The position numbers and the translations under genes were made by a program. Under the pieces are notes generated by a model. That model saw only the letters and a list, made by a program, of their open reading frames with translations. It was not told the DNA's origin and searched no databases. From Treponema sp. (lineage in GTDB: Bacteria > Spirochaetota > Spirochaetia > Treponematales > Breznakiellaceae), in contig WRMC01000003.1 of NCBI GenBank assembly GCA_009777335.1, positions 1-64,000 on the forward strand: 64,000 nucleotides of DNA, written 5' to 3'. Shown here piece after piece: positions 1 to 64,000 of this stretch (within the stretch, counting starts at the first letter, position 1; each line of letters starts with the position of its first letter).

Positions 1-16
1 AAATTATAAAAAAGAC

Positions 17-45
17 TTGACAAACTATATCGGGTACGATATAAT
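17..45 (+). promoter_or_regulatory. Early sigma70-type promoter copy 1 (TTGACA-17-TATAAT) with ATATCG-GGTA-CGATAT inverted repeat in the spacer
   Basis: TTGACA 17-22, TATAAT 40-45, 17-nt spacer; near-identical copy at 9267. Confidence 0.85.
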
Positions 46-51
46 AAAACA

Positions 52-74
52 TATAGGAAATTGAAAATCCTATA
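52..74 (+). promoter_or_regulatory. 5'-terminal mRNA stem-loop (TATAGGA-N9-TCCTATA)
   Basis: Perfect 7-bp inverted repeat starting about where transcription should begin; conserved at 9302-9324. Confidence 0.6.
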
Positions 75-104
75 AAAAAACATGAAGGAAGGAAGGAAGA
101 AAAG

Positions 105-410
105 ATGATTGACTACAGAGCAGAAATAAGAGAAAGAATTGCGGAAGTCGATGCTAACCCCGAAGTATGGGAAATTATGGAATTATTCCTAGATGACCCC
201 GGTGGTGACGTTGATGCTTACACCTTAGAAGACTTGGCAGAAGTCTTTGATGGCAACCACGAAAAAGCACAGAAAATCATTGACATGGCTTATCAGTGGC
301 TCATCGAGGTTGACAGGGCCAATGCTCAATATGAGAAGTACCTAGATGCCCAGATGGAAAAAGTCTACGACTACCTTGATACCCTTAAAAAAGAGGCGGT
401 GGAAGCATGA
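105..410 (+). CDS. hypothetical early phage protein
   Basis: ORF directly downstream of early promoter, RBS aaggaagg. Confidence 0.75.
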   Translation: MIDYRAEIRERIAEVDANPEVWEIMELFLDDPGGDVDAYTLEDLAEVFDGNHEKAQKIIDMAYQWLIEVDRANAQYEKYLDAQMEKVYDYLDTLKKEAVEA

Positions 411-610
411 AGAAAAAAGAATCCACCTACTACGGCGTTATCAGTGAGTTTTACAGCGATGGAACCGTTAAGGCTTGCATCATCGACCGCATTACCAATG
501 AGAGACCAAAGAGCCAGCACAGGAAAACATCCATAGCAGATTTTTACGTTGACTGGTTCCCCACCTTAGCAGAGGCCGAGGGCCACCTACAACTAGCGAG
601 GGTAGCATGA
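407..610 (+). CDS. hypothetical protein
   Basis: ORF with ATGA overlap to upstream gene. Confidence 0.7.
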   Translation: MKKKESTYYGVISEFYSDGTVKACIIDRITNERPKSQHRKTSIADFYVDWFPTLAEAEGHLQLARVA

Positions 611-921
611 GCAATACAACAATCCAGCAGAAAGTAGACTTATTTGATTCGTTGACCGAGCATCTTTTATCCCTTGACGATGAAGAAGCTGTTAGTGAGG
701 TCTTAGCGAATGACTTCCACAAAAACCCCACATTGTTCCTCGATTATGTTGGGTATCTAACCCATACCTACATGAAAGAAAGTACAAGGAACCCCGGACG
801 CAAACTTGTCCAGTTGCTCATATCTATGATTATGGAGGGGCTTGCACAGGGAAGGGAGATGCTACGCCAAAGCAAGGAAGCAGTATCAAAAAAGAAGGAA
901 GCCCTATGTATGACACCTTGA
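607..921 (+). CDS. hypothetical protein
   Basis: ORF with ATGA overlap. Confidence 0.7.
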   Translation: MSNTTIQQKVDLFDSLTEHLLSLDDEEAVSEVLANDFHKNPTLFLDYVGYLTHTYMKESTRNPGRKLVQLLISMIMEGLAQGREMLRQSKEAVSKKKEALCMTP

Positions 922-1352
922 AGGGAACCAAAAAGCTAGGTAATTACACTTACCCCTGTGAAGAGGCTGCGTGGCATGCCGCTAACCCACCCCCGAGTGA
1001 AGCTGTATTTTATGAGCGGTGGAAAGCCTCCAAAGAAGGGCGACTAACCTTAATGGAAAGTGAGCTGAATAGTTACCCGAGCCTCCAGGACTTTATGGAC
1101 TATTGCAATAACCAGTCTGACATCCCCTTTGAAGATTTTCAACATGGTAGTCCAGTTTATAAGTGTCCCGAGGTGTTTTACGAACACGCTGAATATCTGC
1201 TCGACTATTTGGAAGAGGACCTTACCATCGAAGAGCTGGCATGGGTAACCAATTCAATAGCCTTAGTCAAAAAATACCATGAGCTTTATACCATGGGGAC
1301 CGAAATCAAAAAAGTATGGGATAAAAAACTGGAATTAGTAGAAACCAGATAA
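906..1352 (+). CDS. hypothetical protein
   Basis: ORF in operon context. Confidence 0.7.
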   Translation: MYDTLKGTKKLGNYTYPCEEAAWHAANPPPSEAVFYERWKASKEGRLTLMESELNSYPSLQDFMDYCNNQSDIPFEDFQHGSPVYKCPEVFYEHAEYLLDYLEEDLTIEELAWVTNSIALVKKYHELYTMGTEIKKVWDKKLELVETR

Positions 1353-1374
1353 CCATTATACAAGGAGAAAGACA

Positions 1375-2475
1375 ATGGCAACATTTAGACCTGCAAACAA
1401 AAAACAGCAGAAACTACGGCTAGGTATTACAGGGCTGGCAGGGTCTGGTAAGACCTACAGTGCCCTACGGATTGCCTCTGGCATGGGTGAAAAGATAGCG
1501 GTCATAGATTCCGAACATTCCAGTTCTGAATTATACGCCTCCAAGTTCGCCTTTGACCTTTGTGCATTAGATACCTTTTCCATCGAAGAGTATGTAGATG
1601 CCATTGTATCGGCAGGTAATCTGGGCTATGACGTTATCATCATAGACAGCCTAAGCCATGCCTGGGAAAAGTTACTTGAGCGGGTGGACATGATTGCAGA
1701 CCAGCGGTATCGAGGGAATACCTTCCGGGCCTGGGCAGAAGGTGGAGAATTACAAAAGAAACTGGTTGAGGCCATGTTATCATCCCCCTGTCATATCATT
1801 GCCACCATACGGACCAAGGCCGAGTATGCCGTCAACAATGACAATGGGAAAACCCAGATAACGAAACTGGGCACCGCCCCGAAGCAACGTGAGGGCCTTG
1901 AATATGAACTGTCCCTTGTGATGGAGATGTCCCAGAAACATACCGGGTTTATCAGTAAAGACCGCACGGGAAAGTTCCAAGATAAATATATCGAATTGCC
2001 CGGTGAAGACTTCGGCAAAGACCTTATAGCCTGGCTGAATGAGGGTGATATCCCCGATGAGCCACAGCCGAAAGCCCCGGACAATCCCGGAGAAACATTA
2101 CAAAAAAGCCGTGAAGAAATGGTAAAGCAGTACCGTGTTCATGATGCGGAATTAAAAAACTTGTTGGAATCGTGCTATGAGGACGGTGCGAACATATTCG
2201 CTGAATCCGAGGTAGCAGGAGTTAAAGCATCACTAGCAAGCCTGAAAGGCAAGAACCCCCAGGAATGTATCGAAGAAATCCTAAAACTAATCGCAACAGC
2301 CAAGGCCACCATTGAGAAACGCCTTTCCGCCTCTAAAGAAGAGCCCATGAGTTTCGTTAAGGGCTTTGAAGACAGGCTGGCAAAAAAGGAAAACCCCGAA
2401 CCCCCCTTTGAGGATGATATCCCCGAAATAACCGAAGAAGAGGAATTGTCTGGTGATGAATTACCTATATTCTAA
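1375..2475 (+). CDS. AAA/RecA-like phage ATP-binding protein
   Basis: Walker A GLAGSGKT, Walker B YDVIIIDSLSH, adjacent to SSB. Confidence 0.8.
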   Translation: MATFRPANKKQQKLRLGITGLAGSGKTYSALRIASGMGEKIAVIDSEHSSSELYASKFAFDLCALDTFSIEEYVDAIVSAGNLGYDVIIIDSLSHAWEKLLERVDMIADQRYRGNTFRAWAEGGELQKKLVEAMLSSPCHIIATIRTKAEYAVNNDNGKTQITKLGTAPKQREGLEYELSLVMEMSQKHTGFISKDRTGKFQDKYIELPGEDFGKDLIAWLNEGDIPDEPQPKAPDNPGETLQKSREEMVKQYRVHDAELKNLLESCYEDGANIFAESEVAGVKASLASLKGKNPQECIEEILKLIATAKATIEKRLSASKEEPMSFVKGFEDRLAKKENPEPPFEDDIPEITEEEELSGDELPIF

Positions 2476-2486
2476 AAGGAGAACCC

Positions 2487-2876
2487 GTGAACGATTTGAA
2501 CAATGTTACCCTGACAGGGCGACTGACAAGGGATGCGTTAATGAAGTATTCCACCGATGGCCTTGCGATGTGCAAGTTTTCCATCGCTGTCAATCGCAGA
2601 AAGAGACAAGAGGGCAGTGATGTCTATACAGACGATGCCCATTTCTTCGACATCGTAATTTGGGGAAGGATGGGTGAGTCTCTGCACAAGTTTTTAATAA
2701 AAGGTAAGCCCGTAGGCATCGCTGGGGAGTTGCGTCAATACCGTTACCAGAAAGACGATGGTTCCAGACAGTCAAGGGTGGAGATACACGCTCATCATGT
2801 AAAACTGCTGGACAGCAATACTAATCATAACTATGCAGATGCCCAAGAAGAAACGGACGAGGATGTGCCGTTTTAA
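2487..2876 (+). CDS. ssb: single-stranded DNA-binding protein
   Basis: MNDLNNVTLTGRLTRD..FSIAVNRR OB-fold SSB pattern, acidic DEDVPF tail. Confidence 0.9.
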   Translation: MNDLNNVTLTGRLTRDALMKYSTDGLAMCKFSIAVNRRKRQEGSDVYTDDAHFFDIVIWGRMGESLHKFLIKGKPVGIAGELRQYRYQKDDGSRQSRVEIHAHHVKLLDSNTNHNYADAQEETDEDVPF

Positions 2877-2908
2877 CAGATCCAAGGGAGAGGGGATAAA
2901 GGGAGAAT

Positions 2909-3604
2909 ATGAGGCAATTTAGTACCTTCCGCATGAGTGAGACCACACATAACCAGATATCTACTCTACCAGAAGATATGCGGTTGCGGTATTACGAGGC
3001 GGTATGTAATTACGGGTTGTATGGGATAGAACCAGACTTCCAGGGCGTTGAGCAATCTATATGGATACCCATGAGGGACCTGATAGATTCGGCGTCAGAT
3101 CGGAGCAGGGTTTACAGTGATAACGGCAAGAAAGGGGGAGCCCCAGTGGGGAATACGAACAGAAACCAATCAAAATTAAACGAAGTAATAAATGAATCAC
3201 TAGACCATGGCTATTATATTGACAATGAAATGGCCCTTGAGTTTGTCCGTTGTGGGATGGACCCTAACTGGTTAAAGCCCCCTCTGTCTTTTATAGAGTT
3301 TGTTGCCAACCGGGTTGAAGAATCTTACAAGAATAAAAGCTCTGTAGAGAAAAAGAAGATATTCGTCACAGCCATTAAAGATTGGGATGATTTGAAGTCA
3401 GAATACCCAAAATGGAAAAATGACAAAGAGAAATCCATGGCCTTAAAAGAAGATAAACAGCATAGAGAGAAAACTAAGCCGAAAACCTGCACGAAGTGTG
3501 GAGGCGAATTGGGGCAATACAACGATGAACTGTATTGCCGTAAATGCCAGTTGAATTGCTCATATTACGAAGGAACGCAGACATGGGAATGGAGCAATTG
3601 GTAA
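2909..3604 (+). CDS. phage replication-associated protein with C-terminal zinc ribbon
   Basis: CTKCGG..YCRKC; DUF6291-like N-terminus. Confidence 0.5.
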   Translation: MRQFSTFRMSETTHNQISTLPEDMRLRYYEAVCNYGLYGIEPDFQGVEQSIWIPMRDLIDSASDRSRVYSDNGKKGGAPVGNTNRNQSKLNEVINESLDHGYYIDNEMALEFVRCGMDPNWLKPPLSFIEFVANRVEESYKNKSSVEKKKIFVTAIKDWDDLKSEYPKWKNDKEKSMALKEDKQHREKTKPKTCTKCGGELGQYNDELYCRKCQLNCSYYEGTQTWEWSNW

Positions 3605-4059
3605 GAGGGTCTACCCACTGTTACAACTGCGGGAGGCCCTTGAAAAATCCTATATCGGTTGAGCTAGGGATAGGCCCGGTGTGCAGAAGCACCAAGGGAA
3701 TTGAAATTGATGACAAACAAGGAGAGTTAGATTTTATGGTTGAGGCAATACCCAATTTTGGCGATGTTATCTGTCGCAGAGAAAACGGTGAGATATACAC
3801 CAATGTGCCCCGCCGAATTATACGGCACAGCCCTGACGGATTCGAATGGGGCTACGCAGGAAGTGGCCCAGCAGATTTTGCGTTCAATATCCTGTCCTGC
3901 TATATCGGTGAAGATTCCGCTAAAAGTGGCGGGTTGTATCAGGCTTTCAAGTTTAAGTTTGTCAGCAACCTTCCCAAAGAAGGGGGAACAATTAAGAAGG
4001 CGGATGTCATGAAGTGGCTTGATGAAGTGAAGCAGTACCGAGAAAAGGAGGCTGTATGA
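3583..4059 (+). CDS. DUF6011-like Cys motif protein
   Basis: CYNCGRPLKNPISVELGIGPVC. Confidence 0.6.
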   Translation: MGMEQLVRGSTHCYNCGRPLKNPISVELGIGPVCRSTKGIEIDDKQGELDFMVEAIPNFGDVICRRENGEIYTNVPRRIIRHSPDGFEWGYAGSGPADFAFNILSCYIGEDSAKSGGLYQAFKFKFVSNLPKEGGTIKKADVMKWLDEVKQYREKEAV

Positions 4060-4838
4060 ATAAGAGCCGCATTGAATGGTGTGATTATACGTACAATCCT
4101 GTTACCGGGTGTAAAGCGATGTGCCCCTATTGCTATGCCCGGAAAATAGCTCGTAGGTTTGCATTTCGCTTTGATGGATACGGGCAAGATACTCATAGTA
4201 TTGGTAAAAAGTGTGAAAAAAACGAGTTACATGAAATAGACGGAACAGAAGGAAGTCCGTATCCTTACGGGTTTGATCCCACCTTTCACCGCTACCGCCT
4301 AGACGAACCGCAAAAGATAAAGAAGCCGCAGAATATATTTGTTTGTTCCATGGCTGACCTATTCGGGGAATGGGTTCCCGATGAGTGGATAGAACAGGTA
4401 TTTGAAGCGTGTGAAAAGGCCCCCTGGCATAAATACCTATTTTTAACCAAGAACCCGAGTCGGTATCATGATTTAGCGGAAAAAGAATTGTTACCATGTA
4501 GGGATAATTTCTGGTATGGCGTGACCACAATTACAGAAAAAGATTTGAAGCATGTATTTCCTATGATTGGATATAATTATTTCTTGAGTATTGAGCCCTA
4601 TCAAGGATATATCGGCATTGATGAATGGATTATTGACAGTAGCTTAAAACCAATTTACAAGTGGATTATTTGTGGATTAGAAACGGGGCCACGGGCAGAT
4701 AAAATAACTCCATCTAAGAGTGATTTGAAAAATGATATTGTTGAAACATGTCAAATGAAAAATATACCACTATTCATGAAAAACAACCTCGCCCCTGTGT
4801 GGGGTGAGCCATTGATACAGGAATACCCATGGAGGTAG
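4056..4838 (+). CDS. phage Gp37/Gp68 family (DUF5131), radical-SAM-like
   Basis: RIEWCDYTYNPVTGCKAMCPYCYARKIA. Confidence 0.85.
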   Translation: MNKSRIEWCDYTYNPVTGCKAMCPYCYARKIARRFAFRFDGYGQDTHSIGKKCEKNELHEIDGTEGSPYPYGFDPTFHRYRLDEPQKIKKPQNIFVCSMADLFGEWVPDEWIEQVFEACEKAPWHKYLFLTKNPSRYHDLAEKELLPCRDNFWYGVTTITEKDLKHVFPMIGYNYFLSIEPYQGYIGIDEWIIDSSLKPIYKWIICGLETGPRADKITPSKSDLKNDIVETCQMKNIPLFMKNNLAPVWGEPLIQEYPWR

Positions 4839-5350
4839 AGGTAAAAGAAATGAGTGAGCAAGAAACTGTCCATAAGTTTAAGGTCGGTGACTATGTGCGA
4901 GCGTTACCATCGAGTAATAGATATGCCATTAAGAGTATCAGTGAAATGAATCTAGGAAGAGTAACATGGTTACACCCTCCCTATCGTATTGGCGGTGATA
5001 TAGATGTGAAAGTTATCAGCCATAAAGAAAATTATCGCATCGGGGAAATATACAATGTTGATTCCGAAGATTTTGAACTAGTCGACCCAGCCGAAGCAGA
5101 GGCCGTGTTGAACGATAAACAGAAGGAGAAAACGATGCTGAATAAAGAGAAGCTTGAGAAAATCAATAAACTGGTTCGTGAATTAGAGGATATTGACTAT
5201 TCACTTAATATACAAACACCGAAGAATGTTTTTGCTAATGGTGTTGAAGTAAGTTTGGATGATTTAAAACCTATTTTTGAAAAAAAACGGTTCAAAGTCA
5301 TTGATGAACTTAAGGCCCTCGGTTACGAAGACAAAGGAGACGTAGGATGA
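4829..5350 (+). CDS. hypothetical protein
   Basis: ORF, operon context. Confidence 0.65.
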   Translation: MEVEVKEMSEQETVHKFKVGDYVRALPSSNRYAIKSISEMNLGRVTWLHPPYRIGGDIDVKVISHKENYRIGEIYNVDSEDFELVDPAEAEAVLNDKQKEKTMLNKEKLEKINKLVRELEDIDYSLNIQTPKNVFANGVEVSLDDLKPIFEKKRFKVIDELKALGYEDKGDVG

Positions 5351-5754
5351 TATTACAAGGAACGATGAATGGTGGGCTCGCAGAGGCATTATTAAAAAGT
5401 CTCAGCGATACCGACAAAGAACCCGAGGTAGACAACTACACCGCAACCCGGCTCATGCAAGAGTACCTGCTTGAAGAAAGCAAACCCTACAAGGTGGGAG
5501 AGTATATCACCCCGAAGGAAGGTAGAAACATTAAAGGACATGGTGACCCGTGTCTCGTGGTGCAGGTGTGGGACGAATACCAATATGCCGTTAGAGGCGA
5601 ACCAGGCGATGAGTTGGAGCGTTACAACATGATGATTGTACGAATGGTACTTATAAGAGGTAAAAGAGTAGTGTCTGTCCTTGCAGATTCAGATGATTTT
5701 GAACCCTACACGGGCCTTGTGTGGGGCGATGGCGGGGAGAAGGAGGAAGTATGA
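5347..5754 (+). CDS. hypothetical protein
   Basis: ORF, ATGA overlap. Confidence 0.65.
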   Translation: MILQGTMNGGLAEALLKSLSDTDKEPEVDNYTATRLMQEYLLEESKPYKVGEYITPKEGRNIKGHGDPCLVVQVWDEYQYAVRGEPGDELERYNMMIVRMVLIRGKRVVSVLADSDDFEPYTGLVWGDGGEKEEV

Positions 5755-5963
5755 ACAAGACCTACACCTTTAGAGTGAGAGGGATATTGCACGATATCGT
5801 GATAGTGTATGGTGCTCTGTCGTTAGAAGAAGCCCAGTTTAAGGCTCAGAGGAAATTTGCGGATGCCTTTGATACGATTAGATGGGACCTGGTAAAAGCA
5901 GATGAATTGCTTGAGGTGGAGCCTAACAATGTGAAAAAAGGAGGTCGGAATGATAGAGATTAA
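5751..5963 (+). CDS. hypothetical small protein, paralogue of 6453-6650
   Basis: MNKTYTFRVRGILHD resembles MKQRTYTVTVTGLRHN; RBS ggagg. Confidence 0.65.
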   Translation: MNKTYTFRVRGILHDIVIVYGALSLEEAQFKAQRKFADAFDTIRWDLVKADELLEVEPNNVKKGGRNDRD

Positions 5964-6276
5964 CAAGACGCATTTCTGCTCCACAGGTGAGATGATAAAG
6001 ACCATGACCGGGGAAATACACTGTCACGGCAAGGAGAATAACCAATGCGAATTTTGCAGAAACTATAAGAAGAAGTGGCTCACCGTCCGAGAGTTTGAGC
6101 GGGAGCATTGGAGGCCGTACCCTGATGAGGGAGCTGTTTATTACATAGACGGCAATGACCCTAACGATGTCTGGGGAATTACTAGTTATGGAGATGCAAA
6201 AGACGATGAACGGTTCATTATTGTGTGTGCCTGTACCCCTTGGGGCTGTCCTCCAAACGATTGGCGACCAGTATGA
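5950..6276 (+). CDS. hypothetical protein
   Basis: ORF with RBS. Confidence 0.65.
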   Translation: MIEINKTHFCSTGEMIKTMTGEIHCHGKENNQCEFCRNYKKKWLTVREFEREHWRPYPDEGAVYYIDGNDPNDVWGITSYGDAKDDERFIIVCACTPWGCPPNDWRPV

Positions 6277-6443
6277 AGAAACTGGTTGTTAAAATAATAC
6301 ACCCCATCGTTTTTATAGCTGTATTTGGTATAAGCAACGGCTTTCTTGAATGTAAAGATGCCCCAAGTTATTTATCACTGGCAGTGGGGGTCGGTTTGGG
6401 AATGTTGCTTTTAGCATCTGGTTTAATTATTGAGAACTTGTAG
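6273..6443 (+). CDS. small membrane protein
   Basis: two hydrophobic segments. Confidence 0.6.
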   Translation: MKKLVVKIIHPIVFIAVFGISNGFLECKDAPSYLSLAVGVGLGMLLLASGLIIENL

Positions 6444-6452
6444 GAGACCAGA

Positions 6453-6650
6453 GTGAAACAAAGAACCTACACCGTGACGGTAACGGGTCTACGCCATAAC
6501 ACGTTCCGCATAACCGCTAAGAGTGCTGGTAAAGCCAAGGCCGAGGCAGAAAGACGGTTTAGGGAAGAGTACGGGGAGTATTTTGACAGCATCACATCCT
6601 CGGCTGTGGCTGATTGGCTTAGGAGGGTGGAGGAAGATAATGGAAATTAA
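6453..6650 (+). CDS. hypothetical small protein
   Basis: paralogue of 5751-5963. Confidence 0.6.
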   Translation: MKQRTYTVTVTGLRHNTFRITAKSAGKAKAEAERRFREEYGEYFDSITSSAVADWLRRVEEDNGN

Positions 6651-6825
6651 AACAGTAGCTGAGGCCCTAGAAGCCCTTGATGAGATTGAGGCTTTTTTGA
6701 ATGAGAACTGGAAAGAAAGGCATGTTATTACGCTAAAGAAAACTGAAATTGAGACTATTGGAAATTTAGCAAGTAATATCTATATAAAATCTATGAAAAT
6801 GGAAAGGCTCGCAAAGGAGGTGTGA
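6640..6825 (+). CDS. hypothetical protein
   Basis: ORF with RBS. Confidence 0.55.
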   Translation: MEIKTVAEALEALDEIEAFLNENWKERHVITLKKTEIETIGNLASNIYIKSMKMERLAKEV

Positions 6826-6826
6826 G

Positions 6827-6985
6827 GTGGATAAGTCATGCGAAAACTGCATGCACAGCGACTGGGTAAAAGAGGAACTGTTCTATTGTGAAAATTTAGA
6901 TAGTGTAGATGGATTGAAGGAGGTCATGGCACACCATGTCTGTAAAGAGTGGTCGGAGGGTATAGGTTATGAACCACATATTTGA
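6827..6985 (+). CDS. small Cys-rich protein (MDKSCENCMHSDW..)
   Basis: GTG start, RBS aaaggagg; not in supplied ORF track. Confidence 0.5.
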   Translation: MDKSCENCMHSDWVKEELFYCENLDSVDGLKEVMAHHVCKEWSEGIGYEPHI

Positions 6986-7040
6986 ACAGATCGTCGCCGA
7001 GCGTCAACGGCAACATGAAAAGTGGGGAGAGCAGATATGA
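6969..7040 (+). pseudogene. 23-aa remnant MNHIFEQIVAERQRQHEKWGEQI of a larger phage protein
   Basis: N-terminal motif typical of a longer phage family, ends at TGA overlapping next ATG. Confidence 0.35.
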
Positions 7041-7279
7041 AATTAAAATTTAACGGTGGTGCAGAGATAATAAACTACTGCAAAGATGACGCAGAAAAAT
7101 GGGCAGAGTGCTTTATTCAGTATTATGAGAAAGGATTAGTTCCAATAGAAAAAGATACTATGCGAGCGTGGTTTGCAAATGCTATCGAAACGGCGTGGGA
7201 TTCTAGGGAACATCCATCAAATGCTGTATTCAAAATAGTAGAAAGTCTGGATAGGCAGATTGATGGAGGAGTGAGATGA
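7037..7279 (+). CDS. hypothetical protein
   Basis: ORF. Confidence 0.6.
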   Translation: MKLKFNGGAEIINYCKDDAEKWAECFIQYYEKGLVPIEKDTMRAWFANAIETAWDSREHPSNAVFKIVESLDRQIDGGVR

Positions 7280-7446
7280 AAAAAGATATCAGTATACCAG
7301 AAAATCTACAAAGTGAAATTAAGTGGATGACAGACTGGAGAGAAGCCGGACTTAAAGATAAAGAGTTACACGAGCTACATCTCCGAAATAAGTTGTTTGT
7401 ACGGCGTTTGATAAAGCGTAAAAAAAAGGAGGCTGACCATGATTGA
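7276..7446 (+). CDS. hypothetical small basic protein
   Basis: ATGA overlap, RBS; not in supplied ORF track. Confidence 0.5.
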   Translation: MKKDISIPENLQSEIKWMTDWREAGLKDKELHELHLRNKLFVRRLIKRKKKEADHD

Positions 7447-7633
7447 TATCCCATTAGGCAAGGCCCTGGTGCCTGTAGAAGATAGTACGGATTGTCAAGA
7501 GTGTTTCTTTTGGGATAAGCGTAGACGTTATTGTGTAAGGAGGGGGCTAAATTGCACACCTGAACTTCGCCAAGACGGCAAGAATGTCATATTCAAACTC
7601 GCTGATTACATAGAGCCCCGTGGCGGTGATTAA
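7439..7633 (+). CDS. hypothetical Cys-containing protein
   Basis: ORF, RBS aaaggagg. Confidence 0.6.
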   Translation: MIDIPLGKALVPVEDSTDCQECFFWDKRRRYCVRRGLNCTPELRQDGKNVIFKLADYIEPRGGD

Positions 7634-7638
7634 GGAGG

Positions 7639-8013
7639 ATGGAGATGAGTAATGGTAGCCTAGCAGACCGTGTTATTGCCCTAGGTGAAGATTTTCTGCG
7701 TGGCCTGATAACCCGAGAGGGTGCTGAAATTGTAATACAGGAATTGGTGAAAGAGGCCAAAGCAGAGAGGATTATGCAATCAAGGCCAGGAGGCAGAAGG
7801 ATGACAAAGATAAGGGTTGAGCAGATTATCGCCTGTGATGGTGAGTTCTGTGGTAAGTGCGTAAACCTGCTCGCAAGCATAAACCAGCCTGACGGTAGCC
7901 ATTGTGGAAAATTTGGTAGGGTCAAACTAGAGATCCGTAAGGTTGGTGGAATTGATGGGAGTTTGAAAATCTTAAGGTGCCAGTCTTGTTTTGATGCGGA
8001 GGTGAAGGAATGA
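7639..8013 (+). CDS. hypothetical protein with zinc-ribbon-like Cys pairs
   Basis: CDGEFCGKC..CQSC. Confidence 0.55.
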   Translation: MEMSNGSLADRVIALGEDFLRGLITREGAEIVIQELVKEAKAERIMQSRPGGRRMTKIRVEQIIACDGEFCGKCVNLLASINQPDGSHCGKFGRVKLEIRKVGGIDGSLKILRCQSCFDAEVKE

Positions 8014-8282
8014 TGCCGAAACGAATACAACGCAAGAGGACTAAGGGCTGGCGGATGCCTCCCGATACCATCTATGTAGGACGTGGCAGTAGGTGGGGCA
8101 ATCCGTTTACCGGGCCGAATGCTGTGAAGCAATTTGAAGAATTGATGATGGCTAATAATAAAGCACGAACAAATTATATGCAAATGTTGATTGATCAACT
8201 GCGAGGTAAAGACCTTGCCTGTTGGTGTTCATTAGAAAAGCCGTGTCATGCAGATATCCTACTAATGCTTGCAAACAATTAA
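8010..8282 (+). CDS. DUF4326 family protein
   Basis: YVGRGSRWGNPF..LACWCSLEKPCHADILL. Confidence 0.8.
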   Translation: MMPKRIQRKRTKGWRMPPDTIYVGRGSRWGNPFTGPNAVKQFEELMMANNKARTNYMQMLIDQLRGKDLACWCSLEKPCHADILLMLANN

Positions 8283-8302
8283 AAAAACCCTAGGGAGGGG
8301 AC

Positions 8303-8722
8303 ATGGAAACAATTTTAGCAATGATTTTTATGATAGCTGTCGAGGTCGGGGTTCCGCCTAATTTTGCTATCAGCATAGCCAGGGTAGAGAACAGCAGTTT
8401 GAACCCATTAGCCGTGAGCCAGCCGAATAGCAACGGCACGGTAGATTTGGGTATCTTCCAATTAAATAATGCCTACTTTGGGCATATCGACTGGCAATGC
8501 CCTGAGACAAACATCCGGGCCGGGGTTGAGCATATCAGGTGGCTGATGGAGCAGTTAGAGGGCGACACGTTTTGGTCCGTAGCTGTTTCATATAATGCGG
8601 GTCTAAGCCGTTTGAATAACCCACCAGAATCGTCCATTGAGTATGCGTCAAAGGTGCTGGCGTTGTACTGGGAACTATCAGGGGGAACGGCCCCTGTGTT
8701 TGTATATTTTCCTAGGAGGTAG
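8303..8722 (+). CDS. lytic transglycosylase-like (SLT) protein
   Basis: ARVENSSLNPLAVS..GIFQLN..AVSYNAG. Confidence 0.75.
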   Translation: METILAMIFMIAVEVGVPPNFAISIARVENSSLNPLAVSQPNSNGTVDLGIFQLNNAYFGHIDWQCPETNIRAGVEHIRWLMEQLEGDTFWSVAVSYNAGLSRLNNPPESSIEYASKVLALYWELSGGTAPVFVYFPRR

Positions 8723-8725
8723 GGA

Positions 8726-8995
8726 ATGTTTTGGTGGAAGTTCACGTTCGTCATGGGCGTACTAGGCATAATTAGCACGGTTGCAGTTCATATTTGGCAC
8801 TGGCTTACCTATATGAGTGGCGAACCATTCTCTTTGGGGCAGATGGTGAATATGAGCGTCATGTTCGTTTTGGGTATTATCGTCATGTTATCTATTATCG
8901 TAAATGCCCTTGTGGAAATCGAAAAAGCCGAAGCAGAAATTACAAAAAGGAAGATAGAACAGATAATAGAAAGCTTAAAAGGAGGCGGTGAATGA
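8726..8995 (+). CDS. membrane protein
   Basis: two hydrophobic segments. Confidence 0.6.
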   Translation: MFWWKFTFVMGVLGIISTVAVHIWHWLTYMSGEPFSLGQMVNMSVMFVLGIIVMLSIIVNALVEIEKAEAEITKRKIEQIIESLKGGGE

Positions 8996-9183
8996 GAGTA
9001 TTTCAATGTGAGAATTGCGGTTGTCTATTTATTGTCAACGAGCAATGCCCGCAGATAGCAAGTGGCGATTATTACGTTGACCCAATATCAATGACGTGTG
9101 GGCTATGCCATGCTGATATGTACACAGCATCATTCTCCAATTATGAAAACGAAAACCACGAAGACCCCGACCTTGATATGTAA
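8992..9183 (+). CDS. small zinc-ribbon-like protein
   Basis: CENCGC..CGLC. Confidence 0.6.
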   Translation: MRVFQCENCGCLFIVNEQCPQIASGDYYVDPISMTCGLCHADMYTASFSNYENENHEDPDLDM

Positions 9184-9266
9184 AGCCCATTGGCAAAATC
9201 TTTTTTCTTCCAATAATTCCAGTAAAAAAACTTTACAAAAAAATTAAAAAAAATTATAAAAAAGAC

Positions 9267-9295
9267 TTGACAAACTATAACGGGTACGATATAAT
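9267..9295 (+). promoter_or_regulatory. Early promoter copy 2 (TTGACA-17-TATAAT)
   Basis: Near-identical to 17-45; one arm of spacer palindrome mutated (ATAACG). Confidence 0.85.
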
Positions 9296-9301
9296 AATAT
9301 A

Positions 9302-9324
9302 TATAGGAAATTGAAAATCCTATA
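9302..9324 (+). promoter_or_regulatory. 5'-terminal mRNA stem-loop copy 2
   Basis: TATAGGA-N9-TCCTATA as at 52-74. Confidence 0.6.
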
Positions 9325-9348
9325 AAAAAACATGAAGGAAGGGAGAAG

Positions 9349-9912
9349 ATGAGCCAGAACAAAGTAAAGGTTACTATCAAGTCAGACCATATCAAGAAAG
9401 TATGGATTGGCGACCCGTGCTACGTTATCTCTGATACATTATGGGATAGCGTATGTGAGCAGACCTTCACAGGTGACGAAGAAACAGCGTTTGTAATTAC
9501 CTTCACCCGGGACCAAGTGGAAGATGCAGAAATCCTACTTCCCCCCGAAGATGCACCATTGCAGTTCCTCCAGTGCGGGACCATGTACGGTGACGGTGAA
9601 TACCAGTCAGAAACCGCTTATGAATATGGTGTCGATTCTGGGACCCTCGGTGTTGTGCCAGATTACCTCATCCCTATGGAATGCCATGAAGACGCTGAAA
9701 GGCTTGGTAAGTATTTCGATGTTGATGGGGAAATAACCCTAGAGACCGATGGCGAGGGAACTTTCACCTTCTCCCATAACGGCTTGGTCATCGAAACCAT
9801 TTGGACTGGTGACGAGGACGAAGACGATGAGGTCCTCTGTGATGACTGTGGATATCCTTCTGAACACTGCGTGTGCACCGAAGAAAACGATGAGGAGGAA
9901 GATGATGAGTGA
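9349..9912 (+). CDS. hypothetical phage protein
   Basis: IGDPCYVI motif, acidic Cys-containing tail. Confidence 0.7.
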   Translation: MSQNKVKVTIKSDHIKKVWIGDPCYVISDTLWDSVCEQTFTGDEETAFVITFTRDQVEDAEILLPPEDAPLQFLQCGTMYGDGEYQSETAYEYGVDSGTLGVVPDYLIPMECHEDAERLGKYFDVDGEITLETDGEGTFTFSHNGLVIETIWTGDEDEDDEVLCDDCGYPSEHCVCTEENDEEEDDE

Positions 9913-10111
9913 CATTATCTACTCCGTCAATGAGGCCCTTAATTACCGGGATGTTTTACCAGAGACCAAGAAGGCAAGGGAAACCCTAACCCTTAGTGAA
10001 ATAGCCCAGACCCTGATATGGATGTCCAATAACCTCCGAAGTGAATGGGAGGCTGAGTTACAGAGCCATAAAAGGCAAGGCTGGAAAATTATTTCAAGGA
10101 GTGCGGTATGA
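9905..10111 (+). CDS. hypothetical protein
   Basis: ATG 9905 with upstream gaggaaga. Confidence 0.6.
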   Translation: MSDIIYSVNEALNYRDVLPETKKARETLTLSEIAQTLIWMSNNLRSEWEAELQSHKRQGWKIISRSAV

Positions 10112-10329
10112 AGAAGAAATACAACCTAGTCGGTCAGGACGGCAACGCCTTTGCGTTGATGGGCTATACCCGCAAGGCAATGCGGGAGTGTGGGTTCCCG
10201 AAGGACGAGATCCAAGCCGTGATGGATAAGGCCATGACAGGTGATTATTACCATCTTCTACGGGTACTCGATGAAGCCATCCAAGAGTGCAATAAAGGGG
10301 GAAAGCATGGCATTAGTAATGCAACATGA
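10108..10329 (+). CDS. hypothetical protein
   Basis: ORF, ATGA overlap. Confidence 0.6.
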   Translation: MKKKYNLVGQDGNAFALMGYTRKAMRECGFPKDEIQAVMDKAMTGDYYHLLRVLDEAIQECNKGGKHGISNAT

Positions 10330-11614
10330 AGTAAGCATAGCCATAGAGGGAAAGGTCAGGATAGTTTGCGACCTGCAAGCCGAAAGGTATAGGCCCTACG
10401 CTAAGATTGGTGATTGTTCTTTCTATTATGACCCAGCCACGGGATATAGGCCGGTAAACGCCCCTCCCAGGGTGAAAAAACTTTATCATCGATATGCTGA
10501 AATAGCCACCGGGTTGCTTGACCTTGCTTTGAAGAATTACATGGACATAAAGGATGAAGCCGAGCGGGCTCAGCAAAGAATTGAAGCTCATACACAAACA
10601 ATAGAGGAGGAAGAGCCTATGAAACAGGAACAGTTATTTAAGGCAGATGACCCTGATATGAAAATAATGCCAGGGACTACATCGTTGGAATCCTACATAG
10701 TTCACTGCGTCAAAAAAGAAGCAGTTGACCAGGTGGTGAATGTCACGAAACCCATGATTGACAGTTATATCCGGGATACTTATGGCACCTTGCCTAAGAG
10801 AATCGAGATAAAGACCGAGAAGGAAACTAAAGTCATTGAAGGCGTGGCCCACCATAAGTTTGAAACGGTCCTGAAACTGGTCAATGCCAATGTGCCTGTA
10901 TTTTTATCAGGTCCAGCGGGAAGTGGTAAAAATGTCATCTGTAAGCAGGTGTCAGAGGCCCTGAACATGGAGTTTTACTTCTCCAATGCCATAACCCAAG
11001 AGTACAAACTAACCGGGTTCATTGATGCCAATGGGCGGTTCCATGAGACCCAGTTCTATAAAGCCTTCACCAATGGGGGCCTGTTCATGCTGGACGAGAT
11101 TGATGCCTCCACCCCCGAGGTGCTTGTCATTCTAAACGCTGCCATTGCCAACGGGTACTTTGACTTCCCCACTGGTAAGGTAACGGCCCATGAGGACTTC
11201 CGCATCTGTGCTGCCGGAAATACTTTCGGGTCAGGGGCAGACATAACCTACACCGGGCGGTATCAACTGGATGCTTCCAGTTTAGACCGATTTGCCATCG
11301 TGGAAATTGACTATGACGAGGCCATTGAGACTGCCATTGCTTGCGGGAACACTGAGCTGGTCAAGTTTGTCAGGGACTTTAGGGAAGCCTGTAATAAACA
11401 GCACCTCAAGTTCATTGTCTCATACCGGGCCATAGAGAGGTTGCATAAACTGGAGAACGTCTTTGCCCATGCAGAGGCCATCAAGATAGTCCTCTTGAAG
11501 GGGCTCGAACACCATGATGCAAGGATTGTGTACGATAACCTTAAAACCGAAGATTCGGCCTATACGAAGGGGTTTAAGCAAGCCCTGAGTGAGATGGGGA
11601 GGGAAGTGGCATGA
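10307..11614 (+). CDS. MoxR/CbbQ-like AAA ATPase
   Basis: Walker A GPAGSGKN, Walker B GGLFMLDEID, sensor AAGNT. Confidence 0.85.
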   Translation: MALVMQHEVSIAIEGKVRIVCDLQAERYRPYAKIGDCSFYYDPATGYRPVNAPPRVKKLYHRYAEIATGLLDLALKNYMDIKDEAERAQQRIEAHTQTIEEEEPMKQEQLFKADDPDMKIMPGTTSLESYIVHCVKKEAVDQVVNVTKPMIDSYIRDTYGTLPKRIEIKTEKETKVIEGVAHHKFETVLKLVNANVPVFLSGPAGSGKNVICKQVSEALNMEFYFSNAITQEYKLTGFIDANGRFHETQFYKAFTNGGLFMLDEIDASTPEVLVILNAAIANGYFDFPTGKVTAHEDFRICAAGNTFGSGADITYTGRYQLDASSLDRFAIVEIDYDEAIETAIACGNTELVKFVRDFREACNKQHLKFIVSYRAIERLHKLENVFAHAEAIKIVLLKGLEHHDARIVYDNLKTEDSAYTKGFKQALSEMGREVA

Positions 11615-12474
11615 CCATTGTATACGAAAGATTTGAAAGCCTAGAGGACTACCTTACAACAATAAACACTAGGGAGCCTAATGAAGTGTTCAAATTTCAA
11701 TCTAAAAGTTCCCAAAAATGGGAAAGTGAAGACGAGGGATGGGCAAATACTTCATCTTACGAAGATGCTGACAAGTTGGCGTACCATGGCTACAAAGAAG
11801 GGTTTGACTCTTTAATGAGTGAGAATGCAAAAGCACAATATCGAAGCAACGCAACCAAAGCCTTTCCCAGCGTTGAACCTGTTGGGTTTACTCCCCATGT
11901 TCCCAATGCGATTGCTGGAAAACCCTACAGCATGATCAACAGGGTGAAAAGGGAAGTAAAGGATAAGACCGTTACCATTGTATATGAAAATGGTGGTTCC
12001 GCTCATATTGATGGTGAAGAGTTTATAAATGCTGGGAAAATGCTCCTTAATATCATTTATACCCTCGAAACGCAGGGGTACAGGATCGGCCTTTACACCT
12101 TGAAATGCAGTGTATCCCGTAGAAGTGAAGTCGCTTGCAATATAGTCATGCTTAAACATTATAGACAGCCATTGAATTATTTGAAAATCGCCTACTCATT
12201 GGTTCATCCATCATGGCTTAGAAGGCATGGGTTCAAATGGTTAGAAACAACCCCAGGACTTACAGATAATACTTTTACCTTTGGGTATGGAATACCTTTA
12301 AGACACGCAAGTTTTGGCGAATATATGGGAATACTAGAAAATCGTCAGAAGTGGTTAGTAGAAAATAAAATAATTGAACCTAGTTGGGTTTTATTAGACC
12401 AGTATTCCATAAATGAATATGGGCCTGGATCTGAAGATAAAATAATCAAAGACCATTTTGGAGGTAAAGTATGA
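11611..12474 (+). CDS. putative partner of MoxR-like ATPase
   Basis: ATGA overlap with AAA gene. Confidence 0.45.
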   Translation: MTIVYERFESLEDYLTTINTREPNEVFKFQSKSSQKWESEDEGWANTSSYEDADKLAYHGYKEGFDSLMSENAKAQYRSNATKAFPSVEPVGFTPHVPNAIAGKPYSMINRVKREVKDKTVTIVYENGGSAHIDGEEFINAGKMLLNIIYTLETQGYRIGLYTLKCSVSRRSEVACNIVMLKHYRQPLNYLKIAYSLVHPSWLRRHGFKWLETTPGLTDNTFTFGYGIPLRHASFGEYMGILENRQKWLVENKIIEPSWVLLDQYSINEYGPGSEDKIIKDHFGGKV

Positions 12475-12866
12475 CGCTAGTGAGAATCAGGCATTTTTAT
12501 GACAACGGTATTGGGCATAATAAGGGGGATGTTTGGAGTGTTGTTGAAACCCTCTACCAAGGGGAAGAATGGAACGAAAGCCGGGCCAGAAAGTATGTTA
12601 AGGGGCAAAATGCCGTGGTCTATGTGTTAGAGCATAACGAATATGAAAGGCCCACCTTCTTCTACCTAGATGAGCCCTTCCCCGAATGGTCAGATGGGGG
12701 CTGGTACGACTATGACGAGTGTGAAAGCAGGAATGAATCAGATGCGACCTGCGATGCTGGATGCCACATATGTCCCCATCATGATACGTCCTTTTATAGG
12801 TTGCAAAATGCCCAGCAGATAGCCTGGATTAAAGAACACGGAAAGGAGATTAAGTATGAACGTTGA
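12471..12866 (+). CDS. hypothetical protein
   Basis: ORF. Confidence 0.6.
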   Translation: MTLVRIRHFYDNGIGHNKGDVWSVVETLYQGEEWNESRARKYVKGQNAVVYVLEHNEYERPTFFYLDEPFPEWSDGGWYDYDECESRNESDATCDAGCHICPHHDTSFYRLQNAQQIAWIKEHGKEIKYER

Positions 12867-13266
12867 CGATCTTAAGAAGCTGGTGCCTTGGCAAGAATTA
12901 GAGGTTATCGAGGGAAGCAGAGAACTGAGCAAGGTTTTGGCTAGGATGGCAGAGAGAATAGACCATATTCCTGTCTTATATGAAACCGAAAACCTTGAGG
13001 ATGAACAAGCCCATTGCTACCTTCATTATTTTAATATAGCAGGGTCAGCGGACTGGTATATCTTCGAGGTGGATATGGAAACCATGGAGGGCTTTGGGTT
13101 CGTAACCCTGTCTGGGGATTTTGATGACCATAATGCCGAGTTTGGGTATGTCCATGTAGGGGAGTTGTGCGAAATTGCCCTTATCAATCTTGACCTGCAT
13201 TTTGGGGGTATCACCAGAGCAGAAATAAAACGCCGCCGATATGGCGAGGTAACAGAAAAGGAGTAA
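12856..13266 (+). CDS. hypothetical protein
   Basis: ORF. Confidence 0.6.
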   Translation: MNVDDLKKLVPWQELEVIEGSRELSKVLARMAERIDHIPVLYETENLEDEQAHCYLHYFNIAGSADWYIFEVDMETMEGFGFVTLSGDFDDHNAEFGYVHVGELCEIALINLDLHFGGITRAEIKRRRYGEVTEKE

Positions 13267-13270
13267 AGCC

Positions 13271-13642
13271 ATGAACCAATTAAACAGCCTATTGTTAGAG
13301 GGGAGCATCGCAAGTGAACCTGAGAGGCACCAAAAGCCCGATGGCACAGTTGTGTGTGCCTGCCAGATAGTTCACAAACGGTATCCCAGATACCCCGAAG
13401 TACATGAGGAAAAGCTCTATATAACCATAACTGCCTATGGGAGCCTTGCTGAGCAACTACTCGCCAAGGGTAAAATCGGCAGGGGCCTACGGGTTGTGGG
13501 GAGATTTTCCCATCCTAAGCAGGGTATTCCCCGAGGTGGTGAGATAGTTATCATCCCTGAGCATATAGAGTTACGTCCTGGAAAGCCCGAATCTAACGAA
13601 GAGCAAGAATCGCTATTCGCCGAAGAGGGGGACCAGGTATGA
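13271..13642 (+). CDS. second SSB-like OB-fold protein
   Basis: MNQLNSLLLEGSIASEPE..GRGLRVVGRF. Confidence 0.75.
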   Translation: MNQLNSLLLEGSIASEPERHQKPDGTVVCACQIVHKRYPRYPEVHEEKLYITITAYGSLAEQLLAKGKIGRGLRVVGRFSHPKQGIPRGGEIVIIPEHIELRPGKPESNEEQESLFAEEGDQV

Positions 13643-14103
13643 CAAAAAAGCAGATAAAGTCAGTAGAAGATGCAGGGAACATTGTCAAGAAATACCGCAA
13701 TAAAAAGCAGGAAAACTTTTGGGCCTTGACCTTGGATTCTTCTCATAAGGTTATCAAGTGTCACCATGTTTCTAAGGGGGTCTTGAATAGGACTATAGTA
13801 CACCCTAGGGAGTGTTTTTACCATGCCATTCGGGACAACGCCCTGAGTGTCATGTTTGCCCATAATCACCCCAGCGGTGAACTTATCCCATCCGAAGAGG
13901 ATATCAGGATAACCAAAATGTTGACACTGGCAGGAAAGGTTTTGGGTATTCCTGTTGTGGATCACATCATCGTAGCCCGTGGGAATGATAGGGTCTACTC
14001 ATTTCAAAGAGACAGCGATGTTGCTAAGGATATGGCTAAAGGCTTGTCCTTTGAAGAGACAATGCAGTTTGTAGCGGAATTTTTTAGCATGTCCGAAAAA
14101 TAA
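13639..14103 (+). CDS. RadC-like JAB/MPN protein
   Basis: FAHNHPSGELIPSEEDIRIT JAMM motif. Confidence 0.85.
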   Translation: MTKKQIKSVEDAGNIVKKYRNKKQENFWALTLDSSHKVIKCHHVSKGVLNRTIVHPRECFYHAIRDNALSVMFAHNHPSGELIPSEEDIRITKMLTLAGKVLGIPVVDHIIVARGNDRVYSFQRDSDVAKDMAKGLSFEETMQFVAEFFSMSEK

Positions 14104-14153
14104 TTATGTGCAATATGTGGACATATGTGGACATAAGGGTACATAAGAGACAA
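14104..14153 (+). repeat. Iteron cluster A: five ~10-bp units (TTATGTGCAA TATGTGGACA TATGTGGACA TAAGGGTACA TAAGAGACAA)
   Basis: 10-bp periodicity read directly; related cluster at 53938. Confidence 0.7.
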
Positions 14154-14244
14154 GAATTTAATTAAAATTATTTTAATTTTCTTGACAGTTAGTGTAAAGA
14201 AGATATAAAATAATCTTTAATGGAACGTGAACGGAGGCGATAAG

Positions 14245-14511
14245 ATGAATCCTAAGAAAAGTGATGTTACTCCAGTGGGGTTATTTCTCAGAAGGCTCAG
14301 GTTTGAGCATAACGAAAGTCAAGAAGAGATGGCCCAGAAGTTAGGCATTACTGCCCCTTATATTAGCTTGCTCGAGTACAGGCAACCGTTGACGAAGAAG
14401 CTCGCTTTAGGGATTATTCGGTCTTACAACCTGAGCGGGAAAGAGAAAGATGCGTTTGTAAACATGGTGACCAATGATGTGGTGCAACGGTTTTGGGGGA
14501 AGGTGGGATGA
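14245..14511 (+). CDS. XRE-family HTH protein
   Basis: LRRLRFEHNESQEEMAQKLGITAPYISLLE. Confidence 0.85.
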   Translation: MNPKKSDVTPVGLFLRRLRFEHNESQEEMAQKLGITAPYISLLEYRQPLTKKLALGIIRSYNLSGKEKDAFVNMVTNDVVQRFWGKVG

Positions 14512-15173
14512 CAAGGGAAGAATACACACGGGAGCATTACAGGCGAGCTAAAATATGGAATGACCAGGAATGGCAAGCCGAGCAAAGAGAATTAGAAAAA
14601 TCCCATGTAGAAAATTTTATTAAGAGCGATCCCATTGCCGATGAATATAGCTCTTTATTAGAGAAATGTCTTTTAAACCAGTATTGGATTTCTGCGAAGT
14701 CAAGCCCTCACCAGTATACATTGATGAAAGATTTTAAGGATACAGGTGGCATAGAATATAGTTCAATAACTTCAGCAATAGGGAAATATGGTTTTTTTGG
14801 GTATTATTGGTGTGAATTGCACCAATACCTCATTTTAGGAGACTTTTATTACTGGAGTTCATTGTACCCGGACTCATGGGAATTGATAAACCGTTCTAGA
14901 ATTGATACCCCACCGAAAGAAGCGTATAAAACTAATTTTGAAGGGAAATGGGCAATTGTTGGAAAACCCAGTATTAAAAGTTACCCCTACCCTTGTAATC
15001 CTTATAACGGAAAACCTTTAGACAAGAACCCATTTAATGGGAACCCGATTAGAGAATTTAATTTGGACCCAGAGCATTGCAAATTTACAGTAAAAAGTAA
15101 TTATACAGAAGAAAAGAAACCAGTAGTTTATAAAGACAAACCTATAATTTACAGACAAGGGATGTTATTTTAG
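14508..15173 (+). CDS. hypothetical protein with N-terminal TREEYTREHYRRAK motif
   Basis: ORF; motif shared with MuF protein. Confidence 0.65.
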   Translation: MTREEYTREHYRRAKIWNDQEWQAEQRELEKSHVENFIKSDPIADEYSSLLEKCLLNQYWISAKSSPHQYTLMKDFKDTGGIEYSSITSAIGKYGFFGYYWCELHQYLILGDFYYWSSLYPDSWELINRSRIDTPPKEAYKTNFEGKWAIVGKPSIKSYPYPCNPYNGKPLDKNPFNGNPIREFNLDPEHCKFTVKSNYTEEKKPVVYKDKPIIYRQGMLF

Positions 15174-15182
15174 GAGGGACAA

Positions 15183-15848
15183 GTGAAAATTAATTGTACA
15201 TATAAAGAATTACTGCCCATTAGCCAACTCTCCATAAAAATGACCGAGAAGTTAAAAATACGGACTAAACAGAGCGTTAATGAAGAGGCAAGAAGGCTGC
15301 TTCTTCATGGATTTTTAACTCCTATTTTTGTATGGAAAAATAATCAAGTTAATGAGGTAGTTGACGGTGTAGGAAGGTGTCTTGCTATAAAAGCTATAAA
15401 CGATAATTTAATTGGCCTTAACCTTAATGGGGAATTGGAAAATAATCTAGGGGAAGAGGTAAAAGAAGCCCCAGTAGTTTATATTGAATCTACTTCATTA
15501 GAAGAGGCAAAGAAAAAGGTATTGCTTGTAAACTCTATGTTTGGGAAGATTGATAAAGATACACTGGAGGAATACAGTAAATTATCAGGGGATAGCGTAG
15601 ACTATATAAATTGCCATACTACATTTTTTGAGTATGTGAACGAAGTCGAGGCTGAGATGCCAGAAATATCTTTAGATTCCGAATGGCTAAACACTGGTTA
15701 TGAACCGAAAATTGGGGGGCATGATATATCAGAAGAAGACATAAGTAAAGCAGAGAAAAAAATCACTGAAATTGTAGCTACTAAAGAGAAAGAATATGTA
15801 ACAGTAACCTGCCATAATTGCGGACATATTTTCACTGTAGGTAAGTAG
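15183..15848 (+). CDS. ParB-like domain plus C-terminal zinc ribbon
   Basis: VVDGVGRCLAIKAI; C-terminal CHNCGHIF; same architecture as 20088-20585. Confidence 0.6.
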   Translation: MKINCTYKELLPISQLSIKMTEKLKIRTKQSVNEEARRLLLHGFLTPIFVWKNNQVNEVVDGVGRCLAIKAINDNLIGLNLNGELENNLGEEVKEAPVVYIESTSLEEAKKKVLLVNSMFGKIDKDTLEEYSKLSGDSVDYINCHTTFFEYVNEVEAEMPEISLDSEWLNTGYEPKIGGHDISEEDISKAEKKITEIVATKEKEYVTVTCHNCGHIFTVGK

Positions 15849-15877
15849 GAATTGCTAACACACGGGAGGGACATTAA

Positions 15878-16654
15878 ATGAACAGAAAAATACTCATCAT
15901 AGGATATGGGAATATAGGTAAACATATACATGAAGAATTAAAACCACTAGACCCTGATATTTATGACCCGTATATACCCGAATTTTCTAAAATGCCTACT
16001 GAAAATTATGATGTAGCCTTTATTGCAGTTCCCACTGAAATGAATCATGACGGGAGTTGTAATATCTCAATAGTAATAGAATCGGTAAAGAATGCCAATG
16101 CAAAGGTAATAGCAATACGTTCTACTGTTCCTCCGGGCACGAACAAAGAACTAACAAAAATAACAGGAAAAACCATAGTATCAGCTCCCGAGTTTTATGG
16201 AGTATCACAGCACAGCAAGAGAAACCTTGATTTCATCATTTTGGGGGCAGACGGGCCGAGTAAATATGCCGTAGGTCAAGTATTCGCCAAAGTAAAAACC
16301 GGGAACTATCGTATACATTATACTGATTCTCTTACAGCAGAATTGGTAAAATATATGTTAAATTGCTACCTTGCGATGAAGGTAACATTTTGCAATGAGT
16401 TTGCTTTAGTAGCAAATAAAATTGGAGTTGAGTACCAGGAGTTAAGAGAATTATTTATCTTAGATGAAAGAATAAGCCCGTCTCATACTATCTCATATCC
16501 AGAACAGCCATTTTACGACAATCATTGCTTTAATAAAGATGTACCAGCATTCTTGAAATTCACTAAGTCAATTGGCATTGAACCTAAATTAGTAGAAGCA
16601 GTCGAAAAAGTAAACAAAGAGATGAAAAGTAAGTATGGTGGCTTAGATGACTAA
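15878..16654 (+). CDS. UDP-glucose/GDP-mannose dehydrogenase-like protein lacking the C-terminal NDP-sugar domain
   Basis: IIGYGNIGKH, RSTVPPGT, AELVKYMLN, HCFNKDVPAF. Confidence 0.75.
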   Translation: MNRKILIIGYGNIGKHIHEELKPLDPDIYDPYIPEFSKMPTENYDVAFIAVPTEMNHDGSCNISIVIESVKNANAKVIAIRSTVPPGTNKELTKITGKTIVSAPEFYGVSQHSKRNLDFIILGADGPSKYAVGQVFAKVKTGNYRIHYTDSLTAELVKYMLNCYLAMKVTFCNEFALVANKIGVEYQELRELFILDERISPSHTISYPEQPFYDNHCFNKDVPAFLKFTKSIGIEPKLVEAVEKVNKEMKSKYGGLDD

Positions 16655-17465
16655 AAAGCTGTTTTCTGCCGTTTGGTGTCTTGATGCCAGTGACAAGTAT
16701 TTTCTAGGGGCAAGTAGTAGCATCTGTTCATGTATGAAATACCATGGAGATGATATATTATACCACATAATAACCAGTAAAGAATTAACTGCATTTCAGA
16801 AGGATATAGTCAATAGAATTACTAGGACGTATGGGCAGGAAATTGAAATAGTAAAACTTAATGGAATATCTGCATTCAAAGGATATTCACGTTCATGGCC
16901 CCCCATCGTTTATGCACGACTTTTAATTGGCGACCACTTTAAACTACCTTATATGGCTATTGATGCAGATGTGTTATTTTTTTCCAAAATAGATGATATA
17001 TCTTTCCTCACGCCCGAAAAACCAATAGCATCTTTATGCGACAGTGCCCAGATAAAAAAAGGAAAAATGGAAAAGTTGAATAATGCATTCGGATCCACAA
17101 TGGATAAATACTTGAATGGTGGAGTATTATTTGTATTACCAGGAACAATCCATAAAAGAGTAGTCCCGGAGTTTTTAAAAAAGCATGGTAAACACCCAGC
17201 GTTAGAGCATAATGAACAAGATATAGTGAACATCATATTTTCAGGAAAAACCCAGTATTACCCGGATGGGTATGGTTTATTATTATACAACCGAAGCAAG
17301 AAGTGGAAAAATGAACGAATCAACGAAATAATGGGGGGGGGGGGGTATAAGTTTGTGCACATATTTGAAAAACAATGGGTCGAGACCAGTGTTTTCTATG
17401 AATTGCATAAGTCATATCTTTACGAAATTGGTATTAACTCTGATGCTATAGTGGAGAATGTATAG
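16647..17465 (+). CDS. GT8-like glycosyltransferase
   Basis: YARLLIGDHF..YMAIDADVLFF (DxD), HNEQDIVN. Confidence 0.75.
   Translation: MTKKLFSAVWCLDASDKYFLGASSSICSCMKYHGDDILYHIITSKELTAFQKDIVNRITRTYGQEIEIVKLNGISAFKGYSRSWPPIVYARLLIGDHFKLPYMAIDADVLFFSKIDDISFLTPEKPIASLCDSAQIKKGKMEKLNNAFGSTMDKYLNGGVLFVLPGTIHKRVVPEFLKKHGKHPALEHNEQDIVNIIFSGKTQYYPDGYGLLLYNRSKKWKNERINEIMGGGGYKFVHIFEKQWVETSVFYELHKSYLYEIGINSDAIVENV
17333..17345 (+). repeat. poly-G tract (G13) inside GT8 gene
   Basis: atggggggggggggg tataa; codons ATG GGG GGG GGG GGG TAT. Confidence 0.95.
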
Positions 17466-17924
17466 ATGATTTTATTTGATTACAGGATTGGTGTCTCCCA
17501 GAATAACGGGCTAGGTCTATTCACGAAAGAAAAAATAGGTAAAGGACAGGTATGCTTTGTTTCTACCCCGAATCTTGATCAAACTTTAACGGAAGAAGAG
17601 TTTGCATATTTGCCTAATGTAGACCAGGAAGAGATTATACATTATGGGTATAAAGACGAGCGGACAAATCTTTATAGGTTAGATTTTGATGTAGGATTAA
17701 GGTTCTTGAATCATTCTGCTGATTCGAATATTACGCAAGATATAAATGATAGTGACACTTATCTTACGGCAAAAAGGGATATTGAGGCAGGAGAAGAAAT
17801 TCTTTGGAATTACTTAGAAATCATGGATATTGAATTTTTCAGGAAGGGTTTTAATTACCTCCCAATAGACGATGTTGAAAAACTCATAGAAGAATCATTA
17901 TATGCTAATACCAAGGAGCAGTAA
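17466..17924 (+). CDS. SET-domain protein
   Basis: NGLGLFTKEKIGKGQ, RFLNHSADSNI, IEAGEEILWNY. Confidence 0.75.
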   Translation: MILFDYRIGVSQNNGLGLFTKEKIGKGQVCFVSTPNLDQTLTEEEFAYLPNVDQEEIIHYGYKDERTNLYRLDFDVGLRFLNHSADSNITQDINDSDTYLTAKRDIEAGEEILWNYLEIMDIEFFRKGFNYLPIDDVEKLIEESLYANTKEQ

Positions 17925-17925
17925 T

Positions 17926-18486
17926 ATGAACCACAGGATATCAATTAGAGATATTATGGTTGATAATCTCGATGATTTGTTTAAGGGAGAGAAAGCAGAG
18001 GCTATGTATTGTGACCCACCTTGGGGAATAGGCCATATAAAGTATTTTAGGACATTAAACGGGCAGAAACATAAGCAGAGTGATGATTGGCTTACGTTCT
18101 TAGGAAGAATTAAATTCCTTTATAATCGGCATGTTACTGGCCCATTGTTTCTAGAGTGTGGCCCACGATTCGTTAACGATATATTACAAGTCTTTGGAAC
18201 CCCGTCAGCAAAGTATGAATGTAAATATGGTGCTGGGTTACCTTTCTTTGTTTTATGTTTCGGGGCAGTGCCAGCAAACAGCCCAGTAGCATTTAAGGAT
18301 TGGAAAATACCTTACACAGTTTTAGGGTCTATACAAAATAAGCCCAAAAGCGTTTTTGATTGTTGTGTAGGATTAGGGCAAACTGCTAGGGCTTGCAAAG
18401 AAATAGGGGCTATATGCTATGCGAATGAACTAAACCCGCAAAGAGCAGAAAAAACGATGAAGATTCTCGATTTCGAGCAAGTTTGA
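17926..18486 (+). CDS. amino-methyltransferase-like protein (N4C/N6A type)
   Basis: YCDPPWGIGH then C-terminal VFDCCVGLGQTARA (motif IV before I). Confidence 0.7.
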   Translation: MNHRISIRDIMVDNLDDLFKGEKAEAMYCDPPWGIGHIKYFRTLNGQKHKQSDDWLTFLGRIKFLYNRHVTGPLFLECGPRFVNDILQVFGTPSAKYECKYGAGLPFFVLCFGAVPANSPVAFKDWKIPYTVLGSIQNKPKSVFDCCVGLGQTARACKEIGAICYANELNPQRAEKTMKILDFEQV

Positions 18487-18498
18487 GGGGCAGAAAAC

Positions 18499-19101
18499 AT
18501 GAAGTTTATTATGAGGACAACTTACGAAAGAAAAGTAGATGAATACCCTAAAGACATTCCGGGACTTATATTTTCAACAATATCAGAACGAAGCGGGTAT
18601 AAAAACTTTCAGAACGCATTATCAATAGCAGGTGATGATTCGGCTGTCCACATGGAAGACGACATAATTTTATGTGCAGATTTCTATAACCGTATTAAAA
18701 TCATAGTTAACGAACGCCCCAATGATATTATACAGTTTTTCAGCGGGACCAGAAGCGATGACCAAAAAAAAGGTACTAGGTATGAAACAGGTGCAAAATT
18801 TTTATGGGCCCAATGTTTTTATTTGCCACCTGGGATGAGTAAGGAAATGTATCATTTTAGCTTAAACTGGAAAGATAGGGATAACAAGTTTGGCGGATGG
18901 TCTGATGTAATGGTTGCAGACTATTTTAAGATGAAAAAAAGGAAGTATCTTGTAGTAGTTCCTAGTTTGGTAGACCACATGGAAGGAAAATCCCTCATAG
19001 ACCCAAGGCGTAGCAGTAAAAGGCAATCTAAAACATTCAAGATGTCTCCTCCACTTGAAGAGTATGGCCTTGGGCTCATCACCATAAAGGGAGGGGCGTA
19101 G
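18499..19101 (+). CDS. GT-A-like glycosyltransferase
   Basis: VHMEDDIILC; VVPSLVDHMEGKSLI. Confidence 0.6.
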   Translation: MKFIMRTTYERKVDEYPKDIPGLIFSTISERSGYKNFQNALSIAGDDSAVHMEDDIILCADFYNRIKIIVNERPNDIIQFFSGTRSDDQKKGTRYETGAKFLWAQCFYLPPGMSKEMYHFSLNWKDRDNKFGGWSDVMVADYFKMKKRKYLVVVPSLVDHMEGKSLIDPRRSSKRQSKTFKMSPPLEEYGLGLITIKGGA

Positions 19102-20091
19102 ATGCCAAAGGATTATGAAAATCTATGTGAAAGCATTGACTCAATAGACGAATTAAAGCGTTTAAGCAGGATATCAATTCAAGACCTTAAAAAATATATT
19201 AAAAATACTCTATGTGCCCCGCCGTGGGAAGGATTTAATAACGGTGATATTTCAGATAGGATAAATGAAAGCTTAAATTATTTCTATTGGTTATTTGGTG
19301 GGCATATAGACGAACTAGGAAAATACAGGCCGGAACCACAATACCTAGAAAAGATAAGTAGATTTATAACTGGCTATGTTAAACTTTATGGTGATTTTAT
19401 GGATTCAACCGAATCATGGAAGCCAGAGTATAATGAATTAGTTTGCAATGATAAAAGACTTAAGATGGAAGATTATGAGGAGGGGTACAATACATTCAAT
19501 GAGTTTTTTACCAGGAGGTTAAAAAACGGAAAAAGGCCAATAGGAGAAGGATTTGTCTCTCCAGTCGATGGCGTGATTCAAAACGTACACCCTATAAATG
19601 ATGGGATTGTCGCTACTAAAATTAAATCATCAATTTATCAGCAAATTCAAGAATTGATTCAGGAACCACTAAATAATGGTACTCTAATAAGTCTTTTCTT
19701 AGATGTTTATGATTATCACCGTATTCATGCCCCCGATGACATGACGGTAACGAGTATTCGCAAGGTAAAGGGTGGTAATTTTGTAGGTGGGTTTGTTGAA
19801 TATATCAATGGCAAGTATGTATTAGACAGCTCAGAGTATGGGTGGCAGTCTCTTGAGACCAGAGTTATTGTCAAAGCTTGTAATGAAACCATAGGTAGAT
19901 TTTGGATAGTCCCAGTAGGGATGTCCCATGTAGGTTCTATTGAGATAACCTGTAAAGAAGGAGATACTATTAAAAAGGGAAGTGAAATAGGTTTATTTAA
20001 ATTTGGCGGTTCTTGCGTAGTCATTATTATCGAAGCACCGATTGGAAAAATACAAAAAAAACACTTTTTAATGGGAGAGAGGCTACTATGA
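19102..20091 (+). CDS. psd: phosphatidylserine decarboxylase-like enzyme
   Basis: FNEFFTRRLKNGKRPI, SPVDG, YDYHRIHAP, VGMSHVGSIE, IGLFKFGGSCVVII. Confidence 0.85.
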   Translation: MPKDYENLCESIDSIDELKRLSRISIQDLKKYIKNTLCAPPWEGFNNGDISDRINESLNYFYWLFGGHIDELGKYRPEPQYLEKISRFITGYVKLYGDFMDSTESWKPEYNELVCNDKRLKMEDYEEGYNTFNEFFTRRLKNGKRPIGEGFVSPVDGVIQNVHPINDGIVATKIKSSIYQQIQELIQEPLNNGTLISLFLDVYDYHRIHAPDDMTVTSIRKVKGGNFVGGFVEYINGKYVLDSSEYGWQSLETRVIVKACNETIGRFWIVPVGMSHVGSIEITCKEGDTIKKGSEIGLFKFGGSCVVIIIEAPIGKIQKKHFLMGERLL

Positions 20092-20585
20092 AAGTGAATG
20101 ATTGTGGCAGTGATTTAATTGATTTTCATGAACTTACAGAGTTTCAGGGCAACTTCAAAATTAGAACAGATTTGGACATCAATGAAATTAAGTCCAAAAT
20201 TATGGAGTACGGGTTTTCTTTCCCTATGTTTGTGTGGGAATGTGAGGGTAAAAAATATGTCATTGATGGACATGGAAGATTGGAGGCACTTAAAAGCCTG
20301 GAGGAGGACGGTCATTCTATCCCTCCTGTTCCAGTGGTTTATGTCAAAGCGACTGATACCAAAGAGGCAATTAGGATACTTCTATTGTGTAATACCAGAT
20401 TTGGATATATTACCGACACCTCCGCAGACAATTTTATGGATGGTATTGATTATAAAGGTATGCTAGAAAACCTTAGTTTAGATGAACTAATCATGTCACC
20501 AGAGGAAGTGCCAACGGTATACCCAGCAGGGGACATAATTTGCCCAAAATGCGGCACCGTCCACATTGTTTATGAGGCCCAATGA
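20088..20585 (+). CDS. ParB-like domain plus C-terminal zinc ribbon
   Basis: VIDGHGRLEAL; C-terminal CPKCGTVH. Confidence 0.7.
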   Translation: MKVNDCGSDLIDFHELTEFQGNFKIRTDLDINEIKSKIMEYGFSFPMFVWECEGKKYVIDGHGRLEALKSLEEDGHSIPPVPVVYVKATDTKEAIRILLLCNTRFGYITDTSADNFMDGIDYKGMLENLSLDELIMSPEEVPTVYPAGDIICPKCGTVHIVYEAQ

Positions 20586-21685
20586 AAGTTTACTACAACG
20601 ACAATGTTGTTCAAGCCGCTCTTAAAAGGACCCGATTTATCTATCAACATTTTGGTGATAAAACCTATGTGTCTTTTTCTGGAGGGAAGGATTCCACCGT
20701 TTGCCTTGAGTTGGCTCATATTGTTGCAGAAGAAATGGGCCTTTTACCAGTTAATGTTATGTGGCTAGATCAGGAAGCAGAATGGGGAATGACAGTAGAG
20801 TATGCGAAAAGAGTATTCTCATTACCTTGGGTAAAACCATATTGGATTCAAACCCCGTTTATATTGGATTGCTCCTTAAATGGACATGACGGGGGCTTAA
20901 AATGCTGGGAAGGTGATACCATACGTGAAAAAGACCCGAATTCAATACATGAAATACCGGGAAGTAAAGACAAGGTATTTTATGACACGTTAGATTTGAT
21001 TCAAAAAGAACTATTCAAAGACGGGTGTACCATATATGGGATGAGGTGTGAAGAGAGTCCAAATAGGTACCTGGGGCTAGTAACCATTAAGAAATTTGTC
21101 GGCCCCGAGGTGTGGGGAGCCGTCAGTAAGCCAAAAAGAGCAGCAGTAATTTATGACTGGTCTACAAGCGATGTCTGGAAATTCATAAGTGAACATGACC
21201 TCGATTATAACAGATTATATGACTTTCAATATGCCAAGGGATTACCCATTTTCAGAATGAGGGTATCTTCTTTAATCCACGAAACCGCATTCACAGCCTT
21301 AGATTATGCCCAGGAACTAGAAGGAGAGATGTGGGAAAAGCTTACAGAACGTATCCATGGCATAAACACATATAAACATTGCCCAGAAGCTTATCAAATA
21401 CCAAAAAAACTACCTGTTATGTTCCAAAATTGGCGAGAATATAGAGATTTTCTGTTAATAAAACTAATCCAAGATGAAAAACACTTGGAAAGTATGAAAA
21501 AAGCATTTGAGAGAGACGATAAAAAAACACCATTTTACCCTAAAGACGTAGCCTCCCGGGTTTATTTGACTCATATTAAAACAATTTTAGCAGATGATTA
21601 CTATTTAACAGGTTTGACTAACCTTAAGGCTCTAACGGGTAAATATGACCAAGCAATTGTTAAGAAGACAGGGGGTGTAATATGA
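20582..21685 (+). CDS. PAPS-reductase-family (IbrA-like) protein
   Basis: VSFSGGKDSTVCLELA..MWLDQEAEWGMT. Confidence 0.8.
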   Translation: MKVYYNDNVVQAALKRTRFIYQHFGDKTYVSFSGGKDSTVCLELAHIVAEEMGLLPVNVMWLDQEAEWGMTVEYAKRVFSLPWVKPYWIQTPFILDCSLNGHDGGLKCWEGDTIREKDPNSIHEIPGSKDKVFYDTLDLIQKELFKDGCTIYGMRCEESPNRYLGLVTIKKFVGPEVWGAVSKPKRAAVIYDWSTSDVWKFISEHDLDYNRLYDFQYAKGLPIFRMRVSSLIHETAFTALDYAQELEGEMWEKLTERIHGINTYKHCPEAYQIPKKLPVMFQNWREYRDFLLIKLIQDEKHLESMKKAFERDDKKTPFYPKDVASRVYLTHIKTILADDYYLTGLTNLKALTGKYDQAIVKKTGGVI

Positions 21686-22341
21686 GCATAGACGAAGCCA
21701 TTCAAATTATTAACGAATATATTGGTGATGACATCGAAAGAGCCAATGAAATAAGAGCCCATATAAAAGCAGTCAGCCAACCGATAGACCATGTTATCTG
21801 GGTGCCCGTAGAGAAAGTTTACCCTAATTCATATAACCCCAACTCTGTAGCAAAAAAGGAGTTGGCTCTCCTAAAAAAGAGTATCGAAGCAGACGGGTAT
21901 ACACAGCCCATAGTCACAGTAAAAGACGAAGATGGCAGATACTGCATCATCGATGGGTTTCATAGATATTTCGTGGGTAAGTCAGTAGATACTATTAAGG
22001 ACAGGAATAAAGGATATCTACCTATAGTTGTCTTAGAAAAAACCATGGAAGAGCGTATGGCTGCTACAGTACGGCACAATAGGGCCAGGGGAACCCATGG
22101 AATATCTAATATGTCTAAACTTGTCTTTAATATGCTCTCCCAGGGGATGGACGAAAAAGACATCGCCAATGAATTAGGGATGGAAGCCGAGGAGGTACTT
22201 AGGTTAAAGCATATTACTGGGTTTTCTAAGCTTTTCGAAGACAAGGAATACGGGAAAGCATGGGAAACTACGAAAATGGCGGCTCATAGGGTTGAATACT
22301 TAAAAAACCACCCTGATGAGTACGGCGTATCTTATGAGTAG
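21682..22341 (+). CDS. ParB-like (IbrB-like) protein
   Basis: VYPNSYNPNSV..GYTQPIV..IIDGFHRY; ATGA overlap with IbrA-like gene. Confidence 0.8.
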   Translation: MSIDEAIQIINEYIGDDIERANEIRAHIKAVSQPIDHVIWVPVEKVYPNSYNPNSVAKKELALLKKSIEADGYTQPIVTVKDEDGRYCIIDGFHRYFVGKSVDTIKDRNKGYLPIVVLEKTMEERMAATVRHNRARGTHGISNMSKLVFNMLSQGMDEKDIANELGMEAEEVLRLKHITGFSKLFEDKEYGKAWETTKMAAHRVEYLKNHPDEYGVSYE

Positions 22342-22373
22342 TGGATTGCGGGTTATATCACGGGAGAATAACT

Positions 22374-22934
22374 ATGCCGAGAGAAAGACCTGGCAAATTG
22401 ACCAGGTTTTCATCAGAAAACCAGCCAGCTAAACGTAGCCCAGGAAGACCTAAAAATGTCTTTGGACCACTGGCGAAGGCTGATAATCTTACGAATGAGG
22501 ATGTCAAAAAAATTTGTAAAAACCTGCTAAAAAGCGACCCAAGTGAATTGTCAAAGGTGGTAGCAAAATATCCGACCGTTTTAACAGTTACTTTGGCTAA
22601 TATGCTGACCCAAGAAATTAAAGGGAAGTTAACGGGCAGGATGGAGGCAACGGGGAGGTTATTACCGACCGGGAAGCATGATTCGGAAGGTAACATGATA
22701 ATGGAACCAGAATTGCGGCCTGAGAGAGAAAGGTCATTTGATACGGTGAAGTATATGATAGACCGTTGCTTTGGGAAGCCCGTGGAGACAGGAATCATAC
22801 TATCTGGGACCATATCAGAGGAATCAGAGGTAAGGATTAAGAATATATTCGAGAATACCTTTATTGAATCGGAAGCAATAGAACCCGATGTTATTGCTGA
22901 AAAAATGGAGTATTTGGAGCCGGACGATGGGTGA
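22374..22934 (+). CDS. terminase small subunit-like protein
   Basis: DUF5681-like N-terminus; directly upstream of large terminase. Confidence 0.6.
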   Translation: MPRERPGKLTRFSSENQPAKRSPGRPKNVFGPLAKADNLTNEDVKKICKNLLKSDPSELSKVVAKYPTVLTVTLANMLTQEIKGKLTGRMEATGRLLPTGKHDSEGNMIMEPELRPERERSFDTVKYMIDRCFGKPVETGIILSGTISEESEVRIKNIFENTFIESEAIEPDVIAEKMEYLEPDDG

Positions 22935-24279
22935 TTGGAGAGGGTTACTTAACTCAGAAAAGGCTATCATGATGGTGGCTAAGCAACCTCATTTACTCGG
23001 TCATATCATCGGCAAGGATAAACTTACCCCAGTACACAGCGACTGGATACGATACATTTGGGACACGAACCAGCAAAGAGCCCTAATGGCTTACCGTGGC
23101 AGTTATAAAACTACAGCAATATGCACCATTGGAACTATCCGATGGATGCTCTTTAACCCGGATGACCGCATAGCCATTTTCAGGAAAAACGTGGGTCATT
23201 CTGCTGATGTGGTTAATACCGTGGCTCAGGCAATGCAATATACCGAGGTAGCAGAGATTTTCAAGTATCGCTTTGGAGAGTACCCCAATGCAAAGATACA
23301 GCGGAATGGGGCATTGCAATACACCTTCAAAAAGACGATAACCCCGGAGCCGAATGTCATTGCCCTTGGGGTGTCCAGTGGAGATATCACGGGTAAGCAT
23401 TTTGATAAAATAATCATTGATGACTTCGCAACAATTCGAGATAGGGTAAGCAGAGCAGAAAGACAGCACACCAAGTTATCCCTAATGGAAATACAAACAA
23501 ACATCATCGACCCTAAGAAGGGAGTTGGCTACATCGGCACCCCGTGGCACCGGGATGATGCTTGGAAGTATGTCAACAGTCTCTGTCCCGTGGCAAAGTA
23601 CCCTATTAGCAGGTATGGAAGCATTGTAGGTGAAGACGAGGTAAAGAATAAAAAGGCAACTACCACGCCAGCCCTATATGCCGCTAATTATGAGTTAGAC
23701 CTTATATCTGACGAATCCCTCTTGTTCCAGGACCCGGTTTATTCAAAGGGGTGGGATTACACTAACCGATCTGTAGCCCAACTTGATACTGCCTACGATG
23801 GGAACCATTTCTGTGCTCTCACCATTGCTTCGGCAATAAAGGGTGAAGGCGAAAACACGGTCTACCAAGTAGTTGGCTTTACTTATCCTGGTAACATACG
23901 GGATTGGTATGATACGATTGTTTCGATGTGCAAGAAGTACCGGGTCACAGCCTTGCACGAAGAATCGAATGCTGATAAGGGAATGAGTGCTAATGACCTT
24001 ACGAAAAAGGGGCTCAATGTTATTTCCTATAGTGAAAGACAGAGCAAGCATTACAAGATTAGCACCCACTTATACAAGGTGTGGCGTAATATAGAATGGG
24101 CACCTGAGACAGATGATGAATACATGGCACAGATCATCGACTATCAGGAAGGAAGTACACCCGATGATGCACCTGACAGTGCCGCTTCACTCTTTCGTGA
24201 AGCATTTTTCAAGAACATTGCTTTCGATGAAGAGCATCGTAATCAAATGGCATCCAGGCGGATGAGGGAGGCGGTATGA
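22927..24279 (+). CDS. terminase large subunit
   Basis: RGSYKTTA Walker A; FDKIIIDDFATI Walker B; nuclease region. Confidence 0.85.
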   Translation: MGDWRGLLNSEKAIMMVAKQPHLLGHIIGKDKLTPVHSDWIRYIWDTNQQRALMAYRGSYKTTAICTIGTIRWMLFNPDDRIAIFRKNVGHSADVVNTVAQAMQYTEVAEIFKYRFGEYPNAKIQRNGALQYTFKKTITPEPNVIALGVSSGDITGKHFDKIIIDDFATIRDRVSRAERQHTKLSLMEIQTNIIDPKKGVGYIGTPWHRDDAWKYVNSLCPVAKYPISRYGSIVGEDEVKNKKATTTPALYAANYELDLISDESLLFQDPVYSKGWDYTNRSVAQLDTAYDGNHFCALTIASAIKGEGENTVYQVVGFTYPGNIRDWYDTIVSMCKKYRVTALHEESNADKGMSANDLTKKGLNVISYSERQSKHYKISTHLYKVWRNIEWAPETDDEYMAQIIDYQEGSTPDDAPDSAASLFREAFFKNIAFDEEHRNQMASRRMREAV

Positions 24280-25817
24280 GTAGCACATTACAGCAAGGTG
24301 GGCATTTCCAAAAACTATTAGGCCCGTTAGGTATTTGGAAGAAAGGTGGAGACCTACAACGGGACCTGGGCAAACGGGACCGGCCCCATAGGCCCCAGCA
24401 CGTTGACATGAGCGGTGGCTTACAGGCAAATGCAGATATTCTCTACGGGCTCTACTACGGGGACATCCCGGAGTTACAATTTGCCTCTCCTATGGCATAT
24501 ACACCCATAAACGTGCCTACGAACCTTATTGGTATTCCTACGCCGAAGGCCAGGGATAAGAAGACTCAAGAGGCAATAAAGAGCATCATTGACAGCCAAA
24601 GTGACGAGTGTCCTATCATCGTGCAGACCTACTTGCTCATTGGCACTGCATGGCGGTGGTGTCGGTTTAGTCAGAAACTGGGGAGGGTTATCTGGGAGGC
24701 CATACCAGACCAGAATATCACCGATATCGAGATTGACCTGGACACTAATGAGATCAACGTGGTATGGGACCATGTACGCATCAAGTACACCGATGAATAT
24801 AACCAGGTTAAATATGCTGAACGCAAACGCCGAATAGGCCGGGACTACATTCAAATCTGGTGGATAGAGACCAATAACCAGAAAGAGATTAGAAGCACGA
24901 CCATGAAAAACCCCTTTGGGTTTATCCCCATTCCCTTCAGCCACGAACCCAAGGAAGATGAATGGCGGGGTCATTCCATCTTTGGGCGAAACCTTCGGCT
25001 ATTCAAGTCAACCCATGACATTCAATTGAGCCGGGACGAGATACTTGCCAAGTTTAAGCCCAAGCTGGTACAGAAGACCACCAATGTGTCCGAATGGCTC
25101 AAGAATAACGGTTATGACGACCTTGCCAGGGTAGACCCCTACGAAGACGATTTCTACGTCAACACCGGGGAAGAGACCACTGACTTCCTTTACCTTAATG
25201 GTGATGCTACTAGCCAGCATACAGCGGCTATTACGGCGAATAACCACCTGCTTGTTATCGGGTCCGGGGTGCCTGAGTTATTCTGGCCCTCTTTAGCCAC
25301 GGGGAACCATGCCTCTACTGAGACTCAGAAAGACCTGGGAATATCCTACATCCATGGGAAACGGCGGGAGTTAAACCGGGCCTTTACCTTGCTTTTTAAC
25401 CAGTCTTTGACAATCAAAGCCTTCATGGAGCAGACCCGCTACACCGAGGTTCAAAATGACTGGGACCAGTTCGAGATGGTAAGTAAGGAAGTCCAGGCCC
25501 GCATCTTCACGATGTTCACCCAGGCATTGGGCTCCATTATCACTAATGCCTCTATGGGGTATGACGATATCCAATACTTTATAGACAAGTTCTACCCAGA
25601 TCTGCCGGACAGGACCAGAAACAGGCTTAAAGAGAACATGACCGAGCTTATGATGGACCATACCCTCATACTCAAGGGGGACACATACGGGGGCATAGAC
25701 GAAGAAGATGAACCAGAGCCCCAAGACGAACCCGAGGGAGAGCCCAGGGCCGAAGACTCCACTGAGGGGGATGGTGATGACATGGACCCCGATGAAAAGA
25801 AGGACATAGGTGACTAA
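24276..25817 (+). CDS. portal protein
   Basis: position after terminase, SPP1-type portal features. Confidence 0.75.
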   Translation: MSSTLQQGGHFQKLLGPLGIWKKGGDLQRDLGKRDRPHRPQHVDMSGGLQANADILYGLYYGDIPELQFASPMAYTPINVPTNLIGIPTPKARDKKTQEAIKSIIDSQSDECPIIVQTYLLIGTAWRWCRFSQKLGRVIWEAIPDQNITDIEIDLDTNEINVVWDHVRIKYTDEYNQVKYAERKRRIGRDYIQIWWIETNNQKEIRSTTMKNPFGFIPIPFSHEPKEDEWRGHSIFGRNLRLFKSTHDIQLSRDEILAKFKPKLVQKTTNVSEWLKNNGYDDLARVDPYEDDFYVNTGEETTDFLYLNGDATSQHTAAITANNHLLVIGSGVPELFWPSLATGNHASTETQKDLGISYIHGKRRELNRAFTLLFNQSLTIKAFMEQTRYTEVQNDWDQFEMVSKEVQARIFTMFTQALGSIITNASMGYDDIQYFIDKFYPDLPDRTRNRLKENMTELMMDHTLILKGDTYGGIDEEDEPEPQDEPEGEPRAEDSTEGDGDDMDPDEKKDIGD

Positions 25818-27723
25818 GACCCAGTATCGCCGGGAGCATTACCAGGCGAGGGCCACCTGTAAGGGTCTCACCATACAGGCCGGGAAGCAGATACGCCGGG
25901 AATATATCCGCATAGCCTCCATTGTTGCCAAGGCCATACGGGCCTGTCCTAATAAGATGTTCCTCGAAGAGACCGTTAGAGCCGCTTTTCCCCGTAAAGA
26001 ATTGCATGACTTTATCACTGCCCTCGTGAAGGACGGCAGGGGCAAGGCCGCTCAGTTGGTAGCGGATATCAATAAAAAGCATCTCTTTGGGTTACTGGAC
26101 AAGGTAAAGGGCCACGGGCTCAGTAAAGAAAAGATAGCAGCCATGTTCGATGCCAATGTGGAAAAGGTACGGCAAGCCAATAGCATGATTCATTACCAAG
26201 AGTTACAGGCCAATAGCATTCACCGAACCTACCGGGGCACGGGGTTTGCATATCGGCCTGATGGCACCTGGGGTGAAACAGAGAGGCAACGCACCTTTAG
26301 GCAGTCTTACCCACTCAGCACGTCTGTGTGGACTACTGTCAATAAGACTGAGGAAAGGCTCTTGGACGTAGTATGGGGAGGCATATCCCAGGGCCGAGAC
26401 ATACGCACCATCTCCCAGGACATTATGGCATTCGCTCAGGGAGGCCCCGCTGCCATGCCCGGTAGGTGGGGTAAACTACTCCCTGGGACCAGAGAATATG
26501 CCCGGAGGCTAGGCGGGCTAGGCCCCGACTACCGGGCCATACGGCTTTACCGTTCCGAGTTGTACCGCAATATGCAGGAAGAGTCCATCGCAGAGGGCAA
26601 GAACAACCCAGCCTGTACAGGGCTCTACGACTGGGTACGTTTCGGTGGACGGGAAGATACCTGCTCAGTTTGCATGGCTTTAGCTGCTGGTAGCCCTTAT
26701 ACCGCCGAGACGGTGCCGGAGTATCCCCACGCTAACTGCTTATGCAGTGTCCAGCCCCGCTTAAAGGACGATGATGAGTTCATTCAACAGTTAAGGGATT
26801 TCGTCAATGGGGACGATTCACCGGGAGCCCATGAGATAGAGGAATGGGCACGGGAGAATAATTTGATGGAGGATGGATTATCTAGTCCTTTTAGCCAGTT
26901 CTCAGCAGATGAAACGCCTCCAGTCGCTCTAGACCATAATCCTGACTATTCAAAATATGACATATCAACAGCGGTCAGTATTGAAAGTGAATACCTTAGA
27001 AATTATAGCGAAATCCATGGCAAAGAAGCTATGTCAATAATGTCTGGTAATAATGTTCTTGGGTCATGGGAAGGGACGAAAGAAGGAATAAACCTATACT
27101 TAAATCATGATATTATGAGTATCCTTAACGACCCTGATATTAGTTCATTGAGGATTATACATACGCATCTTGATGACTCAACATTTTCAATAAGAGATAT
27201 TCGCACCTTGCGTAAAAACAAGAGTGTAAGTGAATTGATAGCATACGGTGTAAATGGTAATTTCTACTCGATGAAGGTCCCAGAATCTGGAATTCGTGAC
27301 CTGCGTTTTTTTAACATGCAATATAGCCTTATTGAAAGTAAGATGCTAAACGAAATCCCGTTGCTACCTAATGAAGAATTTATGAATGAGCTTTATAAGC
27401 GATTATCAAATAAACTACATTGGGTGTTTAGGCATTCGCAAATAAGAAGGAGCAGTAAAATAATGAGTACAATAAAAAACAGCCGGGATGACCTTGAACG
27501 TTACTTAGAAGAACAAGGGCGGAAAGGGCTAGATTCTGGTGATGAAGCAGATGGGTTTTCACTTTTGTTGGCCTTAGAATATACCAAGGTTCTACAAAAA
27601 GACATTGAAGCATTCAAGAAACTCTCGCCAGAGGAACAGGAAGTTAAGTTCTGGGAGTATAAGAGCGAGATGGATGCTCTGTCCGATGAAGAGTTAGCAG
27701 AACGCTATGAAAAGTATTTCTAG
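25810..27723 (+). CDS. MuF-type head morphogenesis protein with C-terminal JAB-like domain
   Basis: YRSELYRNMQEESIAEG..CSVCMALAAGSPYTAETVPEYPHANCLCSV; C-terminal IIHTHLDDSTFSIRDI; GTG start. Confidence 0.75.
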   Translation: MTKTQYRREHYQARATCKGLTIQAGKQIRREYIRIASIVAKAIRACPNKMFLEETVRAAFPRKELHDFITALVKDGRGKAAQLVADINKKHLFGLLDKVKGHGLSKEKIAAMFDANVEKVRQANSMIHYQELQANSIHRTYRGTGFAYRPDGTWGETERQRTFRQSYPLSTSVWTTVNKTEERLLDVVWGGISQGRDIRTISQDIMAFAQGGPAAMPGRWGKLLPGTREYARRLGGLGPDYRAIRLYRSELYRNMQEESIAEGKNNPACTGLYDWVRFGGREDTCSVCMALAAGSPYTAETVPEYPHANCLCSVQPRLKDDDEFIQQLRDFVNGDDSPGAHEIEEWARENNLMEDGLSSPFSQFSADETPPVALDHNPDYSKYDISTAVSIESEYLRNYSEIHGKEAMSIMSGNNVLGSWEGTKEGINLYLNHDIMSILNDPDISSLRIIHTHLDDSTFSIRDIRTLRKNKSVSELIAYGVNGNFYSMKVPESGIRDLRFFNMQYSLIESKMLNEIPLLPNEEFMNELYKRLSNKLHWVFRHSQIRRSSKIMSTIKNSRDDLERYLEEQGRKGLDSGDEADGFSLLLALEYTKVLQKDIEAFKKLSPEEQEVKFWEYKSEMDALSDEELAERYEKYF

Positions 27724-27769
27724 GTAAACCGAGGATGAATCCTCATAATATAAAACCGGGAGGAACAAT

Positions 27770-28105
27770 ATGTTCAACATTGCAGTAACCAAAGAGAACC
27801 AGACCAGGTTCTACGAAGATGCCGATGGCAAGCCCCGTCAGTATCCCACCCTAGCCGATGCCCTTGTAACGGCCCAGTACCATGGCCTTACCAAGGAATC
27901 AGACGGATTGTTTTTCGTGAAACATGGAACACCAGTCGATGACATCTTAAGGCCCGCACCTAAAGGCGGTGCTGGCGGGGATGCAGCTGCTCCCAAAGGT
28001 GGCGATAGCGGGGCTGGAGGTGGCAATGGAGGCCCCTCAGCAGGTGAAGGTAACGGAGGAAATGCAACCCCTAAAGTAACTCCACCTGCACCTAGTGATA
28101 AGTAA
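27770..28105 (+). CDS. hypothetical protein with Gly-rich tail
   Basis: RBS gggagg. Confidence 0.6.
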   Translation: MFNIAVTKENQTRFYEDADGKPRQYPTLADALVTAQYHGLTKESDGLFFVKHGTPVDDILRPAPKGGAGGDAAAPKGGDSGAGGGNGGPSAGEGNGGNATPKVTPPAPSDK

Positions 28106-28124
28106 CAGGGCCACGGGAGGGAGT

Positions 28125-28289
28125 ATGGAATTAGGTCCAGCAACGGAACAGGCTATTTTGGTAGCCATCCGCAAGATAGCACATTCCACTGATTACGGGC
28201 AGGTAATAATCAAGCTTGATAAAACCGCCCCTAGGCAGGAAATTGTTATTGAGACTCAGGAAAAAATACGAGTAGAAAAAGAGGCTTGA
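28125..28289 (+). CDS. hypothetical protein
   Basis: RBS gggaggg. Confidence 0.55.
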   Translation: MELGPATEQAILVAIRKIAHSTDYGQVIIKLDKTAPRQEIVIETQEKIRVEKEA

Positions 28290-28313
28290 CAAACTCGGTA
28301 TATATCGTATACT
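28286..28313 (+). promoter_or_regulatory. promoter TTGACA-16-TATACT
   Basis: consensus boxes, same spacing as 43731 and 53918. Confidence 0.8.
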
Positions 28314-28319
28314 GATAAT

Positions 28320-28425
28320 TGGTATTATCGTTGCTGACCGATATGCGGAGGCGACAGTGATCCCATAGGAAACTCAGCTGGAAAACCCAGCCGAACTTCC
28401 CGTGGGCTCATTGTCGCCTTTTTTT
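28320..28425 (+). ncRNA. putative leader/sRNA: conserved TGCTGACCGATATGCGGAGGC block plus long terminator hairpin
   Basis: 21-nt block identical to 43770 region; GGCGACA..TGTCGCC then T7. Confidence 0.6.
28350..28425 (+). terminator. intrinsic terminator with long imperfect stem
   Basis: GGCGACA 28350-28356 / TGTCGCC 28412-28418, T7. Confidence 0.75.
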
Positions 28426-28441
28426 ATTGCCCAAGGAGTAC

Positions 28442-29749
28442 ATGAAAATGCTGTATAAAAACAATGCACCACCCCCCGGTGTTGTATACTTTAACTACCG
28501 CACATCGAAGGCTGATCTGCCCGATCCGCAGGGCCTTCCTACACTAATAAAGTCTGAGGCCATGTCTGCCATCACCAGGAACGAAGAAAGCCCCTTGTAC
28601 CGTACCGAGGCCATAGATTACCCCGTAGCAGGTACTGGTGGCATTTATACCGAGGCTTTCTTTGAATCTTTTCTTAACCGCATGAAAGCCCATCCCTTTG
28701 GCGGGAATAAGCTTGGGCATAGTTACCCTGAAAAGAATGACTTTTACACCATCGGTGGCAAGATAGAGAAAAACGGAGATGGAACGGGGACGGTCTTTTT
28801 CAAAATCGTAATACCATCCATGGGCTATGAAACCACTAATTCCGGCTTTATTCGGGACGTACTGGCAGGGAATGTCCATTTCTCTCTTGTAACCCTGCCC
28901 GAATATGAGCTTAGGCAAAATGCCAAGACCAAGGAGATGGAGAAACACTTCGTAAAATCCATTGGAAACGAACGCAACGATGCGGTTCCCTTTGAAGGGG
29001 GAGCCATGCCACAGAGGGTAAGTAATAGCGAATTTGACATTGAGCAGGTAAGAAGTCTGATTGAAAAGGGTCAGATTGATTATAAATCGAAAGGGGATGA
29101 ACTCATTCAGGATGGCCTAGTAACTTATTCCGCATTACGCCGATATGCCGCTAATGCCGATAACCGAACACCCGGACTGACTGACCTCGTATCTCTGGCA
29201 GATAAACTACGAAACAGGAGACATAAAATGGACGATGAAAAAGTCGTAACCAAAGAAGAGGCCATTAAAGTCCTTAACGGTCTTTTTATGAACGGTCTTG
29301 TAACGGTGAAGGATATCCTTGACGGGATAGGCCCCAAGGCCACCGCTTTCCTTCGCAATGAACAGGATGATGCCAATACCGCCCTTGCCAATTCGGTAAG
29401 AGAGTTGCTTGGGGATAAACCCCTGGACAACCTTAAGGTACTGCTTAACACCAAGGCCGAGAACGAAAAGTTCCTGGTACAGAATGCCGTTCGAGCCCAG
29501 GTAGGCACCGAAAGGATTAGCAATGCCAAGGGTGAAGAGGTGGAAAACCCTGCGTACCAATACGCCATGCGTATATGTAACGGCAAGGTAGGGTCTGACC
29601 TTACTGCTGCTCTTGAGGCTCTCAAGAACGATTCGGTCATGCAGACCCTTCTGGCCTCCCAGGCTGACCATCAGTCGGAGTTCAACCGCCTTGAAGGCGG
29701 TGGAAGTGCCCAAAGCAATGCGGCTTCCCCCGCTGTGATGGAGGTGTAA
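28442..29749 (+). CDS. prohead protease fused to scaffold-like C-terminus
   Basis: position upstream of capsid; GHSYPEKN..SLVTLPEYEL; C-terminal helical region. Confidence 0.55.
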   Translation: MKMLYKNNAPPPGVVYFNYRTSKADLPDPQGLPTLIKSEAMSAITRNEESPLYRTEAIDYPVAGTGGIYTEAFFESFLNRMKAHPFGGNKLGHSYPEKNDFYTIGGKIEKNGDGTGTVFFKIVIPSMGYETTNSGFIRDVLAGNVHFSLVTLPEYELRQNAKTKEMEKHFVKSIGNERNDAVPFEGGAMPQRVSNSEFDIEQVRSLIEKGQIDYKSKGDELIQDGLVTYSALRRYAANADNRTPGLTDLVSLADKLRNRRHKMDDEKVVTKEEAIKVLNGLFMNGLVTVKDILDGIGPKATAFLRNEQDDANTALANSVRELLGDKPLDNLKVLLNTKAENEKFLVQNAVRAQVGTERISNAKGEEVENPAYQYAMRICNGKVGSDLTAALEALKNDSVMQTLLASQADHQSEFNRLEGGGSAQSNAASPAVMEV

Positions 29750-29752
29750 CCC

Positions 29753-30124
29753 ATGCCTAAAGTTTACATTGAAAAGCAGTACAACGATGTTGTACGCATC
29801 AGGAACAATCTGGGCCGGGACCTGGAGCAGATGGAGTTCCTTATCATGGGCCAGTTATCCGGGGTTGTTGACCGTAACACCAAGGACGGAGAGTTTGTAG
29901 GCTTACAGATTCAGCCCTTCATGGAAATACAGGTCAACGAAAAAGACCTTGCCCCCCAGGCCAATGCCTATGGGGAAGGTAGGACTATCTTTTTCAACCA
30001 GACCACGGGCCTGTTCGCCGATGCTGCTGGGGCTGGCTTCGTAGCGGTGGGGCAGATTGCCCATAACCGTCTCAATCCTGAAGGTATCGTAACCTTCTAC
30101 AAATACCCCCAAGCGGTGGCTTAA
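29753..30124 (+). CDS. head decoration/stabilisation-like protein
   Basis: position before capsid gene. Confidence 0.5.
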   Translation: MPKVYIEKQYNDVVRIRNNLGRDLEQMEFLIMGQLSGVVDRNTKDGEFVGLQIQPFMEIQVNEKDLAPQANAYGEGRTIFFNQTTGLFADAAGAGFVAVGQIAHNRLNPEGIVTFYKYPQAVA

Positions 30125-30134
30125 GGAGACATAC

Positions 30135-31349
30135 ATGGAAAAAGATCAACTCATCCCTGTCATTGACGGTGATGTATTACACCAGCGGATGGCGAATACC
30201 CGCCTGAGCCGTAATATCGGTGTGTACCAGGGGAACGCCAAAGACAACCTGAACATGGAGCAGGTTGCGTCTTATTACAACCAGGACATTGTGGTTACCA
30301 GTGCTGCTTGGAGGGATTCCGACCGAAGGGCCAGGCTCCACAACTCCATCCGGGATTTAAGAGCCCGCCTTGAAGCCCAGAAGAACGCCAATCAGGGCCT
30401 CGATTCTGCTACCATATCGGAACTCATGGGAGCCTACTTTATTGACATTGTACGGCTTTCCGATGAGATGCCCGATTACACCGGGACCTTGACCACCGTG
30501 TTCAATCGGCCTGATATGCCCAAGGATATCAACCTCCGTGACTTCCTTCCCTACACTGGTATGGAACGGGAGATTAACGGGTCTAACGACAGCGTGCCCC
30601 TCATTGAAGAAGCGGCTGCCGAAAAGGTGTTGATCTCCCTGGTCATTAAGGCTTTCGGACACAAAAACAGCCTTTATGACGTGGTGTTTAATCCCTTCTG
30701 GGATATCAACCGCCTCATGGAAACTGCGGCTACCATTCGCATTGACTCTCGTAACGATGATGTCATTGGGAAGATAGTCAAGGCCACCTATGATGCGAAC
30801 CATTCCCAGGCCCCTGTTACCACTTCGGATACCAGGGACTTACGCATCTACGAAACCGTAGACAGGGCCATAGACAAGCTGTATCGGCTTTTCCATCCCC
30901 AGTTCATACGGAAGCGGATTGGTGAGATGAACCCCCGGATCTACATGCTCCTTAACCCCATGGACAGGCGTAAAGTCCAGCCCGTGGTTTCTGGTGGGCT
31001 TGTAGGTGCAGGTGGGCTCCGCCAGATGGTCAATGCCCTTCCCATAGACGGGATTATCCCCTATGCCCACGGTATCCAGCACGGCTTACCTTGGGGCCAG
31101 GTGGAAGCATTAGACTTCCCCGGCGTGAAAGAAAACGAATTCTATCTGGTGGCGGTAACGCCTTACGGTGGAATGACCTTCATTAAGCGGGACCTGACCC
31201 TTGAAACTGGGACTGGTTCGGTGCTTCAGCTCTCCCGTGAGGAAAGGGCTTGGTATCGGATTGGTGTCACCTTCATGGATTGGCTCATTGGTAAGACCGA
31301 AGACGGCGTAGCCTACGGCGGTATTATCAAGGGGACCTTCCCGGAATAA
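30135..31349 (+). CDS. major capsid protein (probable)
   Basis: position and size. Confidence 0.65.
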   Translation: MEKDQLIPVIDGDVLHQRMANTRLSRNIGVYQGNAKDNLNMEQVASYYNQDIVVTSAAWRDSDRRARLHNSIRDLRARLEAQKNANQGLDSATISELMGAYFIDIVRLSDEMPDYTGTLTTVFNRPDMPKDINLRDFLPYTGMEREINGSNDSVPLIEEAAAEKVLISLVIKAFGHKNSLYDVVFNPFWDINRLMETAATIRIDSRNDDVIGKIVKATYDANHSQAPVTTSDTRDLRIYETVDRAIDKLYRLFHPQFIRKRIGEMNPRIYMLLNPMDRRKVQPVVSGGLVGAGGLRQMVNALPIDGIIPYAHGIQHGLPWGQVEALDFPGVKENEFYLVAVTPYGGMTFIKRDLTLETGTGSVLQLSREERAWYRIGVTFMDWLIGKTEDGVAYGGIIKGTFPE

Positions 31350-31353
31350 GCCG

Positions 31354-31818
31354 ATGACAGAAGCGGAATTCGCAGAAGTACGAAAAATACGGATGATGCT
31401 CAGAGACCCCATTGAGGTGAATGATATCATCTATGCGAATTCCCTTCCTGTCGAGCCTGATGCCCAGGTTGCTTACTATGTAGACAGCCTGGGTGTTTAC
31501 CAAAAATTCAACCACCGAAGAGGCGTTTGGGAACTGCTTATTTTACGCTTAAGCGATGCCTACATAAAAGAGACGGTGGCAGAGAAAGGCGTTCAACGGG
31601 GTGCAATTGCTTTAATTGACTTCATCATCATGGGGTTACAATCTGGGGCAGTTAGTTTCTCCGCTGGGGCAGAAAGTGTCACCAGGGCAAGCCTTGCAGA
31701 TGAGATAGCCCTATTGAAAGAAAAGAAGGCCATCCTAATGGAAGAGACCGGGGCAGGTACAGGCAGAACCTTGCGGACAAGACGATCTGCGATTGGTGGA
31801 GTTATGGAGCTTATGTAA
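31354..31818 (+). CDS. head-tail connector-like protein
   Basis: synteny. Confidence 0.45.
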   Translation: MTEAEFAEVRKIRMMLRDPIEVNDIIYANSLPVEPDAQVAYYVDSLGVYQKFNHRRGVWELLILRLSDAYIKETVAEKGVQRGAIALIDFIIMGLQSGAVSFSAGAESVTRASLADEIALLKEKKAILMEETGAGTGRTLRTRRSAIGGVMELM

Positions 31819-32207
31819 TGGGCTTGTGGGAAAACCATGTTGAAGGGGTAGAACAGCTCATTGATATAAACCCCGTTTCCATCACCTGGGATCGGTATCC
31901 AGTCATTGACAACGGTCGGGGTGTAATGGTGCCTGATCCCAGTGCCCCCCCTGAAAAGCATCAAGCCTGGGTAAGGTTAAGCCATCAAGCTGGTGGGGTA
32001 CAGGATACCTCGGTTGCCTCTGTTGGGCTTACCACTAATAAGTCGATGTATTTGCTTATGCTGTACAACGTGGATTTAAGGAAAGATGAAATTATAACGG
32101 TCGATTTTGGACCTATTAGGACATGGAAAGTCGGGGTAGTGGATGAACTCTTCGTTGAGGGAGAGTGTTATGCCAAGCAAGCCCCATTAGTGAGGGCAGA
32201 TGGATAG
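31818..32207 (+). CDS. head completion protein-like
   Basis: synteny. Confidence 0.45.
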   Translation: MGLWENHVEGVEQLIDINPVSITWDRYPVIDNGRGVMVPDPSAPPEKHQAWVRLSHQAGGVQDTSVASVGLTTNKSMYLLMLYNVDLRKDEIITVDFGPIRTWKVGVVDELFVEGECYAKQAPLVRADG

Positions 32208-32424
32208 GAACGATAGCACCCCTTTACCACCCAGACCCGGGGAAAAGGCCCCTGTTACACAGATTAGGCCAGAATTGGATGCCGTGCCCCTATACATACA
32301 GGGCATGGCAATTCCTTTAACAGAGCAGGAGGCCCTTGGGGTTATAGCCCAGTTATCCAGTGCCTTGCAAACCCGGAGGGCCGGGCAGGGAGCCAATTTA
32401 AGCGAGGTAATGCGGAATGGCTAG
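32200..32424 (+). CDS. hypothetical protein
   Basis: ORF. Confidence 0.55.
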   Translation: MDRNDSTPLPPRPGEKAPVTQIRPELDAVPLYIQGMAIPLTEQEALGVIAQLSSALQTRRAGQGANLSEVMRNG

Positions 32425-32788
32425 TATCAATAAGCAGAGCCTCATGGCAGTGGAAGCCCGTATGAAGGATCTGATGGGACGTAGGACCATTGCCGCTAAA
32501 GCCCTCTGTTCTAAGTACGCCCTCGAGCAGAGCCTGAACATCAAGAAAAAGCAGGGGACGGCCCAGGGGGCAGGGTTTTACTGGACCAATAGGACTTCTC
32601 TGGCAATCCAAGGAATACGGGGATTCACCATTGATGAAGACGATTCTATTGGATTTGGACTTTCCCATACCATGGAATACGGCGTTATTTTGGAGTTGGG
32701 CAAGGGCCGGAAATATGCCGTCCTTGAGCCCACTATAAAAGAGGTTACGCCTAAGTTCATGGAGGCGGTGAAACGTGTCTTTGGTTAA
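32417..32788 (+). CDS. HK97 gp10-like tail-neck protein
   Basis: synteny; YGVILELGKGRKYAVLEP. Confidence 0.5.
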   Translation: MASINKQSLMAVEARMKDLMGRRTIAAKALCSKYALEQSLNIKKKQGTAQGAGFYWTNRTSLAIQGIRGFTIDEDDSIGFGLSHTMEYGVILELGKGRKYAVLEPTIKEVTPKFMEAVKRVFG

Positions 32789-33137
32789 TGCAGTTATTAG
32801 CAGATTAAAGCACGGGTCAATTAAGGATGTGGTCTTGTTTTCAGATGGGATGAAAATCCCGCCACCGCCTTTTGTCATGGTGAAGCCAGAAACGGGGGTT
32901 ATAGAAAACACCAGGCGGATACGGATCATTGTTCATCATACTGCGGGGATGTTTGATGCCCTTGAAAAGTATGTGGCAAACGAAATTGAGCATCTATTAC
33001 CCGGCTGGATAGATGATGATGAAGGTAGGCGATACTCCTTGTATAAGGCAGGGATGACAGATATTACAGCAGAACCCGGAGGAGATACTTACTTCATGGA
33101 ACGAATTTATGTTTCTCCCCTACCGGGGATGCACTAA
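32775..33137 (+). CDS. tail terminator-like protein
   Basis: synteny. Confidence 0.4.
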   Translation: MSLVNAVISRLKHGSIKDVVLFSDGMKIPPPPFVMVKPETGVIENTRRIRIIVHHTAGMFDALEKYVANEIEHLLPGWIDDDEGRRYSLYKAGMTDITAEPGGDTYFMERIYVSPLPGMH

Positions 33138-33154
33138 CAATTGGAGGGAACAAA

Positions 33155-34405
33155 ATGGTTGATTTGACTGGAAAAACTAGGTTTGCTACCTCGGGGTTTC
33201 GTGTACAGAGGCACAATCCCGATGGCACCATACCCACCCCGCAGAGGTTCTTGGGGTTTGCTAACCCCGTAAACCTTACCAGGGTACTAACAGACGGAGT
33301 AGCCCCGTTGACGATTAAGATCGACTCTGAGGCTGCTGTAACCAGGAGCGTGAGCTTTGCCGGGGCTGATAACCTTTCTCGGGTAACCGTTGAGGAGGCG
33401 ATTACCGCCCTTAACGCTGCCAACTTCCCGGAGATGGCTTTTTCCAAAGACGAAAAGACCACCCGCCTCATGGGCCGGTTCACCAGTGGGAGTGCTGCCG
33501 AGATACGGGTCCAGCTTGCCAACGAAGGCACGGGGCCTGTGAATATCAACGCCGGAAGCTATGCCATGACCATAGGGACCAGTACCTTTGTGGCTAACGT
33601 GCCCAGCATCTTGAATGTCCCCGAAGGTGACGACACGGTGCTTGTCTTCGTTGCCTCCACCGTTGGGGTGGTATCAGGGCTACCTGCCAATGACACACCC
33701 ATCAGCCTATCTGACATCAGCCCGTCCTTGCCATCTGACCTCGAGGCCACGGTGCTTGCCACGACCCAGGGGGTAAACCCTGCCATACCCGGAAAGAAAA
33801 TCCAGGTACTGGGGCCTCTGGCCTGTGCCTTAGACTTTGGGCAGGGCCTTAGATTCGGTGGCAACGGGCTGGAAATCCTTTCTTTCTTTGATGACGAGAC
33901 CATCTCCATTGGCCTCCCCAAAGACATAAAGGACAAGGAAGAAATCGACCTGGAAGGTGCCATGGGAACCATCACACGCATGGTCATAGGGGCCACCTTA
34001 CAGGGCCTGTCCCCGGTCATTACCGTGAAGGAAAAGAACTACTCCCTGCTTGAGCTTATCCAGGGGGGTAGTCTTAACCGTGAGACCGGGACTTATAACC
34101 CGCCTTTAAGCAACGAATCGGAGACTCCTTCGTTCTATACGGAGATATACTCCCCTACCTACACTGCTGGGTCTAATACCATCGGTGATATGGCAGCCTA
34201 TGAGAAGATTCTCATTCGCACCATGACTGGTATTGAAGGGGATGTCCCCATTGAAGCAAAAGCCTGGGCTACCTATGCGTACAACTGTACTGCCACGGAG
34301 TACACCGATGAGAACAACACCCGGTTCCCCGCATGGGAAGAGCAGACCCTATCCTTGACGGAGTTTGATGGCCTTAAGGTGAAGGAAATCACCTACAAGG
34401 GTTAA
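33155..34405 (+). CDS. major tail protein (tube or sheath; not resolved)
   Basis: position and size upstream of tape measure. Confidence 0.5.
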   Translation: MVDLTGKTRFATSGFRVQRHNPDGTIPTPQRFLGFANPVNLTRVLTDGVAPLTIKIDSEAAVTRSVSFAGADNLSRVTVEEAITALNAANFPEMAFSKDEKTTRLMGRFTSGSAAEIRVQLANEGTGPVNINAGSYAMTIGTSTFVANVPSILNVPEGDDTVLVFVASTVGVVSGLPANDTPISLSDISPSLPSDLEATVLATTQGVNPAIPGKKIQVLGPLACALDFGQGLRFGGNGLEILSFFDDETISIGLPKDIKDKEEIDLEGAMGTITRMVIGATLQGLSPVITVKEKNYSLLELIQGGSLNRETGTYNPPLSNESETPSFYTEIYSPTYTAGSNTIGDMAAYEKILIRTMTGIEGDVPIEAKAWATYAYNCTATEYTDENNTRFPAWEEQTLSLTEFDGLKVKEITYKG

Positions 34406-34408
34406 GCG

Positions 34409-35212
34409 ATGAAAGAAAGAAACCTCGAAGTCTTGATCGAAGAGAAGATTAAAGCCCGGCTCACGGGAATAAACGCCTTTGGTCAAGACGAGGTATCTTT
34501 TGTTGGATACAACCCCATCGAGAAAATCAGGGGGGCCATGTACTGCTGGGTCATGGTTCCCTTTGAAGGGGTTGATGTCTGGTGCCAGCTACGGTGCCCC
34601 AACGCCACCCAGATAGAGCAATGCGGGGATATATCCAGTATCGCCGCCGAGCAGGTCAATGAAACCGTTAAATATAGCTATGACGACATTATCAAGGTAC
34701 GGAACTATCAAGAGAATATCTGTAAAATTGTCTTTAATATCCCCACCTTTGACCATATCACCCAACTGGTGAATGACAATGACTTTGTGATATCCGAAAA
34801 AAAGGCCGAGTTAGAGGCTTTGACCAAACGCTTTGAAGAGCATAAAGACGAAATGTCAGAGATAGAGAAAAGCATCATTGAAAAGCAGATACAGACCATA
34901 AACCTCCAGCTGGGGTTTATCCTGCCCGATGACACCATGGCTTTTGTTTGCAAGTGGGCTATGGGGAACGATATATCAGACATCAAGCGGTTGAACAGGG
35001 ACAGCCTCTTAAAAGCGGCGACCCTGGCGAAACAGCATAACAAGGCCCCCTCTGACTATGTGTCTGGGATATATACCGACCACAATAAGCAAGACATCGA
35101 CACGTATGCCACCCATATATTGCAGGAGTACCTTAAAGACCAAGATACCTTTAAGAGTGCCAAGCATCAATGGTTTATGGGCGGTAAAGCTAAAGCATTA
35201 CCAAAACGGTAG
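34409..35212 (+). CDS. tail assembly-region protein
   Basis: position. Confidence 0.45.
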   Translation: MKERNLEVLIEEKIKARLTGINAFGQDEVSFVGYNPIEKIRGAMYCWVMVPFEGVDVWCQLRCPNATQIEQCGDISSIAAEQVNETVKYSYDDIIKVRNYQENICKIVFNIPTFDHITQLVNDNDFVISEKKAELEALTKRFEEHKDEMSEIEKSIIEKQIQTINLQLGFILPDDTMAFVCKWAMGNDISDIKRLNRDSLLKAATLAKQHNKAPSDYVSGIYTDHNKQDIDTYATHILQEYLKDQDTFKSAKHQWFMGGKAKALPKR

Positions 35213-35220
35213 GGGGCCCC

Positions 35221-38200
35221 ATGTCCGAGAATGCAGGAACCGTATACGCAGAAATAAGACTCGGCCTCGGTAACCTGGGAAAAGACGTAGACCAAGCCTC
35301 CCACATGATACGGGACATAGAAAAGCCCACCAAGACAACCTCCAATGCGGTGACGAAAAACTTTCAAGTAATGGGCATTGATGTCGGCGGGGCTCTCAAG
35401 AAGATGAGCAGTTCCGGCATATCCCAGATGGCATCCATGGCTACTGGGATGCAAAAAGCCTTCATGGCGGTGCCTATCGTTGGAGCCATTCAGGCTATTA
35501 TCGGAGTAATTAAAAAACTATTCACCGCTACAATGGACTGGATTAAAGAATCTTCCCAGGCTTATATCAAGCACCGGGTAGAACTGGCCCGGCTGGATGC
35601 GGTCTTCCGCACTACTGGGGCTGCCGCTTGGACCAGCACCCGGCAGTTAAAGGATGCTGCTGTTGATTTAGCCACTGCTACAGGTAATTCCCTTAATTCC
35701 ATCATGGAGATGCAGTCCCGTCTCTTGGGCTATACCCAGATCGTAGGAGAAAACTTTGACAGGGCCTCTAAAGCGGCTGTTGATATGGCTGCTGTCATGG
35801 GGATGGATGTCACCTCTGCAGCGGAAACCCTCGGGCGAGCCCTGGACAGCCCCATAGAGGGCTTAACGGCCCTGACCAGACAGGGCTTTAGGTTTAAGGG
35901 GGAGCTGAAAGACCAGATTGTTGAGTTTACCAAAATGGGCAGGGTAGCAGAGGCCCAGGCCCTGATATTGGCGGAAGTGGAGAGCGTCTACAAGGGAGCT
36001 GCCGAGGCCATGAACGAGGTTAGTGCCCAGTCCCGGCTGGAGATTGCCACCGAGCGGTTGGCGGTAGCCCAGGGCGAGACTACCAGCAAGATGACCGAAT
36101 GGTGGACTAAGGTCAGGGCAGAATGGAAAGAGGCCCGAGCAGAGGCCCTGGAATTACGGAATGCCACTCGAAGAAACGAAAGCCCAGATTATTCCACCCA
36201 CATTGCCCAGGTAGAGATGCTGACCAATGCTTACATCACCACGAGGGAAGAGCTGGAGCATTATTATGAAACCATAAGGGCTGGCGAAGCAGTTGACAGA
36301 AATGCCATGGCCCGGCTGGTGATGCTCGATGAGGAAAATGAACTACGCAAGCGTGGAGGAGAGCTTACTCATTTACTTACGCAAGCTACTGAAGTTCAAG
36401 AGGAAGCTGAAAAAGCATTAAATAGAACCAGGATGATGGGTTGGGGATTTACAGAAGAAAAAATCCAAGAAATAATCGAAGAACACCAGAGGCTTAGTGA
36501 ACTTCCATCACACCGTGCCTTCGAGTCATTAGAAGCCAGGCAACGCCGTGTAATGGTAGAAGAATACCTCCAAGCAAATGAAATGCTGATAATCAGTAAC
36601 CAGGCTCTAGCAGATATAACCGCTTTAGTAGATGAAAACACCGCTAAACTCGCTGAGACCATGGGCGAACACGCCAGGAAAACTGAGGACGTAGACAACC
36701 TCGAGGCCCTCCAAGCCAGTTACCGAGAAATTGGAACCGTCCTTGCCAACTCCCTCGAAGAGACCGAACGGGCTTTGAAGGCTGGCCTTATCACCGAAGA
36801 GCAAGCCACCCAGCAACGCATGGCAGCTCATCAGACCGAGGCTAACTCCATAAACAAGCTGATGACCAATGTCATTGCCGCTCGAGAGGCCATGTATGAC
36901 CCCGAGATACAGCAACTGGCCCAGGACTTCTACGACTCCCTGGTGTTGAGCCTTGACGAGGCATCGGCTAAGTACCAAGAGTTTGCCCAGGGAAGCGGTG
37001 AGAAAGGTATCCTAGACCAGCTCCGTGAGATTGAAGAATCAACAGAGCGGGCCATGACAGGTCTCCGGGGGCAGTATGAGCTGGGCATGATATCCACTGA
37101 AGACTATCAAGAGCGGATGTTCCAGCTCCAAAAGTCAGCCGCTGACCAGGCCCGGTCCCTGCTTGAGCAGTATGGCGTAGACCACGAAGATGAAGCCAAC
37201 GAGGCCATCTACAAGCGGGTTGAGGCGATTAACGACCTGTACAAGGCCGAGGTAGAGCTGAAGAACATTGAGCGGGATGAGAAGTTCTACGAAAAGCAGT
37301 TGCAGGACATAAATAACCAGCTACTTAGACGGACAGGGACCCTGGAAGAGATACGGCAACTGGAGAAAGACCTAGCATGGAAGCGGATAACGGAGACGGA
37401 AGAGTTTCGTTCCCTCATGGAAAAGGCTAATGATGAATGTGAAGAGTCTCAGAAGAAGATAGAGGATTTGAAAGCGGCCTTTGAAGAGTTATGGAAAGCA
37501 TCAGACCCTAAGCCATGGGGTCAGCAGATTAAGGACTTCCTGAAAGACTGGAAAGGGCTAATCAGCAACTATGGGCCACAATTAGCATCGTTATATTCTC
37601 AGATTGCCCAGAATAACTACGAAGCAACGAAACGAGCCAATGATCAAAAACTGAGGCTATTGGATGAATACCATAGACGGGAGATGGCCTTATTAGAGGA
37701 AGCCTACTTAGCAAGGAAGGACATCCTTGATAGAGAATTACAGGAAAAACTCTACGCCATGGGGTTCATTGATGCCGCTACCGAAGAACAGCATCAGAGG
37801 GAACTAGAGTTAGCTATTGAATCAGGGGACCAGCAACGGATATTTCTTGCCCATAGCAACCTGGAAAGGTTCTTGATTGAAGAGGAATATCGACAGTTAA
37901 AAGCAGAAGCAGAGGGTCTTTACAATGAAAAGCGGATAGAAAATGATGAAAAACATGCCCAAGAAAAAAAGCAGATCGAATATGATACTGCCATGGCACA
38001 TTGGCAAACGCAATTGAACACAGCAAGAGTAAGCGGAGCATCAGCCATCATGCAAGCCATGGTAAATAAATGGCCTATCCCTGCTGTAGCCATGATTGCT
38101 ATGGCTAAAGCTAATCAAGTTGCTAATCTAAAAGCGATACAAGGAAGTAAACCACAGAAGTACGCCCAGGGTGGTATAGTATCTGGTAGTAGTTACCGGG

Positions 38201-38424
38201 GTGATAATGTCCATGCCATGGTAAACAGCGGGGAGATGATAATAGACATGCAAGACCAGAAAAATCTCTGGGAAATGATAAAGAATGGTGTATCAGGTTC
38301 AAATGAAGAAAAAAACATTACTATAATAGTTCCCGTAAGCCTTGATGGGAGGATACTAACCGAAGTAGTGGCAGAACATATCAATAACGGGTATGGAGTT
38401 ATAAAAGGCAGGGGGATTGTTTGA
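35221..38424 (+). CDS. tail tape measure protein
   Basis: 1067 aa, helical, central hydrophobic segment, position. Confidence 0.8.
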   Translation: MSENAGTVYAEIRLGLGNLGKDVDQASHMIRDIEKPTKTTSNAVTKNFQVMGIDVGGALKKMSSSGISQMASMATGMQKAFMAVPIVGAIQAIIGVIKKLFTATMDWIKESSQAYIKHRVELARLDAVFRTTGAAAWTSTRQLKDAAVDLATATGNSLNSIMEMQSRLLGYTQIVGENFDRASKAAVDMAAVMGMDVTSAAETLGRALDSPIEGLTALTRQGFRFKGELKDQIVEFTKMGRVAEAQALILAEVESVYKGAAEAMNEVSAQSRLEIATERLAVAQGETTSKMTEWWTKVRAEWKEARAEALELRNATRRNESPDYSTHIAQVEMLTNAYITTREELEHYYETIRAGEAVDRNAMARLVMLDEENELRKRGGELTHLLTQATEVQEEAEKALNRTRMMGWGFTEEKIQEIIEEHQRLSELPSHRAFESLEARQRRVMVEEYLQANEMLIISNQALADITALVDENTAKLAETMGEHARKTEDVDNLEALQASYREIGTVLANSLEETERALKAGLITEEQATQQRMAAHQTEANSINKLMTNVIAAREAMYDPEIQQLAQDFYDSLVLSLDEASAKYQEFAQGSGEKGILDQLREIEESTERAMTGLRGQYELGMISTEDYQERMFQLQKSAADQARSLLEQYGVDHEDEANEAIYKRVEAINDLYKAEVELKNIERDEKFYEKQLQDINNQLLRRTGTLEEIRQLEKDLAWKRITETEEFRSLMEKANDECEESQKKIEDLKAAFEELWKASDPKPWGQQIKDFLKDWKGLISNYGPQLASLYSQIAQNNYEATKRANDQKLRLLDEYHRREMALLEEAYLARKDILDRELQEKLYAMGFIDAATEEQHQRELELAIESGDQQRIFLAHSNLERFLIEEEYRQLKAEAEGLYNEKRIENDEKHAQEKKQIEYDTAMAHWQTQLNTARVSGASAIMQAMVNKWPIPAVAMIAMAKANQVANLKAIQGSKPQKYAQGGIVSGSSYRGDNVHAMVNSGEMIIDMQDQKNLWEMIKNGVSGSNEEKNITIIVPVSLDGRILTEVVAEHINNGYGVIKGRGIV

Positions 38425-39157
38425 TATGTACGTTTATCCAGTAAACGCTATTGAAGCATCAATCCCTGTATCTGCTCAGTTACCCATGAGTTCTAATATG
38501 ATGGACCTGTACAACAGGTATCTCGCCTATCAAGTTGATTTTAACGAGCCAATTATAGAGATATCTGGTACATGGCAGAATCCTATTCCCATAAACACAA
38601 TTATCGTGGGCAATACGAATGCCAAGACCGGGGTCATCCGTTTATACAGCCATAATACTCTAATCTATGAGAAACACTTCGTTGTAACTGACATCATTAC
38701 CATCGTGGAGTTTAAGGATGTCTGGAATAACTTCATTACCATGGATGTTACCGAATACAGCATCCAACTAAGCGGTGATGAAATCCTGGCAATAGGCTTG
38801 CTGTTCTTAGGTGAAGCGTGGGAATTGCCAAGGTTTTCTATAATACCTATTGAAGAAATAAGGCTTAGGGGAGATAGTGGTCGGTCGTTCTCAGGACAGG
38901 CAACAGGCATTATAGCAGAGCCCTTACGTTCTTTTACTGCTATATTTACCAGAGTACCCCATGAAATGAAAGCAAAGTTTGATGATTATATACATGGTGT
39001 TCAGAATGTTCTACCCCATGTAATAAACCCGTACCCAGAAGCTACTGATAAGGTTAAGCCCTTTTTCGCTACCGTAGATAGTTATAGCCCAGCGGAAAAA
39101 AGGCATGAAGATAATTTCTTTTGGAACTTTAGTTGCGTATGGCAGGAGGCTAAGTAA
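38417..39157 (+). CDS. distal tail-like protein
   Basis: position after tape measure. Confidence 0.5.
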   Translation: MFDMYVYPVNAIEASIPVSAQLPMSSNMMDLYNRYLAYQVDFNEPIIEISGTWQNPIPINTIIVGNTNAKTGVIRLYSHNTLIYEKHFVVTDIITIVEFKDVWNNFITMDVTEYSIQLSGDEILAIGLLFLGEAWELPRFSIIPIEEIRLRGDSGRSFSGQATGIIAEPLRSFTAIFTRVPHEMKAKFDDYIHGVQNVLPHVINPYPEATDKVKPFFATVDSYSPAEKRHEDNFFWNFSCVWQEAK

Positions 39158-40758
39158 TGACCGAAATAATAAGTGAACCAGCAGACGAGAACCCAGACAA
39201 CACCGATTGGCAACGAAACCTCTTTAGAAACACGTTCATTGGTTATAACCTGTTGGATATAAACATCAATAACCAGACCTTCAAAAAAGGAAGTAGGCTT
39301 GGAATAAACGGTAGTTTTTATGTTGTGAAAGAGGACCAAGAAATAGAAGAATGGGATAATACATGGCCCGACTTCCATGATATTTATGTGTACGCAAAGC
39401 CTTTGCCCTATTCTGCCACCTTCTATTTTAGTCTTACTGAACCAGATTTTAGCCCAGAGAAAAACGGCATGTACAGGGGAACCGATAGAGCCATAGCTTG
39501 TGGGCACAAGATGAACCAGTCGTTCTTCGTTACAGAATACATTGAAAAGATACGGAATCGGTACCAGATGATCTCTCTGGCCTCGAGAGGATATATAAAT
39601 GCTGATATAGAAGGCTCTTACATTATGCGAGCTAATTCCATTTATGAAAGCAACGGGGCTATGAGAGGTAATAGTTTTGATCAACCGATAGAAGGCTTTC
39701 TTGAATCCTGGCCCGAAGGGGCTCATGTATATTTATATGCTGAAGACCTGTCTCCAATGTCTGAATACTATTTTTCGTTAACTGCTCCTATAAGAGACAT
39801 GATTAGAGGTGGGCTGTATCATAATAATAATAAATGCTTGGCTTTTGGCATAAAGGCAGATAATAGGTTTCATTTAATAAACTGGCTGCAACCTTGGAAC
39901 ACTATTTCAACGGTGGTAGGTACTATATGGGAAGGCAATCAGGATACTACCTTAACTCTTGCCCCAGGGCGGTACACCATTATTCTCCGTGGTGGTAATG
40001 GTGGCAACGGTGGCAGAGGAGGGAATGCATTCACTGGCGCTAATGGTGGTTTAGGTGGTTTAGGTTCACAGGGTGATGTTGTTACTCAAGAAATTATTAT
40101 AGGTACAGCTTCATCAGTTAATGCACAAGTTTTGGTGGGCCGTCATGGTGGAAATGGCTTAGATGCATCAGATGTTACTATAAATTATAATAATATAGTA
40201 TTACCAGGTGGTGGTGGTGGTGGTGGTGGATTGCCAGCTTTATTTTCTATTCCAAGTATCGATCTTACAATAATAAGTGGTGCTGGGCATGGTGGTGGTG
40301 GTGGAAGTGGATCTCACAGAGGTACTGCAACAGTATATACACAAGGATCTAATGGGCAAAATGCCAATGGCAATTCTGTTAATGGAGGAAGTGGTGGTGG
40401 TGGTGGTGGTAGTCGCAACGCAGAAAGTAACAATATATATTCTTTAGGTGGAGTAGGTCATAACGGGGCTGGTGATGGCGGTGATGTCTATTATCCACCA
40501 ACTATGTGGACAATCTTCCATCGTTCAGGTGGTGATGGAGGCGTTCCTCCTGATAACGGTAACAATGGGATAGATGTAACTATAAATTATTGGTTGATAA
40601 ATGGAGGCATAGGTGGTCAAGGACGAACGATAGGATCTCGTAATGCAGGAGGAGGAGGAGGAGGTGGTCCTGGCAATGACCAGAGTAGGCCAGGTGCGAA
40701 CGGCGGAACTGGAGGCACAGGAGCAACCACAATCTGCGGAGTATACCGAACCCTATGA
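39157..40758 (+). CDS. tail adhesin with C-terminal glycine-rich domain
   Basis: LTLAPGRYTIILRGGNGGNGGRGG and multiple poly-Gly runs. Confidence 0.65.
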   Translation: MTEIISEPADENPDNTDWQRNLFRNTFIGYNLLDININNQTFKKGSRLGINGSFYVVKEDQEIEEWDNTWPDFHDIYVYAKPLPYSATFYFSLTEPDFSPEKNGMYRGTDRAIACGHKMNQSFFVTEYIEKIRNRYQMISLASRGYINADIEGSYIMRANSIYESNGAMRGNSFDQPIEGFLESWPEGAHVYLYAEDLSPMSEYYFSLTAPIRDMIRGGLYHNNNKCLAFGIKADNRFHLINWLQPWNTISTVVGTIWEGNQDTTLTLAPGRYTIILRGGNGGNGGRGGNAFTGANGGLGGLGSQGDVVTQEIIIGTASSVNAQVLVGRHGGNGLDASDVTINYNNIVLPGGGGGGGGLPALFSIPSIDLTIISGAGHGGGGGSGSHRGTATVYTQGSNGQNANGNSVNGGSGGGGGGSRNAESNNIYSLGGVGHNGAGDGGDVYYPPTMWTIFHRSGGDGGVPPDNGNNGIDVTINYWLINGGIGGQGRTIGSRNAGGGGGGGPGNDQSRPGANGGTGGTGATTICGVYRTL

Positions 40759-42746
40759 ACACCCCCGTAGTCCAATTAGAAAACGTATTAGACTTCAACG
40801 TCCAGTTCACAGCCTATGACTCCCCCATATGGAGGGCAAGGCTATGGTGCTATAACTACGAAAAGAAACTGCCTTTCATGAATGATGAGCAGAGGAATAA
40901 CTTTGCTTTCGAGCTGTTCACTGTAATAATTGATTACGTCCCCTACATGAAAGTAACATCCTTCGATGGGCCTAATGGGTTAAGAGCCAATGACAGGACA
41001 TGGATGGTAGACCCAGACGATAACTCCCTGATATATATTCACTTTGAAGACCATAATCCGTCATTTAGCTTTATCTCATATAAAAACGGCATCATGTTTG
41101 CTTTCTCTCATGGCAACCCCGTGCAACTGGGGGATGCCAAGACCTACCCCCTGCTAGAATCCTTCCCCCAGGTGGAGGACCAGTCAGATAACTTCACCTA
41201 CCAGAAGATGCGGTTTAGCAGTGGCAACATCACGATAGACAACTCAGCGGGGATGCTGGACAGCCTGGTTGAGCTGTTTGGCAACGATGTGAACTTGTCG
41301 ATGTTCACGAACAACGAGCTAGACATCATACGGTCATACTTCATCGAGCGGTACACCCTGGGGCTGACGAAGATTGACCTGACGGTGAAAGACAAGCGGT
41401 CGAGGCTGACCTTCCAGGCTCCGAACACGTTCTATACCCGTGAAGAGTTCCCCGATATAGAGGAAAACCTGATAGGCAAGGTTATACAGGATGCCTATGG
41501 CTACTGCCGTGGGGTGCCGGGGACCTGCGTAAACAGGAATGAGTTGTATCAAAACCCAGCCCAGCCCACGGAAGACACCCTGAACAACTGGTTTATTTTC
41601 AAGTTTGCGAGGACGATATCGGAGATAGACAAAATATGGGTCAAGAAGTCTGACGTATGGACGCAGATATTCCCCGGTCTTGGTATACCTGATAATCGAC
41701 TAGTTACTAGTGGTGATTCACTTGAAACTTGGCAAGAACACCATCCTGTAGGTACAAGACCCCGAATAGTGACCAAAGACGCATTAGGCAATGATGTGTT
41801 ATCAGTCATAACCGATATGTCTGGTAAAAACCTCCCCACCAATGCTGATGGGACCCCTAACGATGGGCGGATTGCTATCTGGCGTACCCAGGCCACGAAA
41901 GAAAACCCAGGGCACTTGCACAGGGCCAACGGCAACCCCGAAGTGGTAAAGATGGACGGCGTGTTCGTAGACCTCCACACCCCCGGCGAGATAGTCAGTG
42001 ACATGATGCACTACTACGGGGACAGACCCTATGTGGCCCAGTTCTTTGATATGGACGAATGGGAAACAGAAATGAGGGGGGGCAAGGAAATTGGTGTCTG
42101 CTTAGACAAGGCCGATGATATCTACTCATGGGTGGAAAAGATACAGAATGGTTCCATGCTAGGGTTCCAGGTACTGATATACAAAGACCGATTCTCAGCC
42201 CGTGTAGACAACCCCAATAGGAAAGAGGATTTCGATATTCACTGGTCAGAGATTCTCAACCGTGATGCCATAGCCCCCGAAATGAATGGCGATGCCTACG
42301 CATCTTTTGCCACCATAAACTATTCCTACGAGTACACCGAGAAAGAGTACAAATCGGTGATTGATAAGTCCTTGCGTAATGCCATCCTCGATGTCTACAA
42401 GTACGAAAAGGAATACCACAATGATTCTTTTCTTGTACGCCCAGAGGACGCAGAACGAAAGGCCAAGATTGTCCTTGAAAACTTTATGGAGGTCCGGCCC
42501 TATATCCGTGGCATCGAATTAGAGGGGCTCAGGTGGGATGAGATAAAACTGTTTAGTACAGGGTATATAGACTTCACCATGGAACTTCCCCGGCAGATGA
42601 GGGCTATTCAAAAATACATGGCCCGGCGTAACGCCATGGGACGGATGCGGGTCAAGGTTCTACGCTGTAGCAGGGATTTGAAAAGTGAGAAAACCATCAT
42701 AGATGTCATAGGGTGCGACCCTCTGGAGGCCCTCCGTGAGGCTTAG
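40755..42746 (+). CDS. tail/baseplate protein
   Basis: size and position. Confidence 0.5.
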   Translation: MNTPVVQLENVLDFNVQFTAYDSPIWRARLWCYNYEKKLPFMNDEQRNNFAFELFTVIIDYVPYMKVTSFDGPNGLRANDRTWMVDPDDNSLIYIHFEDHNPSFSFISYKNGIMFAFSHGNPVQLGDAKTYPLLESFPQVEDQSDNFTYQKMRFSSGNITIDNSAGMLDSLVELFGNDVNLSMFTNNELDIIRSYFIERYTLGLTKIDLTVKDKRSRLTFQAPNTFYTREEFPDIEENLIGKVIQDAYGYCRGVPGTCVNRNELYQNPAQPTEDTLNNWFIFKFARTISEIDKIWVKKSDVWTQIFPGLGIPDNRLVTSGDSLETWQEHHPVGTRPRIVTKDALGNDVLSVITDMSGKNLPTNADGTPNDGRIAIWRTQATKENPGHLHRANGNPEVVKMDGVFVDLHTPGEIVSDMMHYYGDRPYVAQFFDMDEWETEMRGGKEIGVCLDKADDIYSWVEKIQNGSMLGFQVLIYKDRFSARVDNPNRKEDFDIHWSEILNRDAIAPEMNGDAYASFATINYSYEYTEKEYKSVIDKSLRNAILDVYKYEKEYHNDSFLVRPEDAERKAKIVLENFMEVRPYIRGIELEGLRWDEIKLFSTGYIDFTMELPRQMRAIQKYMARRNAMGRMRVKVLRCSRDLKSEKTIIDVIGCDPLEALREA

Positions 42747-43194
42747 CAGATTCCCCCTATGGATACGGGTAGAAAGCGGTATCATCGTTGACACTCATCA
42801 TAGTACCGTGGCCCAGCCTGGCATGATAGAAACCCCCTGGAACTCCGAGGCTAATGTAGGTGTCCCTGTAGCCTGGTATGACGACAACTGGAAGCGTATC
42901 CCCGATGATAGGCTGGTGGAAATGGGTATACGAACTGACAACCGTGGCAGATATTGGAGCAAAGAAAACTATACGGTTGATATTACTATCCGTGATTATG
43001 ACCTTCCCATCCCAGATGGGTTTACCGATATTCCACCCCTGGGTAAACCAAGTATATGGGAAGATGACCACTGGATTGTTGACGAAGTAGAATATGCAAA
43101 CCAGCGGGCCATATTAAACCTTGATGACGTGATTTTGTTTGTGTCTGGCTTGCATGAGGGACTTAGAAGAGGGCAGGAAGTAACAGAAGCGTAA
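42736..43194 (+). CDS. hypothetical tail-region protein
   Basis: overlap with upstream gene. Confidence 0.55.
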   Translation: MRLSRFPLWIRVESGIIVDTHHSTVAQPGMIETPWNSEANVGVPVAWYDDNWKRIPDDRLVEMGIRTDNRGRYWSKENYTVDITIRDYDLPIPDGFTDIPPLGKPSIWEDDHWIVDEVEYANQRAILNLDDVILFVSGLHEGLRRGQEVTEA

Positions 43195-43197
43195 TAA

Positions 43198-43689
43198 TTA
43201 AATAACGTCTTTTATCTTATCCCATCTACCGACATCAAAAAAATTAGTTATGCCTAACCCTGTGAATCTGTAAAAATAACCAGTCTTGGCTTGGTTTATT
43301 TTCATATAGACCATTGCTTGTTGTCCACCAGGAGATGCTGCAGCTAATTCGGCATCAAACTCCGATGGATCTAATTGTCTGAATTCATAAAGCAATTCAT
43401 CGGTGTCATAGTTATAGACTTTACCATCTTCTGAGTACGCATTGAATGTTGTTTGTCCTCCTACATTAGGACCAGTAACAGTTGTTTTAGTAAATGTGAA
43501 GTTTATATCCTGCAAAGTCCACGCCCACTGACCTATCAGCACGTCCTCTATCACCTTACTCGGTAGCTGTTCCTCATCAGTGGTATCGGTGGTTGTAGTG
43601 GTATCAGGACCCAGCCCGTCACAGGCGGACAGGAGCAGGGCCATCAGCAAGATGCTTACAATGGTAAAGGTTCTCAGTAGATGTTTCAT
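43198..43689 (-). CDS. lipoprotein (moron-like)
   Basis: MKHLLRTFTIVSILLMALLLSAC lipobox; opposite strand to late genes. Confidence 0.8.
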   Translation of the reverse strand: MKHLLRTFTIVSILLMALLLSACDGLGPDTTTTTDTTDEEQLPSKVIEDVLIGQWAWTLQDINFTFTKTTVTGPNVGGQTTFNAYSEDGKVYNYDTDELLYEFRQLDPSEFDAELAAASPGGQQAMVYMKINQAKTGYFYRFTGLGITNFFDVGRWDKIKDVI

Positions 43690-43730
43690 ACTCTAATTAT
43701 AGCCCAGCCACCGGGATAAGTAAATAGCCC

Positions 43731-43758
43731 TTGACAAAAAAGCCCGGTATGGTATACT
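43731..43758 (+). promoter_or_regulatory. promoter TTGACA-16-TATACT
   Basis: as at 28286. Confidence 0.8.
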
Positions 43759-43764
43759 GGGTAT

Positions 43765-43843
43765 AACGGTGCTGACCGATATGCGGAGGCCCTCAATCCC
43801 CTTGCGACTTTAACCAGTGGCAGGAGGATTGGGGGCCTTTTTT
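43765..43843 (+). ncRNA. putative leader/sRNA with same 21-nt block
   Basis: TGCTGACCGATATGCGGAGGC at 43770-43790 abutting terminator. Confidence 0.6.
43788..43843 (+). terminator. intrinsic terminator
   Basis: GGCCCTCAATCC/GGATTGGGGGCC then T6. Confidence 0.8.
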
Positions 43844-43922
43844 ATTGGCTACCCGCCCAAAATGGCGGGGTTGCACATAAAGAAACGGGGTCTTACAGTT
43901 TTGTCAGAATATGGGGGCTGGT

Positions 43923-44087
43923 ATGCAGGATTTTATTGGATGCGTCAGGCATAAAGGAAAAATATACTGCTGGGACAAAAGGAACGAAACCTTCGTTGAA
44001 ATAGAACTAACTGATGTTCCCATAGAAAATGTCCCCAAAGAAGTTTATTCGGCATTGTTTAACATGATTGGAAAGCAGGAGGGCTGA
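43923..44087 (+). CDS. hypothetical small protein
   Basis: MQDFIGCVRHKGKIYCWDKRNETF; not in supplied track. Confidence 0.5.
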   Translation: MQDFIGCVRHKGKIYCWDKRNETFVEIELTDVPIENVPKEVYSALFNMIGKQEG

Positions 44088-44088
44088 A

Positions 44089-44304
44089 ATGGCTGTATAC
44101 ATGCAATTTAGGGGGTATACCTACGACCCCAAGGACACATACCGGGCTGTTGGGCGGACTATGGAGTGCTGGATTGACACCCTGGCAGATAGAGCCCTGT
44201 TGCCTCAGGTCCCGACCCGTGACTTTGACGGCGGGTCCATAGCCATCTGCAAAGAGACCGATACGACCTACGTCCTGTGGGCCACGGGCTGGGAGGTTCT
44301 CTAA
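44089..44304 (+). CDS. hypothetical small tail-fibre-region protein
   Basis: ORF with RBS. Confidence 0.6.
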   Translation: MAVYMQFRGYTYDPKDTYRAVGRTMECWIDTLADRALLPQVPTRDFDGGSIAICKETDTTYVLWATGWEVL

Positions 44305-47300
44305 TGGACGTAGTAACCCTTAAAGAGGCGAAAAAATATACTGATTCTGTTGCCCTGAATGGGGTGGCTATACAATACCCCAGGGTAAACCCTACCAGCA
44401 AACGCTGGGAGGTCTTTAACTCTTCCACTGGTAACTACATTGATACGGGCGTGGTGGCAGAGGGTAAAGACGGCGTTAACCCCGTTTTCCGTGCTGGCGG
44501 GGCCGAGAACCGTACCCTCCAGGTAAATTACCCGCCTTCACCAGATTGGACTGATATCTACACCTTCCCCGAGGGTGGGGGCAGTATAAACCCTGCTGAC
44601 CTGATATCAGCCGACCCAGACAATACCCTTATCCTTGACGCTCAGCAGAAACTGAAGGTTCCAGCCCAGTCCCCAGGTGGGGGCTTTACCCCGAGTACGG
44701 CCCAGACGGCAGCCATGAACAGCGGGGTTACCGCTGAATGGAAAGGTAACGTAGATACAGCCCTCTCCGCAATAGACATCCCAGAATCACTTGAAGATCT
44801 GAATAACCCCACGGTCAACCCGTTCATTCGTGCAAATGACTTGCCCGACTTGACCCCTATAAACCAAGAGCTGGCCCGGCTGGAAAACGACAAAGCCGAT
44901 AAGGCCGACCTGCCCAATGTCCCTGCTTTGATAGAGGCCCACAATACCAGCGGCACAGCCCATGCTGATATGCGTCAAGATATCAACGATGCCAGGTCTA
45001 TTGCCGAGGGCCGGGCTCAGGCCAAGGTGTTCGCCACCTTTGAGGCTATGGAAACATGGCTTGCCGATCAGGCCAATGCTGACAGCCTCAACGTGGGGGA
45101 TAATCTTTATATCATCGCCCTTGACGTGCCCGATTACTGGTGGGATGGGACCCAGGCCCAGGAACTGGAAACCGAGAAAGTAGACCTGACCGATTACTTG
45201 ACCGAGACCGAGATTGAAAACCTCTTGGCTGGTAAAGTCGATGTAGCAACCTTTATCACCTACCAAGCGGCAGTACAAACCGAACTTGACCGCCTTGAAG
45301 ACGAGAAGATGAACCTGGTGGACAGCCCTGTTGACGGGGAGCTACTTGTCACCGATGCCGATGGTCAGGCTGTAGGCTCAGGCCGTAACTTCGACACTAT
45401 AGCCGATATCCCCCTCGTTAAGGAATACATCCAGCAGGGCCCTAACCAATACCCTACCTGGTACTCCCAGAGTGGACATCACCTAAACCTGGTAGACACT
45501 TACCACATTGCCATGACTATCCCCGGTCAAGGTACTGCTGATTATACCATTAGCAATAAAAAGCCCCTAACTACTAATTCTGGGCAACAGTTTAGACTTG
45601 AATCCTATCAAGGCCCGGTACGCATCATCGCAGAGGGCTACGGCTCTGCATACGAAAACATAGAAATTGAATGGTGTACCCTTGCCTCTGGCGGGGGTGG
45701 AATTGACGATATCAACGATCTGGTATCCGATGAACCAGACAATCGCCTAGAGGTTATCAACGATAAATTCTTTGTAGGCGGGGACGCAACCATAGGCCCC
45801 GATATCAGCCGTGTCTACAACGAACACATAGACGCAGAAAAGAAACGCATTGACGAATTACAACCGGGGGACTTTGTTGTCAGCCTAGAGATGCACGAGC
45901 CTTATGGAGACCCCGGCGGCGGTTCTATAAACTTTGAACATCACGTCATTGAGTTCCAACCCTACGGCGGGGTTATTAGCCTATCTGGTAGTACCCATAA
46001 TGTTGTAATCCGCAGTTTCGGCGATGTGTATACTTCGGTGGTTCCCATTGACGATATCTTTGTTGACGCATCCGGCGACTGGGACAATGTGTTCTACGCC
46101 TATGTGGGCGATCCTGCAGGGCACACGAAGCGGTGGGATAATAGGGAACTGCTGGGGGCTATTAGGGAAATAGACCCAGATGCGGGTGGAAGGAATACTT
46201 TTACTGTTGTTCCTGATTACGCAAGACCGCTTCAAGTTATAGGCACAACAGTAGGCACGCTTGTAACCGTACCCAACGACGGATTTTTACAGGTGGCAGT
46301 TGGGCAAAATGTTAGAACAGATGTGCGGATTAATGGTAGCACCACCGCAGCATTTATTATCGACCCAGCACCGCAAAACTCTACCAGTATTCCTACGCAA
46401 GTAAAAGAGGGCGACACGGTAATGGTAACGATTTCGGGTGGAACGACACCGCAGTATTATGAACTACGCTTATTTTATCCAAGAATCGTATGGGCAACCA
46501 GCGATGCCGCACAATTCCACACTAAACTGATAGGGCCTCCCGATCACGATAACATGGAGAGTATCAATCGTATCACTGCGAACAACGGTGAGTGGAAGAA
46601 TGACATAGGCGATGGGTATATGCTCATTGGCTCTGCGTCTAGTTCTGCCTGTTATGGGCGGATATTTATCAACGATGAACCTTTTGATCAGTTTTATATG
46701 AGTGCTGGATACCTTGCACAAAAAATTGTGCAAGTATCAAAAGGGCAGACTGTCCGCTATAGCATAACTGCCGGAGCAATATCACAGGTAACTGCTAAGT
46801 TTATCCCGCCGAAAGCAACAGCCCCCATAGCCCTTACTGGCGTTGACATGGTATCTAGCACCGAAAAGGGCAAAATAAACCTAGACCCTGTTACTAAAGA
46901 GGCAAGAATCAATGGCCTAGACCCTGATGATCTAGATATCAATACCGATGACCTGGTAGCAAAAGACCAAGGCACCGCCAACGCAGGTAAGTTGCTAGGC
47001 ATAGGCACTGATGGCTTTGTCGCTCCAGTAGAAGCAGAGTTTGCCAGCGGTCAGGGCAGTGTCTATCGTGAGTTTGACCTAACCGATCAACTTGACGGCA
47101 CTAAGACCACGTTTGACATAGACCCCACCATATCCCCCATGAGCATCCTCGCCTTATACTACGCAGGGCAGCGGTTAGTGGTCAACAAAAACTACACGCT
47201 GGATATGGATGCTAAGACAATCACCACGTTATTAAGCACTCCCCCTGACGCATTAGAGGGCAGGAGTTTGATACTGGTGGAGGCATCCAGGGGTGCGGTG

Positions 47301-47651
47301 GGGCCGAGGTTCCAGTCAATAACTGTACCTGGCGGGAATCATACAGTGCCATTGGATATTTCCCAGTACGATACTTTTTATTTACAGAAATCTACCAATG
47401 GAGGAAACACTACTACAATCCCTAATTTTGTAGATTCGGCAGATGCTCCGTTGGGGAAAGAGATCACGTTTATTTTCCAGGTAGTTTCTACTGGTGGTGG
47501 TGTAGCGGGTAATACTACAGGTGTCGTATGGGGAAGTGAGTTTTTTGGTAGAGCCATCCCTGGAATTGGAATGGGAGAACCCATAGGTATCAGACTAATT
47601 AAAGTTGCAAATGGACGTTGGGTACGAATGGCATTTGCATGGTCGGCATAA
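44304..47651 (+). CDS. tail fibre protein
   Basis: 1100+ aa, LKEAKKYTDSVALNG N-terminus, repeats shared with next gene. Confidence 0.7.
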   Translation: MDVVTLKEAKKYTDSVALNGVAIQYPRVNPTSKRWEVFNSSTGNYIDTGVVAEGKDGVNPVFRAGGAENRTLQVNYPPSPDWTDIYTFPEGGGSINPADLISADPDNTLILDAQQKLKVPAQSPGGGFTPSTAQTAAMNSGVTAEWKGNVDTALSAIDIPESLEDLNNPTVNPFIRANDLPDLTPINQELARLENDKADKADLPNVPALIEAHNTSGTAHADMRQDINDARSIAEGRAQAKVFATFEAMETWLADQANADSLNVGDNLYIIALDVPDYWWDGTQAQELETEKVDLTDYLTETEIENLLAGKVDVATFITYQAAVQTELDRLEDEKMNLVDSPVDGELLVTDADGQAVGSGRNFDTIADIPLVKEYIQQGPNQYPTWYSQSGHHLNLVDTYHIAMTIPGQGTADYTISNKKPLTTNSGQQFRLESYQGPVRIIAEGYGSAYENIEIEWCTLASGGGGIDDINDLVSDEPDNRLEVINDKFFVGGDATIGPDISRVYNEHIDAEKKRIDELQPGDFVVSLEMHEPYGDPGGGSINFEHHVIEFQPYGGVISLSGSTHNVVIRSFGDVYTSVVPIDDIFVDASGDWDNVFYAYVGDPAGHTKRWDNRELLGAIREIDPDAGGRNTFTVVPDYARPLQVIGTTVGTLVTVPNDGFLQVAVGQNVRTDVRINGSTTAAFIIDPAPQNSTSIPTQVKEGDTVMVTISGGTTPQYYELRLFYPRIVWATSDAAQFHTKLIGPPDHDNMESINRITANNGEWKNDIGDGYMLIGSASSSACYGRIFINDEPFDQFYMSAGYLAQKIVQVSKGQTVRYSITAGAISQVTAKFIPPKATAPIALTGVDMVSSTEKGKINLDPVTKEARINGLDPDDLDINTDDLVAKDQGTANAGKLLGIGTDGFVAPVEAEFASGQGSVYREFDLTDQLDGTKTTFDIDPTISPMSILALYYAGQRLVVNKNYTLDMDAKTITTLLSTPPDALEGRSLILVEASRGAVGPRFQSITVPGGNHTVPLDISQYDTFYLQKSTNGGNTTTIPNFVDSADAPLGKEITFIFQVVSTGGGVAGNTTGVVWGSEFFGRAIPGIGMGEPIGIRLIKVANGRWVRMAFAWSA

Positions 47652-47663
47652 AGGAGCATAAAC

Positions 47664-49211
47664 ATGGATACAAGATTAAAAGGTAATCAGGTAACTCAGG
47701 AAATAGAAGGCGGGTATGCTCCCCCTCCCAACGGCATACCCATAACCGATCTATCCCCCGAGGTGCAAGAGTTGATCAAAAACGCTGGAGGGGGTGACGC
47801 AGGGAACCACATACGCATTGACGATTTTGAATTCCACCAATCCCAGGGCCATTGGGCTATACGAAGTGATACCCACCAGTTTACCCATGACGAGTTGTAC
47901 CTTATCAATATGCAATACGGTAACCAGGGAGGTACATGGGAGGGCCTAGCGGTCTTTGGTCTAACTAACGATGGGGACTATGCCTATACGCATATATCGG
48001 GATCTAACGGCACCTACGAGTTAGAGTACCGAATCCAGGATGGCGAGATACACTTTGACAATGCCTATTCCAGCGGTTTCTATGGTCATAGCGTTTTTCG
48101 GATAGGTGCCCATGGCGGGGCTGGCAACGGTGGTGAAGGAAAACCGTTTTACAGGTACGATATTTCCGGGCAGTGTAGCGGTGGAGGTGAAAACGGTGCA
48201 GACTATTACAAACTAAGTTTTTCTGTTCTAAGCAAAGAAAAACTGTTTGACATCCCATCTAGCAATATAATCCCCTACGGCAATATAAAGATTGCACTTG
48301 AAGCAGTTGGGGCTACATACTCTGAAAAAGCAATCCCCGCAACTGGGCTTTTTAGGTGGATGCAGAATAACGGCACTGTCCCCTCTTTTACTGGTACAAT
48401 TTATGCGATCTGGTGCGATGATTACCCACAGGTAAGGGTGGCCCGGCATGATAACAATAATATCGAAATCCGCAATCTTAATTTTACCAGTAACTCATTC
48501 CACGCAACCGAGACCATCATCCCTGCTGGTGGGGGTGGGGCTGGCATAGACGATGTAAATGACCTAGTAAGCACTACGCCTAATAATCGGCTGGAAGTAA
48601 GGGATGATAAACTCTATGTAGGCCCCAGTTATATCCTCCCGCAAACTGGAATCCCCATATCCGATCTATCACCCGAAGCAAGGGATAAACTGGAACAGGA
48701 AGAGAACACCGATGCCATGACCAGTTTTTGGCAGGGTAGCCTTGTCACCTTAAAACCGAATGAGAACCTAATGGCAATGACCGGGGGCCTCCAGTACGAG
48801 GTTACCTTTAACGGAGTGCCTAACTCTAAAGACATCGATCTGCAAAGTCATTTAATACTTGACAGTAAACTTTTTGACCCTGTAGATGAATTGTTCGGTT
48901 TCAACCCCGGCGATACTTACTCCAGCCTAGAATGGATGTTCCAGGAAATTCACAATTACTGCGAGCAGTACGGGCCATTTGATTATGATAATTATGACGA
49001 TCAGAATATCTATGACTATATGACGCAGATTTTTGAAATGCTAAACATCATAGACCAGATCAATCCCCGGCTCATGAGTCTTAAAATGGACTTTAGTTAC
49101 AGTGTGGAAAACTCAAGCAATCCAGTAACCGTCATGCCCCTGGGTATCTACGGGTCAAAGGGATCTAACTTAATGCTCATTCCGCACATTAAAACAGTAG
49201 GGAGTTTCTAA
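47664..49211 (+). CDS. tail fibre-like protein
   Basis: shares GGGG-IDD(I/V)NDLVS-NRLEV module. Confidence 0.65.
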   Translation: MDTRLKGNQVTQEIEGGYAPPPNGIPITDLSPEVQELIKNAGGGDAGNHIRIDDFEFHQSQGHWAIRSDTHQFTHDELYLINMQYGNQGGTWEGLAVFGLTNDGDYAYTHISGSNGTYELEYRIQDGEIHFDNAYSSGFYGHSVFRIGAHGGAGNGGEGKPFYRYDISGQCSGGGENGADYYKLSFSVLSKEKLFDIPSSNIIPYGNIKIALEAVGATYSEKAIPATGLFRWMQNNGTVPSFTGTIYAIWCDDYPQVRVARHDNNNIEIRNLNFTSNSFHATETIIPAGGGGAGIDDVNDLVSTTPNNRLEVRDDKLYVGPSYILPQTGIPISDLSPEARDKLEQEENTDAMTSFWQGSLVTLKPNENLMAMTGGLQYEVTFNGVPNSKDIDLQSHLILDSKLFDPVDELFGFNPGDTYSSLEWMFQEIHNYCEQYGPFDYDNYDDQNIYDYMTQIFEMLNIIDQINPRLMSLKMDFSYSVENSSNPVTVMPLGIYGSKGSNLMLIPHIKTVGSF

Positions 49212-49212
49212 C

Positions 49213-49950
49213 ATGAAAAGCATATTTGACAAATTAAAGGGCACGAAAAACGTACTTAAAAGTTATAGGGAAGGGCTGGAACTACTGGAGGCCCAGAGTA
49301 TCGAGGCCAAGGACTTTGACGATACCTTTGTGATTGAATCGAAAGATATCAAGTGGTCATTCCCTATCGTTGCGAGGGCCATAAAGAAAAGGCAAACGAA
49401 ACTCATAGTATACGAACCCCAGGGCCCAGAGGTTTTTTGCGGAATGCAAGGGGACTATGTAAACCGGGAATACTGCGAGAAAAACGGCATTGCTATTACT
49501 CCATTCCCTACGCAGGGCGGGGCTTTGGTCTGCGATAAGGGCGATCTACTACTGGTATTCATCCATCCAGCAAGAAGCGGGGAGTTTAAGTTTCTCGACC
49601 ATGTTAAGTCCCTAATCCTCCAGTCCCTGCCCTCTTCTATTCCCATTGAAGAAATCACCATGCCGGGGAATGACATCCTGGTACAGGGCAAAAAACTATC
49701 CGGCTCCACCACTACAGTTAGGCACGGCTCCATCATCGAATCCATTTTTATCAATGGGGTGAATAGCCAGAAACACTTAGAAGCAGTAGGCCATAAAGCG
49801 GGGAAGCTCAGGGAAGTGATTAGTCTAACTGAACTGGGAAGAAACCCCGAAGAGTTTAGAACCATGCTCATTGAACTAACCGTTGAATCATACGGACTAC
49901 ATAACCATTACAAAAAGGAAAAGGGAAAAGGAAAGAATCGAAAGGGTTAA
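49213..49950 (+). CDS. LplA/biotin-lipoate ligase fold-like protein
   Basis: PTQGGALVCDKGDLLLVFI and GNDILVQGKKLSGSTTTVRHGSIIESIFI resemble LplA motifs. Confidence 0.55.
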   Translation: MKSIFDKLKGTKNVLKSYREGLELLEAQSIEAKDFDDTFVIESKDIKWSFPIVARAIKKRQTKLIVYEPQGPEVFCGMQGDYVNREYCEKNGIAITPFPTQGGALVCDKGDLLLVFIHPARSGEFKFLDHVKSLILQSLPSSIPIEEITMPGNDILVQGKKLSGSTTTVRHGSIIESIFINGVNSQKHLEAVGHKAGKLREVISLTELGRNPEEFRTMLIELTVESYGLHNHYKKEKGKGKNRKG

Positions 49951-49965
49951 GATTTGGGGGTAAAG

Positions 49966-50604
49966 ATGGAAGTAGCAGAAACAGTTAAGAACCTGGCCCT
50001 GTTCTCTGGGATTGAATTGTTTTTAATTATCATTCTAATTTTTGCAGTCATTCTCATGATCAAACTAGGGCCTAAGTGGCTGGATAAACGATACCAGTAT
50101 AAGATGGCAGAGTTGAATCAAGAGAACCAGCACATGGAAATTGAAACCAACGCCATGGTAAAGGAAGTAGCAACGAGGCTGGACCGCTTGGAAGAATCAA
50201 CGCTAAAGGTGCAGAACCAGTTTGCAGAGGATGCTGAGGAAAGAAAAGAACGGCAAGCCCAGATGGATTCTAAGTTTGAGTCCATTGATTCTGAGATAAA
50301 AAACATATTCGCCATATTCGCAGACCACGAAGAATTTGCCAAAGACACGTCACGGGGCACCCTAGAAAACATGGTCTGCAATGATACGGTGTCCCCTCTT
50401 AGGCGGTTGAAGGCGTTCCGGCGGTTACTGGCTATGGGGGTCAACGGCATTATCAAGCAACGGGGAATGAAGATTGTCCTTGACCACAAAGACCTCTGGC
50501 TTGAGGTGTTAGCCATGGACATGGGCCTTAAGGTTATAAATCAGGACTACTACGACCGGGTCATGGACGAGATACGCAAGAGTATTTACGGGGGGGTGAT
50601 GTGA
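49966..50604 (+). CDS. membrane-anchored coiled-coil protein
   Basis: N-terminal TM plus coiled coil. Confidence 0.6.
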   Translation: MEVAETVKNLALFSGIELFLIIILIFAVILMIKLGPKWLDKRYQYKMAELNQENQHMEIETNAMVKEVATRLDRLEESTLKVQNQFAEDAEERKERQAQMDSKFESIDSEIKNIFAIFADHEEFAKDTSRGTLENMVCNDTVSPLRRLKAFRRLLAMGVNGIIKQRGMKIVLDHKDLWLEVLAMDMGLKVINQDYYDRVMDEIRKSIYGGVM

Positions 50605-50939
50605 TGGAAGAAGATAAGAATGGCGAAGAATCAACGCCAGAAAAATGGAGCTGGGACGTATTCAAAATAAAGACCTTCTGCTGGCGGAACTTTATCTGGT
50701 TTATTTCCACCTCTTTCGTGGCAGTCATGCTTTTCTTGTCTAACGGTGACATTGACAGCGTGGTAAATATCATACTGGCTGGAGTGTGGGGGGCCTTGTC
50801 TATCATCTTGGTACTGCATAAAGCCTTTGAAAAAGCCGTGGGCAATGCTCAGATAAAAGCCGAGTTAAACACCAGTATGCAGTTAAATGGGGAGATGTCT
50901 TCCATCATCAAGTCCATGGCAAAAAAAGGGGAGGCGTGA
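50604..50939 (+). CDS. holin-like membrane protein
   Basis: two TM segments, directly before endolysin candidate. Confidence 0.55.
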   Translation: MEEDKNGEESTPEKWSWDVFKIKTFCWRNFIWFISTSFVAVMLFLSNGDIDSVVNIILAGVWGALSIILVLHKAFEKAVGNAQIKAELNTSMQLNGEMSSIIKSMAKKGEA

Positions 50940-51428
50940 ATGAACGATAAAGCACAACGGGTCATTGAAGCAGTTGAGCACGTCATAGCCATGGAAGATG
51001 TCCAGCCGGGCTATCCCGATGCCAACGGGAATACCAATACCACCTGGTGCAACAGGGCCTTACACCGGGTGCTGGTCATGCTGGGGGCTCAGGCGGACCT
51101 GATACTTGAGCCCAAGGGTATCAACTGGACTACCGCCAATCGGATGGTTTTGCAGGCTCGTGCCACCCTAGGCCGACAATTAAGCCCGGTGGAGGCCCAA
51201 TGCCGTGCAAATGATGGCCTGGTAGTCATTGCCATGGCCCATAACCCTAATGGCTCGGGCCACGTTGAGACTGTGTTGTTTGATACCGAGACCTTCCGGG
51301 CCGATAGGGGTTGCCGGGTAGGCGGGGCAGGTAAGACCAATGGAATAGGCTATGTCCGGCCCAGGTTTGCCAATTTAGAGGTTGAGTATTACATTGTGCC
51401 ACCCCTGAGCGGCGGTACGGCGGATTAG
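50940..51428 (+). CDS. endolysin candidate (NlpC/P60 or CHAP-like)
   Basis: NTTWCNRAL Cys and GSGHVETV His; lysis position. Confidence 0.5.
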   Translation: MNDKAQRVIEAVEHVIAMEDVQPGYPDANGNTNTTWCNRALHRVLVMLGAQADLILEPKGINWTTANRMVLQARATLGRQLSPVEAQCRANDGLVVIAMAHNPNGSGHVETVLFDTETFRADRGCRVGGAGKTNGIGYVRPRFANLEVEYYIVPPLSGGTAD

Positions 51429-51548
51429 GAGGCTTTATGTTTGAGATAGGTATGGAGAAGAGGTGAGGATAGGAAAGTGGTATAGGATCTGGCCTATCCA
51501 GCATCATCCAAAGCAGATCCTGAGGGCCTTAGGGGAAAGGAAGGTTAA

Positions 51549-51947
51549 ATGAATGCAAATAAGGTTCTTATTGTTAGTTTGTGTGTTATCTCTGTTTTTT
51601 CCATCTTCTATGGTGTTCACCAGCGAGTCCGATACACTGAGTTACAAAGCACCCTCGAGTCAGTTAACGCAGGAGAATTACAACGGCAACTTGGACTCGT
51701 CAACGCAGAACTTGAGCGAGCCCGTGCCGAACTTGCTGAGTCTAGAGAGTCCGTGGAGCGACTTGAGGGCGTTGATAGCAGACGGCTTGCAGGGATTGAG
51801 CGAATCGAACGAAGCGTTGAGTCAATTGGAAGAGGAATTGGGTCTGCTCAGGGTGGAAACGAGCGAGCAGAGATTGCTATACGAGGAATCGCAGAGATTG
51901 TTGACATCCTTGAGGCTGAGTTTGGACGAGGCTCTCTGGGCGATTGA
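51549..51947 (+). CDS. Rz-like i-spanin candidate
   Basis: N-terminal TM plus coiled coil; RBS aaggaagg. Confidence 0.5.
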   Translation: MNANKVLIVSLCVISVFSIFYGVHQRVRYTELQSTLESVNAGELQRQLGLVNAELERARAELAESRESVERLEGVDSRRLAGIERIERSVESIGRGIGSAQGGNERAEIAIRGIAEIVDILEAEFGRGSLGD

Positions 51948-52215
51948 CGTGGCGGTTGATCGTATGGAGGATGCTGAGGCTTATGCGTGGTGGGTCGAGT
52001 CTCAGTACGAGGTGTTAAGGGCCCAGGCAAGGCAATCAAGGCGGTCGGGGCCTGTTGGACTGGCTTTCGGTGGTGTTTCCTTCGGGGTAGGGGTTCCTCT
52101 GATAGTGGAGGGCTTACGTTCCGATAATAGGACAATGACCTGGGCTGGGGCTGGAGTTATTACTGGTACAGGGATAGTATGGGCAGCCGGGCATTATATC
52201 TTCCAGTGGTGGTAA
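51553..52215 (+). CDS. overlapping-frame membrane/coiled-coil protein
   Basis: starts 4 nt after 51549 ORF, contains it entirely; signal-like N-terminus, two C-terminal TMs. Confidence 0.55.
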   Translation: MQIRFLLLVCVLSLFFPSSMVFTSESDTLSYKAPSSQLTQENYNGNLDSSTQNLSEPVPNLLSLESPWSDLRALIADGLQGLSESNEALSQLEEELGLLRVETSEQRLLYEESQRLLTSLRLSLDEALWAIDVAVDRMEDAEAYAWWVESQYEVLRAQARQSRRSGPVGLAFGGVSFGVGVPLIVEGLRSDNRTMTWAGAGVITGTGIVWAAGHYIFQWW

Positions 52216-52221
52216 TAAATG

Positions 52222-52241
52222 GAGCGAGTTCGCTCTTTTTT
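52222..52241 (+). terminator. intrinsic terminator after lysis cassette
   Basis: GAGCGA-GT-TCGCTC TTTTTT. Confidence 0.75.
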
Positions 52242-52310
52242 CTCCTTTGGCCTGGGTGTCAAGTGTCAGCTTGACCCCAGTTTTTTTTAATTAATTTTTA
52301 ATTAATATGC

Positions 52311-52339
52311 TTGACAAATAGGACAAAATGTCCTATATT
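52311..52339 (+). promoter_or_regulatory. promoter TTGACA-17-TATATT overlapping 17-bp palindrome TAGGACA-AAA-TGTCCTA (52319-52335)
   Basis: read directly. Confidence 0.8.
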
Positions 52340-52423
52340 ATAAGTATAGGCTGAATAAGCCAAGCCCGCCTGTATGGGAAGGGCGAAACTGGAAGGCCCA
52401 ATCGAGGCCAAAAGGAACCTACC

Positions 52424-52771
52424 ATGGATCTTAAATTCTACGCAAAATCCGAAAAACAAAGGGACTATGCAATGTCCTACATTAATACCTGGTTAAGTAT
52501 AGTTGACCAGAGTATTGCGACCGCAGAACGCCGGATGGGGTATGAAGAGGAAAAAGAAGAAGTAAAAAACTGGGAAGCATGGATTAGAACTGCCGAGAAT
52601 GGAAAGCAATGGATTATTGATACCGTAAACACAATGGATGCCGGGCAGATCATCGAATATGGTAAAATGACAAAGGGACTTGGGGAAACAGTAGAAAGCC
52701 AATGTCGAATTGCGTATAAGGCTTGTAAGCCCATGAATAATTTCCAAAAAGCAGAAATTATTTACATCTAA
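52424..52771 (+). CDS. hypothetical protein
   Basis: ORF after repressible promoter. Confidence 0.65.
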   Translation: MDLKFYAKSEKQRDYAMSYINTWLSIVDQSIATAERRMGYEEEKEEVKNWEAWIRTAENGKQWIIDTVNTMDAGQIIEYGKMTKGLGETVESQCRIAYKACKPMNNFQKAEIIYI

Positions 52772-52785
52772 TAGGAGTAAATACC

Positions 52786-53349
52786 ATGACCATACTCGAA
52801 GGAAAAAAAGAACGGATAAAAGAAGCTAGGGAAAGTGGATATAGATATTTGTCCTATACCTATTCCACCCTACAAGATGCCAGGGAACAATCGGGGTCCT
52901 TCGCTGTGGCCCATGAGGATAGTACGGCAAAATGGACAGAATCAGATATCATAGCCGAGGATCAACTCTACACTTGTTGCATCTATGACCTTGAGGAAGG
53001 CGAAGGGAAGACGGTATTGGTAGTGGAAAGAGGAGAAACTGCCGAATCCGCCAAGGAAAAGGCTATGGCGGAATTAGCAGGGATTCTGCTGAGGGGTAAA
53101 ATTGATCATTGGATGGATTTTAATTCGGTAAAAATCCTCTCAAAGAATGAGGATGTTTTAATGGGGGAGCAATTAAGGACTTGGCTATCTAATAATAACT
53201 TAAGTCAAAATAAAGCAGCAGAATTATGCTCTGTCACCCCTCGGACCTTCCGGCGATGGGTACTAGGTAGGCCCTCGATGCCCCAGGGTATGTGGGAATT
53301 ATTGCGTATTAGGGCAAGTAAGGTGCCAGCTAATAACGCCGATAATTAA
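52786..53349 (+). CDS. protein with C-terminal HTH
   Basis: LRTWLSNNNLSQNKAAELCSVTPRTFRRWVLG. Confidence 0.7.
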   Translation: MTILEGKKERIKEARESGYRYLSYTYSTLQDAREQSGSFAVAHEDSTAKWTESDIIAEDQLYTCCIYDLEEGEGKTVLVVERGETAESAKEKAMAELAGILLRGKIDHWMDFNSVKILSKNEDVLMGEQLRTWLSNNNLSQNKAAELCSVTPRTFRRWVLGRPSMPQGMWELLRIRASKVPANNADN

Positions 53350-53391
53350 ATAACATCATAACCGGGGTCCTGATTTTTAACAGGTAGGCCC

Positions 53392-53835
53392 CTAGAAAAG
53401 GTCCTTCTGCACCTTCCTTGGCCTCCCCTGTGGACGCTTAGGGCCTTGGGCTTTCTTTTCTGCCGGGTCCTTCCTGGGCCTCCCCCGTGGCCTCTTGTTT
53501 GCCTCTCTGGCAGCCTTTACCTCGGGGTCCATTGGCGGTCTGCCCACTGAGCGTTTAGGCCCTTCCTGTATCGGTCTGGTCCTTGGACGGCCTATCTTGG
53601 CAGGTTCCTTATTGGGCTTGGTCTCAAGTTTCGGGCGGCCCCGGCGGGTATTCCTGTTGACAAAGGCTTTTTCTGCCTCTTCGTCAAAGACATAGGTTGT
53701 AATGTTTCTGCCGTTTTCACTAAAGTATGGGATATCATTTTCCCTTGCGAACTGCCGAACCAAAGCCTCAGACACTCCGTACTTGGCAATCATCTCGGAA
53801 CTGGTTAGCCCAGGTAATTTTATTCGTTTGCTCAT
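53392..53835 (-). CDS. AT-hook-like DNA-binding protein
   Basis: multiple GRP(R/P)-type motifs: RGRPK, IGRPRTRP, RPRGRPRK, PQGRPRK; N-terminal HTH-like segment. Confidence 0.75.
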   Translation of the reverse strand: MSKRIKLPGLTSSEMIAKYGVSEALVRQFARENDIPYFSENGRNITTYVFDEEAEKAFVNRNTRRGRPKLETKPNKEPAKIGRPRTRPIQEGPKRSVGRPPMDPEVKAAREANKRPRGRPRKDPAEKKAQGPKRPQGRPRKVQKDLF

Positions 53836-53841
53836 GCCTTA

Positions 53842-53870
53842 ATTATACCCCACCCGGCGGAAATATGCAA
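53842..53870 (-). promoter_or_regulatory. minus-strand promoter TTGCAT-17-TATAAT, 6 nt before ATG
   Basis: rc reading TATAATtaaggcATG. Confidence 0.65.
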
Positions 53871-53917
53871 TAGTTTATGGCCTTTTTTGCGTGGTTTTTC
53901 CCGGCCTACTTTCTATC

Positions 53918-53945
53918 TTGACACCGTGCACGCATCGTGTATACT
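53918..53945 (+). promoter_or_regulatory. promoter TTGACA-16-TATACT
   Basis: same architecture as 28286 and 43731. Confidence 0.7.
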
Positions 53946-53985
53946 TATGACACTTATGTCCTCTTAGTGCACTTATGTCCACTAA
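53938..53985 (-). repeat. Iteron cluster B: five 9-10-bp units (TTAGTGGACA TAAGTGCAC TAAGAGGACA TAAGTGTCA TAAGTATACA)
   Basis: same family as cluster A, read on - strand. Confidence 0.65.
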
Positions 53986-54063
53986 AGGTATAGGTCTGTA
54001 AGCATGTCTACAATATGGAAGAGAGAGGGCGAATTTCGTAAGTCTATACACCATATACAATTA

Positions 54064-54137
54064 GGGCCCCTAGCTCAGTTGGTTAGAGCAGCAGACTCAT
54101 AATCCGCGGGTCCTGTGTTCAAGTCACAGGGGGCCCA
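54064..54137 (+). tRNA. tRNA with CAT anticodon (Met or Ile2)
   Basis: 7-bp acceptor GGGCCCC/GGGGCCC, D stem GCTC/GAGC, anticodon loop CTCATAA, T arm CTGTG-TTCAAGT-CACAG; no encoded CCA. Confidence 0.9.
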
Positions 54138-54159
54138 GAGTTAATTTGCAATTTATCCT

Positions 54160-54264
54160 TTATCTCTCGCCTTTTATCCATGGGGCTAGTAGGATAACAG
54201 CTATACCGATTATGATACAAAGTCCCATGAATCCTAATATGATATGAAATGGTTGGATATTCAT
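54160..54264 (-). CDS. 34-aa membrane peptide
   Basis: MNIQPFHIILGFMGLCIIIGIAVILLAPWIKGER; abuts next gene. Confidence 0.4.
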   Translation of the reverse strand: MNIQPFHIILGFMGLCIIIGIAVILLAPWIKGER

Positions 54265-54265
54265 G

Positions 54266-54481
54266 TTAGTCTCCTTTATACAATCGCGAGATAAAAATCC
54301 CAATAAAAGCTATAGCCCCTGAGAAAATAACACCTATAGCAAATATTGCTATTTGTGATATATTCCAGCTAATAACAGAACCAAGGACAAGGCTGCCAAA
54401 AGCAAGTTTTGATACATCGACTAGCCATTTCCCCAAATCGTGAAAATATTCTTCCCGTCTGCGTTTTATGCTTTCTTGCAT
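54266..54481 (-). CDS. small membrane protein
   Basis: two TM segments, RBS aaggag. Confidence 0.6.
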   Translation of the reverse strand: MQESIKRRREEYFHDLGKWLVDVSKLAFGSLVLGSVISWNISQIAIFAIGVIFSGAIAFIGIFISRLYKGD

Positions 54482-54551
54482 ATCTCCACTCCTTATAATA
54501 TAGCATTGCTTTTTTATTTAATAAAGCTTCGAAGGCTCCCCCCAAGAAAAA

Positions 54552-54591
54552 GCTGCCCGGGCTGAGGGGGGGGTTCCTCGGCCCGGGCAGC
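54552..54591 (-). terminator. intrinsic terminator
   Basis: GCTGCCCGGGC/GCCCGGGCAGC with T-run on - strand. Confidence 0.85.
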
Positions 54592-54613
54592 GGAAGGGGA
54601 TTGGCCTTACTCC

Positions 54614-56947
54614 CTATAGGCCATAGTAGCTGTCCGACTCGTTCAGGTAATGTACCTTGTCGGTATCTGCGTTATACCAGATGGGGTAGCGGAGGACTCC
54701 CCCCTGGGAGGCGCTGGTCCCAAGGACGGTGGCTCCATCCATGTAGACCTGCTTTCTAAGGTCAGGGTTAGCGGCATTCAGATGGATCTCCCAGGGGTTA
54801 AACCAGAACTTGCCCACATTCTGGGAAAGGACGGGGTTTACCAGGCCGCTGCGGGAGTAGCCTATCATGTAACCCAGTTCCTTCTTCCCAAAGTAGAGGA
54901 CATAGCCGTAACCCTTTTTGGGCATGGGGACGGTGACATCTACGTAGCTGTTCACCACATCCTTGGCCAGGGAGATCACATGGGCAGTTCCGGCATCTAC
55001 CAGGGCGGTAAGGCGCTGGCGGGGGCCGTTGGGGTCATCCCCTATAACAATGTTGTTGTTAAAGTAGTTGGTCCCGGTGCCCCACTTGCGGCTCTCGTGG
55101 AAGGCGGTGGCAAAGGGCACTCCCGTCTTCCCGGTCCGGTTCACCATGACCGAGGGGTAGGTGCTGACCGGCTCTTCTACAAAGACCAGCCGCTGGAGGG
55201 CCCTGGCGCTGAGGCCCGTATGGAAGATCCGCAGGGTGATGGTTTCGCCCAGGTTGATGTTCCCTGTGGGGTCCTCTATGTCGGAGCTGTTCAAAGTGAT
55301 GCTCCGGAGGTTCTGGTCGGGCCTTAGGTTGGGGAGGCCCGTGTCGGGATGCAGGCCCGGGTGCAGGGCTGCGGGGTAGATCTCCTTGCGGATCTTCAGG
55401 GTTTCGCCCTCGTTGGGGCCTCCCAGGCGGCGGACCAAAAGTTCTGCTTCGAAGCGGGCTCCGGGCAGGATAGGCATCCCTATGCTGCTTAGGACCAGCA
55501 CCGACGATGAATATCCCGGAGGGGTGCCCTGGCTTTCACCCCAGCTGTTACTGTCATAGGAGGTGGCATAGTGACGATCGGTGCTGTTCCGCACGATGAG
55601 CCCCATGATGGCCACCGCCGAGTCCCCGGAAGTTCCGTTCACCAGGGTGATCACGGCCCCCACGGTGGACTCTATATTCAAATCCCAGGGGTTAAGGATA
55701 ATCTCGTAGACATGGTCGTAAAGATAGACCAGCCGCTCCACGCTCCCCGAACCGGCCGCCGACTCCAGATCGATCTGGGCCAGGTACTGGTGGTGGGGCT
55801 CTATGGGAAAGCCCAGACTGTTTTTCTCCTGGGGTATGCCTATGACCTCCACATAGCCGGTTTTGCCGTAGGTGATGGGCCTGGAGGGGCTAAAATGATC
55901 CTCGTAGTCCAAATAGAGGGGGTCCAGCTCGGGCCGCCGGAGATTGTGGATGCTAATCCCCGTGACTATGGCCTCGGTGTTGTTGGTGATCCGCAAAGCA
56001 CCCCGCCCCTGACCCCAGCGGTCTGGGGGCAGAAGGTCCTCGGCCAAAGAATCATCGGGGTAGGGGGGCCATTCCTGGCTCAGTTCGTAGTGTTCCCGGG
56101 TGGTCTTGTAAAAGTTCATGTAATGTTCCCGGATGGCCTGGGGGTCATTCGATGGCACCACCACCGCGTTTTTGGCCCCTGTGGTAACCCCCAGGCGGTT
56201 GATGGTGTAGTTCACCGTGGTCTCCCAGGTACCTTGACCCAGGGCGATGGACTGGCGGTCCCGGACATTGATGGGCCCCATGCTGTAACTGCGGCCATCG
56301 CTGGCCTTAAAACTTACCCCGTCGATGATCTGGCTGGATGAACGATTCACCACCACGTAGGTGGCCATCTGGGTTCTATTCTCCGGGGGGATGATGGCCG
56401 GGCTTGAGCCTTCACCCAGAAGGGGGTCATCTCTAGGCTCCGCCGTATCGGCTGGATCGGGGTTTAGCAGCTCCCGGCCTATGATTACCTCCCCCTGTTG
56501 GTTCCGGTAGACATAGATGGCCACCACCTCCCGGGGAAGGGGCAGGGGAACGGTGATTTCCCCCTGGCCTTCCAGGCCCTCCCTGGTCCTATAGCTAAGG
56601 CTCACCGAATAGGTGATGTCACTGGGGGGGAGGTACTGGGCCCGCCGCTCCAGGGCCCGGGGCCTTTCGGTGAAGGACCACCAGGGCTTCTGCTGGCCGT
56701 AGTTTTCGGGCCGGCTGTCCCACTCGGAAGCATCATAGGTGATATAGACATGCTTTACATCCACCGTCTTTGAGACATTGGAAATAAGCAGAACCGCGCT
56801 GGTAATATCGGTAACCGTAAAGTTACCCTCTACCTTAAGGGAACCATCTCCGCTTAAAAGGCTGATGGGGTCCAGACAGGAGCTAAACCCAAAAAGTACC
56901 GCGCTTAATAAGATGGTTTGCACAAATGTTTTTGCCCTATTTTTCAT
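54614..56947 (-). CDS. large lipoprotein, paralogue 1
   Basis: LFGFSSCLDPISLLSGDGSLKVEGNFTVTDITSAVLLI. Confidence 0.8.
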   Translation of the reverse strand: MKNRAKTFVQTILLSAVLFGFSSCLDPISLLSGDGSLKVEGNFTVTDITSAVLLISNVSKTVDVKHVYITYDASEWDSRPENYGQQKPWWSFTERPRALERRAQYLPPSDITYSVSLSYRTREGLEGQGEITVPLPLPREVVAIYVYRNQQGEVIIGRELLNPDPADTAEPRDDPLLGEGSSPAIIPPENRTQMATYVVVNRSSSQIIDGVSFKASDGRSYSMGPINVRDRQSIALGQGTWETTVNYTINRLGVTTGAKNAVVVPSNDPQAIREHYMNFYKTTREHYELSQEWPPYPDDSLAEDLLPPDRWGQGRGALRITNNTEAIVTGISIHNLRRPELDPLYLDYEDHFSPSRPITYGKTGYVEVIGIPQEKNSLGFPIEPHHQYLAQIDLESAAGSGSVERLVYLYDHVYEIILNPWDLNIESTVGAVITLVNGTSGDSAVAIMGLIVRNSTDRHYATSYDSNSWGESQGTPPGYSSSVLVLSSIGMPILPGARFEAELLVRRLGGPNEGETLKIRKEIYPAALHPGLHPDTGLPNLRPDQNLRSITLNSSDIEDPTGNINLGETITLRIFHTGLSARALQRLVFVEEPVSTYPSVMVNRTGKTGVPFATAFHESRKWGTGTNYFNNNIVIGDDPNGPRQRLTALVDAGTAHVISLAKDVVNSYVDVTVPMPKKGYGYVLYFGKKELGYMIGYSRSGLVNPVLSQNVGKFWFNPWEIHLNAANPDLRKQVYMDGATVLGTSASQGGVLRYPIWYNADTDKVHYLNESDSYYGL

Positions 56948-57065
56948 ATTGTCCTCCAAGGTAAAGTTTACTATTTTAGTAATCTTTACAGCTTGAATTT
57001 ATAAAATTTCGGGCCCCTGTGCACTAGTTTTTTGAAAATTTTTTACTTTTTTTTTGGAAAAAAAA

Positions 57066-57087
57066 CCCCCGGGCCAGGGCCCGGGGG
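57066..57087 (-). terminator. intrinsic terminator
   Basis: CCCCCGGGCC..GGCCCGGGGG plus T8 on - strand. Confidence 0.85.
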
Positions 57088-57112
57088 CGGGGATATTAGA
57101 AAGCTCTCCTTC

Positions 57113-59395
57113 CTAATAGGTCAAGGTAAAGCCGAACTGGGGATTCCTAAAGGGGACCCCTCGAACGGCAGTGACTATCCCAAGGAACTGGTTCGCCACC
57201 GAGTAGTGGCCGCTAAAGAGGATGATCTCGTCCAGGGTGATATTGGGCAGGAAGCCCACCGGGGTAGTCCCCGACAGGGACCGCCCGTAGTTGATCCAGG
57301 CCGCCAGGTGCACCAGGTTGGGGTTGGTCATGCTGACCCCTCCGCTCAGGGTGGTTCTGTAGCGGTTACTAACGCTTACCCTAAGGACCCCGTAGTGGGA
57401 TCCCACCACATTCCCCCGGCCATGGGCCCCCACCGGAAGGCTGGCTATATAGGCCGCCGCTCCAGGTGAACCGGTTATTGCCCCCCCATGGAGCCAGTCG
57501 ATCTGGACTATATCGGGGATCTCCACCGGGAGCCTGCTCTGGGACCAGACCAGGTTCTTGTTGGTGGCATTATGGGGAAGGATCTCGATAAGGAAATCCT
57601 GGTACTGAACATCTGTAGCCGTTGTGTTGGCAGTCCGGGTCACGGTCTGAACCTGATTTGATTGGGAAACCTGCCAGGTTCCAGTACTGCCCAAGCCACT
57701 CCTCCGGGCTATGATCCGGACCGATTCCACGGGGACAAAGACGCCCCCGGGGCCCCCGGAACAGTTACATGTAGTACAGGTACAGGTCCCGCCATTACTG
57801 CAGTTACAGGTGGTGGAGCCCGGGCAGGTACAGCTTCCGGTGCAGGTGCAGGTGCCGCCATTGCTGCAGTCACAGGTCCCCGGGCCGGGGCAGGTACAGG
57901 TGCCCGTACAGGTACAGGTCCCGCCGCTGCCGCAGGAGCAAGACCCCGGACAGGTGCCGCCGCCGCAATTACTGCAGGTACATTCCCCGGTGATGGTACA
58001 GCCGCAGGATCCCTCGCATCCGCAGTCACATTCGGGGGGAGTAATGACCTGACCGTTCTCTATGGCCCACTTAATGTCCGCATCGGTAATGATGAGATCA
58101 ATTGTGTCCCCTAATATAAAGTTCCGGCCAAAGTAGCGGACTATGACAAAGCCCCGGCCGTTATCATGGCGCATGTCCCTCACATAGACATCCAGGGTAT
58201 AGGGGGCGAAGTTTTCTATCATGAAGGCGCCCCCCGCCGCATCGGCGGTGCTTCTAAAGATTGCTCTTTTGGCATCCCTGGTCCAGGAAATGCCGCCCCC
58301 GCCTATGACCCCGCTGAGGATAAAGTCATCGGAGGGGATAAAGGACACGGGGACCGTGGCTCCCACCGGCGGGACGGGGTTATAGTCCCTGCTGGCCGCA
58401 ACGGCGTAGATATAGGTATTGGGCACCGCCGAGTTAAGCATCCGGACATGGACCGCCGTTGTATCCCCATGGCGGGAATCTTCGGGGTCCCTGTTTGGCG
58501 GCGGCCAGCTGCTCCCCGGCCGGGTTTCAAAACCCCCGCTGGTGTTTTTATAGAAGTAGAGGTAGTGATCCCGGGAGGCCTGAGGGTCATTGGAGTTGAC
58601 CACCGTAATGGTACTGACCGAACTCATCTGGTTGCCATTGACCGTATAGTTTACCCTGGCCATCCACTGACCGTGGCCCAAAGCTATGGCCAGGTTGTCG
58701 TTCATGGTGATGGGCCCCATGGCGTAGTTCCGGGAGCTATTGGTCAGGTTGACAAAGTAGATGCTGTCTATGTTCTGGGAACTGGAGGTATTGGCCACGA
58801 TGAAGGTAGAGAGCCTTCCGGCATTCCGGGCCGGGATGTCCGGCGGGGTCGAACCTTCGCCCTCGAAGGGGTCGTCCAGGGGGGTCCCCGTATCGTTGGG
58901 GTCCGGGTCCACCGGCTCATGGGGGCTTATGATCACCGACCCGTCCCGGTGGCGGTAGATCCATATATTGTAAATTTCCCGGGGAAGGACCGCATTGACC
59001 GACACGGTCCCCGTGCCGTTGGAGCCGTCCCTAACCCGGTAATCAATGGTTACCTGATAGGTGATATCCGTGGGGGGAAGGTACTGGGCCCTTCGCTCCA
59101 GGGCCCTGGGACGGCCCGTAAAGGACCACCAGGGTATGGGGTCCGTGACCCCCGGGTTGTGGTCCTTCCATATATCTTCGATATAGGTGATATGGACATT
59201 GGTGACATCCACGGTCCTGGACAGGTTGTTGATCATGAGGACCGCACTGGTAATGTCGGTGAGGGTAAAGTGGCCTTCCATGCGAAGGGCCCCGTCAGGG
59301 GCCAGCAAGCTTATGGGGTCTAAACAGGCAGACAGGCCAAAGAGGAGGCCCAGGACCAAAAGGACCAGGGCCAGGCGATGTACGCTAGGTTTCAT
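57113..59395 (-). CDS. large lipoprotein, paralogue 2, with Cys-rich CxC linker
   Basis: LSACLDPISLLAPDGALRMEGHFTLTDITSAVLMI; Cys-rich central segment. Confidence 0.8.
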   Translation of the reverse strand: MKPSVHRLALVLLVLGLLFGLSACLDPISLLAPDGALRMEGHFTLTDITSAVLMINNLSRTVDVTNVHITYIEDIWKDHNPGVTDPIPWWSFTGRPRALERRAQYLPPTDITYQVTIDYRVRDGSNGTGTVSVNAVLPREIYNIWIYRHRDGSVIISPHEPVDPDPNDTGTPLDDPFEGEGSTPPDIPARNAGRLSTFIVANTSSSQNIDSIYFVNLTNSSRNYAMGPITMNDNLAIALGHGQWMARVNYTVNGNQMSSVSTITVVNSNDPQASRDHYLYFYKNTSGGFETRPGSSWPPPNRDPEDSRHGDTTAVHVRMLNSAVPNTYIYAVAASRDYNPVPPVGATVPVSFIPSDDFILSGVIGGGGISWTRDAKRAIFRSTADAAGGAFMIENFAPYTLDVYVRDMRHDNGRGFVIVRYFGRNFILGDTIDLIITDADIKWAIENGQVITPPECDCGCEGSCGCTITGECTCSNCGGGTCPGSCSCGSGGTCTCTGTCTCPGPGTCDCSNGGTCTCTGSCTCPGSTTCNCSNGGTCTCTTCNCSGGPGGVFVPVESVRIIARRSGLGSTGTWQVSQSNQVQTVTRTANTTATDVQYQDFLIEILPHNATNKNLVWSQSRLPVEIPDIVQIDWLHGGAITGSPGAAAYIASLPVGAHGRGNVVGSHYGVLRVSVSNRYRTTLSGGVSMTNPNLVHLAAWINYGRSLSGTTPVGFLPNITLDEIILFSGHYSVANQFLGIVTAVRGVPFRNPQFGFTLTY

Positions 59396-59480
59396 AAATT
59401 CCTCCATGGAAGAGTCCCGCTGCCTCTACTCCCTATCCTCTTGCAGCCTTCGGTGGAAACTCCCCCTTAAGGGTTAAAAA

Positions 59481-59505
59481 ACCCGGCAGCCTAAGGCTGC
59501 CGGGT
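59481..59505 (-). terminator. intrinsic terminator
   Basis: ACCCGGCAGCC-TAA-GGCTGCCGGGT plus T-run on - strand. Confidence 0.85.
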
Positions 59506-59517
59506 AAGAACTACAAA

Positions 59518-62496
59518 CTAATTCCAGGGTAGGTTAACTACAACCCCGGGCCAGGCCCGATTAATGCCGCTGCTTAGGTTAAGCTTGGCTGCTGCACCGT
59601 AGCCGGCACCCCAGACCCTATCGTTGGCGATATAGTAGACATGCTCCTTACCGCCCCCTATGTCCGTTACTCCTCCGGTGGCACTTACGGAGCGCAGGGT
59701 TACAGAAGCCCCGTAGATGGTCGGGAAGGCCGAGCCCCCGGTCTGACCCCAGGTATAGACCCTGCCGTCTTTAGTCAGGGCTATGGTCCCCACGTAGCGG
59801 GAGTGCATGACATCCACGTTGGTAAGGATGTTTGTAATCACCGTAGCACTGGAGCTAGCGGTAGAGGTGGTTCCCTGCCCCAGGGAGGCCCTGAGGCCCC
59901 AGCCTATGACACTCCCATCTTTTAACAAGGCCTGACCCCAGCCGTTACCGCCAGCAATGTAATCAATCTGGCTGGCATGGGTTTCCAGATTCGCTGCCCT
60001 GGTGGGAGCTCTTTGGATCCTCTGAACCCCGTAGCTGGAGCCAGCGAACCCAAGACCTGAAGCCTCATTATCCCCCCAGACCCAGACCTGATCATCATCG
60101 GTGACCGCAAAGGCCCCTTCGTAGGCGGCCCCTATAAGCCGGGCCGTCCTTGGGGTCGCAGCTGCGCCGCTACCTATGGTACCCAGGTTAACTCTTACCG
60201 GTACGGGGTGGTTCCCGTGGCCCCCGGTGCCAAGCTGGCCATAGAGGTTATGTCCCCAGGTCCAAACCCCGCCTCTTTGATCCAGGGCGATAAAGAAGTT
60301 TTCACCCGCGGCAATTTGTTTTATTTCGACTGGTATCCTGCTAGTTCCTACAACATAGTCAGGGAAGTTAATCCGCCGGGGGTTATTTACGATGCCTGAG
60401 GCACCGACCCCTGCCGAACCGTAGCCATTAAGGCCCCAGCCCCAGAGGCGACCGGAAGAACCTTCCAATGCCACAATGGTGTAGTTACTCCCCGTAACCT
60501 GGGTTATGGTCGGGTTACCGGGTATATTAGCGGGTGCAGGGGGTGCTGTGTTACTCACACTATTGGTAGTAAAATGGCCATTCCCCGTACCATGCTGGCC
60601 AGAGCCCCTAAAGCCCCAGACCCATACCTGACCGTCCCTGAGCGCAAGGCCTGTATCAATCAGGGTGTTCCGGGTAGCCGAGAAGGCACCGGGATCGGAA
60701 GGGGGTATAATGATCGGAGGAGGACAGGGGTTCCCGCCGGTGCAGAAACAGCCGCCCACACAGGTACAGCCAGCTCCGCCGCCGCAGGCAGGAGGAGCGG
60801 GGGGACAGGGCTCGCCGTTGACACAGGCACAGTTACCTAAACAGGTACAGCCAGCTCCGCCGCCGCAATTGGGGGGTGTCGGGCAATTGCCGCCGTCGCC
60901 ACAAGCACAGGTAGCACCACAGGTACAGGTGCTGCCGCAGCCGGGGGGTATGACAGGACAGGAACCGCCGCCGGAACAGGCACAACCGGTGCCGCAGGTG
61001 CAGCTATCACCGCCGCCACAGGGGGGTACCGGACAGGTACTGCCGCCGGAGCAGCCACAAGTTGCGCCGCCGGTGGTACAGGTGCAGTCGGGACCACCTC
61101 CGCAGGCCGGGGGCGGACAGGCCCCACCGCCGGTACAGTTACAGGTGCCGCCGCCTATGGTACAGGTACAGTTGGTACCGCCGCCGCATTCACCCCCCGG
61201 TATGGTACCGGTCACCGAGTCAATAATGATGGGTACAATAGTATCCTTGATCCAAACACTGGGGACCTCATAGGTGAGTTCCCTTTCGTCTCCCGAGCTA
61301 AAGAGTACCGTGATCTTGTAATTCACGTGGGCCTCTATGGGGAAGGCTGAGGTGCCAACTACGTTGACATAACCTGTCTGGCGGCCGTTTATGGGCCGGG
61401 CGGGGACAAAGGGGTTACCCACTGCTCTTTCGCTGTCCAGGAAGAGGGGGGCATAGTCAGCTCCGGATCTGTAATTTTCTATAAGAACCGAAGTAACTGG
61501 GTAATTAGTGTTATTGACGATATAGAGGGCACCTCTACCTTGGGGGTCATCTTCATCTTCAGGGGGAAGGAAGTCTTGGTGATCTTCGTCCCCTGGCGGC
61601 CACCAGGTGGTGATGTCGTAGCTACCCCTATTGGTTTTATAGAACCAGAGATAATGGTTTATGGCTTGGGGATCGTTGGAGGGTACCACCGTTACAGTCC
61701 GGGGACCGATTTGTACGAGGTTATTATCCCTATAACGGACCGTAGTCTGCCAGTTCCCAAAACCCAGGGCTATGGCTAACTCGTCCCGGATGCTTACGGG
61801 GCCCATCTCGTAGGTCCGGCCATCGTTCATGTTCCTAAAACGGACGCTGTCTATGTGCATACTTCGGGTCATGTTGTTGACCACAAAGGTAGAAAGCCTA
61901 TGCTGGTTCCCGGGGGTAATGACCGGGGGGCTCGAACCTTCGCCCTCGAGGGGGTCATCCCCGGGGTCCCCGGTGTCGTTGGGATCCTCCGGGCCATCAG
62001 GCTTTTCAGGAGATATGATCACATTACCGTCTCTATCGCGGTAAATATATAGATTATAGACTGAACCAGGCAGGGGTATAACCGCCGAAACCATAGGGAG
62101 TTCACCCTCGAGCCCCGTCCGCAGCCGGTATTTTACACTGATCTCGTAGGTAATGTCCGTGGGGGGCAGGTACTGGGCCTTCCTGGTCAGGGCCCGGGGC
62201 CTATCGGTAAAGCGCCACCAGGAAGCGGTCGGACTATTAACCCTATCTTGTGAGAAGGCTACAGCCCAATCAACCGCATTGTAGGTGATGTATACCTCGG
62301 TGACATCCACGGTCCGGGAAAGGTTGTTTATAACCAAGACCCCGCTGGTCGCGTCGGTCATGACAAAATTTCCTTCCAACCTGAGGTTTACGTTCCCCAG
62401 CTCACCCAGACTTATGGGGTCCAGACAAGCAGAAAAGGAAACCAAGACGCCTAGAACCATGAGGGATAACGCGAGTTTTCGCAGGTACCGTTTCAT
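59518..62496 (-). CDS. large lipoprotein, paralogue 3, Cys-rich linker plus RCC1-like propeller
   Basis: SACLDPISLG; VWVWGFRGSGQHG, LWGWGLNGYG, VWTWGHNLYGQLGTG repeats. Confidence 0.8.
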   Translation of the reverse strand: MKRYLRKLALSLMVLGVLVSFSACLDPISLGELGNVNLRLEGNFVMTDATSGVLVINNLSRTVDVTEVYITYNAVDWAVAFSQDRVNSPTASWWRFTDRPRALTRKAQYLPPTDITYEISVKYRLRTGLEGELPMVSAVIPLPGSVYNLYIYRDRDGNVIISPEKPDGPEDPNDTGDPGDDPLEGEGSSPPVITPGNQHRLSTFVVNNMTRSMHIDSVRFRNMNDGRTYEMGPVSIRDELAIALGFGNWQTTVRYRDNNLVQIGPRTVTVVPSNDPQAINHYLWFYKTNRGSYDITTWWPPGDEDHQDFLPPEDEDDPQGRGALYIVNNTNYPVTSVLIENYRSGADYAPLFLDSERAVGNPFVPARPINGRQTGYVNVVGTSAFPIEAHVNYKITVLFSSGDERELTYEVPSVWIKDTIVPIIIDSVTGTIPGGECGGGTNCTCTIGGGTCNCTGGGACPPPACGGGPDCTCTTGGATCGCSGGSTCPVPPCGGGDSCTCGTGCACSGGGSCPVIPPGCGSTCTCGATCACGDGGNCPTPPNCGGGAGCTCLGNCACVNGEPCPPAPPACGGGAGCTCVGGCFCTGGNPCPPPIIIPPSDPGAFSATRNTLIDTGLALRDGQVWVWGFRGSGQHGTGNGHFTTNSVSNTAPPAPANIPGNPTITQVTGSNYTIVALEGSSGRLWGWGLNGYGSAGVGASGIVNNPRRINFPDYVVGTSRIPVEIKQIAAGENFFIALDQRGGVWTWGHNLYGQLGTGGHGNHPVPVRVNLGTIGSGAAATPRTARLIGAAYEGAFAVTDDDQVWVWGDNEASGLGFAGSSYGVQRIQRAPTRAANLETHASQIDYIAGGNGWGQALLKDGSVIGWGLRASLGQGTTSTASSSATVITNILTNVDVMHSRYVGTIALTKDGRVYTWGQTGGSAFPTIYGASVTLRSVSATGGVTDIGGGKEHVYYIANDRVWGAGYGAAAKLNLSSGINRAWPGVVVNLPWN

Positions 62497-62690
62497 GTTC
62501 TCCTCCATATCAGCACAAATTATTATGTAAACTATGGCAATCTTTACATAGGGTATCTACTATATATAGACCACTCCCACCTTTAAAATATATAGCTTTA
62601 CAGGTCCGATGTCAATGTTTTGGCCAAAAAAAACCCCTTTTCTTTAGGGTCATTCTATGCTAGTATCCCCCTCATAAAGGTGGAATGTCT

Positions 62691-63098
62691 ATGGTACAAT
62701 TTTATCTCTTATCGGTAGTTACCTGTGCCCTGGCCGGATACCTCCTCATTTCCGGCGAGGGGGAGGGGATTTTACAGTTTGGGGGCCCGGTCTCTCTAAA
62801 AGATGAAACATTTAAACTAATAGTTGGAATCGCCGGGGCTGCCACGGGTCTTATGAAGCTCCTCTCCCCGGTAGAGGGGAAATGGCCCATCGTAGGGGAC
62901 CTGATCCCCGCGGCGGTGGGCTTTATAGCCGGCTTCATCCTTATTTTCGAGCATTTCCGGAACCGGACGACCCTGGACGAAACGGAGCATACCGAGAAGA
63001 TCGACCGGCTCCTGGTGCGGAACAAGCGGATCATAGGCATCGCGGCCCTGATTACCGCGGTCCTACACTTCCTCTTTCCCGGGGCCCTCTTTCTCTAG
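62691..63098 (+). CDS. membrane protein
   Basis: several hydrophobic segments, ATG with upstream context. Confidence 0.6.
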   Translation: MVQFYLLSVVTCALAGYLLISGEGEGILQFGGPVSLKDETFKLIVGIAGAATGLMKLLSPVEGKWPIVGDLIPAAVGFIAGFILIFEHFRNRTTLDETEHTEKIDRLLVRNKRIIGIAALITAVLHFLFPGALFL

Positions 63099-64000
63099 GA
63101 CCCAGGGCCAGGCCCAGGGCCAGTTCTATGCTTAGGGCCCTATAGCCCATGCCCCCGTCGTAGCCGTTCTGAAAGACCTGGCCCGCTGTGCCCAGGATAT
63201 GGTTGTCCCGCACAAAGGTCTCACCCCGGAGATCCCATATCTGTCTATAGGAAAGACCCAGGGATAGGTCCAGGCCCCGGGGCAAAAAGAGGCTCAGTTT
63301 TGCTCCAATATCATAAAATTGTCCAAAAACAAAGGTCCCCGTAAAGGTTTTGGGGGGGCTGGTCATAAGGTGGTCATCCCTGTCACTGGCATAGATCAGG
63401 GGGCTATAGGAAAAATGGCCCTCCAGGCCCAGGATGGGGGCGGGCCGGACCAGCAGTTTCCACCCAGGGCTTAGGATAAACCAGTTTTGCATGTACCGGA
63501 TCCCCGGCCCATGGACCTGGATCCGCTCCCAGGGCAGGTACTGGGGGCCAAAATACTCGTATTCTATGTAGCCATCCTCGGCGATCCAGTTAAAATACAT
63601 GGCATGAAGGTCTAAAGAGACCTTAAACGCCAGGTTTTCCCTGAGTAAAAAGGAATAGGCCAGGGAAAGATCCCATAAAACGGCCTGCTGCACAGAGGCA
63701 TCGTGGCGGGAATAATGGCTGAGCCGGTCATGGAGGGGGTTTACCCAGTCCCGGTTCTCGATGGTTCCGCTAAAGGCGGGGATCCCAAAGCGCAGGGCCC
63801 CCCCAAAGCTAAGGCCCCCCTGGCTGTAGGGGTCCAGGGGGCCGTAATCCAGGGCCAGGCCCAGGTAAAAGAGGGGTTTTAAGTCCCAGATAAGCTCACT
63901 GGCAAATTGGCCCTGGCGGCGGTATTTATAGAGGAATTCCTCCCCCTGGCCGTAGATCAGCCCCCCCAGGGGGGAAAGAACCAGGCCCCGGCTGCTTGCG
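63052..64000 (-). CDS. omptin-like outer membrane protease, 5' end beyond window
   Basis: frame stays open to window edge (..GQFASELIWDLKP..ENRDWVNPLHDRLSHYSRHD..YASDRDDHL..), similar to OmpT layout. Confidence 0.6.
   Translation of the reverse strand, partial: ASSRGLVLSPLGGLIYGQGEEFLYKYRRQGQFASELIWDLKPLFYLGLALDYGPLDPYSQGGLSFGGALRFGIPAFSGTIENRDWVNPLHDRLSHYSRHDASVQQAVLWDLSLAYSFLLRENLAFKVSLDLHAMYFNWIAEDGYIEYEYFGPQYLPWERIQVHGPGIRYMQNWFILSPGWKLLVRPAPILGLEGHFSYSPLIYASDRDDHLMTSPPKTFTGTFVFGQFYDIGAKLSLFLPRGLDLSLGLSYRQIWDLRGETFVRDNHILGTAGQVFQNGYDGGMGYRALSIELALGLALGPRERGPRERGSVGPR

Follow-up and report, generated by a model that had tools for sequence, protein, structure and literature searches.

A terminase-linked gene block in a Treponema prophage as a candidate cassette for phage DNA modification

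Proteins of the ParB superfamily are already known from DNA modification, where DndB belongs to the superfamily and DpdB is a ParB-like ATPase (PMC12839542, PMC11662687). Phage fusions of a ParB-CTPase fold with a DNA N6_N4-methyltransferase have been published (PMC12704722), and PMC5512222 cites Bce_0392 as a ParB-methylase. For a GNAT combined with an ABC protein, the predicted activity is acylation of a base in DNA (PMC7824862).

To these systems we compared a gene block from Treponema sp. The window, by which we mean the whole analyzed stretch of 64,000 nucleotides, holds this block as part of a prophage in the spirochaete chromosome, immediately before the DNA-packaging genes (Table 1). 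The original prediction had counted nine genes between positions 15183 and 22341; there are ten, and ORF calls and profile matches recovered all those it had named, on the + strand and in the order given. The tight packing it described is borne out by intergenic gaps of at most 29 nt and frequent 4-nt overlaps, and the run of genes passes without a gap from the block into TerS and TerL. The block is also AT-rich as claimed, with a GC content of 37.4% versus 43.4 to 51.1% in the prophage's 314 other 7159-bp windows; as the homologous blocks of the phage loci L002, L012, and L040 are not AT-rich, the bias does not belong to the system as such. Upstream, the predicted XRE gene is present, whereas the iteron cluster placed beside it was not found, a repeat search near XRE returning only two-copy families and one three-copy coding repeat with a finder that can miss divergent iterons. 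Directly upstream of XRE, at 14182-14211, is TTGACA-18-TAAAAT (11/12), which scores highest among the sigma-70-like matches there, but the total number of such matches is at chance level.

Table 1. Genes of the block and its flanks in the window
Feature	Position	Strand	Remarks
XRE-type regulator, 94 aa	14227..14511	+	Head of run; kept in L002, L012, L013
q0 family protein, 226-aa-like, conserved	14508..15173	+	HQY...K...YG...YW..P motif; frame member in 5/5 loci
ParB/Srx-fold protein A, C-terminal Zn ribbon	15183..15848	+	phrog_498 and phrog_620 matches; Zn_ribbon_13 slightly under cut-off
Truncated nucleotide-sugar dehydrogenase (NSDH), UDP-sugar-dehydrogenase-like	15878..16654	+	PF00984 5e-20, PF03721 8e-8
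GT8 glycosyltransferase	16647..17465	+	PF01501 1.5e-13; DAD motif; cargo only here
SET-domain methyltransferase	17466..17924	+	PF00856 1e-11; NHS and GEE..Y motifs; cargo only here
Small DPPW amino-methyltransferase, DNA N6/N4 class, without target-recognition domain	17926..18486	+	Start preferred over 17902
GT-A-type glycosyltransferase	18499..19101	+	phrog_854 1e-8; EDD motif
Soluble pyruvoyl-dependent decarboxylase, PSD superfamily, PsiD-like	19102..20091	+	PF02666 2e-40
ParB/Srx-fold protein B, C-terminal Zn ribbon	20088..20585	+	IDGHGR box
IbrA-like PAPS-reductase-family PP-loop protein	20582..21685	+	SGGKDS; phrog_2302 7e-70; DUF3440
IbrB-like ParB-domain protein	21682..22341	+	phrog_2159 1e-69
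Terminase small subunit (TerS)	22341..22934	+	Overlaps stop codon of ParB
Terminase large subunit (TerL)	22888..24279	+	

Comparison of five phage loci (the present window, L002, L012, L013, and L040/L147) separates a conserved frame from exchangeable cargo. The frame lies next to the terminase and consists of q0, which has no match in Pfam or PHROG, two ParB/Zn-ribbon (ParB/ZnR) proteins, the PAPS-reductase-like PP-loop protein, and a ParB. The cargo includes the amino-methyltransferase in four of the five loci, the decarboxylase in three, and the GT-A enzyme in two, with NSDH, GT8, and SET present in the window and absent from the other cassettes compared. L013 came into the set via its ParB; viral scans by PSD peptide patterns alone had not returned it. 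Thus, the core of both ParB/ZnR proteins, PAPS protein, and ParB, with a methyltransferase, decarboxylase, or glycosyltransferase, recurs in independent phages, while the exact combination of PSD, SET, GT8, and ParB-ZnR proposed for a co-occurrence search is unique to the window. The original prediction would have been refuted by a lack of co-occurrence in related phages; the core withstands this check, and the exact combination does not. We find support for the original idea that several modifying enzymes form a cassette upstream of the terminase.

A pointer to the substrate comes from the partners of the ParB/ZnR family in other viruses. Four loci (L014, L042, L043, and L046) have homologues fused N-terminally to DNA methyltransferases of PF01555 (N6/N4 class), and others adjoin Mom (PF25680, 3e-51, in L041) or TET-associated DNA glycosyltransferases (TAGT; PF20691, down to 7e-47; phrog_842, 3e-70), with C5 DNA methyltransferase, ABC-GNAT, and radical SAM proteins as further neighbors and a single ParB-PAPS reductase fusion, in L185. 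A DNA methyltransferase or Mom is found in 39 of 64 non-redundant ParB/ZnR loci from IMG/VR; counted within two genes, it is 39/64 against a control mean of 6%, with a p-value that is inflated because some families were chosen by adjacency. TerL follows within four genes downstream in 44 of the 64. The window's own ParBs match ParB-type MTase_II models, protein A has homologues in L002 and L013 (41-50%), and the box-II Arg motif (GxxR) for predicted NTP binding is present in both ParB/ZnR proteins, as DGVGR in A and DGHGR in B. A role in chromosome or plasmid partition was rejected, as the block's family matches include neither an HTH nor ParA, and a Zn ribbon is present instead. A SerK/DndB-like role was also considered for the single ParBs.

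The original prediction had left the substrate open among DNA, virion protein, and envelope. Given the DNA enzymes that adjoin this ParB family or are fused to it, and its place near the terminase, phage DNA before packaging is the likeliest substrate, and from these sequence comparisons the frame probably acts on DNA. The reading that we favor, with reasonable confidence, is that the block may serve as a late, terminase-linked phage DNA-modification cassette in which a conserved frame is combined with exchangeable enzymes.

Among the cargo, the small amino-methyltransferase has conserved DPPW and SAM-motif (FDCCVGLG) sequences, and its L040 homologue matches PF01555 at 1e-7; the window protein alone has no Pfam match, and its structure model was too poor to use (pLDDT 42). 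Among 394 Spirochaetia genomes its family occurs only in these cassettes, the phage-form decarboxylase likewise was seen only inside them, and a phage collection search returned weak PSD matches and no methyltransferase relative.

The label PSD-like had hinted at lipid chemistry. In fold and in sequence, however, the protein comes closer to amino-acid decarboxylases that are soluble, and the host encodes a membrane PSD, along with PssA, of its own. A moderate structure model (pLDDT 73) of the phage enzyme resembles two amino-acid decarboxylases, PsiD and fungal ArgDC, more closely than it does the PSD of E. coli. A VIA fold comparison gave Z 15.3 over 272 residues for PsiD (model range 1-301, N-terminal helical domain included) and Z 14.6 for ArgDC, versus 11.8 over 189 residues for E. 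coli PSD; many unrelated beta-sandwich and M23 folds listed for residues ~148-325 were disregarded. Foldseek matched the model to the PsiD/ArgDC type at 7e-11, and HMM E values were 3e-18 on the amino-acid decarboxylase side versus 2e-12 on the PSD side. Asp156, His206, and Gly303-Ser304, the predicted self-cleavage residues for the pyruvoyl group, are invariant across ten relatives. The phage enzyme splits from host membrane PSDs at 100/100, has no transmembrane-like segment (maximum hydropathy, 1.77 versus 2.57-3.22 in host PSDs), and lacks the PssA neighbor of the host gene. A membrane-lipid phosphatidylserine decarboxylase was dropped as first choice on the grounds of the host PSD-PssA pair and the fold result.

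NSDH keeps the NAD-binding and central domains and the catalytic Cys (HCFNKD), lacks the C-terminal UDP-binding domain, and belongs to a widespread viral family of ~250-265 aa. Its contexts in IMG/VR are varied, with ParB nearby in few loci, and it was rejected as a DNA-modification marker. NSDH is found in 3 of 94 ParB/ZnR loci, all three with a glycosyltransferase (Fisher p 0.0009, small numbers), and Microbacterium phages carry ParB, a glycosyltransferase, and truncated NSDH in a row. We note, against a joint DNA pathway, that NSDH, GT8, and SET are in no other cassette and that phages carry truncated NSDH in glycan-like settings too. No close phage relative of GT8 was found. Relatives of the GT-A enzyme include two copies in L040 and one in phage Hendrix, where the neighbors are another glycosyltransferase, a methyltransferase, an N-acyltransferase, and a PAPS reductase. 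Neither glycosyltransferase of the window qualifies as a TAGT (PF20691); Pfam gave no match, and a local TAGT profile gave none at E 10.

How such a set might work can be outlined tentatively. The ParB-fold proteins would act as subunits for NTP-dependent DNA binding or loading, delivering enzymes that have no target-recognition domain of their own to the phage DNA ahead of packaging. The PP-loop protein might activate the target or donor by adenylation, and the small DPPW enzyme could methylate a base amino group or use the same fold to handle that group. The PsiD-like pyruvoyl enzyme would decarboxylate an amino acid, free or already attached to DNA, yielding an amine-bearing modification; a sugar would be added by GT-A and perhaps GT8, and the dehydrogenase, without a UDP-binding domain, might oxidize the already attached sugar to a uronate. 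The predicted outcome is virion DNA that is hypermodified and resists nucleases; for the SET enzyme, the target may be a protein partner. Which steps lead from PP-loop activation to uronate formation, and in what order, is much less certain than DNA as the substrate. A hydroxymethyl-base route was considered as well; no thymidylate-synthase or hydroxymethylase homologue was found in the genome (77% complete), which leaves no evident hydroxymethyl group, the usual handle, to glycosylate. A bolder version, which taken whole we judge decidedly unlikely, is a new amine-bearing hypermodification: the decarboxylase would supply or trim the amine, the PP-loop enzyme would join it to an adenylated base, glycosyltransferase and dehydrogenase would add a uronate, the dehydrogenase working on DNA-bound sugar, and ParB-fold NTP switches, a platform of general use to exchangeable modification enzymes, would load all of these on phage DNA. 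TilS, which joins lysine to cytidine in tRNA, offers a parallel for the PP-loop step.

The variable cargo also suits another explanation, a moron hotspot in which a real DNA-modification core (ParB/ZnR, PAPS, ParB, and methyltransferase) has gathered unrelated host-interaction genes (NSDH, GT8, SET, and perhaps the decarboxylase) with no joint pathway. Every relative carries different cargo, the three genes unique to the window among it, the block is AT-rich in some lineages only, and truncated NSDH is a widespread phage gene of many contexts. However, the block genes overlap and are co-directional, the phage-form decarboxylase and methyltransferase are confined to these cassettes, and NSDH accompanies glycosyltransferases in all three of its ParB/ZnR loci, few as they are, and in the Microbacterium row; a hotspot is possible, though on balance doubtful. 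Remodeling of a spirochaete surface glycolipid or of virion proteins by GT8, GT-A, NSDH, and PSD, as in lysogenic conversion, appears unlikely. GT8 is similar to LPS galactosyltransferases, other phages have truncated NSDH beside glycosyltransferases and further sugar genes, and lipids are the substrate of the PSD superfamily in cells, but the host has its own membrane PSD and PssA, the phage decarboxylase is without a transmembrane-like segment and nearer to amino-acid decarboxylases, frame homologues are partnered with DNA enzymes and not envelope enzymes, and the genes run on into the terminase, whereas a conversion gene would stand apart.

Two further alternatives center on the last gene pair. 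A sulfur-based, phosphorothioate-like DNA modification in which ParB and the PAPS-like protein form the center and the remaining enzymes are accessory would agree with the ParB-PAPS fusion in L185, with the ParB-superfamily membership of DndB (PMC12839542, PMC11662687), and with matches of the PAPS-like protein to BrxP (7e-9) and DndC (3e-4). These matches, however, cover at most ~65 residues around the PP-loop, and no DndA/D/E-like partner was noticed by eye among the window's ORFs. Nor do the PAPS proteins of the five cassettes have a single Cys in common, and hence nothing indicates an Fe-S sulfur step of the Dnd type; we hold this explanation to be quite improbable. E. coli IbrAB act as co-activators, and the pair, being homologous to DUF3440 and phrog_2302/2159-type proteins, could by analogy co-activate transcription of a host surface gene, the cassette acting in lysogeny. 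Its location in the packaging run and its partners, which in all relatives are enzymes and not regulators, make this very improbable.

On the favored reading, a DNA-modification cassette, virion DNA becomes a substrate for which a puzzling enzyme mix can be tested. Many of the ParB-like proteins in phages, for which the usual annotation is "partition" or "nuclease," would be tied to a pre-terminase slot with swapped DNA-modification enzymes, and searching beside this ParB/ZnR family suggests a route to unknown DNA modifications. A PsiD-like decarboxylase and a sugar dehydrogenase without a UDP site would be unusual in phage DNA chemistry; we found no PsiD-like decarboxylase in other described phage DNA-modification sets, no paper on a phage PSD with hypermodification, and none joining ParB, PAPS reductase, glycosyltransferase, and DNA modification. 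The block had been put forward as a candidate undescribed island, which is too broad for its parts, as ParB-methyltransferase fusions of phages and IbrA/IbrB-like pairs are known, but stands for the combination of decarboxylase, PP-loop protein, ParB, and methyltransferase, which we have not found described.

Several enzymes have recognizable counterparts. Like UDP-glucose 6-dehydrogenase, the window NSDH has an NAD-binding domain and a catalytic central domain with Cys, Lys, Asn, and Asp motifs, but at 258 aa it is without the UDP-binding domain and falls in the truncated viral subfamily. With PsiD L-tryptophan decarboxylase and Aspergillus arginine decarboxylase (PDB 8zia, 8x4q, and 9jf5), the phage enzyme shares the whole-length modeled fold, including the N-terminal helical domain, and the GGS self-cleavage site, Asp, and His; it differs in its ~20% identity and in being phage encoded beside DNA-modification genes. 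The last two genes resemble the IbrA/IbrB pair as adjacent DUF3440/PAPS and ParB genes, with DUF3440 above the curated cut-off, although the window pair sits inside a larger cassette. Dnd, Ssp, and BREX-4 phosphorothioation (DndC/BrxP and DndB) likewise joins, for action on DNA, a PP-loop protein of the PAPS family and a partner from the ParB superfamily, whereas in the window the conserved Cys set is missing, no DndD/E was recognized by eye, and a methyltransferase, glycosyltransferases, and a decarboxylase are extra. In Mom and TET-associated-GT hypermodification, homologous ParB/ZnR proteins of other phages are immediate neighbors of Mom or TAGT, in the slot before the terminase that the block also occupies; the window has neither, and its glycosyltransferases are of other families. 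The published ParB-methyltransferase fusions have by alignment the same ParB family, whose ParB/ZnR relatives are fused to PF01555, but in the window ParB and methyltransferase are separate polypeptides, and the ParB is duplicated, bears Zn ribbons, and is joined by a PAPS-like protein, a decarboxylase, and glycosyltransferases.

The ten genes immediately upstream of the terminase are best read as a real, terminase-linked DNA-modification cassette, a reading we regard as probable. The original prediction had these genes present and in the right order but counted nine; all overlap or almost touch, and they run gapless into the TerS and TerL genes. It was also right that the block is AT-rich, at 37.4% GC versus 43.4-51.1% in every other 7159-bp stretch of the prophage. 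Since the equivalent blocks of the related phage loci L002, L012 and L040 are not AT-rich, this composition speaks to recent origin in this lineage and not to function. The source is a 2.16-Mb, 77% complete genome from one spirochaete lineage, with the window at the start of its contig.

Features of the window and of comparison loci (L numbers), with cassette cargo
Locus	Position	Strand	Feature
Window	1 to ~53.8 kb		Prophage
Window	14508-15173		226-aa-like protein (HQY...YW)
Window	15183-22341	+	Block; cargo: truncated nucleotide-sugar dehydrogenase, GT8, SET, small DPPW amino-methyltransferase (MTase), GT-A, decarboxylase
Window	19102-20091	+	PSD-superfamily decarboxylase
Window	20582-21685	+	PAPS-like (PP-loop) protein
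Window	54064		tRNA-Met
Window	from ~55 kb		GC rises to level of bacterium
Window	54614-62508	-	Bacterial part: three big tandem paralogous lipoprotein-like ORFs (764-996 aa), two with Cys/Gly-rich repeats
L002			Cargo: MTase, decarboxylase
L013			Cargo: GT2-like enzyme, decarboxylase
L012			Cargo: MTase, class-I MTase
L040			Cargo: two GT-A, MTase, class-I MTase
L040	10-945		Stealth_CR2 phosphotransferase-like gene, immediately 3' of portal gene
L041	8368-9168, 9150-9785		Mom-family gene directly adjoining ParB/Zn-ribbon gene near terminase
L185	6977-8164		Single polypeptide: ParB domain + PAPS-reductase domain

Four independent relatives, from Spirochaetia MS499-44 (L002), IMG/VR (L012, L013) and a genome of the same order (L040, with IMG/VR counterpart L147), show a conserved frame with exchangeable cargo. 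Common to all cassettes are the 226-aa-like protein, two ParB/Zn-ribbon proteins, the PAPS-like protein and an IbrB-like ParB; the upstream XRE gene and a homologous TerS directly downstream are also common to L002, L012 and L013, and in L040 a second GT-A and the MTase are placed between ParB and TerS. The 226-aa-like family, kept in 5/5 cassettes, had no Pfam or PHROG match, and the MTase family was not found outside these cassettes among 394 Spirochaetia genomes. The main rival, a moron hotspot, would account for part of the cargo, and we consider it possible but rather unlikely.

The case for a DNA-modification cassette comes from the neighbors of the ParB/Zn-ribbon proteins. Searches of Spirochaetia phages and of IMG/VR with these proteins as bait gave 87 loci in which a ParB ORF was called, 64 of them non-redundant. 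In 29 loci the ParB domain and an N6/N4 DNA methyltransferase form one fusion protein; Mom lies near ParB in 4 and a PAPS-family gene in six. By Pfam, neighbors in the remaining loci include TET-associated glycosyltransferases (PF20691, E 7e-47 to 3e-6), a C5 DNA methylase (6e-44), an ABC-ATPase with GNAT, and radical SAM proteins. TerL lies at most four genes downstream of ParB in 44/64 loci. A modification gene occurs within two genes of ParB in 39/64, versus 6% around a distant gene of the same locus; since genes next to ParB supplied some of the profiles, the p-value of this control errs on the optimistic side. The PADLOC profiles are in agreement, the PAPS-like protein matching BrxP and DndC and the ParBs matching ParB-type methyltransferases.

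Several of these loci merit separate mention. A Mom-family gene also directly adjoins ParB near the terminase in L154, L167 and L168, and between the close relatives L041 and L042 ParB plus Mom is exchanged for a ParB-methyltransferase fusion at one site. ParB is followed by a TET-associated glycosyltransferase in L150, L155, L169, L171, L189, L191 and L196 (L150 and L189 also hold a truncated sugar dehydrogenase), and by an ABC-ATPase/GNAT fusion (L173, L175, L183, L207) or a radical-SAM protein (L178, L192, L209, L212); these last two sets are candidate new DNA modifications.

The truncated dehydrogenase keeps the nucleotide fold, central domain and HCFxKD cysteine motif and terminates where the UDP-binding domain would begin; lacking a UDP site, it should act on a sugar already attached to something. 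IMG/VR is rich in such short forms (~250-265 aa; 195 matches), and contexts were compared for 57 non-redundant loci among the best 80 of the 195 plus controls. Microbacterium phages carry ParB, a glycosyltransferase and a truncated dehydrogenase consecutively, and in phage Hendrix the window's GT-A type adjoins another glycosyltransferase, a methyltransferase, an N-acyltransferase and a PAPS reductase. Other contexts partly resemble glycan loci, so the dehydrogenase by itself is no evidence for DNA. Sugar dehydrogenases without the UDP-binding domain form a large viral family (L048-L127), often beside a glycosyltransferase.

The decarboxylase retains its catalytic Asp and His and the GGS cleavage site. 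By profile, the L-tryptophan decarboxylase PsiD (3e-18) is its closest solved relative and E. coli PSD scores lower (2e-12), and its AlphaFold model (pLDDT 73, pTM 0.70) ranks PsiD (Z 15.3 over 272 residues) and a fungal arginine decarboxylase (Z 14.6) above E. coli PSD (Z 11.8 over 189 residues). The host has its own short membrane PSD adjoining a CDP-alcohol phosphatidyltransferase, and in a tree these host PSDs separate from the phage group with support 100/100. From these fold matches, the host's own PSD and the tree, the substrate is most likely an amino acid or amino-acyl group, not phosphatidylserine. The short signal-less form was found in these cassettes only, its nearest relatives elsewhere being secreted or lipoprotein-like (419-459 aa). 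Stand-alone PSD-family proteins of that kind (420-460 aa) occur in L003-L010 and L225-L231, with no PssA beside them among the L003-L010 loci read.

No cysteine is common to the five PAPS-like proteins, an absence that does not favor Dnd-like sulfur chemistry; by analogy with other PP-loop enzymes, their role may be adenylation. No hydroxymethylase was found in the 77%-complete genome.

In the literature, we found no description of such a cassette combined with a PsiD-like decarboxylase, nor of the proposed platform role of this ParB/Zn-ribbon family in the pre-terminase slot. ParB-methyltransferase fusions, Mom cassettes and TET-associated glycosyltransferase cassettes are already known; a 2025 report (PMC12704722) covers phage ParB-N6/N4 methyltransferase fusions as well as the binding of ATP or CTP by some proteins with this fold, so novelty does not extend to these points. 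For the GNAT and ABC pair, acylation of a base in DNA has been predicted (PMC7824862), and the Dnd and Dpd systems for DNA modification include ParB-superfamily proteins (PMC12839542, PMC11662687).

Follow-up and report, generated by a model that had tools for sequence, protein, structure and literature searches.

A candidate poly-G contingency switch in a prophage-borne GT8 glycosyltransferase gene of Treponema sp.

In Treponema pallidum, phase variation by poly-G tracts is established, and the tracts are documented mainly in promoters; for tprL, tract lengths of 7-11 have been reported (PMC7864442). Poly-G switches within coding sequences are described as established in Neisseria (PMC3786947) and Campylobacter (PMC6321876). 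At such contingency loci, including meningococcal HmbR/HpuAB and Campylobacter surface genes, a long run of G inside the open reading frame is in frame at every third length, gain or loss of one base truncates the product, and glycosyltransferases are typical targets. A link to phage is provided by the gtr operons of Salmonella prophages, which carry a phase-variable glycosyltransferase that alters the lysogen by glucosylation of the O-antigen. Switching of Salmonella gtr is under Dam/OxyR control and does not involve homopolymer slippage.

Here, a stretch of 64 kb from Treponema sp. (the window) was analysed, in which a prophage-borne GT8 glycosyltransferase gene contains a run of 13 G. We suggest that this run is a slipped-strand contingency-type translational switch, and from the sequence we put the probability of this reading at roughly 0.6. 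The locus shares all of the above features with the coding contingency loci, but its tract lies at 84% of the gene and not near the start, the gene belongs to a prophage, and the tract length is known from one assembly. With the T. pallidum tracts (tprE/G/J, tp0126, tprL), whose length determines expression, it has in common the poly-G itself and probably a related lineage; those tracts, however, act in promoters and are not phage-borne. The treponemal precedent invoked in the original prediction therefore fits the lineage better than the coding mechanism. With the Salmonella operons the locus shares a glycosyltransferase carried by a phage. In this company it would be a homopolymer contingency locus that is unusual as phage cargo.

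The window covers the first 64 kb of contig C3 (171 kb) in an assembly of 2.16 Mb, which comprises 28 contigs and is 77% complete. Bases 1 to about 54,000 are prophage, with a G+C content of 0.36-0.52; a tRNA-Met gene is located at 54064, and beyond it the G+C content is 0.54-0.59, as in other parts of the contig. The prophage encodes a terminase large subunit, a head morphogenesis protein, a tape measure protein and Sak4-like recombination proteins. The terminase gene (22888-24279, forward strand, as are GT8 and the cargo genes whose coordinates follow) marks the cargo as lying within the prophage; among phages, its nearest relatives are found in Leptospira phages, which makes a spirochaete host, from a large family with few cultured members, probable, and related prophages of the host family have a terminase in common with the window (36-58%). 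The surrounding phage genes thus bear out that the gene is phage-borne, and the Pfam match given below that it encodes a GT8 glycosyltransferase.

The GT8 gene (16647-17465, 272 aa) is part of an A+T-rich cargo block at 14-22 kb. Its start is overlapped by a gene for a UDP-glucose/GDP-mannose dehydrogenase-like protein (15878-16654), and directly after its stop begins the gene for a SET-domain protein (17466-17924; PF00856, 1.2e-11), which is a candidate for polarity or translational coupling with GT8. A second glycosyltransferase-like protein (18499-19101) has a 52% identical copy in a related prophage stretch where no GT8 was found. Further cargo consists of methyltransferase-like, phosphatidylserine decarboxylase-like, ParB-like and PAPS-reductase-like proteins, so that the block at 14000-22300 combines these with two glycosyltransferase-like proteins. 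Cargo mixtures of this type can go with phage DNA hypermodification, and by analogy the target of the GT8 enzyme may be DNA. Neither a GtrA flippase nor a GtrB bactoprenol glucosyltransferase, both expected in a lysogenic conversion operon of the gtr type, was found among the cargo proteins scanned next to GT8, where the neighbours are the dehydrogenase-like, SET-domain, unassigned methyltransferase-like, decarboxylase-like and PAPS-reductase-like proteins.

The assignment to GT8 (LgtC/glycogenin type) is based on a match to PF01501 (E 1.5e-13, 51.4 bits against a cut-off of 24.3) and on the alignment, in which the motifs DAD, NGGV and VHIF..KQW are present, i.e. a DxD motif and a C-terminal His/KPW-like motif. 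We take these to have the active-site role that they have in the GT8 family. In GT8 enzymes of solved structure, the His of the C-terminal motif is a metal ligand. VHIF..KQW aligns with IIHF..KPW of other GT8s, both from the phylum and from a Campylobacter phage, and in the same alignment the residues GGGGYK immediately preceding it fall into gap columns of the aligning rows. The protein differs from other GT8s in an insertion of four glycines before the C-terminal motif, in KQW for KPW, and in its short C-terminus. A single-sequence structure model was of low confidence (mean pLDDT 32.8).

The tract (17333-17345) consists of exactly 13 G between a T and the sequence TATAAG, and comprises the last base of Met229 and the codons of Gly230-233. 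Read from the ATG at 16647, the sequence is ATG GGG GGG GGG GGG TAT, in agreement with the original prediction in both base count and frame. It is the sole homopolymer longer than 9 in the window, where the runner-up is a T9 and other G/C runs do not exceed 8. Within the prophage (1-54000) there are 1081, 316, 70, 9 and 3 G/C runs at lengths 3 to 7, respectively, and then the single run of 13; geometric extrapolation of these run lengths predicts 0.0004 runs of at least 13. A G13 was present in 5 of 100 dinucleotide shuffles of the window, a null that is more lenient because it retains the GG dinucleotides contributed by the tract. When the GT8 protein was re-encoded using the codon usage of the prophage, a 13-base run arose in 20 of 2000 draws (1%). 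The tract is longer than expected by chance, strongly so by run length and modestly by dinucleotide shuffle.

All four glycines of the tract are encoded by GGG, whereas adjacent GGG codons never occur in the 13 other glycine runs (three or more residues) of the examined prophage genes, which use mixed or GGT/GGA codons and include one of eight glycines. Given that the four glycines form an insertion and that GGG repeats are avoided elsewhere, G13 looks like a feature of the DNA rather than of the protein. Another simple repeat in the prophage, the trinucleotide (GGT)7.7 at 40207-40229, lies in a Gly-rich tail-region protein (39157-40758), and here the frame would be preserved under changes in length.

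Simulation of tract lengths around the assembled one, at which the gene is in frame (ON), showed that the frame is regained at 10 and 16 G. With 14 G the product is 234 aa long and ends ...MGGGGV at a TAA (17348-17350), the immediate stop that had been foreseen for the gain of one base. With 12 G a product of 267 aa with a foreign tail results, terminating at a TAG (17449-17451) just 5' of the next gene; the shift had been expected to affect the last ~40 codons, and 39 residues follow the glycine run. These 39 codons (17346-17462) include VHIF..KQW, and the segment is absent from both out-of-frame products. Since 267 codons are kept at 12 G, an OFF state after loss of one base depends on loss of the motif and not on length. 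On this basis a slip at the site looks fatal to the predicted enzyme, and the frame logic of a switch appears to hold. As to the downstream gene, a GGAG is found nine bases 5' of the SET-domain start codon, from which the stops in the +1 and -1 frames are distant by about 115 and 14 bases, respectively. From this difference we infer that the +1 state would be the more likely one to exert polarity on the SET-domain gene.

Under the proposed mechanism, replication slippage would add or remove G in the tract. GT8 would be ON at 10, 13 or 16 G and OFF after a change of one base, by an immediate stop or a scrambled tail, either of which would delete the C-terminal segment with its probable metal-ligand His and KPW-like motif. 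Within one clone, lysogens as well as phage genomes would then comprise both ON and OFF forms, and the switching would be reversible. The enzyme would presumably attach sugar to the surface glycan of the lysogen, to phage DNA or to the virion. Natural variation of the tract, and selection on it, are likewise presumed. A more tentative proposal, to which we give rather less than even odds, is that a temperate phage from a spirochaete lineage rich in poly-G switches its own cargo by slippage, such that lysogens or virions would stochastically carry or lack the sugar modification.

Long G-tracts are common in the host family. A tract of at least 11 G was found in 112 of 121 family genomes, compared with 82 of 195 in the rest of the phylum (four family members being left out of the latter count), although counts from draft assemblies may be inflated because homopolymers gather at contig tips. 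Three family genomes that consist of a single contig (G029, G030, G041) contain 2, 6 and 15 tracts, and intergenic G-runs of 40-61 occur in single-contig genomes. The positions of the family tracts are mixed: many are intergenic, some precede TATAAT, and others fall in signal-peptide or N-terminal codons. Among 78 tracts examined, 31 run into TA and four of these into TATAAT. The tracts in candidate positions fit the view that the family may carry further contingency-type loci.

Several classes of tract can be described. An orthologous, promoter-like tract of the form TTGACAATARCAC-G13-TATAATC is found in two genera, at L046 (genome G029) and L047 (genome G015), around 1450-1600; TTGACA-N7-G13-TATAAT is conserved between the two and located 5' of small secreted proteins, making this a candidate poly-G spacer promoter. 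G/C-tracts in signal-peptide or N-terminal codons were seen in L063, L064, L081 (around 1500) and L023 (1-120). The genes concerned encode solute-binding proteins and lipoproteins, several of them out of frame as assembled, and are candidate phase-variable surface genes in which the tract has the position typical of a translational switch. One of these (L023) is from the genome analysed here, where at the tip of contig C7 the start of a lipoprotein gene runs into a 17-base tract. In the same genome, at the end of contig C9, an ORF that by eye resembles the reverse transcriptase of a DGR (YMDD; L024, 4366-5415) runs into a G15 shortly 5' of its stop.

Many intergenic G-tracts of 11-61 bases adjoin a conserved imperfect palindrome of 25-27 bases, several of them 5' of lipoprotein genes; examples are GTAAGTCGTTACAGGATAAGGAGTTACAT-G(n)-TAAC and TAATTCTTTGCTATATAAACAATTACAT-G(n)-TAAC. 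This combination is present in genomes G006, G041, G042, G089 and others (L036, L039, L071, L072, L077, L086-L093), and resembles a dispersed element that ends in poly-G. The flanks of the tract in the window did not match those of other tracts at E 1e-6, which rules out that it is part of this dispersed intergenic element.

In the assembly from which the window is taken (G000), the tips of contigs C4, C6, C7, C9, C10, C21, C24 and C26 are rich in long G/C runs, and some of these continue into degenerate homopolymer sequence. This pattern suggests genuine G-tracts as the places where the assembly was interrupted.

Searches for homologues of GT8 bear on whether the tract is conserved. Protein searches of the family (101-121 genomes) and the phylum (395 genomes) recovered only the query itself. 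No GT8 homologue was found among plasmids, no relative among the sequences of solved structures, and no match in genome contigs searched with GT8 and with the terminase; the DNA of the region recovered only itself from 41 genomes. Among phages, only two from Campylobacter match GT8, at 25% identity over residues 11-201, ending before the tract. In the stretches read of related prophages (G009, G054, G089, G092, G086), GT8 was absent and all G-runs were shorter than 9. Distant GT8s in the alignment are without the four-glycine insertion, and no close homologue was found for comparison of the tract. Of the argument for a phase switch, the tract, the frame logic, the exclusive use of GGG and the G-tract-rich family are supported.

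The abundance of intergenic tracts raises the alternative that long G-runs are simply what mutation in these genomes generally produces: replication and repair in the family might let G-runs grow wherever they are tolerated, in which case G13 would slip but not be selected. The scattered long tracts in intergenic DNA, including those of 40-61 G in single-contig genomes, agree with such a neutral, hypermutable run, as do the location of the four glycines in a probably tolerated insertion and the lack of GT8 relatives in the family. However, G13 is the only run longer than 9 in the prophage and lies inside a gene for a glycosyltransferase, an enzyme type often encoded by contingency genes in other bacteria, and runs of GGG are avoided in the remaining Gly-rich genes of this prophage; we regard the neutral explanation as less likely than a switch, but as its main rival. 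It is far less probable, and indeed very unlikely, that the glycines are an ordinary loop needed by the protein whose codons became GGG by drift. Although GGG is the commonest Gly codon of the prophage (30%), this share gives four consecutive GGG a probability of only about 0.008, and aligning GT8 relatives have no residues at the site. Moreover, a run of 13 G slips physically, whatever its origin.

An error of assembly, with the tract absent or of the wrong length, is also highly improbable. Other long tracts in this genome are indeed mostly found no more than about 110 bases from a contig end, some in degenerate homopolymer sequence. This one, however, lies 17 kb into a contig of 171 kb, has part of a single GT8 frame on either side, and keeps that frame at its length of 13; the common frame of the flanks also speaks against a chimeric join at the tract. 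The exact length might nevertheless be wrong by one or more bases. The least probable explanation is that G13 before TATAAG tunes an internal promoter of the SET-domain gene. The family tracts that run into TA or TATAAT, above all the conserved pair in two genera, lend it some appeal; against it, coding explains the position in a conserved reading frame, none of the promoter-like matches near the tract uses TATAAG at 17346, and matches in the region are at the level of shuffled sequence.

A search of literature titles and abstracts, which covered few subscription journals, returned phase-variable prophage gtr genes but no phage gene that is switched by slippage, and no study of the poly-G tracts of this family was found. 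If the tract varies, the contingency switch proposed here would be of the simple-sequence kind and part of a phage genome, and the phage would bring along its own bet-hedging on sugar modification. More than 100 genomes of the family allow poly-G tracts in promoters, signal peptides and intergenic regions to be compared, and it could then be asked how the poly-G phase variation described in T. pallidum originated and spread.

Follow-up and report, generated by a model that had tools for sequence, protein, structure and literature searches.

The stretch of DNA analysed here, which we call the window, covers the first 64,000 nucleotides of contig WRMC01000003.1 from a Treponema sp. assembly. It carries two copies of a unit in which a promoter is followed by a short hairpin and a terminator, one copy ahead of a head-module gene and the other ahead of tail-region genes (Table 1). 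The first-pass annotation had placed a promoter, a 21-nt block and a strong terminator before the head gene, and its coordinates (28286-28425) are right. It had taken the block (TGCTGACCGATATGCGGAGGC, 28332-28352) for an unstructured motif abutting the terminator. We find instead that the block is a second hairpin, whose 3′ strand is common with the terminator. A small upstream gene, absent from that annotation, also belongs with the element.

Table 1. Features of the two units in the window and of the genes around them
Feature	Position	Strand	Basis or remark
Gene of a 54-aa protein (MELGPATEQAILVAIRKIAHSTDYGQVIIKLDKTAPRQEIVIETQEKIRVEKEA) with distant likeness to DUF2292; candidate antiterminator that would bind the hairpin	28125..28289	+	Neighbourhood, HMM family, profile match
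Sigma-70 promoter, copy 1, TTGACA-16-TATACT	28286..28313	+	Consensus match 11/12
Antiterminator-type hairpin, copy 1, GUUGCU-GA-CCG-AUAUG-CGG-A-GGCGAC	28330..28355	+	Core 28333-28352
Intrinsic terminator, copy 1 (GGCGACA...TGTCGCC, T7 tract)	28347..28425	+	5′ arm starts inside the hairpin 3′ strand
Gene of a head-module protein (435 aa), first behind the putative copy 1 switch	28442..29749	+	L011 and L003 have orthologues behind this element
Promoter, copy 2, TTGACA-16-TATACT	43731..43758	+	
Hairpin, copy 2, GCU-GA-CCG-AUAUG-CGG-A-GGC	43771..43790	+	Exact 21-mer repeat
Terminator, copy 2	43785..43843	+	Overlap register as in copy 1
Tail-region genes behind copy 2 (43911-44087, 44068-44304, 44277-47651)	43911..47651	+	ORFs

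The annotation had also pointed out that the block recurs at 43770 despite differing terminator hairpins. This holds: exact copies of the 21-mer lie at 28332 and 43770 and nowhere else in the window (0.00 copies expected from shuffles), and the second copy has its own promoter and its own, different terminator. The two terminators have only their base in common (GGAGGC/GCCUUUU). Both units fold far more stably than shuffled sequences (copy 1, -51.8 kcal/mol, z -7.8; copy 2, -44.2 kcal/mol, z -6.8), and the covariance model R1 scores the two hairpins at 33.1 bits (E 1.4e-5) and 32.1 bits, respectively. The T7 tract of copy 1 ends 16 nt upstream of the ATG at 28442. Outside the window, the host genome contains neither the block nor its complement when up to three mismatches are allowed. 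Searching Pfam and PHROG gave no match for the 435-aa protein behind copy 1 or for the 1124-aa protein behind copy 2.

A hairpin family that overlaps its terminator

An exact scan of viral contigs recovered the block before the same head gene in L003, and also in L011/L048, where a second copy lies 8.3 kb further on; two copies of the element occur in some phages. The annotation had named loss of the block with retention of the terminator in homologous phages as an outcome that would speak against it. Performing this comparison, we find the opposite, with the block kept in both homologous phages, whose downstream gene is 78% (L011) and 65% (L003) identical to that of the window; the loop of the terminator hairpin and the spacing between promoter and block differ from the window in both. 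Blastn and tblastn searches of INPHARED phages found no relative.

Several other matches were discarded. Five imperfect ones from the first search for relatives (L004-L008) lack the promoter and the terminator and are due to chance, and for other contigs, most of the 15-mer and 17-mer matches are coincidental or fall in coding sequence. Several exact 17-mer matches in other bacteria, which lie antisense to a GTFDPPHIG-type motif (genome contigs L012, L018, L029, L030 and L035), presumably that of nadD, raised the idea of an antisense target; we set it aside as a codon-motif coincidence because the host genome has no complementary site at up to three mismatches. A leader peptide (MRRRQ...) was also rejected; it is not conserved among the copies.

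Relaxed pattern searches placed the block within a broader consensus, GCU-GACCG-NNNNN-CGGA-RGC with a terminator after it, of which it is one variant. The resulting family sample comprises 38 sites, mostly from unrelated phages. Because GACCG and CGGA were set in the patterns, most of which also demanded a T-run, part of the conservation at these positions comes from the search itself; no constraint was placed on the pairing, on the overlap register or on the 5′ flank beyond one T. The hairpin consists of an outer stem, a GA/A internal loop, a CCG/CGG stem and a 5-nt loop, mostly A-rich and never UNCG in the alignment of family sites. Folded in isolation, all 38 sites give this same two-stem hairpin (-5.8 to -9.1 kcal/mol).

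Pairing across the fixed core carries the evidence for RNA structure. The two flanks pair with each other, forming three outer pairs in nearly all sites, and the next three flank positions hold 62 pairs against 40.8 ± 4.9 with permuted flanks. In the outer stem of a 37-row alignment, 40 cells are changed on both sides, compared with 19.9 ± 3.5 in shuffles, a count that none of 500 shuffles reached. Sliding the partner strand destroyed the signal, giving far lower values. Divergent members exchange the inner stem and keep the GA/A loop (UGG/CCA in L205, CCAG/CUGG in L242). The former belongs to a second hairpin class of treponeme phages, with inner stem and loop UGG-AAGAA-CCA, of which the L205 copy reads GGGCU-GA-UGG-AAGAA-CCA-A-GGCCC. 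Searching Rfam with the window element and 13 related loci gave nothing at or near a gathering score, and the only models overlapping the element, at L160 and L155, were far below threshold. Judged by Rfam and by the literature searched, which took in a minority of subscription papers, this hairpin-terminator family is undescribed.

At all 38 sites, the 5′ arm of the terminator begins 3-4 nt before the RGC, within the 3′ strand of the hairpin. The hairpin strand is the base of the terminator arm, and the two structures are therefore mutually exclusive; the part that the terminator loses to the hairpin is the base adjoining the U-tract. Since the isolated terminator is much stronger than the isolated hairpin, termination should be the default, and a switch would need a strong ligand.

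A promoter matching at least 10 of 12 consensus positions lies within 90 nt at 20 of the 38 sites, against 1.6 expected. Four sites (L159, L175, L180 and L181) come straight after a gene and just lie between it and the next. The phages of the family infect treponemes and other hosts, and in them the element stands where terminase, prohead or tail genes begin. The next gene is the head gene in the window, L003 and L011, a DUF2213 prohead-type gene in treponeme phages, and in clostridial-type contigs a short gene ahead of that for the terminase small subunit (terS); second copies precede tail-region genes. The annotation's proposal of a family of leader elements, with a conserved RNA motif linked to readthrough of a terminator into late genes, is supported. 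Its analogies to Q and put fare worse. Q acts through a DNA site at the promoter, and put RNA works by itself on distant terminators. In the present family, promoter and block are separated by about 12 to 54 nt and a good promoter is missing from nearly half the sites, unlike a Q-type arrangement; unlike put, the motif overlaps its own terminator at a constant register and goes together with the gene of a small protein.

Related sequences turned up in other settings as well. In L108/L198, a tRNA-like sequence lies between the terminator of the element and the next gene. A hairpin of this kind with no terminator sits just upstream of an integrase-like gene (MRPLKPHAPYC...) in L191, L193-L196, L199, L200, L205-L207, L216 and L217; its stems covary (AGCU/AGCU, GACU/AGUC, GCCU/AGGC), and several copies apparently adjoin a tRNA gene. 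The hairpin may therefore have other uses. On the minus strand of L205 (~2467), the integrase-like gene of this element is followed by a class-B hairpin (UGG-AAGAA-CCA) that overlaps a terminator.

The small upstream protein and DUF2292

Just upstream of the element, most treponeme phages and many further ones have a gene that encodes a protein of about 55 aa. No such gene was found adjoining the element at L125, L150, L152, L157, L160 and L170-L172. The window protein has no match in Pfam, including CAT and PRD domains, and most of the phage small proteins score below the Pfam cut-off for DUF2292. The relation to this family is distant. Comparing profiles, we find that the treponemal small proteins match canonical DUF2292 with E 5.3e-5 and a probability of 67%, and the protein upstream of the element in the viral contig L176 is itself a DUF2292 member (PF10055; 35.4 bits, curated cut-off 22 bits). 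AlphaFold2 predicts for the window protein an alpha-beta-beta arrangement, one helix and a beta hairpin (pLDDT 74), and the models of the window protein (moderate confidence) and the L176 protein (low confidence) have the same predicted order of elements. The clostridial-type and treponemal small proteins gave no match to each other in a profile comparison, the upstream protein being highly diverged. Compared with solved structures and by Foldseek, the small protein had no significant match; weak structure matches to NusA and Rv2908c (E above 5) have no evidential value.

Using an HMM of the small protein, we searched 200 genomes and left the hairpin out of the search. Twenty genomes gave 23 matches, and about 12 of these, including the window locus, have a hairpin-terminator of the family type within about 200 nt. 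Loci that combine promoter, hairpin and terminator were in this way reached anew. Among them are hairpin variants (L227 and L232) and members of the second class (L235 and L241). No recognisable element was found downstream of the small-protein gene at L225, L228, L230, L231, L234, L236 and L239; some of these loci perhaps sit in decayed prophages. L103, to which the head gene led, encodes the small protein and carries a further hairpin variant that overlaps its terminator. Iterated over 21,007 ORFs of the collected loci, the HMM stayed within the same set of proteins, and the next matches below threshold were one canonical DUF2292 and the L176 upstream protein.

We also collected 12 chromosomal DUF2292 genes above the cut-off, by Pfam alone and with no reference to the hairpin. 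Three of them have a hairpin overlapping a terminator directly 3′ of the gene: GGGACU-GA-CCAG-AAAG-CUGG-A-GGUUCC (L242), AAAAACU-GA-CCGG-AAAGA-CCGG-A-GGUUUUU (L244) and AAGACU-GA-CCGG-UCAA-CCGG-A-GGUUUU (L247). Applied to 4000 control gene ends, the same detector matched 28, of which 24 are themselves GACCG-type members of the hairpin family; this leaves a background of about 0.1%. In the Chloroflexi locus L248, GCC-GA-CCAG-ACAG-CUGG-A-GGC overlaps a strong stem with a weak T-tract, and the DUF2292 gene of L188 has a looser AA/A version of the hairpin. No form of the hairpin was found at the other seven canonical loci; a P1-like match in L245, on the strand opposite its DUF2292 gene, was treated as chance. 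The neighbours of the chromosomal genes include cysK, a radical-SAM NifB-like gene, a NifH-like gene and an ABC transporter; cysK, NifB and NifH were named by inspection, and radical SAM was confirmed by Pfam. The same body of literature gave no molecular function for DUF2292/YezD.

In L244 (~1600) and L247 (~1610), the UGA stop codon of the DUF2292 gene is the U-GA of the hairpin. This could add a coupling to translation.

A proposed antitermination switch and its alternatives

We consider it probable, with some reserve, that the element is an antitermination switch in which the DUF2292-like protein encoded upstream binds the hairpin and the late genes are read through. Polymerase, starting at the promoter or arriving by way of the upstream gene, would transcribe the short hairpin. 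By default, the longer terminator would form, take the 3′ strand of the hairpin, and the transcript would be released. Once it has accumulated, the DUF2292-like protein would bind and stabilise the hairpin, and the last few base pairs of the terminator, by the U-tract, would stay unpaired. Polymerase would then continue into the head genes and, at copy 2, into the tail genes. With one protein gene and two or more sites, several operons would be switched together. The sequence side of this model, namely the hairpin with its covariation and terminator overlap, the promoter, the repetition and the small-gene neighbourhood, can be read from the nucleotides themselves; we infer protein binding and the direction of readthrough from geometry and neighbourhood, and the timing is likewise proposed.

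The ligand might be a host factor (a ribosomal protein, a factor of the NusA/NusG type or another RNA-binding protein) that binds the same antiterminator hairpin, the small gene being a mere neighbour. A good number of sites lack a recognisable adjoining small gene, and no homology can be detected between small proteins of the treponemal and clostridial types; both points speak for this reading. We nevertheless hold it to be unlikely, given that the small-protein HMM independently recovers hairpin loci and that true DUF2292 genes outside phages have the same element behind them. The hairpin could also be a loading site for processive antitermination, like boxB/nut or LoaP/dfn, at which polymerase would be changed for the whole late operon. 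It is small, has a short purine-rich loop and lies between promoter and terminator, as for LoaP (PMC12691694), and long operons follow it; the exact overlap with the terminator would, however, be unnecessary, and the UNCG-type dfn hairpin is unlike the loops here, which makes this rather improbable.

Quite improbable, in our view, is a unit whose main product is a trans-acting phage sRNA (about 80-105 nt), for example one that decoys the small protein or works as antisense RNA, with the downstream genes expressed otherwise. A promoter with very strong terminators would indeed yield abundant small RNA, and the copies have nothing but the block in common. Yet the fixed overlap of hairpin and terminator is then left unexplained, the element stands directly before structural genes in unrelated phages, the four sites that simply separate two genes do not suit it, and the host genome, as described above, lacks a near match or complement of the block. 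Promoters and terminators are common between phage modules, and the two units could be ordinary insulators, their common block serving as a DNA operator or having been duplicated by chance; the base-pair covariation and the replaced stems argue for RNA structure over recognition of DNA sequence, and we regard this reading as very improbable indeed.

Beyond the window, the preferred reading, an antitermination switch worked by the small protein, extends to a wider claim. DUF2292 proteins (YezD/OscA) may be miniature RNA-binding antiterminators that read a GA/A-bulged hairpin over a terminator, in bacteria at sulfur- or nitrogenase-like clusters and in phages as a late-gene switch with diverged specificity classes. 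We give this wider claim an even chance. If true, a domain of unknown function would gain a molecular function, and many phages of unstudied regulation would have a late-gene switch in common. A protein and RNA of very small size (about 55 aa and 22 nt) would further be at hand as a potential readthrough switch, and sulfur-linked genes of bacteria would be connected with late transcription in phages in a way that can be tested.

Comparison with known systems

Like lambda N-nut boxB, Q-qut and HK022 put, the element would control phage genes through readthrough of a terminator. N and Q alter polymerase for many terminators, and put needs no protein (see also PMC11658703). The motif here differs in overlapping a single terminator; in contrast to put, it is one hairpin that has a strand in common with the adjacent terminator. 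In LoaP systems, a leader RNA hairpin between promoter and terminator is required for readthrough and LoaP is the dedicated readthrough protein, a part proposed here for the small protein (PMC12691694). The dfn hairpin, however, is of the UNCG type and separate from the terminator; LoaP itself belongs to the NusG paralogues and acts against NusA. On the protein side, the likeness to Pfam DUF2292 (YezD, OscA) comprises the L176 protein above the cut-off, the profile match of the treponemal proteins and the shared order of predicted secondary structure in the window and L176 proteins.

The RAT sites of the BglG/SacY/LicT/NagY antiterminators share the geometry seen at all 38 sites here, a hairpin that overlaps the 5′ arm of an intrinsic terminator between promoter and gene. 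At the SacY and NagY sites, the terminator overlaps the protein-binding hairpin, and SacY binding favours the antitermination hairpin and stops closure of the terminator (PMC12502629). The hairpin sequence here is a different one and would control phage late genes, and the proposed partner is a lone protein of about 55 aa with a predicted alpha-beta-beta order. Membership of the RAT systems fails because this protein has neither a CAT nor a PRD domain; by analogy of geometry, the protein-stabilised RAT hairpin is the closest working model for the element.

Follow-up and report, generated by a model that had tools for sequence, protein, structure and literature searches.

An apparent hairpin–terminator switch ahead of capsid and tail genes in viruses of spirochaetes and other hosts

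How capsid genes are activated in phages outside the lambdoid model is, to our knowledge, largely unknown, and nothing on this step in the uncultured phages of termite-gut spirochaetes was found in the literature searched. The question is raised here by a 64,000-nt stretch of a Treponema sp. contig, referred to as the window, at which a preliminary description had placed a promoter, a 21-nt block and a terminator at 43731–43843. All three were present to the base, as was the identical block at 28332 with a different stem behind it. The two elements, denoted copy 1 (28.3 kb) and copy 2 (43.7 kb), are listed with their parts and neighbouring genes in Table 1.

Table 1. Coordinates of the two elements in the window and of the genes next to them
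Feature	Position	Strand	Remarks
DUF2292-like protein gene (54 aa)	28125..28289	+	Directly upstream of copy 1; candidate trans factor
Copy 1, whole element	28286-28425	+	Architecture as copy 2: promoter, block, terminator
Copy 1 promoter, sigma70-like	28286..28313	+	TTGACA-16-TATACT; 11/12 match
Copy 1 block	28332-28352	+	Identical to copy 2 block
Copy 1 antiterminator hairpin (predicted)	28333..28352	+	Outer stem extends to GTT 28330-28332 / GAC 28353-28355
Copy 1 intrinsic terminator	28349..28425	+	Stem AGGCGACAGTGA/TCATTGTCGCCT, unlike copy 2; T7
First gene of head unit behind copy 1	28442..29749	+	Protease/scaffold-like by position; before 123-aa and 404-aa proteins
Copy 2 promoter, sigma70-like	43731..43758	+	TTGACA 43731-43736, 16-nt spacer, TATACT 43753-43758; TG before -10; 11/12 match
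Copy 2 block	43770-43790	+	TGCTGACCGATATGCGGAGGC, 21 nt
Copy 2 antiterminator hairpin (predicted)	43771..43790	+	GCT-GA-CCG-ATATG-CGG-A-GGC; from folding and covariation
Copy 2 intrinsic terminator	43787..43843	+	Basal 5' arm GGC common to hairpin; T6 43838-43843
Late unit behind copy 2	43921..53349	+	Right end provisional; small ORF from 43921, then 1124-, 515- and 245-aa and further ORFs

Allowing up to 3 mismatches, the block was found only twice in the window and never in 100 dinucleotide shuffles. A dispersed genomic repeat, which had been named earlier as the finding that would speak against a transcriptional role, was rejected, since the whole 2.16-Mb genome held no third copy. With 2 mismatches, three matches were detected in the genomes of the host family, about as many as expected by chance, and those inspected had no promoter and terminator; exact 16-nt matches in other contigs (L008, L010–L014) and matches in genome contigs (L037–L042) lacked the promoter/terminator arrangement as well and were taken as chance. 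The folding z-scores of the two elements were -6.2 and -7.5, with no shuffle equal to either, and the best two promoter-like sites between 26.0 and 43.9 kb were the promoters of copies 1 and 2 (11/12 each). No other convincing plus-strand terminator was seen from 28.4 kb to 43.7 kb. The terminator of copy 2 pairs GGCCCTCAATCC (43788–43799) with GGATTGGGGGCC (43826–43837).

The presence of the same 21-nt block twice in one phage might simply reflect copying by recombination between two late promoters, the units being constitutive terminator insulators with strong promoters. This is very unlikely, given that the flanks and the terminator stems of the two copies are completely different and that the same structure recurs, with compensatory changes, in phages having no detectable capsid genes in common.

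The proposed placement before separate late units held at both sites, as copy 1 precedes head genes and copy 2 precedes a second late unit. No family match was obtained for the first gene of the head unit. On the other hand, the naming of the second unit as a tail-fibre operon found no support from homology: the 1124-aa and 515-aa proteins and those that follow had no tail match in PHROGs or Pfam, nor did the 1124-aa protein in NCBIfam or phage records.

Other genes of the phage-like region include several of metabolic type, namely a lipoate-ligase-like gene within the second late unit (49213–49950, with a match to the lipoate-ligase domain), a phosphatidylserine decarboxylase (19102–20091) and a UDP-glucose/GDP-mannose dehydrogenase (15878–16654), as well as two different single-strand DNA-binding protein genes (2487–2876 and 13271–13642). 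Between the late units, on the minus strand and divergent from the 43.7-kb promoter, lies a lipoprotein-like 163-aa gene (43198–43689) that has a separate promoter-like site at 43724 and resembles the cargo (moron) genes of lysogens. A tRNA-Met (54064–54137), perhaps the attachment site, sits at the right end of the region, and past it three very large minus-strand genes were identified (54614–62508), one with RCC1-like repeats.

The block itself folds as an RNA hairpin with an outer stem GCY/RGC, an asymmetric GA/A internal loop, a 3-bp inner stem and a loop that begins with A. It was first seen as GCY-GA-CCG-ANNNN-CGG-A-RGC, and the general formula is GCY-GA-NNN-ANNNN-NNN-A-RGC (~20 nt); in copy 2, extra pairing of GG 43768–43769 with CC 43791–43792 is possible. 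Two other readings of this region were rejected: an upstream hairpin, ATAACGGT/ACCGATAT, predicted by MFE folding of the 43-kb copy, is not kept in L007 (an IMG/VR phage contig), and for a leader peptide, TTG/GTG-CTG-ACC-GAT-ATG-CGG-AGG, the wider set of copies keeps no start or codon pattern, the pattern being RNA-type.

In an alignment of 37 copies, 95.4% of the cells were paired, with 16 double-sided changes, a level of pairing reached by none of 500 shuffles and by no slid register. A fourth outer pair was missing in 8 of the 37 copies (and in 13/36 of the wider set), and the Y/R position had no standard pair in four of the 37. The wider set (alignment A8) showed at least 25 double-sided changes, with the middle inner pair seen as C-G, U-A, G-C and A-U; as it was partly picked for full inner pairing, the unbiased test is the scan that left the inner stem free. 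Among the 89 matches listed from that scan, a flush terminator was present in 15 of the 18 with full inner pairing vs 10 of the 71 without (Fisher p 5e-8), and a DUF2292-like gene lay in the locus of 8/18 vs 0/71 (p 6e-7). Apart from CCG/CGG, the inner stems CUG/CAG, CGG/CCG, CAG/CUG, UCG/CGA and GCG/CGC were found in the same frame among the matches listed, and because the inner stem changes by compensation, it is the structure that is conserved.

Outside the window, two IMG/VR phage contigs that encode relatives of the 440-aa protein behind copy 1 (77% and ~65% identity) have the element at the equivalent place (L007 at 7929 and L003 at 5345), and L007 has a second copy at 16242, directly before a large gene homologous to the tape-measure protein of the window. 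The 43-kb site has relatives too, as the genes upstream of copy 2 are matched by upstream genes of L068 (34%) and L070 (31%). Of the more remote relatives of the 440-aa protein (L027, L028, L030, L032 and L051), most had no promoter–terminator unit, and BLAST of one copy against phage records retrieved none. A pattern that left the loop free and required a terminator, and neither promoter nor GCY, gave 22 stretches in IMG/VR, nearly all of them genuine units that have a terminator and, in most cases, a promoter. With covariance model R1, further copies came to light in phage-like contigs, both from the family to which the host belongs and from one other family in the same phylum, the element being otherwise rare within the phylum sample. 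In contigs of phages and prophages, at least ~50 additional copies were obtained by the relaxed searches. Two copies each were found in the window, in L007 and in L069, and four in IMGVR 3300027864_000006, three of which have the CUG/CAG stem. The earlier claim of a functional leader/terminator RNA element was thus supported: the unit turns up in unrelated phages, where the structure of the block is kept and the sequence of the terminator stem is free to differ.

The same GA/A hairpin was also observed immediately past the 3′ end of host tRNA genes and ahead of a conserved, structured leader (L094–L098, L102, L105, L106, L109, L114 and L115), at about 1501, or 668 / 556, with the covarying outer stems AGCU/AGCU, GACU/AGUC and GCCU/AGGC. 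In L106 the gene that follows is a tyrosine-recombinase-like integrase, and no obvious terminator is present at such sites, so the hairpin may have a role independent of the overlap with a terminator described below. Such hairpins possibly serve to control integrase at the att sites of elements in these hosts.

A sigma70-like promoter (≥10/12), which no search had required, lies upstream of 29 of the 37 copies vs 4.5% of shuffles. The distance from the -10 box to the hairpin ranged from 9 to 51 nt (median 19) in class-1 copies, and this variability favours a site in RNA over one in DNA. In L158, L198 and L219 the hairpin begins 3–11 nt past the DUF2292-like ORF with no visible promoter between them, which indicates that the element can work inside an operon.

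The order of a late promoter directly followed by a terminator that late expression must read through is that of lambda pR′–tR′, and an element of the lambda Q type, in which paused polymerase receives its antiterminator from a binding site within the late promoter, would account for it. The site bound by lambda Q is DNA and lies inside the promoter itself (PMC6606751); here the block is found 9–51 nt downstream of the -10 box, at a distance from the promoter that is not fixed, and its variation is by RNA-type compensation. In place of a DNA site, the signal would be an RNA hairpin, present at several late units, and a Q-type DNA element seems extremely improbable.

The preliminary description had treated the block and the terminator stem as separate parts; both are present, but the three bases that end the block (GGC) lie within the stem. 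The first sign that the block end belongs to two alternative pairings came from the second copy of L007, in which it reads GGAAGC rather than GGAGGC and the 3′ arm of the terminator changes from GCC to GCT, paired G-to-A and C-to-T changes that preserve both hairpin and terminator. The RGC of the outer stem forms the basal 5′ arm of the terminator in 37/37 class-1 copies, 32 called by script and 5 from printed folds as the script had taken a later T run; this overlap was partly imposed by the search for the pattern-found copies, and model-found copies were put in class 1 for having a terminator. As the RGC is common to both stems, the hairpin and the full terminator are mutually exclusive. Recurrence in unrelated phages speaks for the proposed selection on the block plus the terminator structure, but the block is not a plain sequence: it is a hairpin, and the 3′ strand of that hairpin doubles as the terminator's foot, so that the unit would be an antiterminator/terminator switch.

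The terminator state was predicted to be ~3.5–10 kcal/mol more stable in most copies for which the script found the right terminator, and a factor would therefore be needed to hold the hairpin. With the hairpin formed, the terminator foot loses just 2–3 nt in most models, which might weaken termination rather than abolish it.

A dominant terminator behind a promoter and a 5′ hairpin also resembles a free-standing small RNA gene, which would give a trans-acting RNA of ~60–100 nt with readthrough being incidental. We consider a small RNA family improbable, as several copies occur per phage, each before a gene start, as the outer stem covaries with the terminator arm, and as the copies 3–11 nt behind the DUF2292-like ORF in the three contigs above have no promoter of their own in sight.

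Reading the architecture, the overlap, the covariation, the promoter and the gene neighbourhood directly from the sequence, we think it likely that each copy acts in cis to attenuate transcription of a phage late unit, with antitermination setting in once the hairpin is held by a trans factor. The promoter would fire toward the late genes, and the nascent RNA would make the short hairpin first, should it form in vivo as predicted. In the default state the terminator would win, and transcription would end after ~60–100 nt with release of a short RNA. A factor made earlier in infection would bind the hairpin by way of the GA/A internal loop and the A that opens the loop; with the hairpin held, the foot would be withheld from the terminator and its remaining stem would no longer abut the U tract. 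The switch would then go in the direction of readthrough, the terminator being disabled and the polymerase continuing into capsid or tail genes. The DUF2292-like protein, encoded in the operon upstream, may be this factor, and one factor switching several late units at once would explain the several copies per phage.

Alternatively, the hairpin could be a loading site for processive antitermination, at which it recruits a factor or, in a put-like manner, contacts RNA polymerase itself, so that the modified polymerase ignores local and later terminators and the overlap is a compactness device. The position of the hairpin at the 5′ end of transcripts possibly 10–15 kb long, the tRNA-adjacent hairpins without a flush terminator and the running of the first operon of the window into the terminator of copy 2 are in line with this. 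It is nevertheless rather unlikely, as the register of hairpin against terminator is fixed in every class-1 copy, and as the late unit has no internal terminators that would demand processivity.

For the attenuator that we favour, the DUF2292-like protein is the leading candidate for the trans factor, as yet unproven. Its gene lies 3–540 nt upstream of the hairpin, mostly <110 nt, in at least ~25 loci, and encodes a protein whose sequence is conserved over ~45–55 aa, including a G in YGxITI. The 54-aa protein of the window matched the family profile with E 4.6e-17, that profile including the sequence itself. Alone it had no match to DUF2292 (PF10055), to which the best family member scored 20.3 bits (E 4e-4) vs the Pfam gathering score of 22 bits. 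Its AlphaFold model was moderate (pLDDT 79, pTM 0.48), no sequence relative was found in PDB, and the literature searched on DUF2292/YezD gave nothing useful.

Searching from the protein (profile A5, family genomes) revealed further diverged promoter, hairpin and terminator units in L246 and L249. It also revealed a second hairpin variant, AUGGAAGAACCAAGG, just past the DUF2292-like gene in the phage-like contigs L248 (G115) and L256 (G144), with UGG-AAGAA-CCA between the outer arms GUGC/GCGC or GAGC/GCUC, behind a promoter and before a terminator; it may be the same switch in a second specificity class. DUF2292-like genes in L240, L245, L247, L251 and L252 had no element and, conversely, several copies of the element had no DUF2292-like gene nearby. 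A tandem pair of DUF2292-like genes followed by a terminator, with no recognisable element, was observed in L250/L255 (G139). That DUF2292-like proteins are RNA-binding antiterminators, forming with the GA/A hairpin-terminator a two-part master switch of late genes across phage lineages, is a tentative proposal that we hold to be possible, though short of probable.

Lambdoid boxB is a 15-nt hairpin with a GNRA-like pentaloop that is bound by the arginine-rich N protein. Like it, the element is a small GA...A hairpin near the 5′ end of a phage transcript, and P22 boxB (GCGCU-GACAA-AGCGC) resembles GCU-GA-[stem]-A-RGC. The loop of the element, however, holds an extra 3-bp covarying stem-loop and its stem overlaps a terminator, which sets it apart from boxB. 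The likeness to the BglG/LicT RAT is that a short upstream hairpin and the 5′ foot of an intrinsic terminator have bases in common and that a bound protein would, as we propose here, tip the balance to readthrough, but the element has another sequence and other internal loops and serves phage late genes rather than sugar operons; no CAT-domain regulator was seen with it. HK022 put RNA, of ~70 nt and two stem-loops, acts without a dedicated protein (PMC9378689). Like put, the element would be a 5′ structure of nascent RNA that antiterminates in a phage, and it is one ~20-nt hairpin fused to a terminator in place of two stem-loops. Antitermination in mobile elements is also known from conAn (pLS20), which pairs a protein with an RNA, and canT (Tn916), which is hundreds of nt long; both are processive, and the available portions of PMC8955417 and PMC11658703 describe no overlap with a terminator.

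Rfam 15 identified only the tRNA in the whole window, with all matches of the element far under the gathering thresholds. The bglG-cis-reg model gave 19 bits vs 80 for L066, and the window copy was not listed. A match of the Rfam trpB motif to L066 (32.9 bits vs 59), carried by the terminator and the U tract, was rejected. Neither Rfam nor the literature searched, whose coverage was incomplete and makes this provisional, holds a description or a family for the element. An antiterminator/terminator switch is of a known kind, and the RNA family, its repeated use at late genes and the linked protein appear to be new.

The element offers a compact, testable answer to how late genes are activated, seen across phages that have no detectable capsid genes in common, and a sequence signature for finding late operons in metagenomic phages. 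If true, the antiterminator reading would also give a function to DUF2292, an uncharacterised bacterial family.
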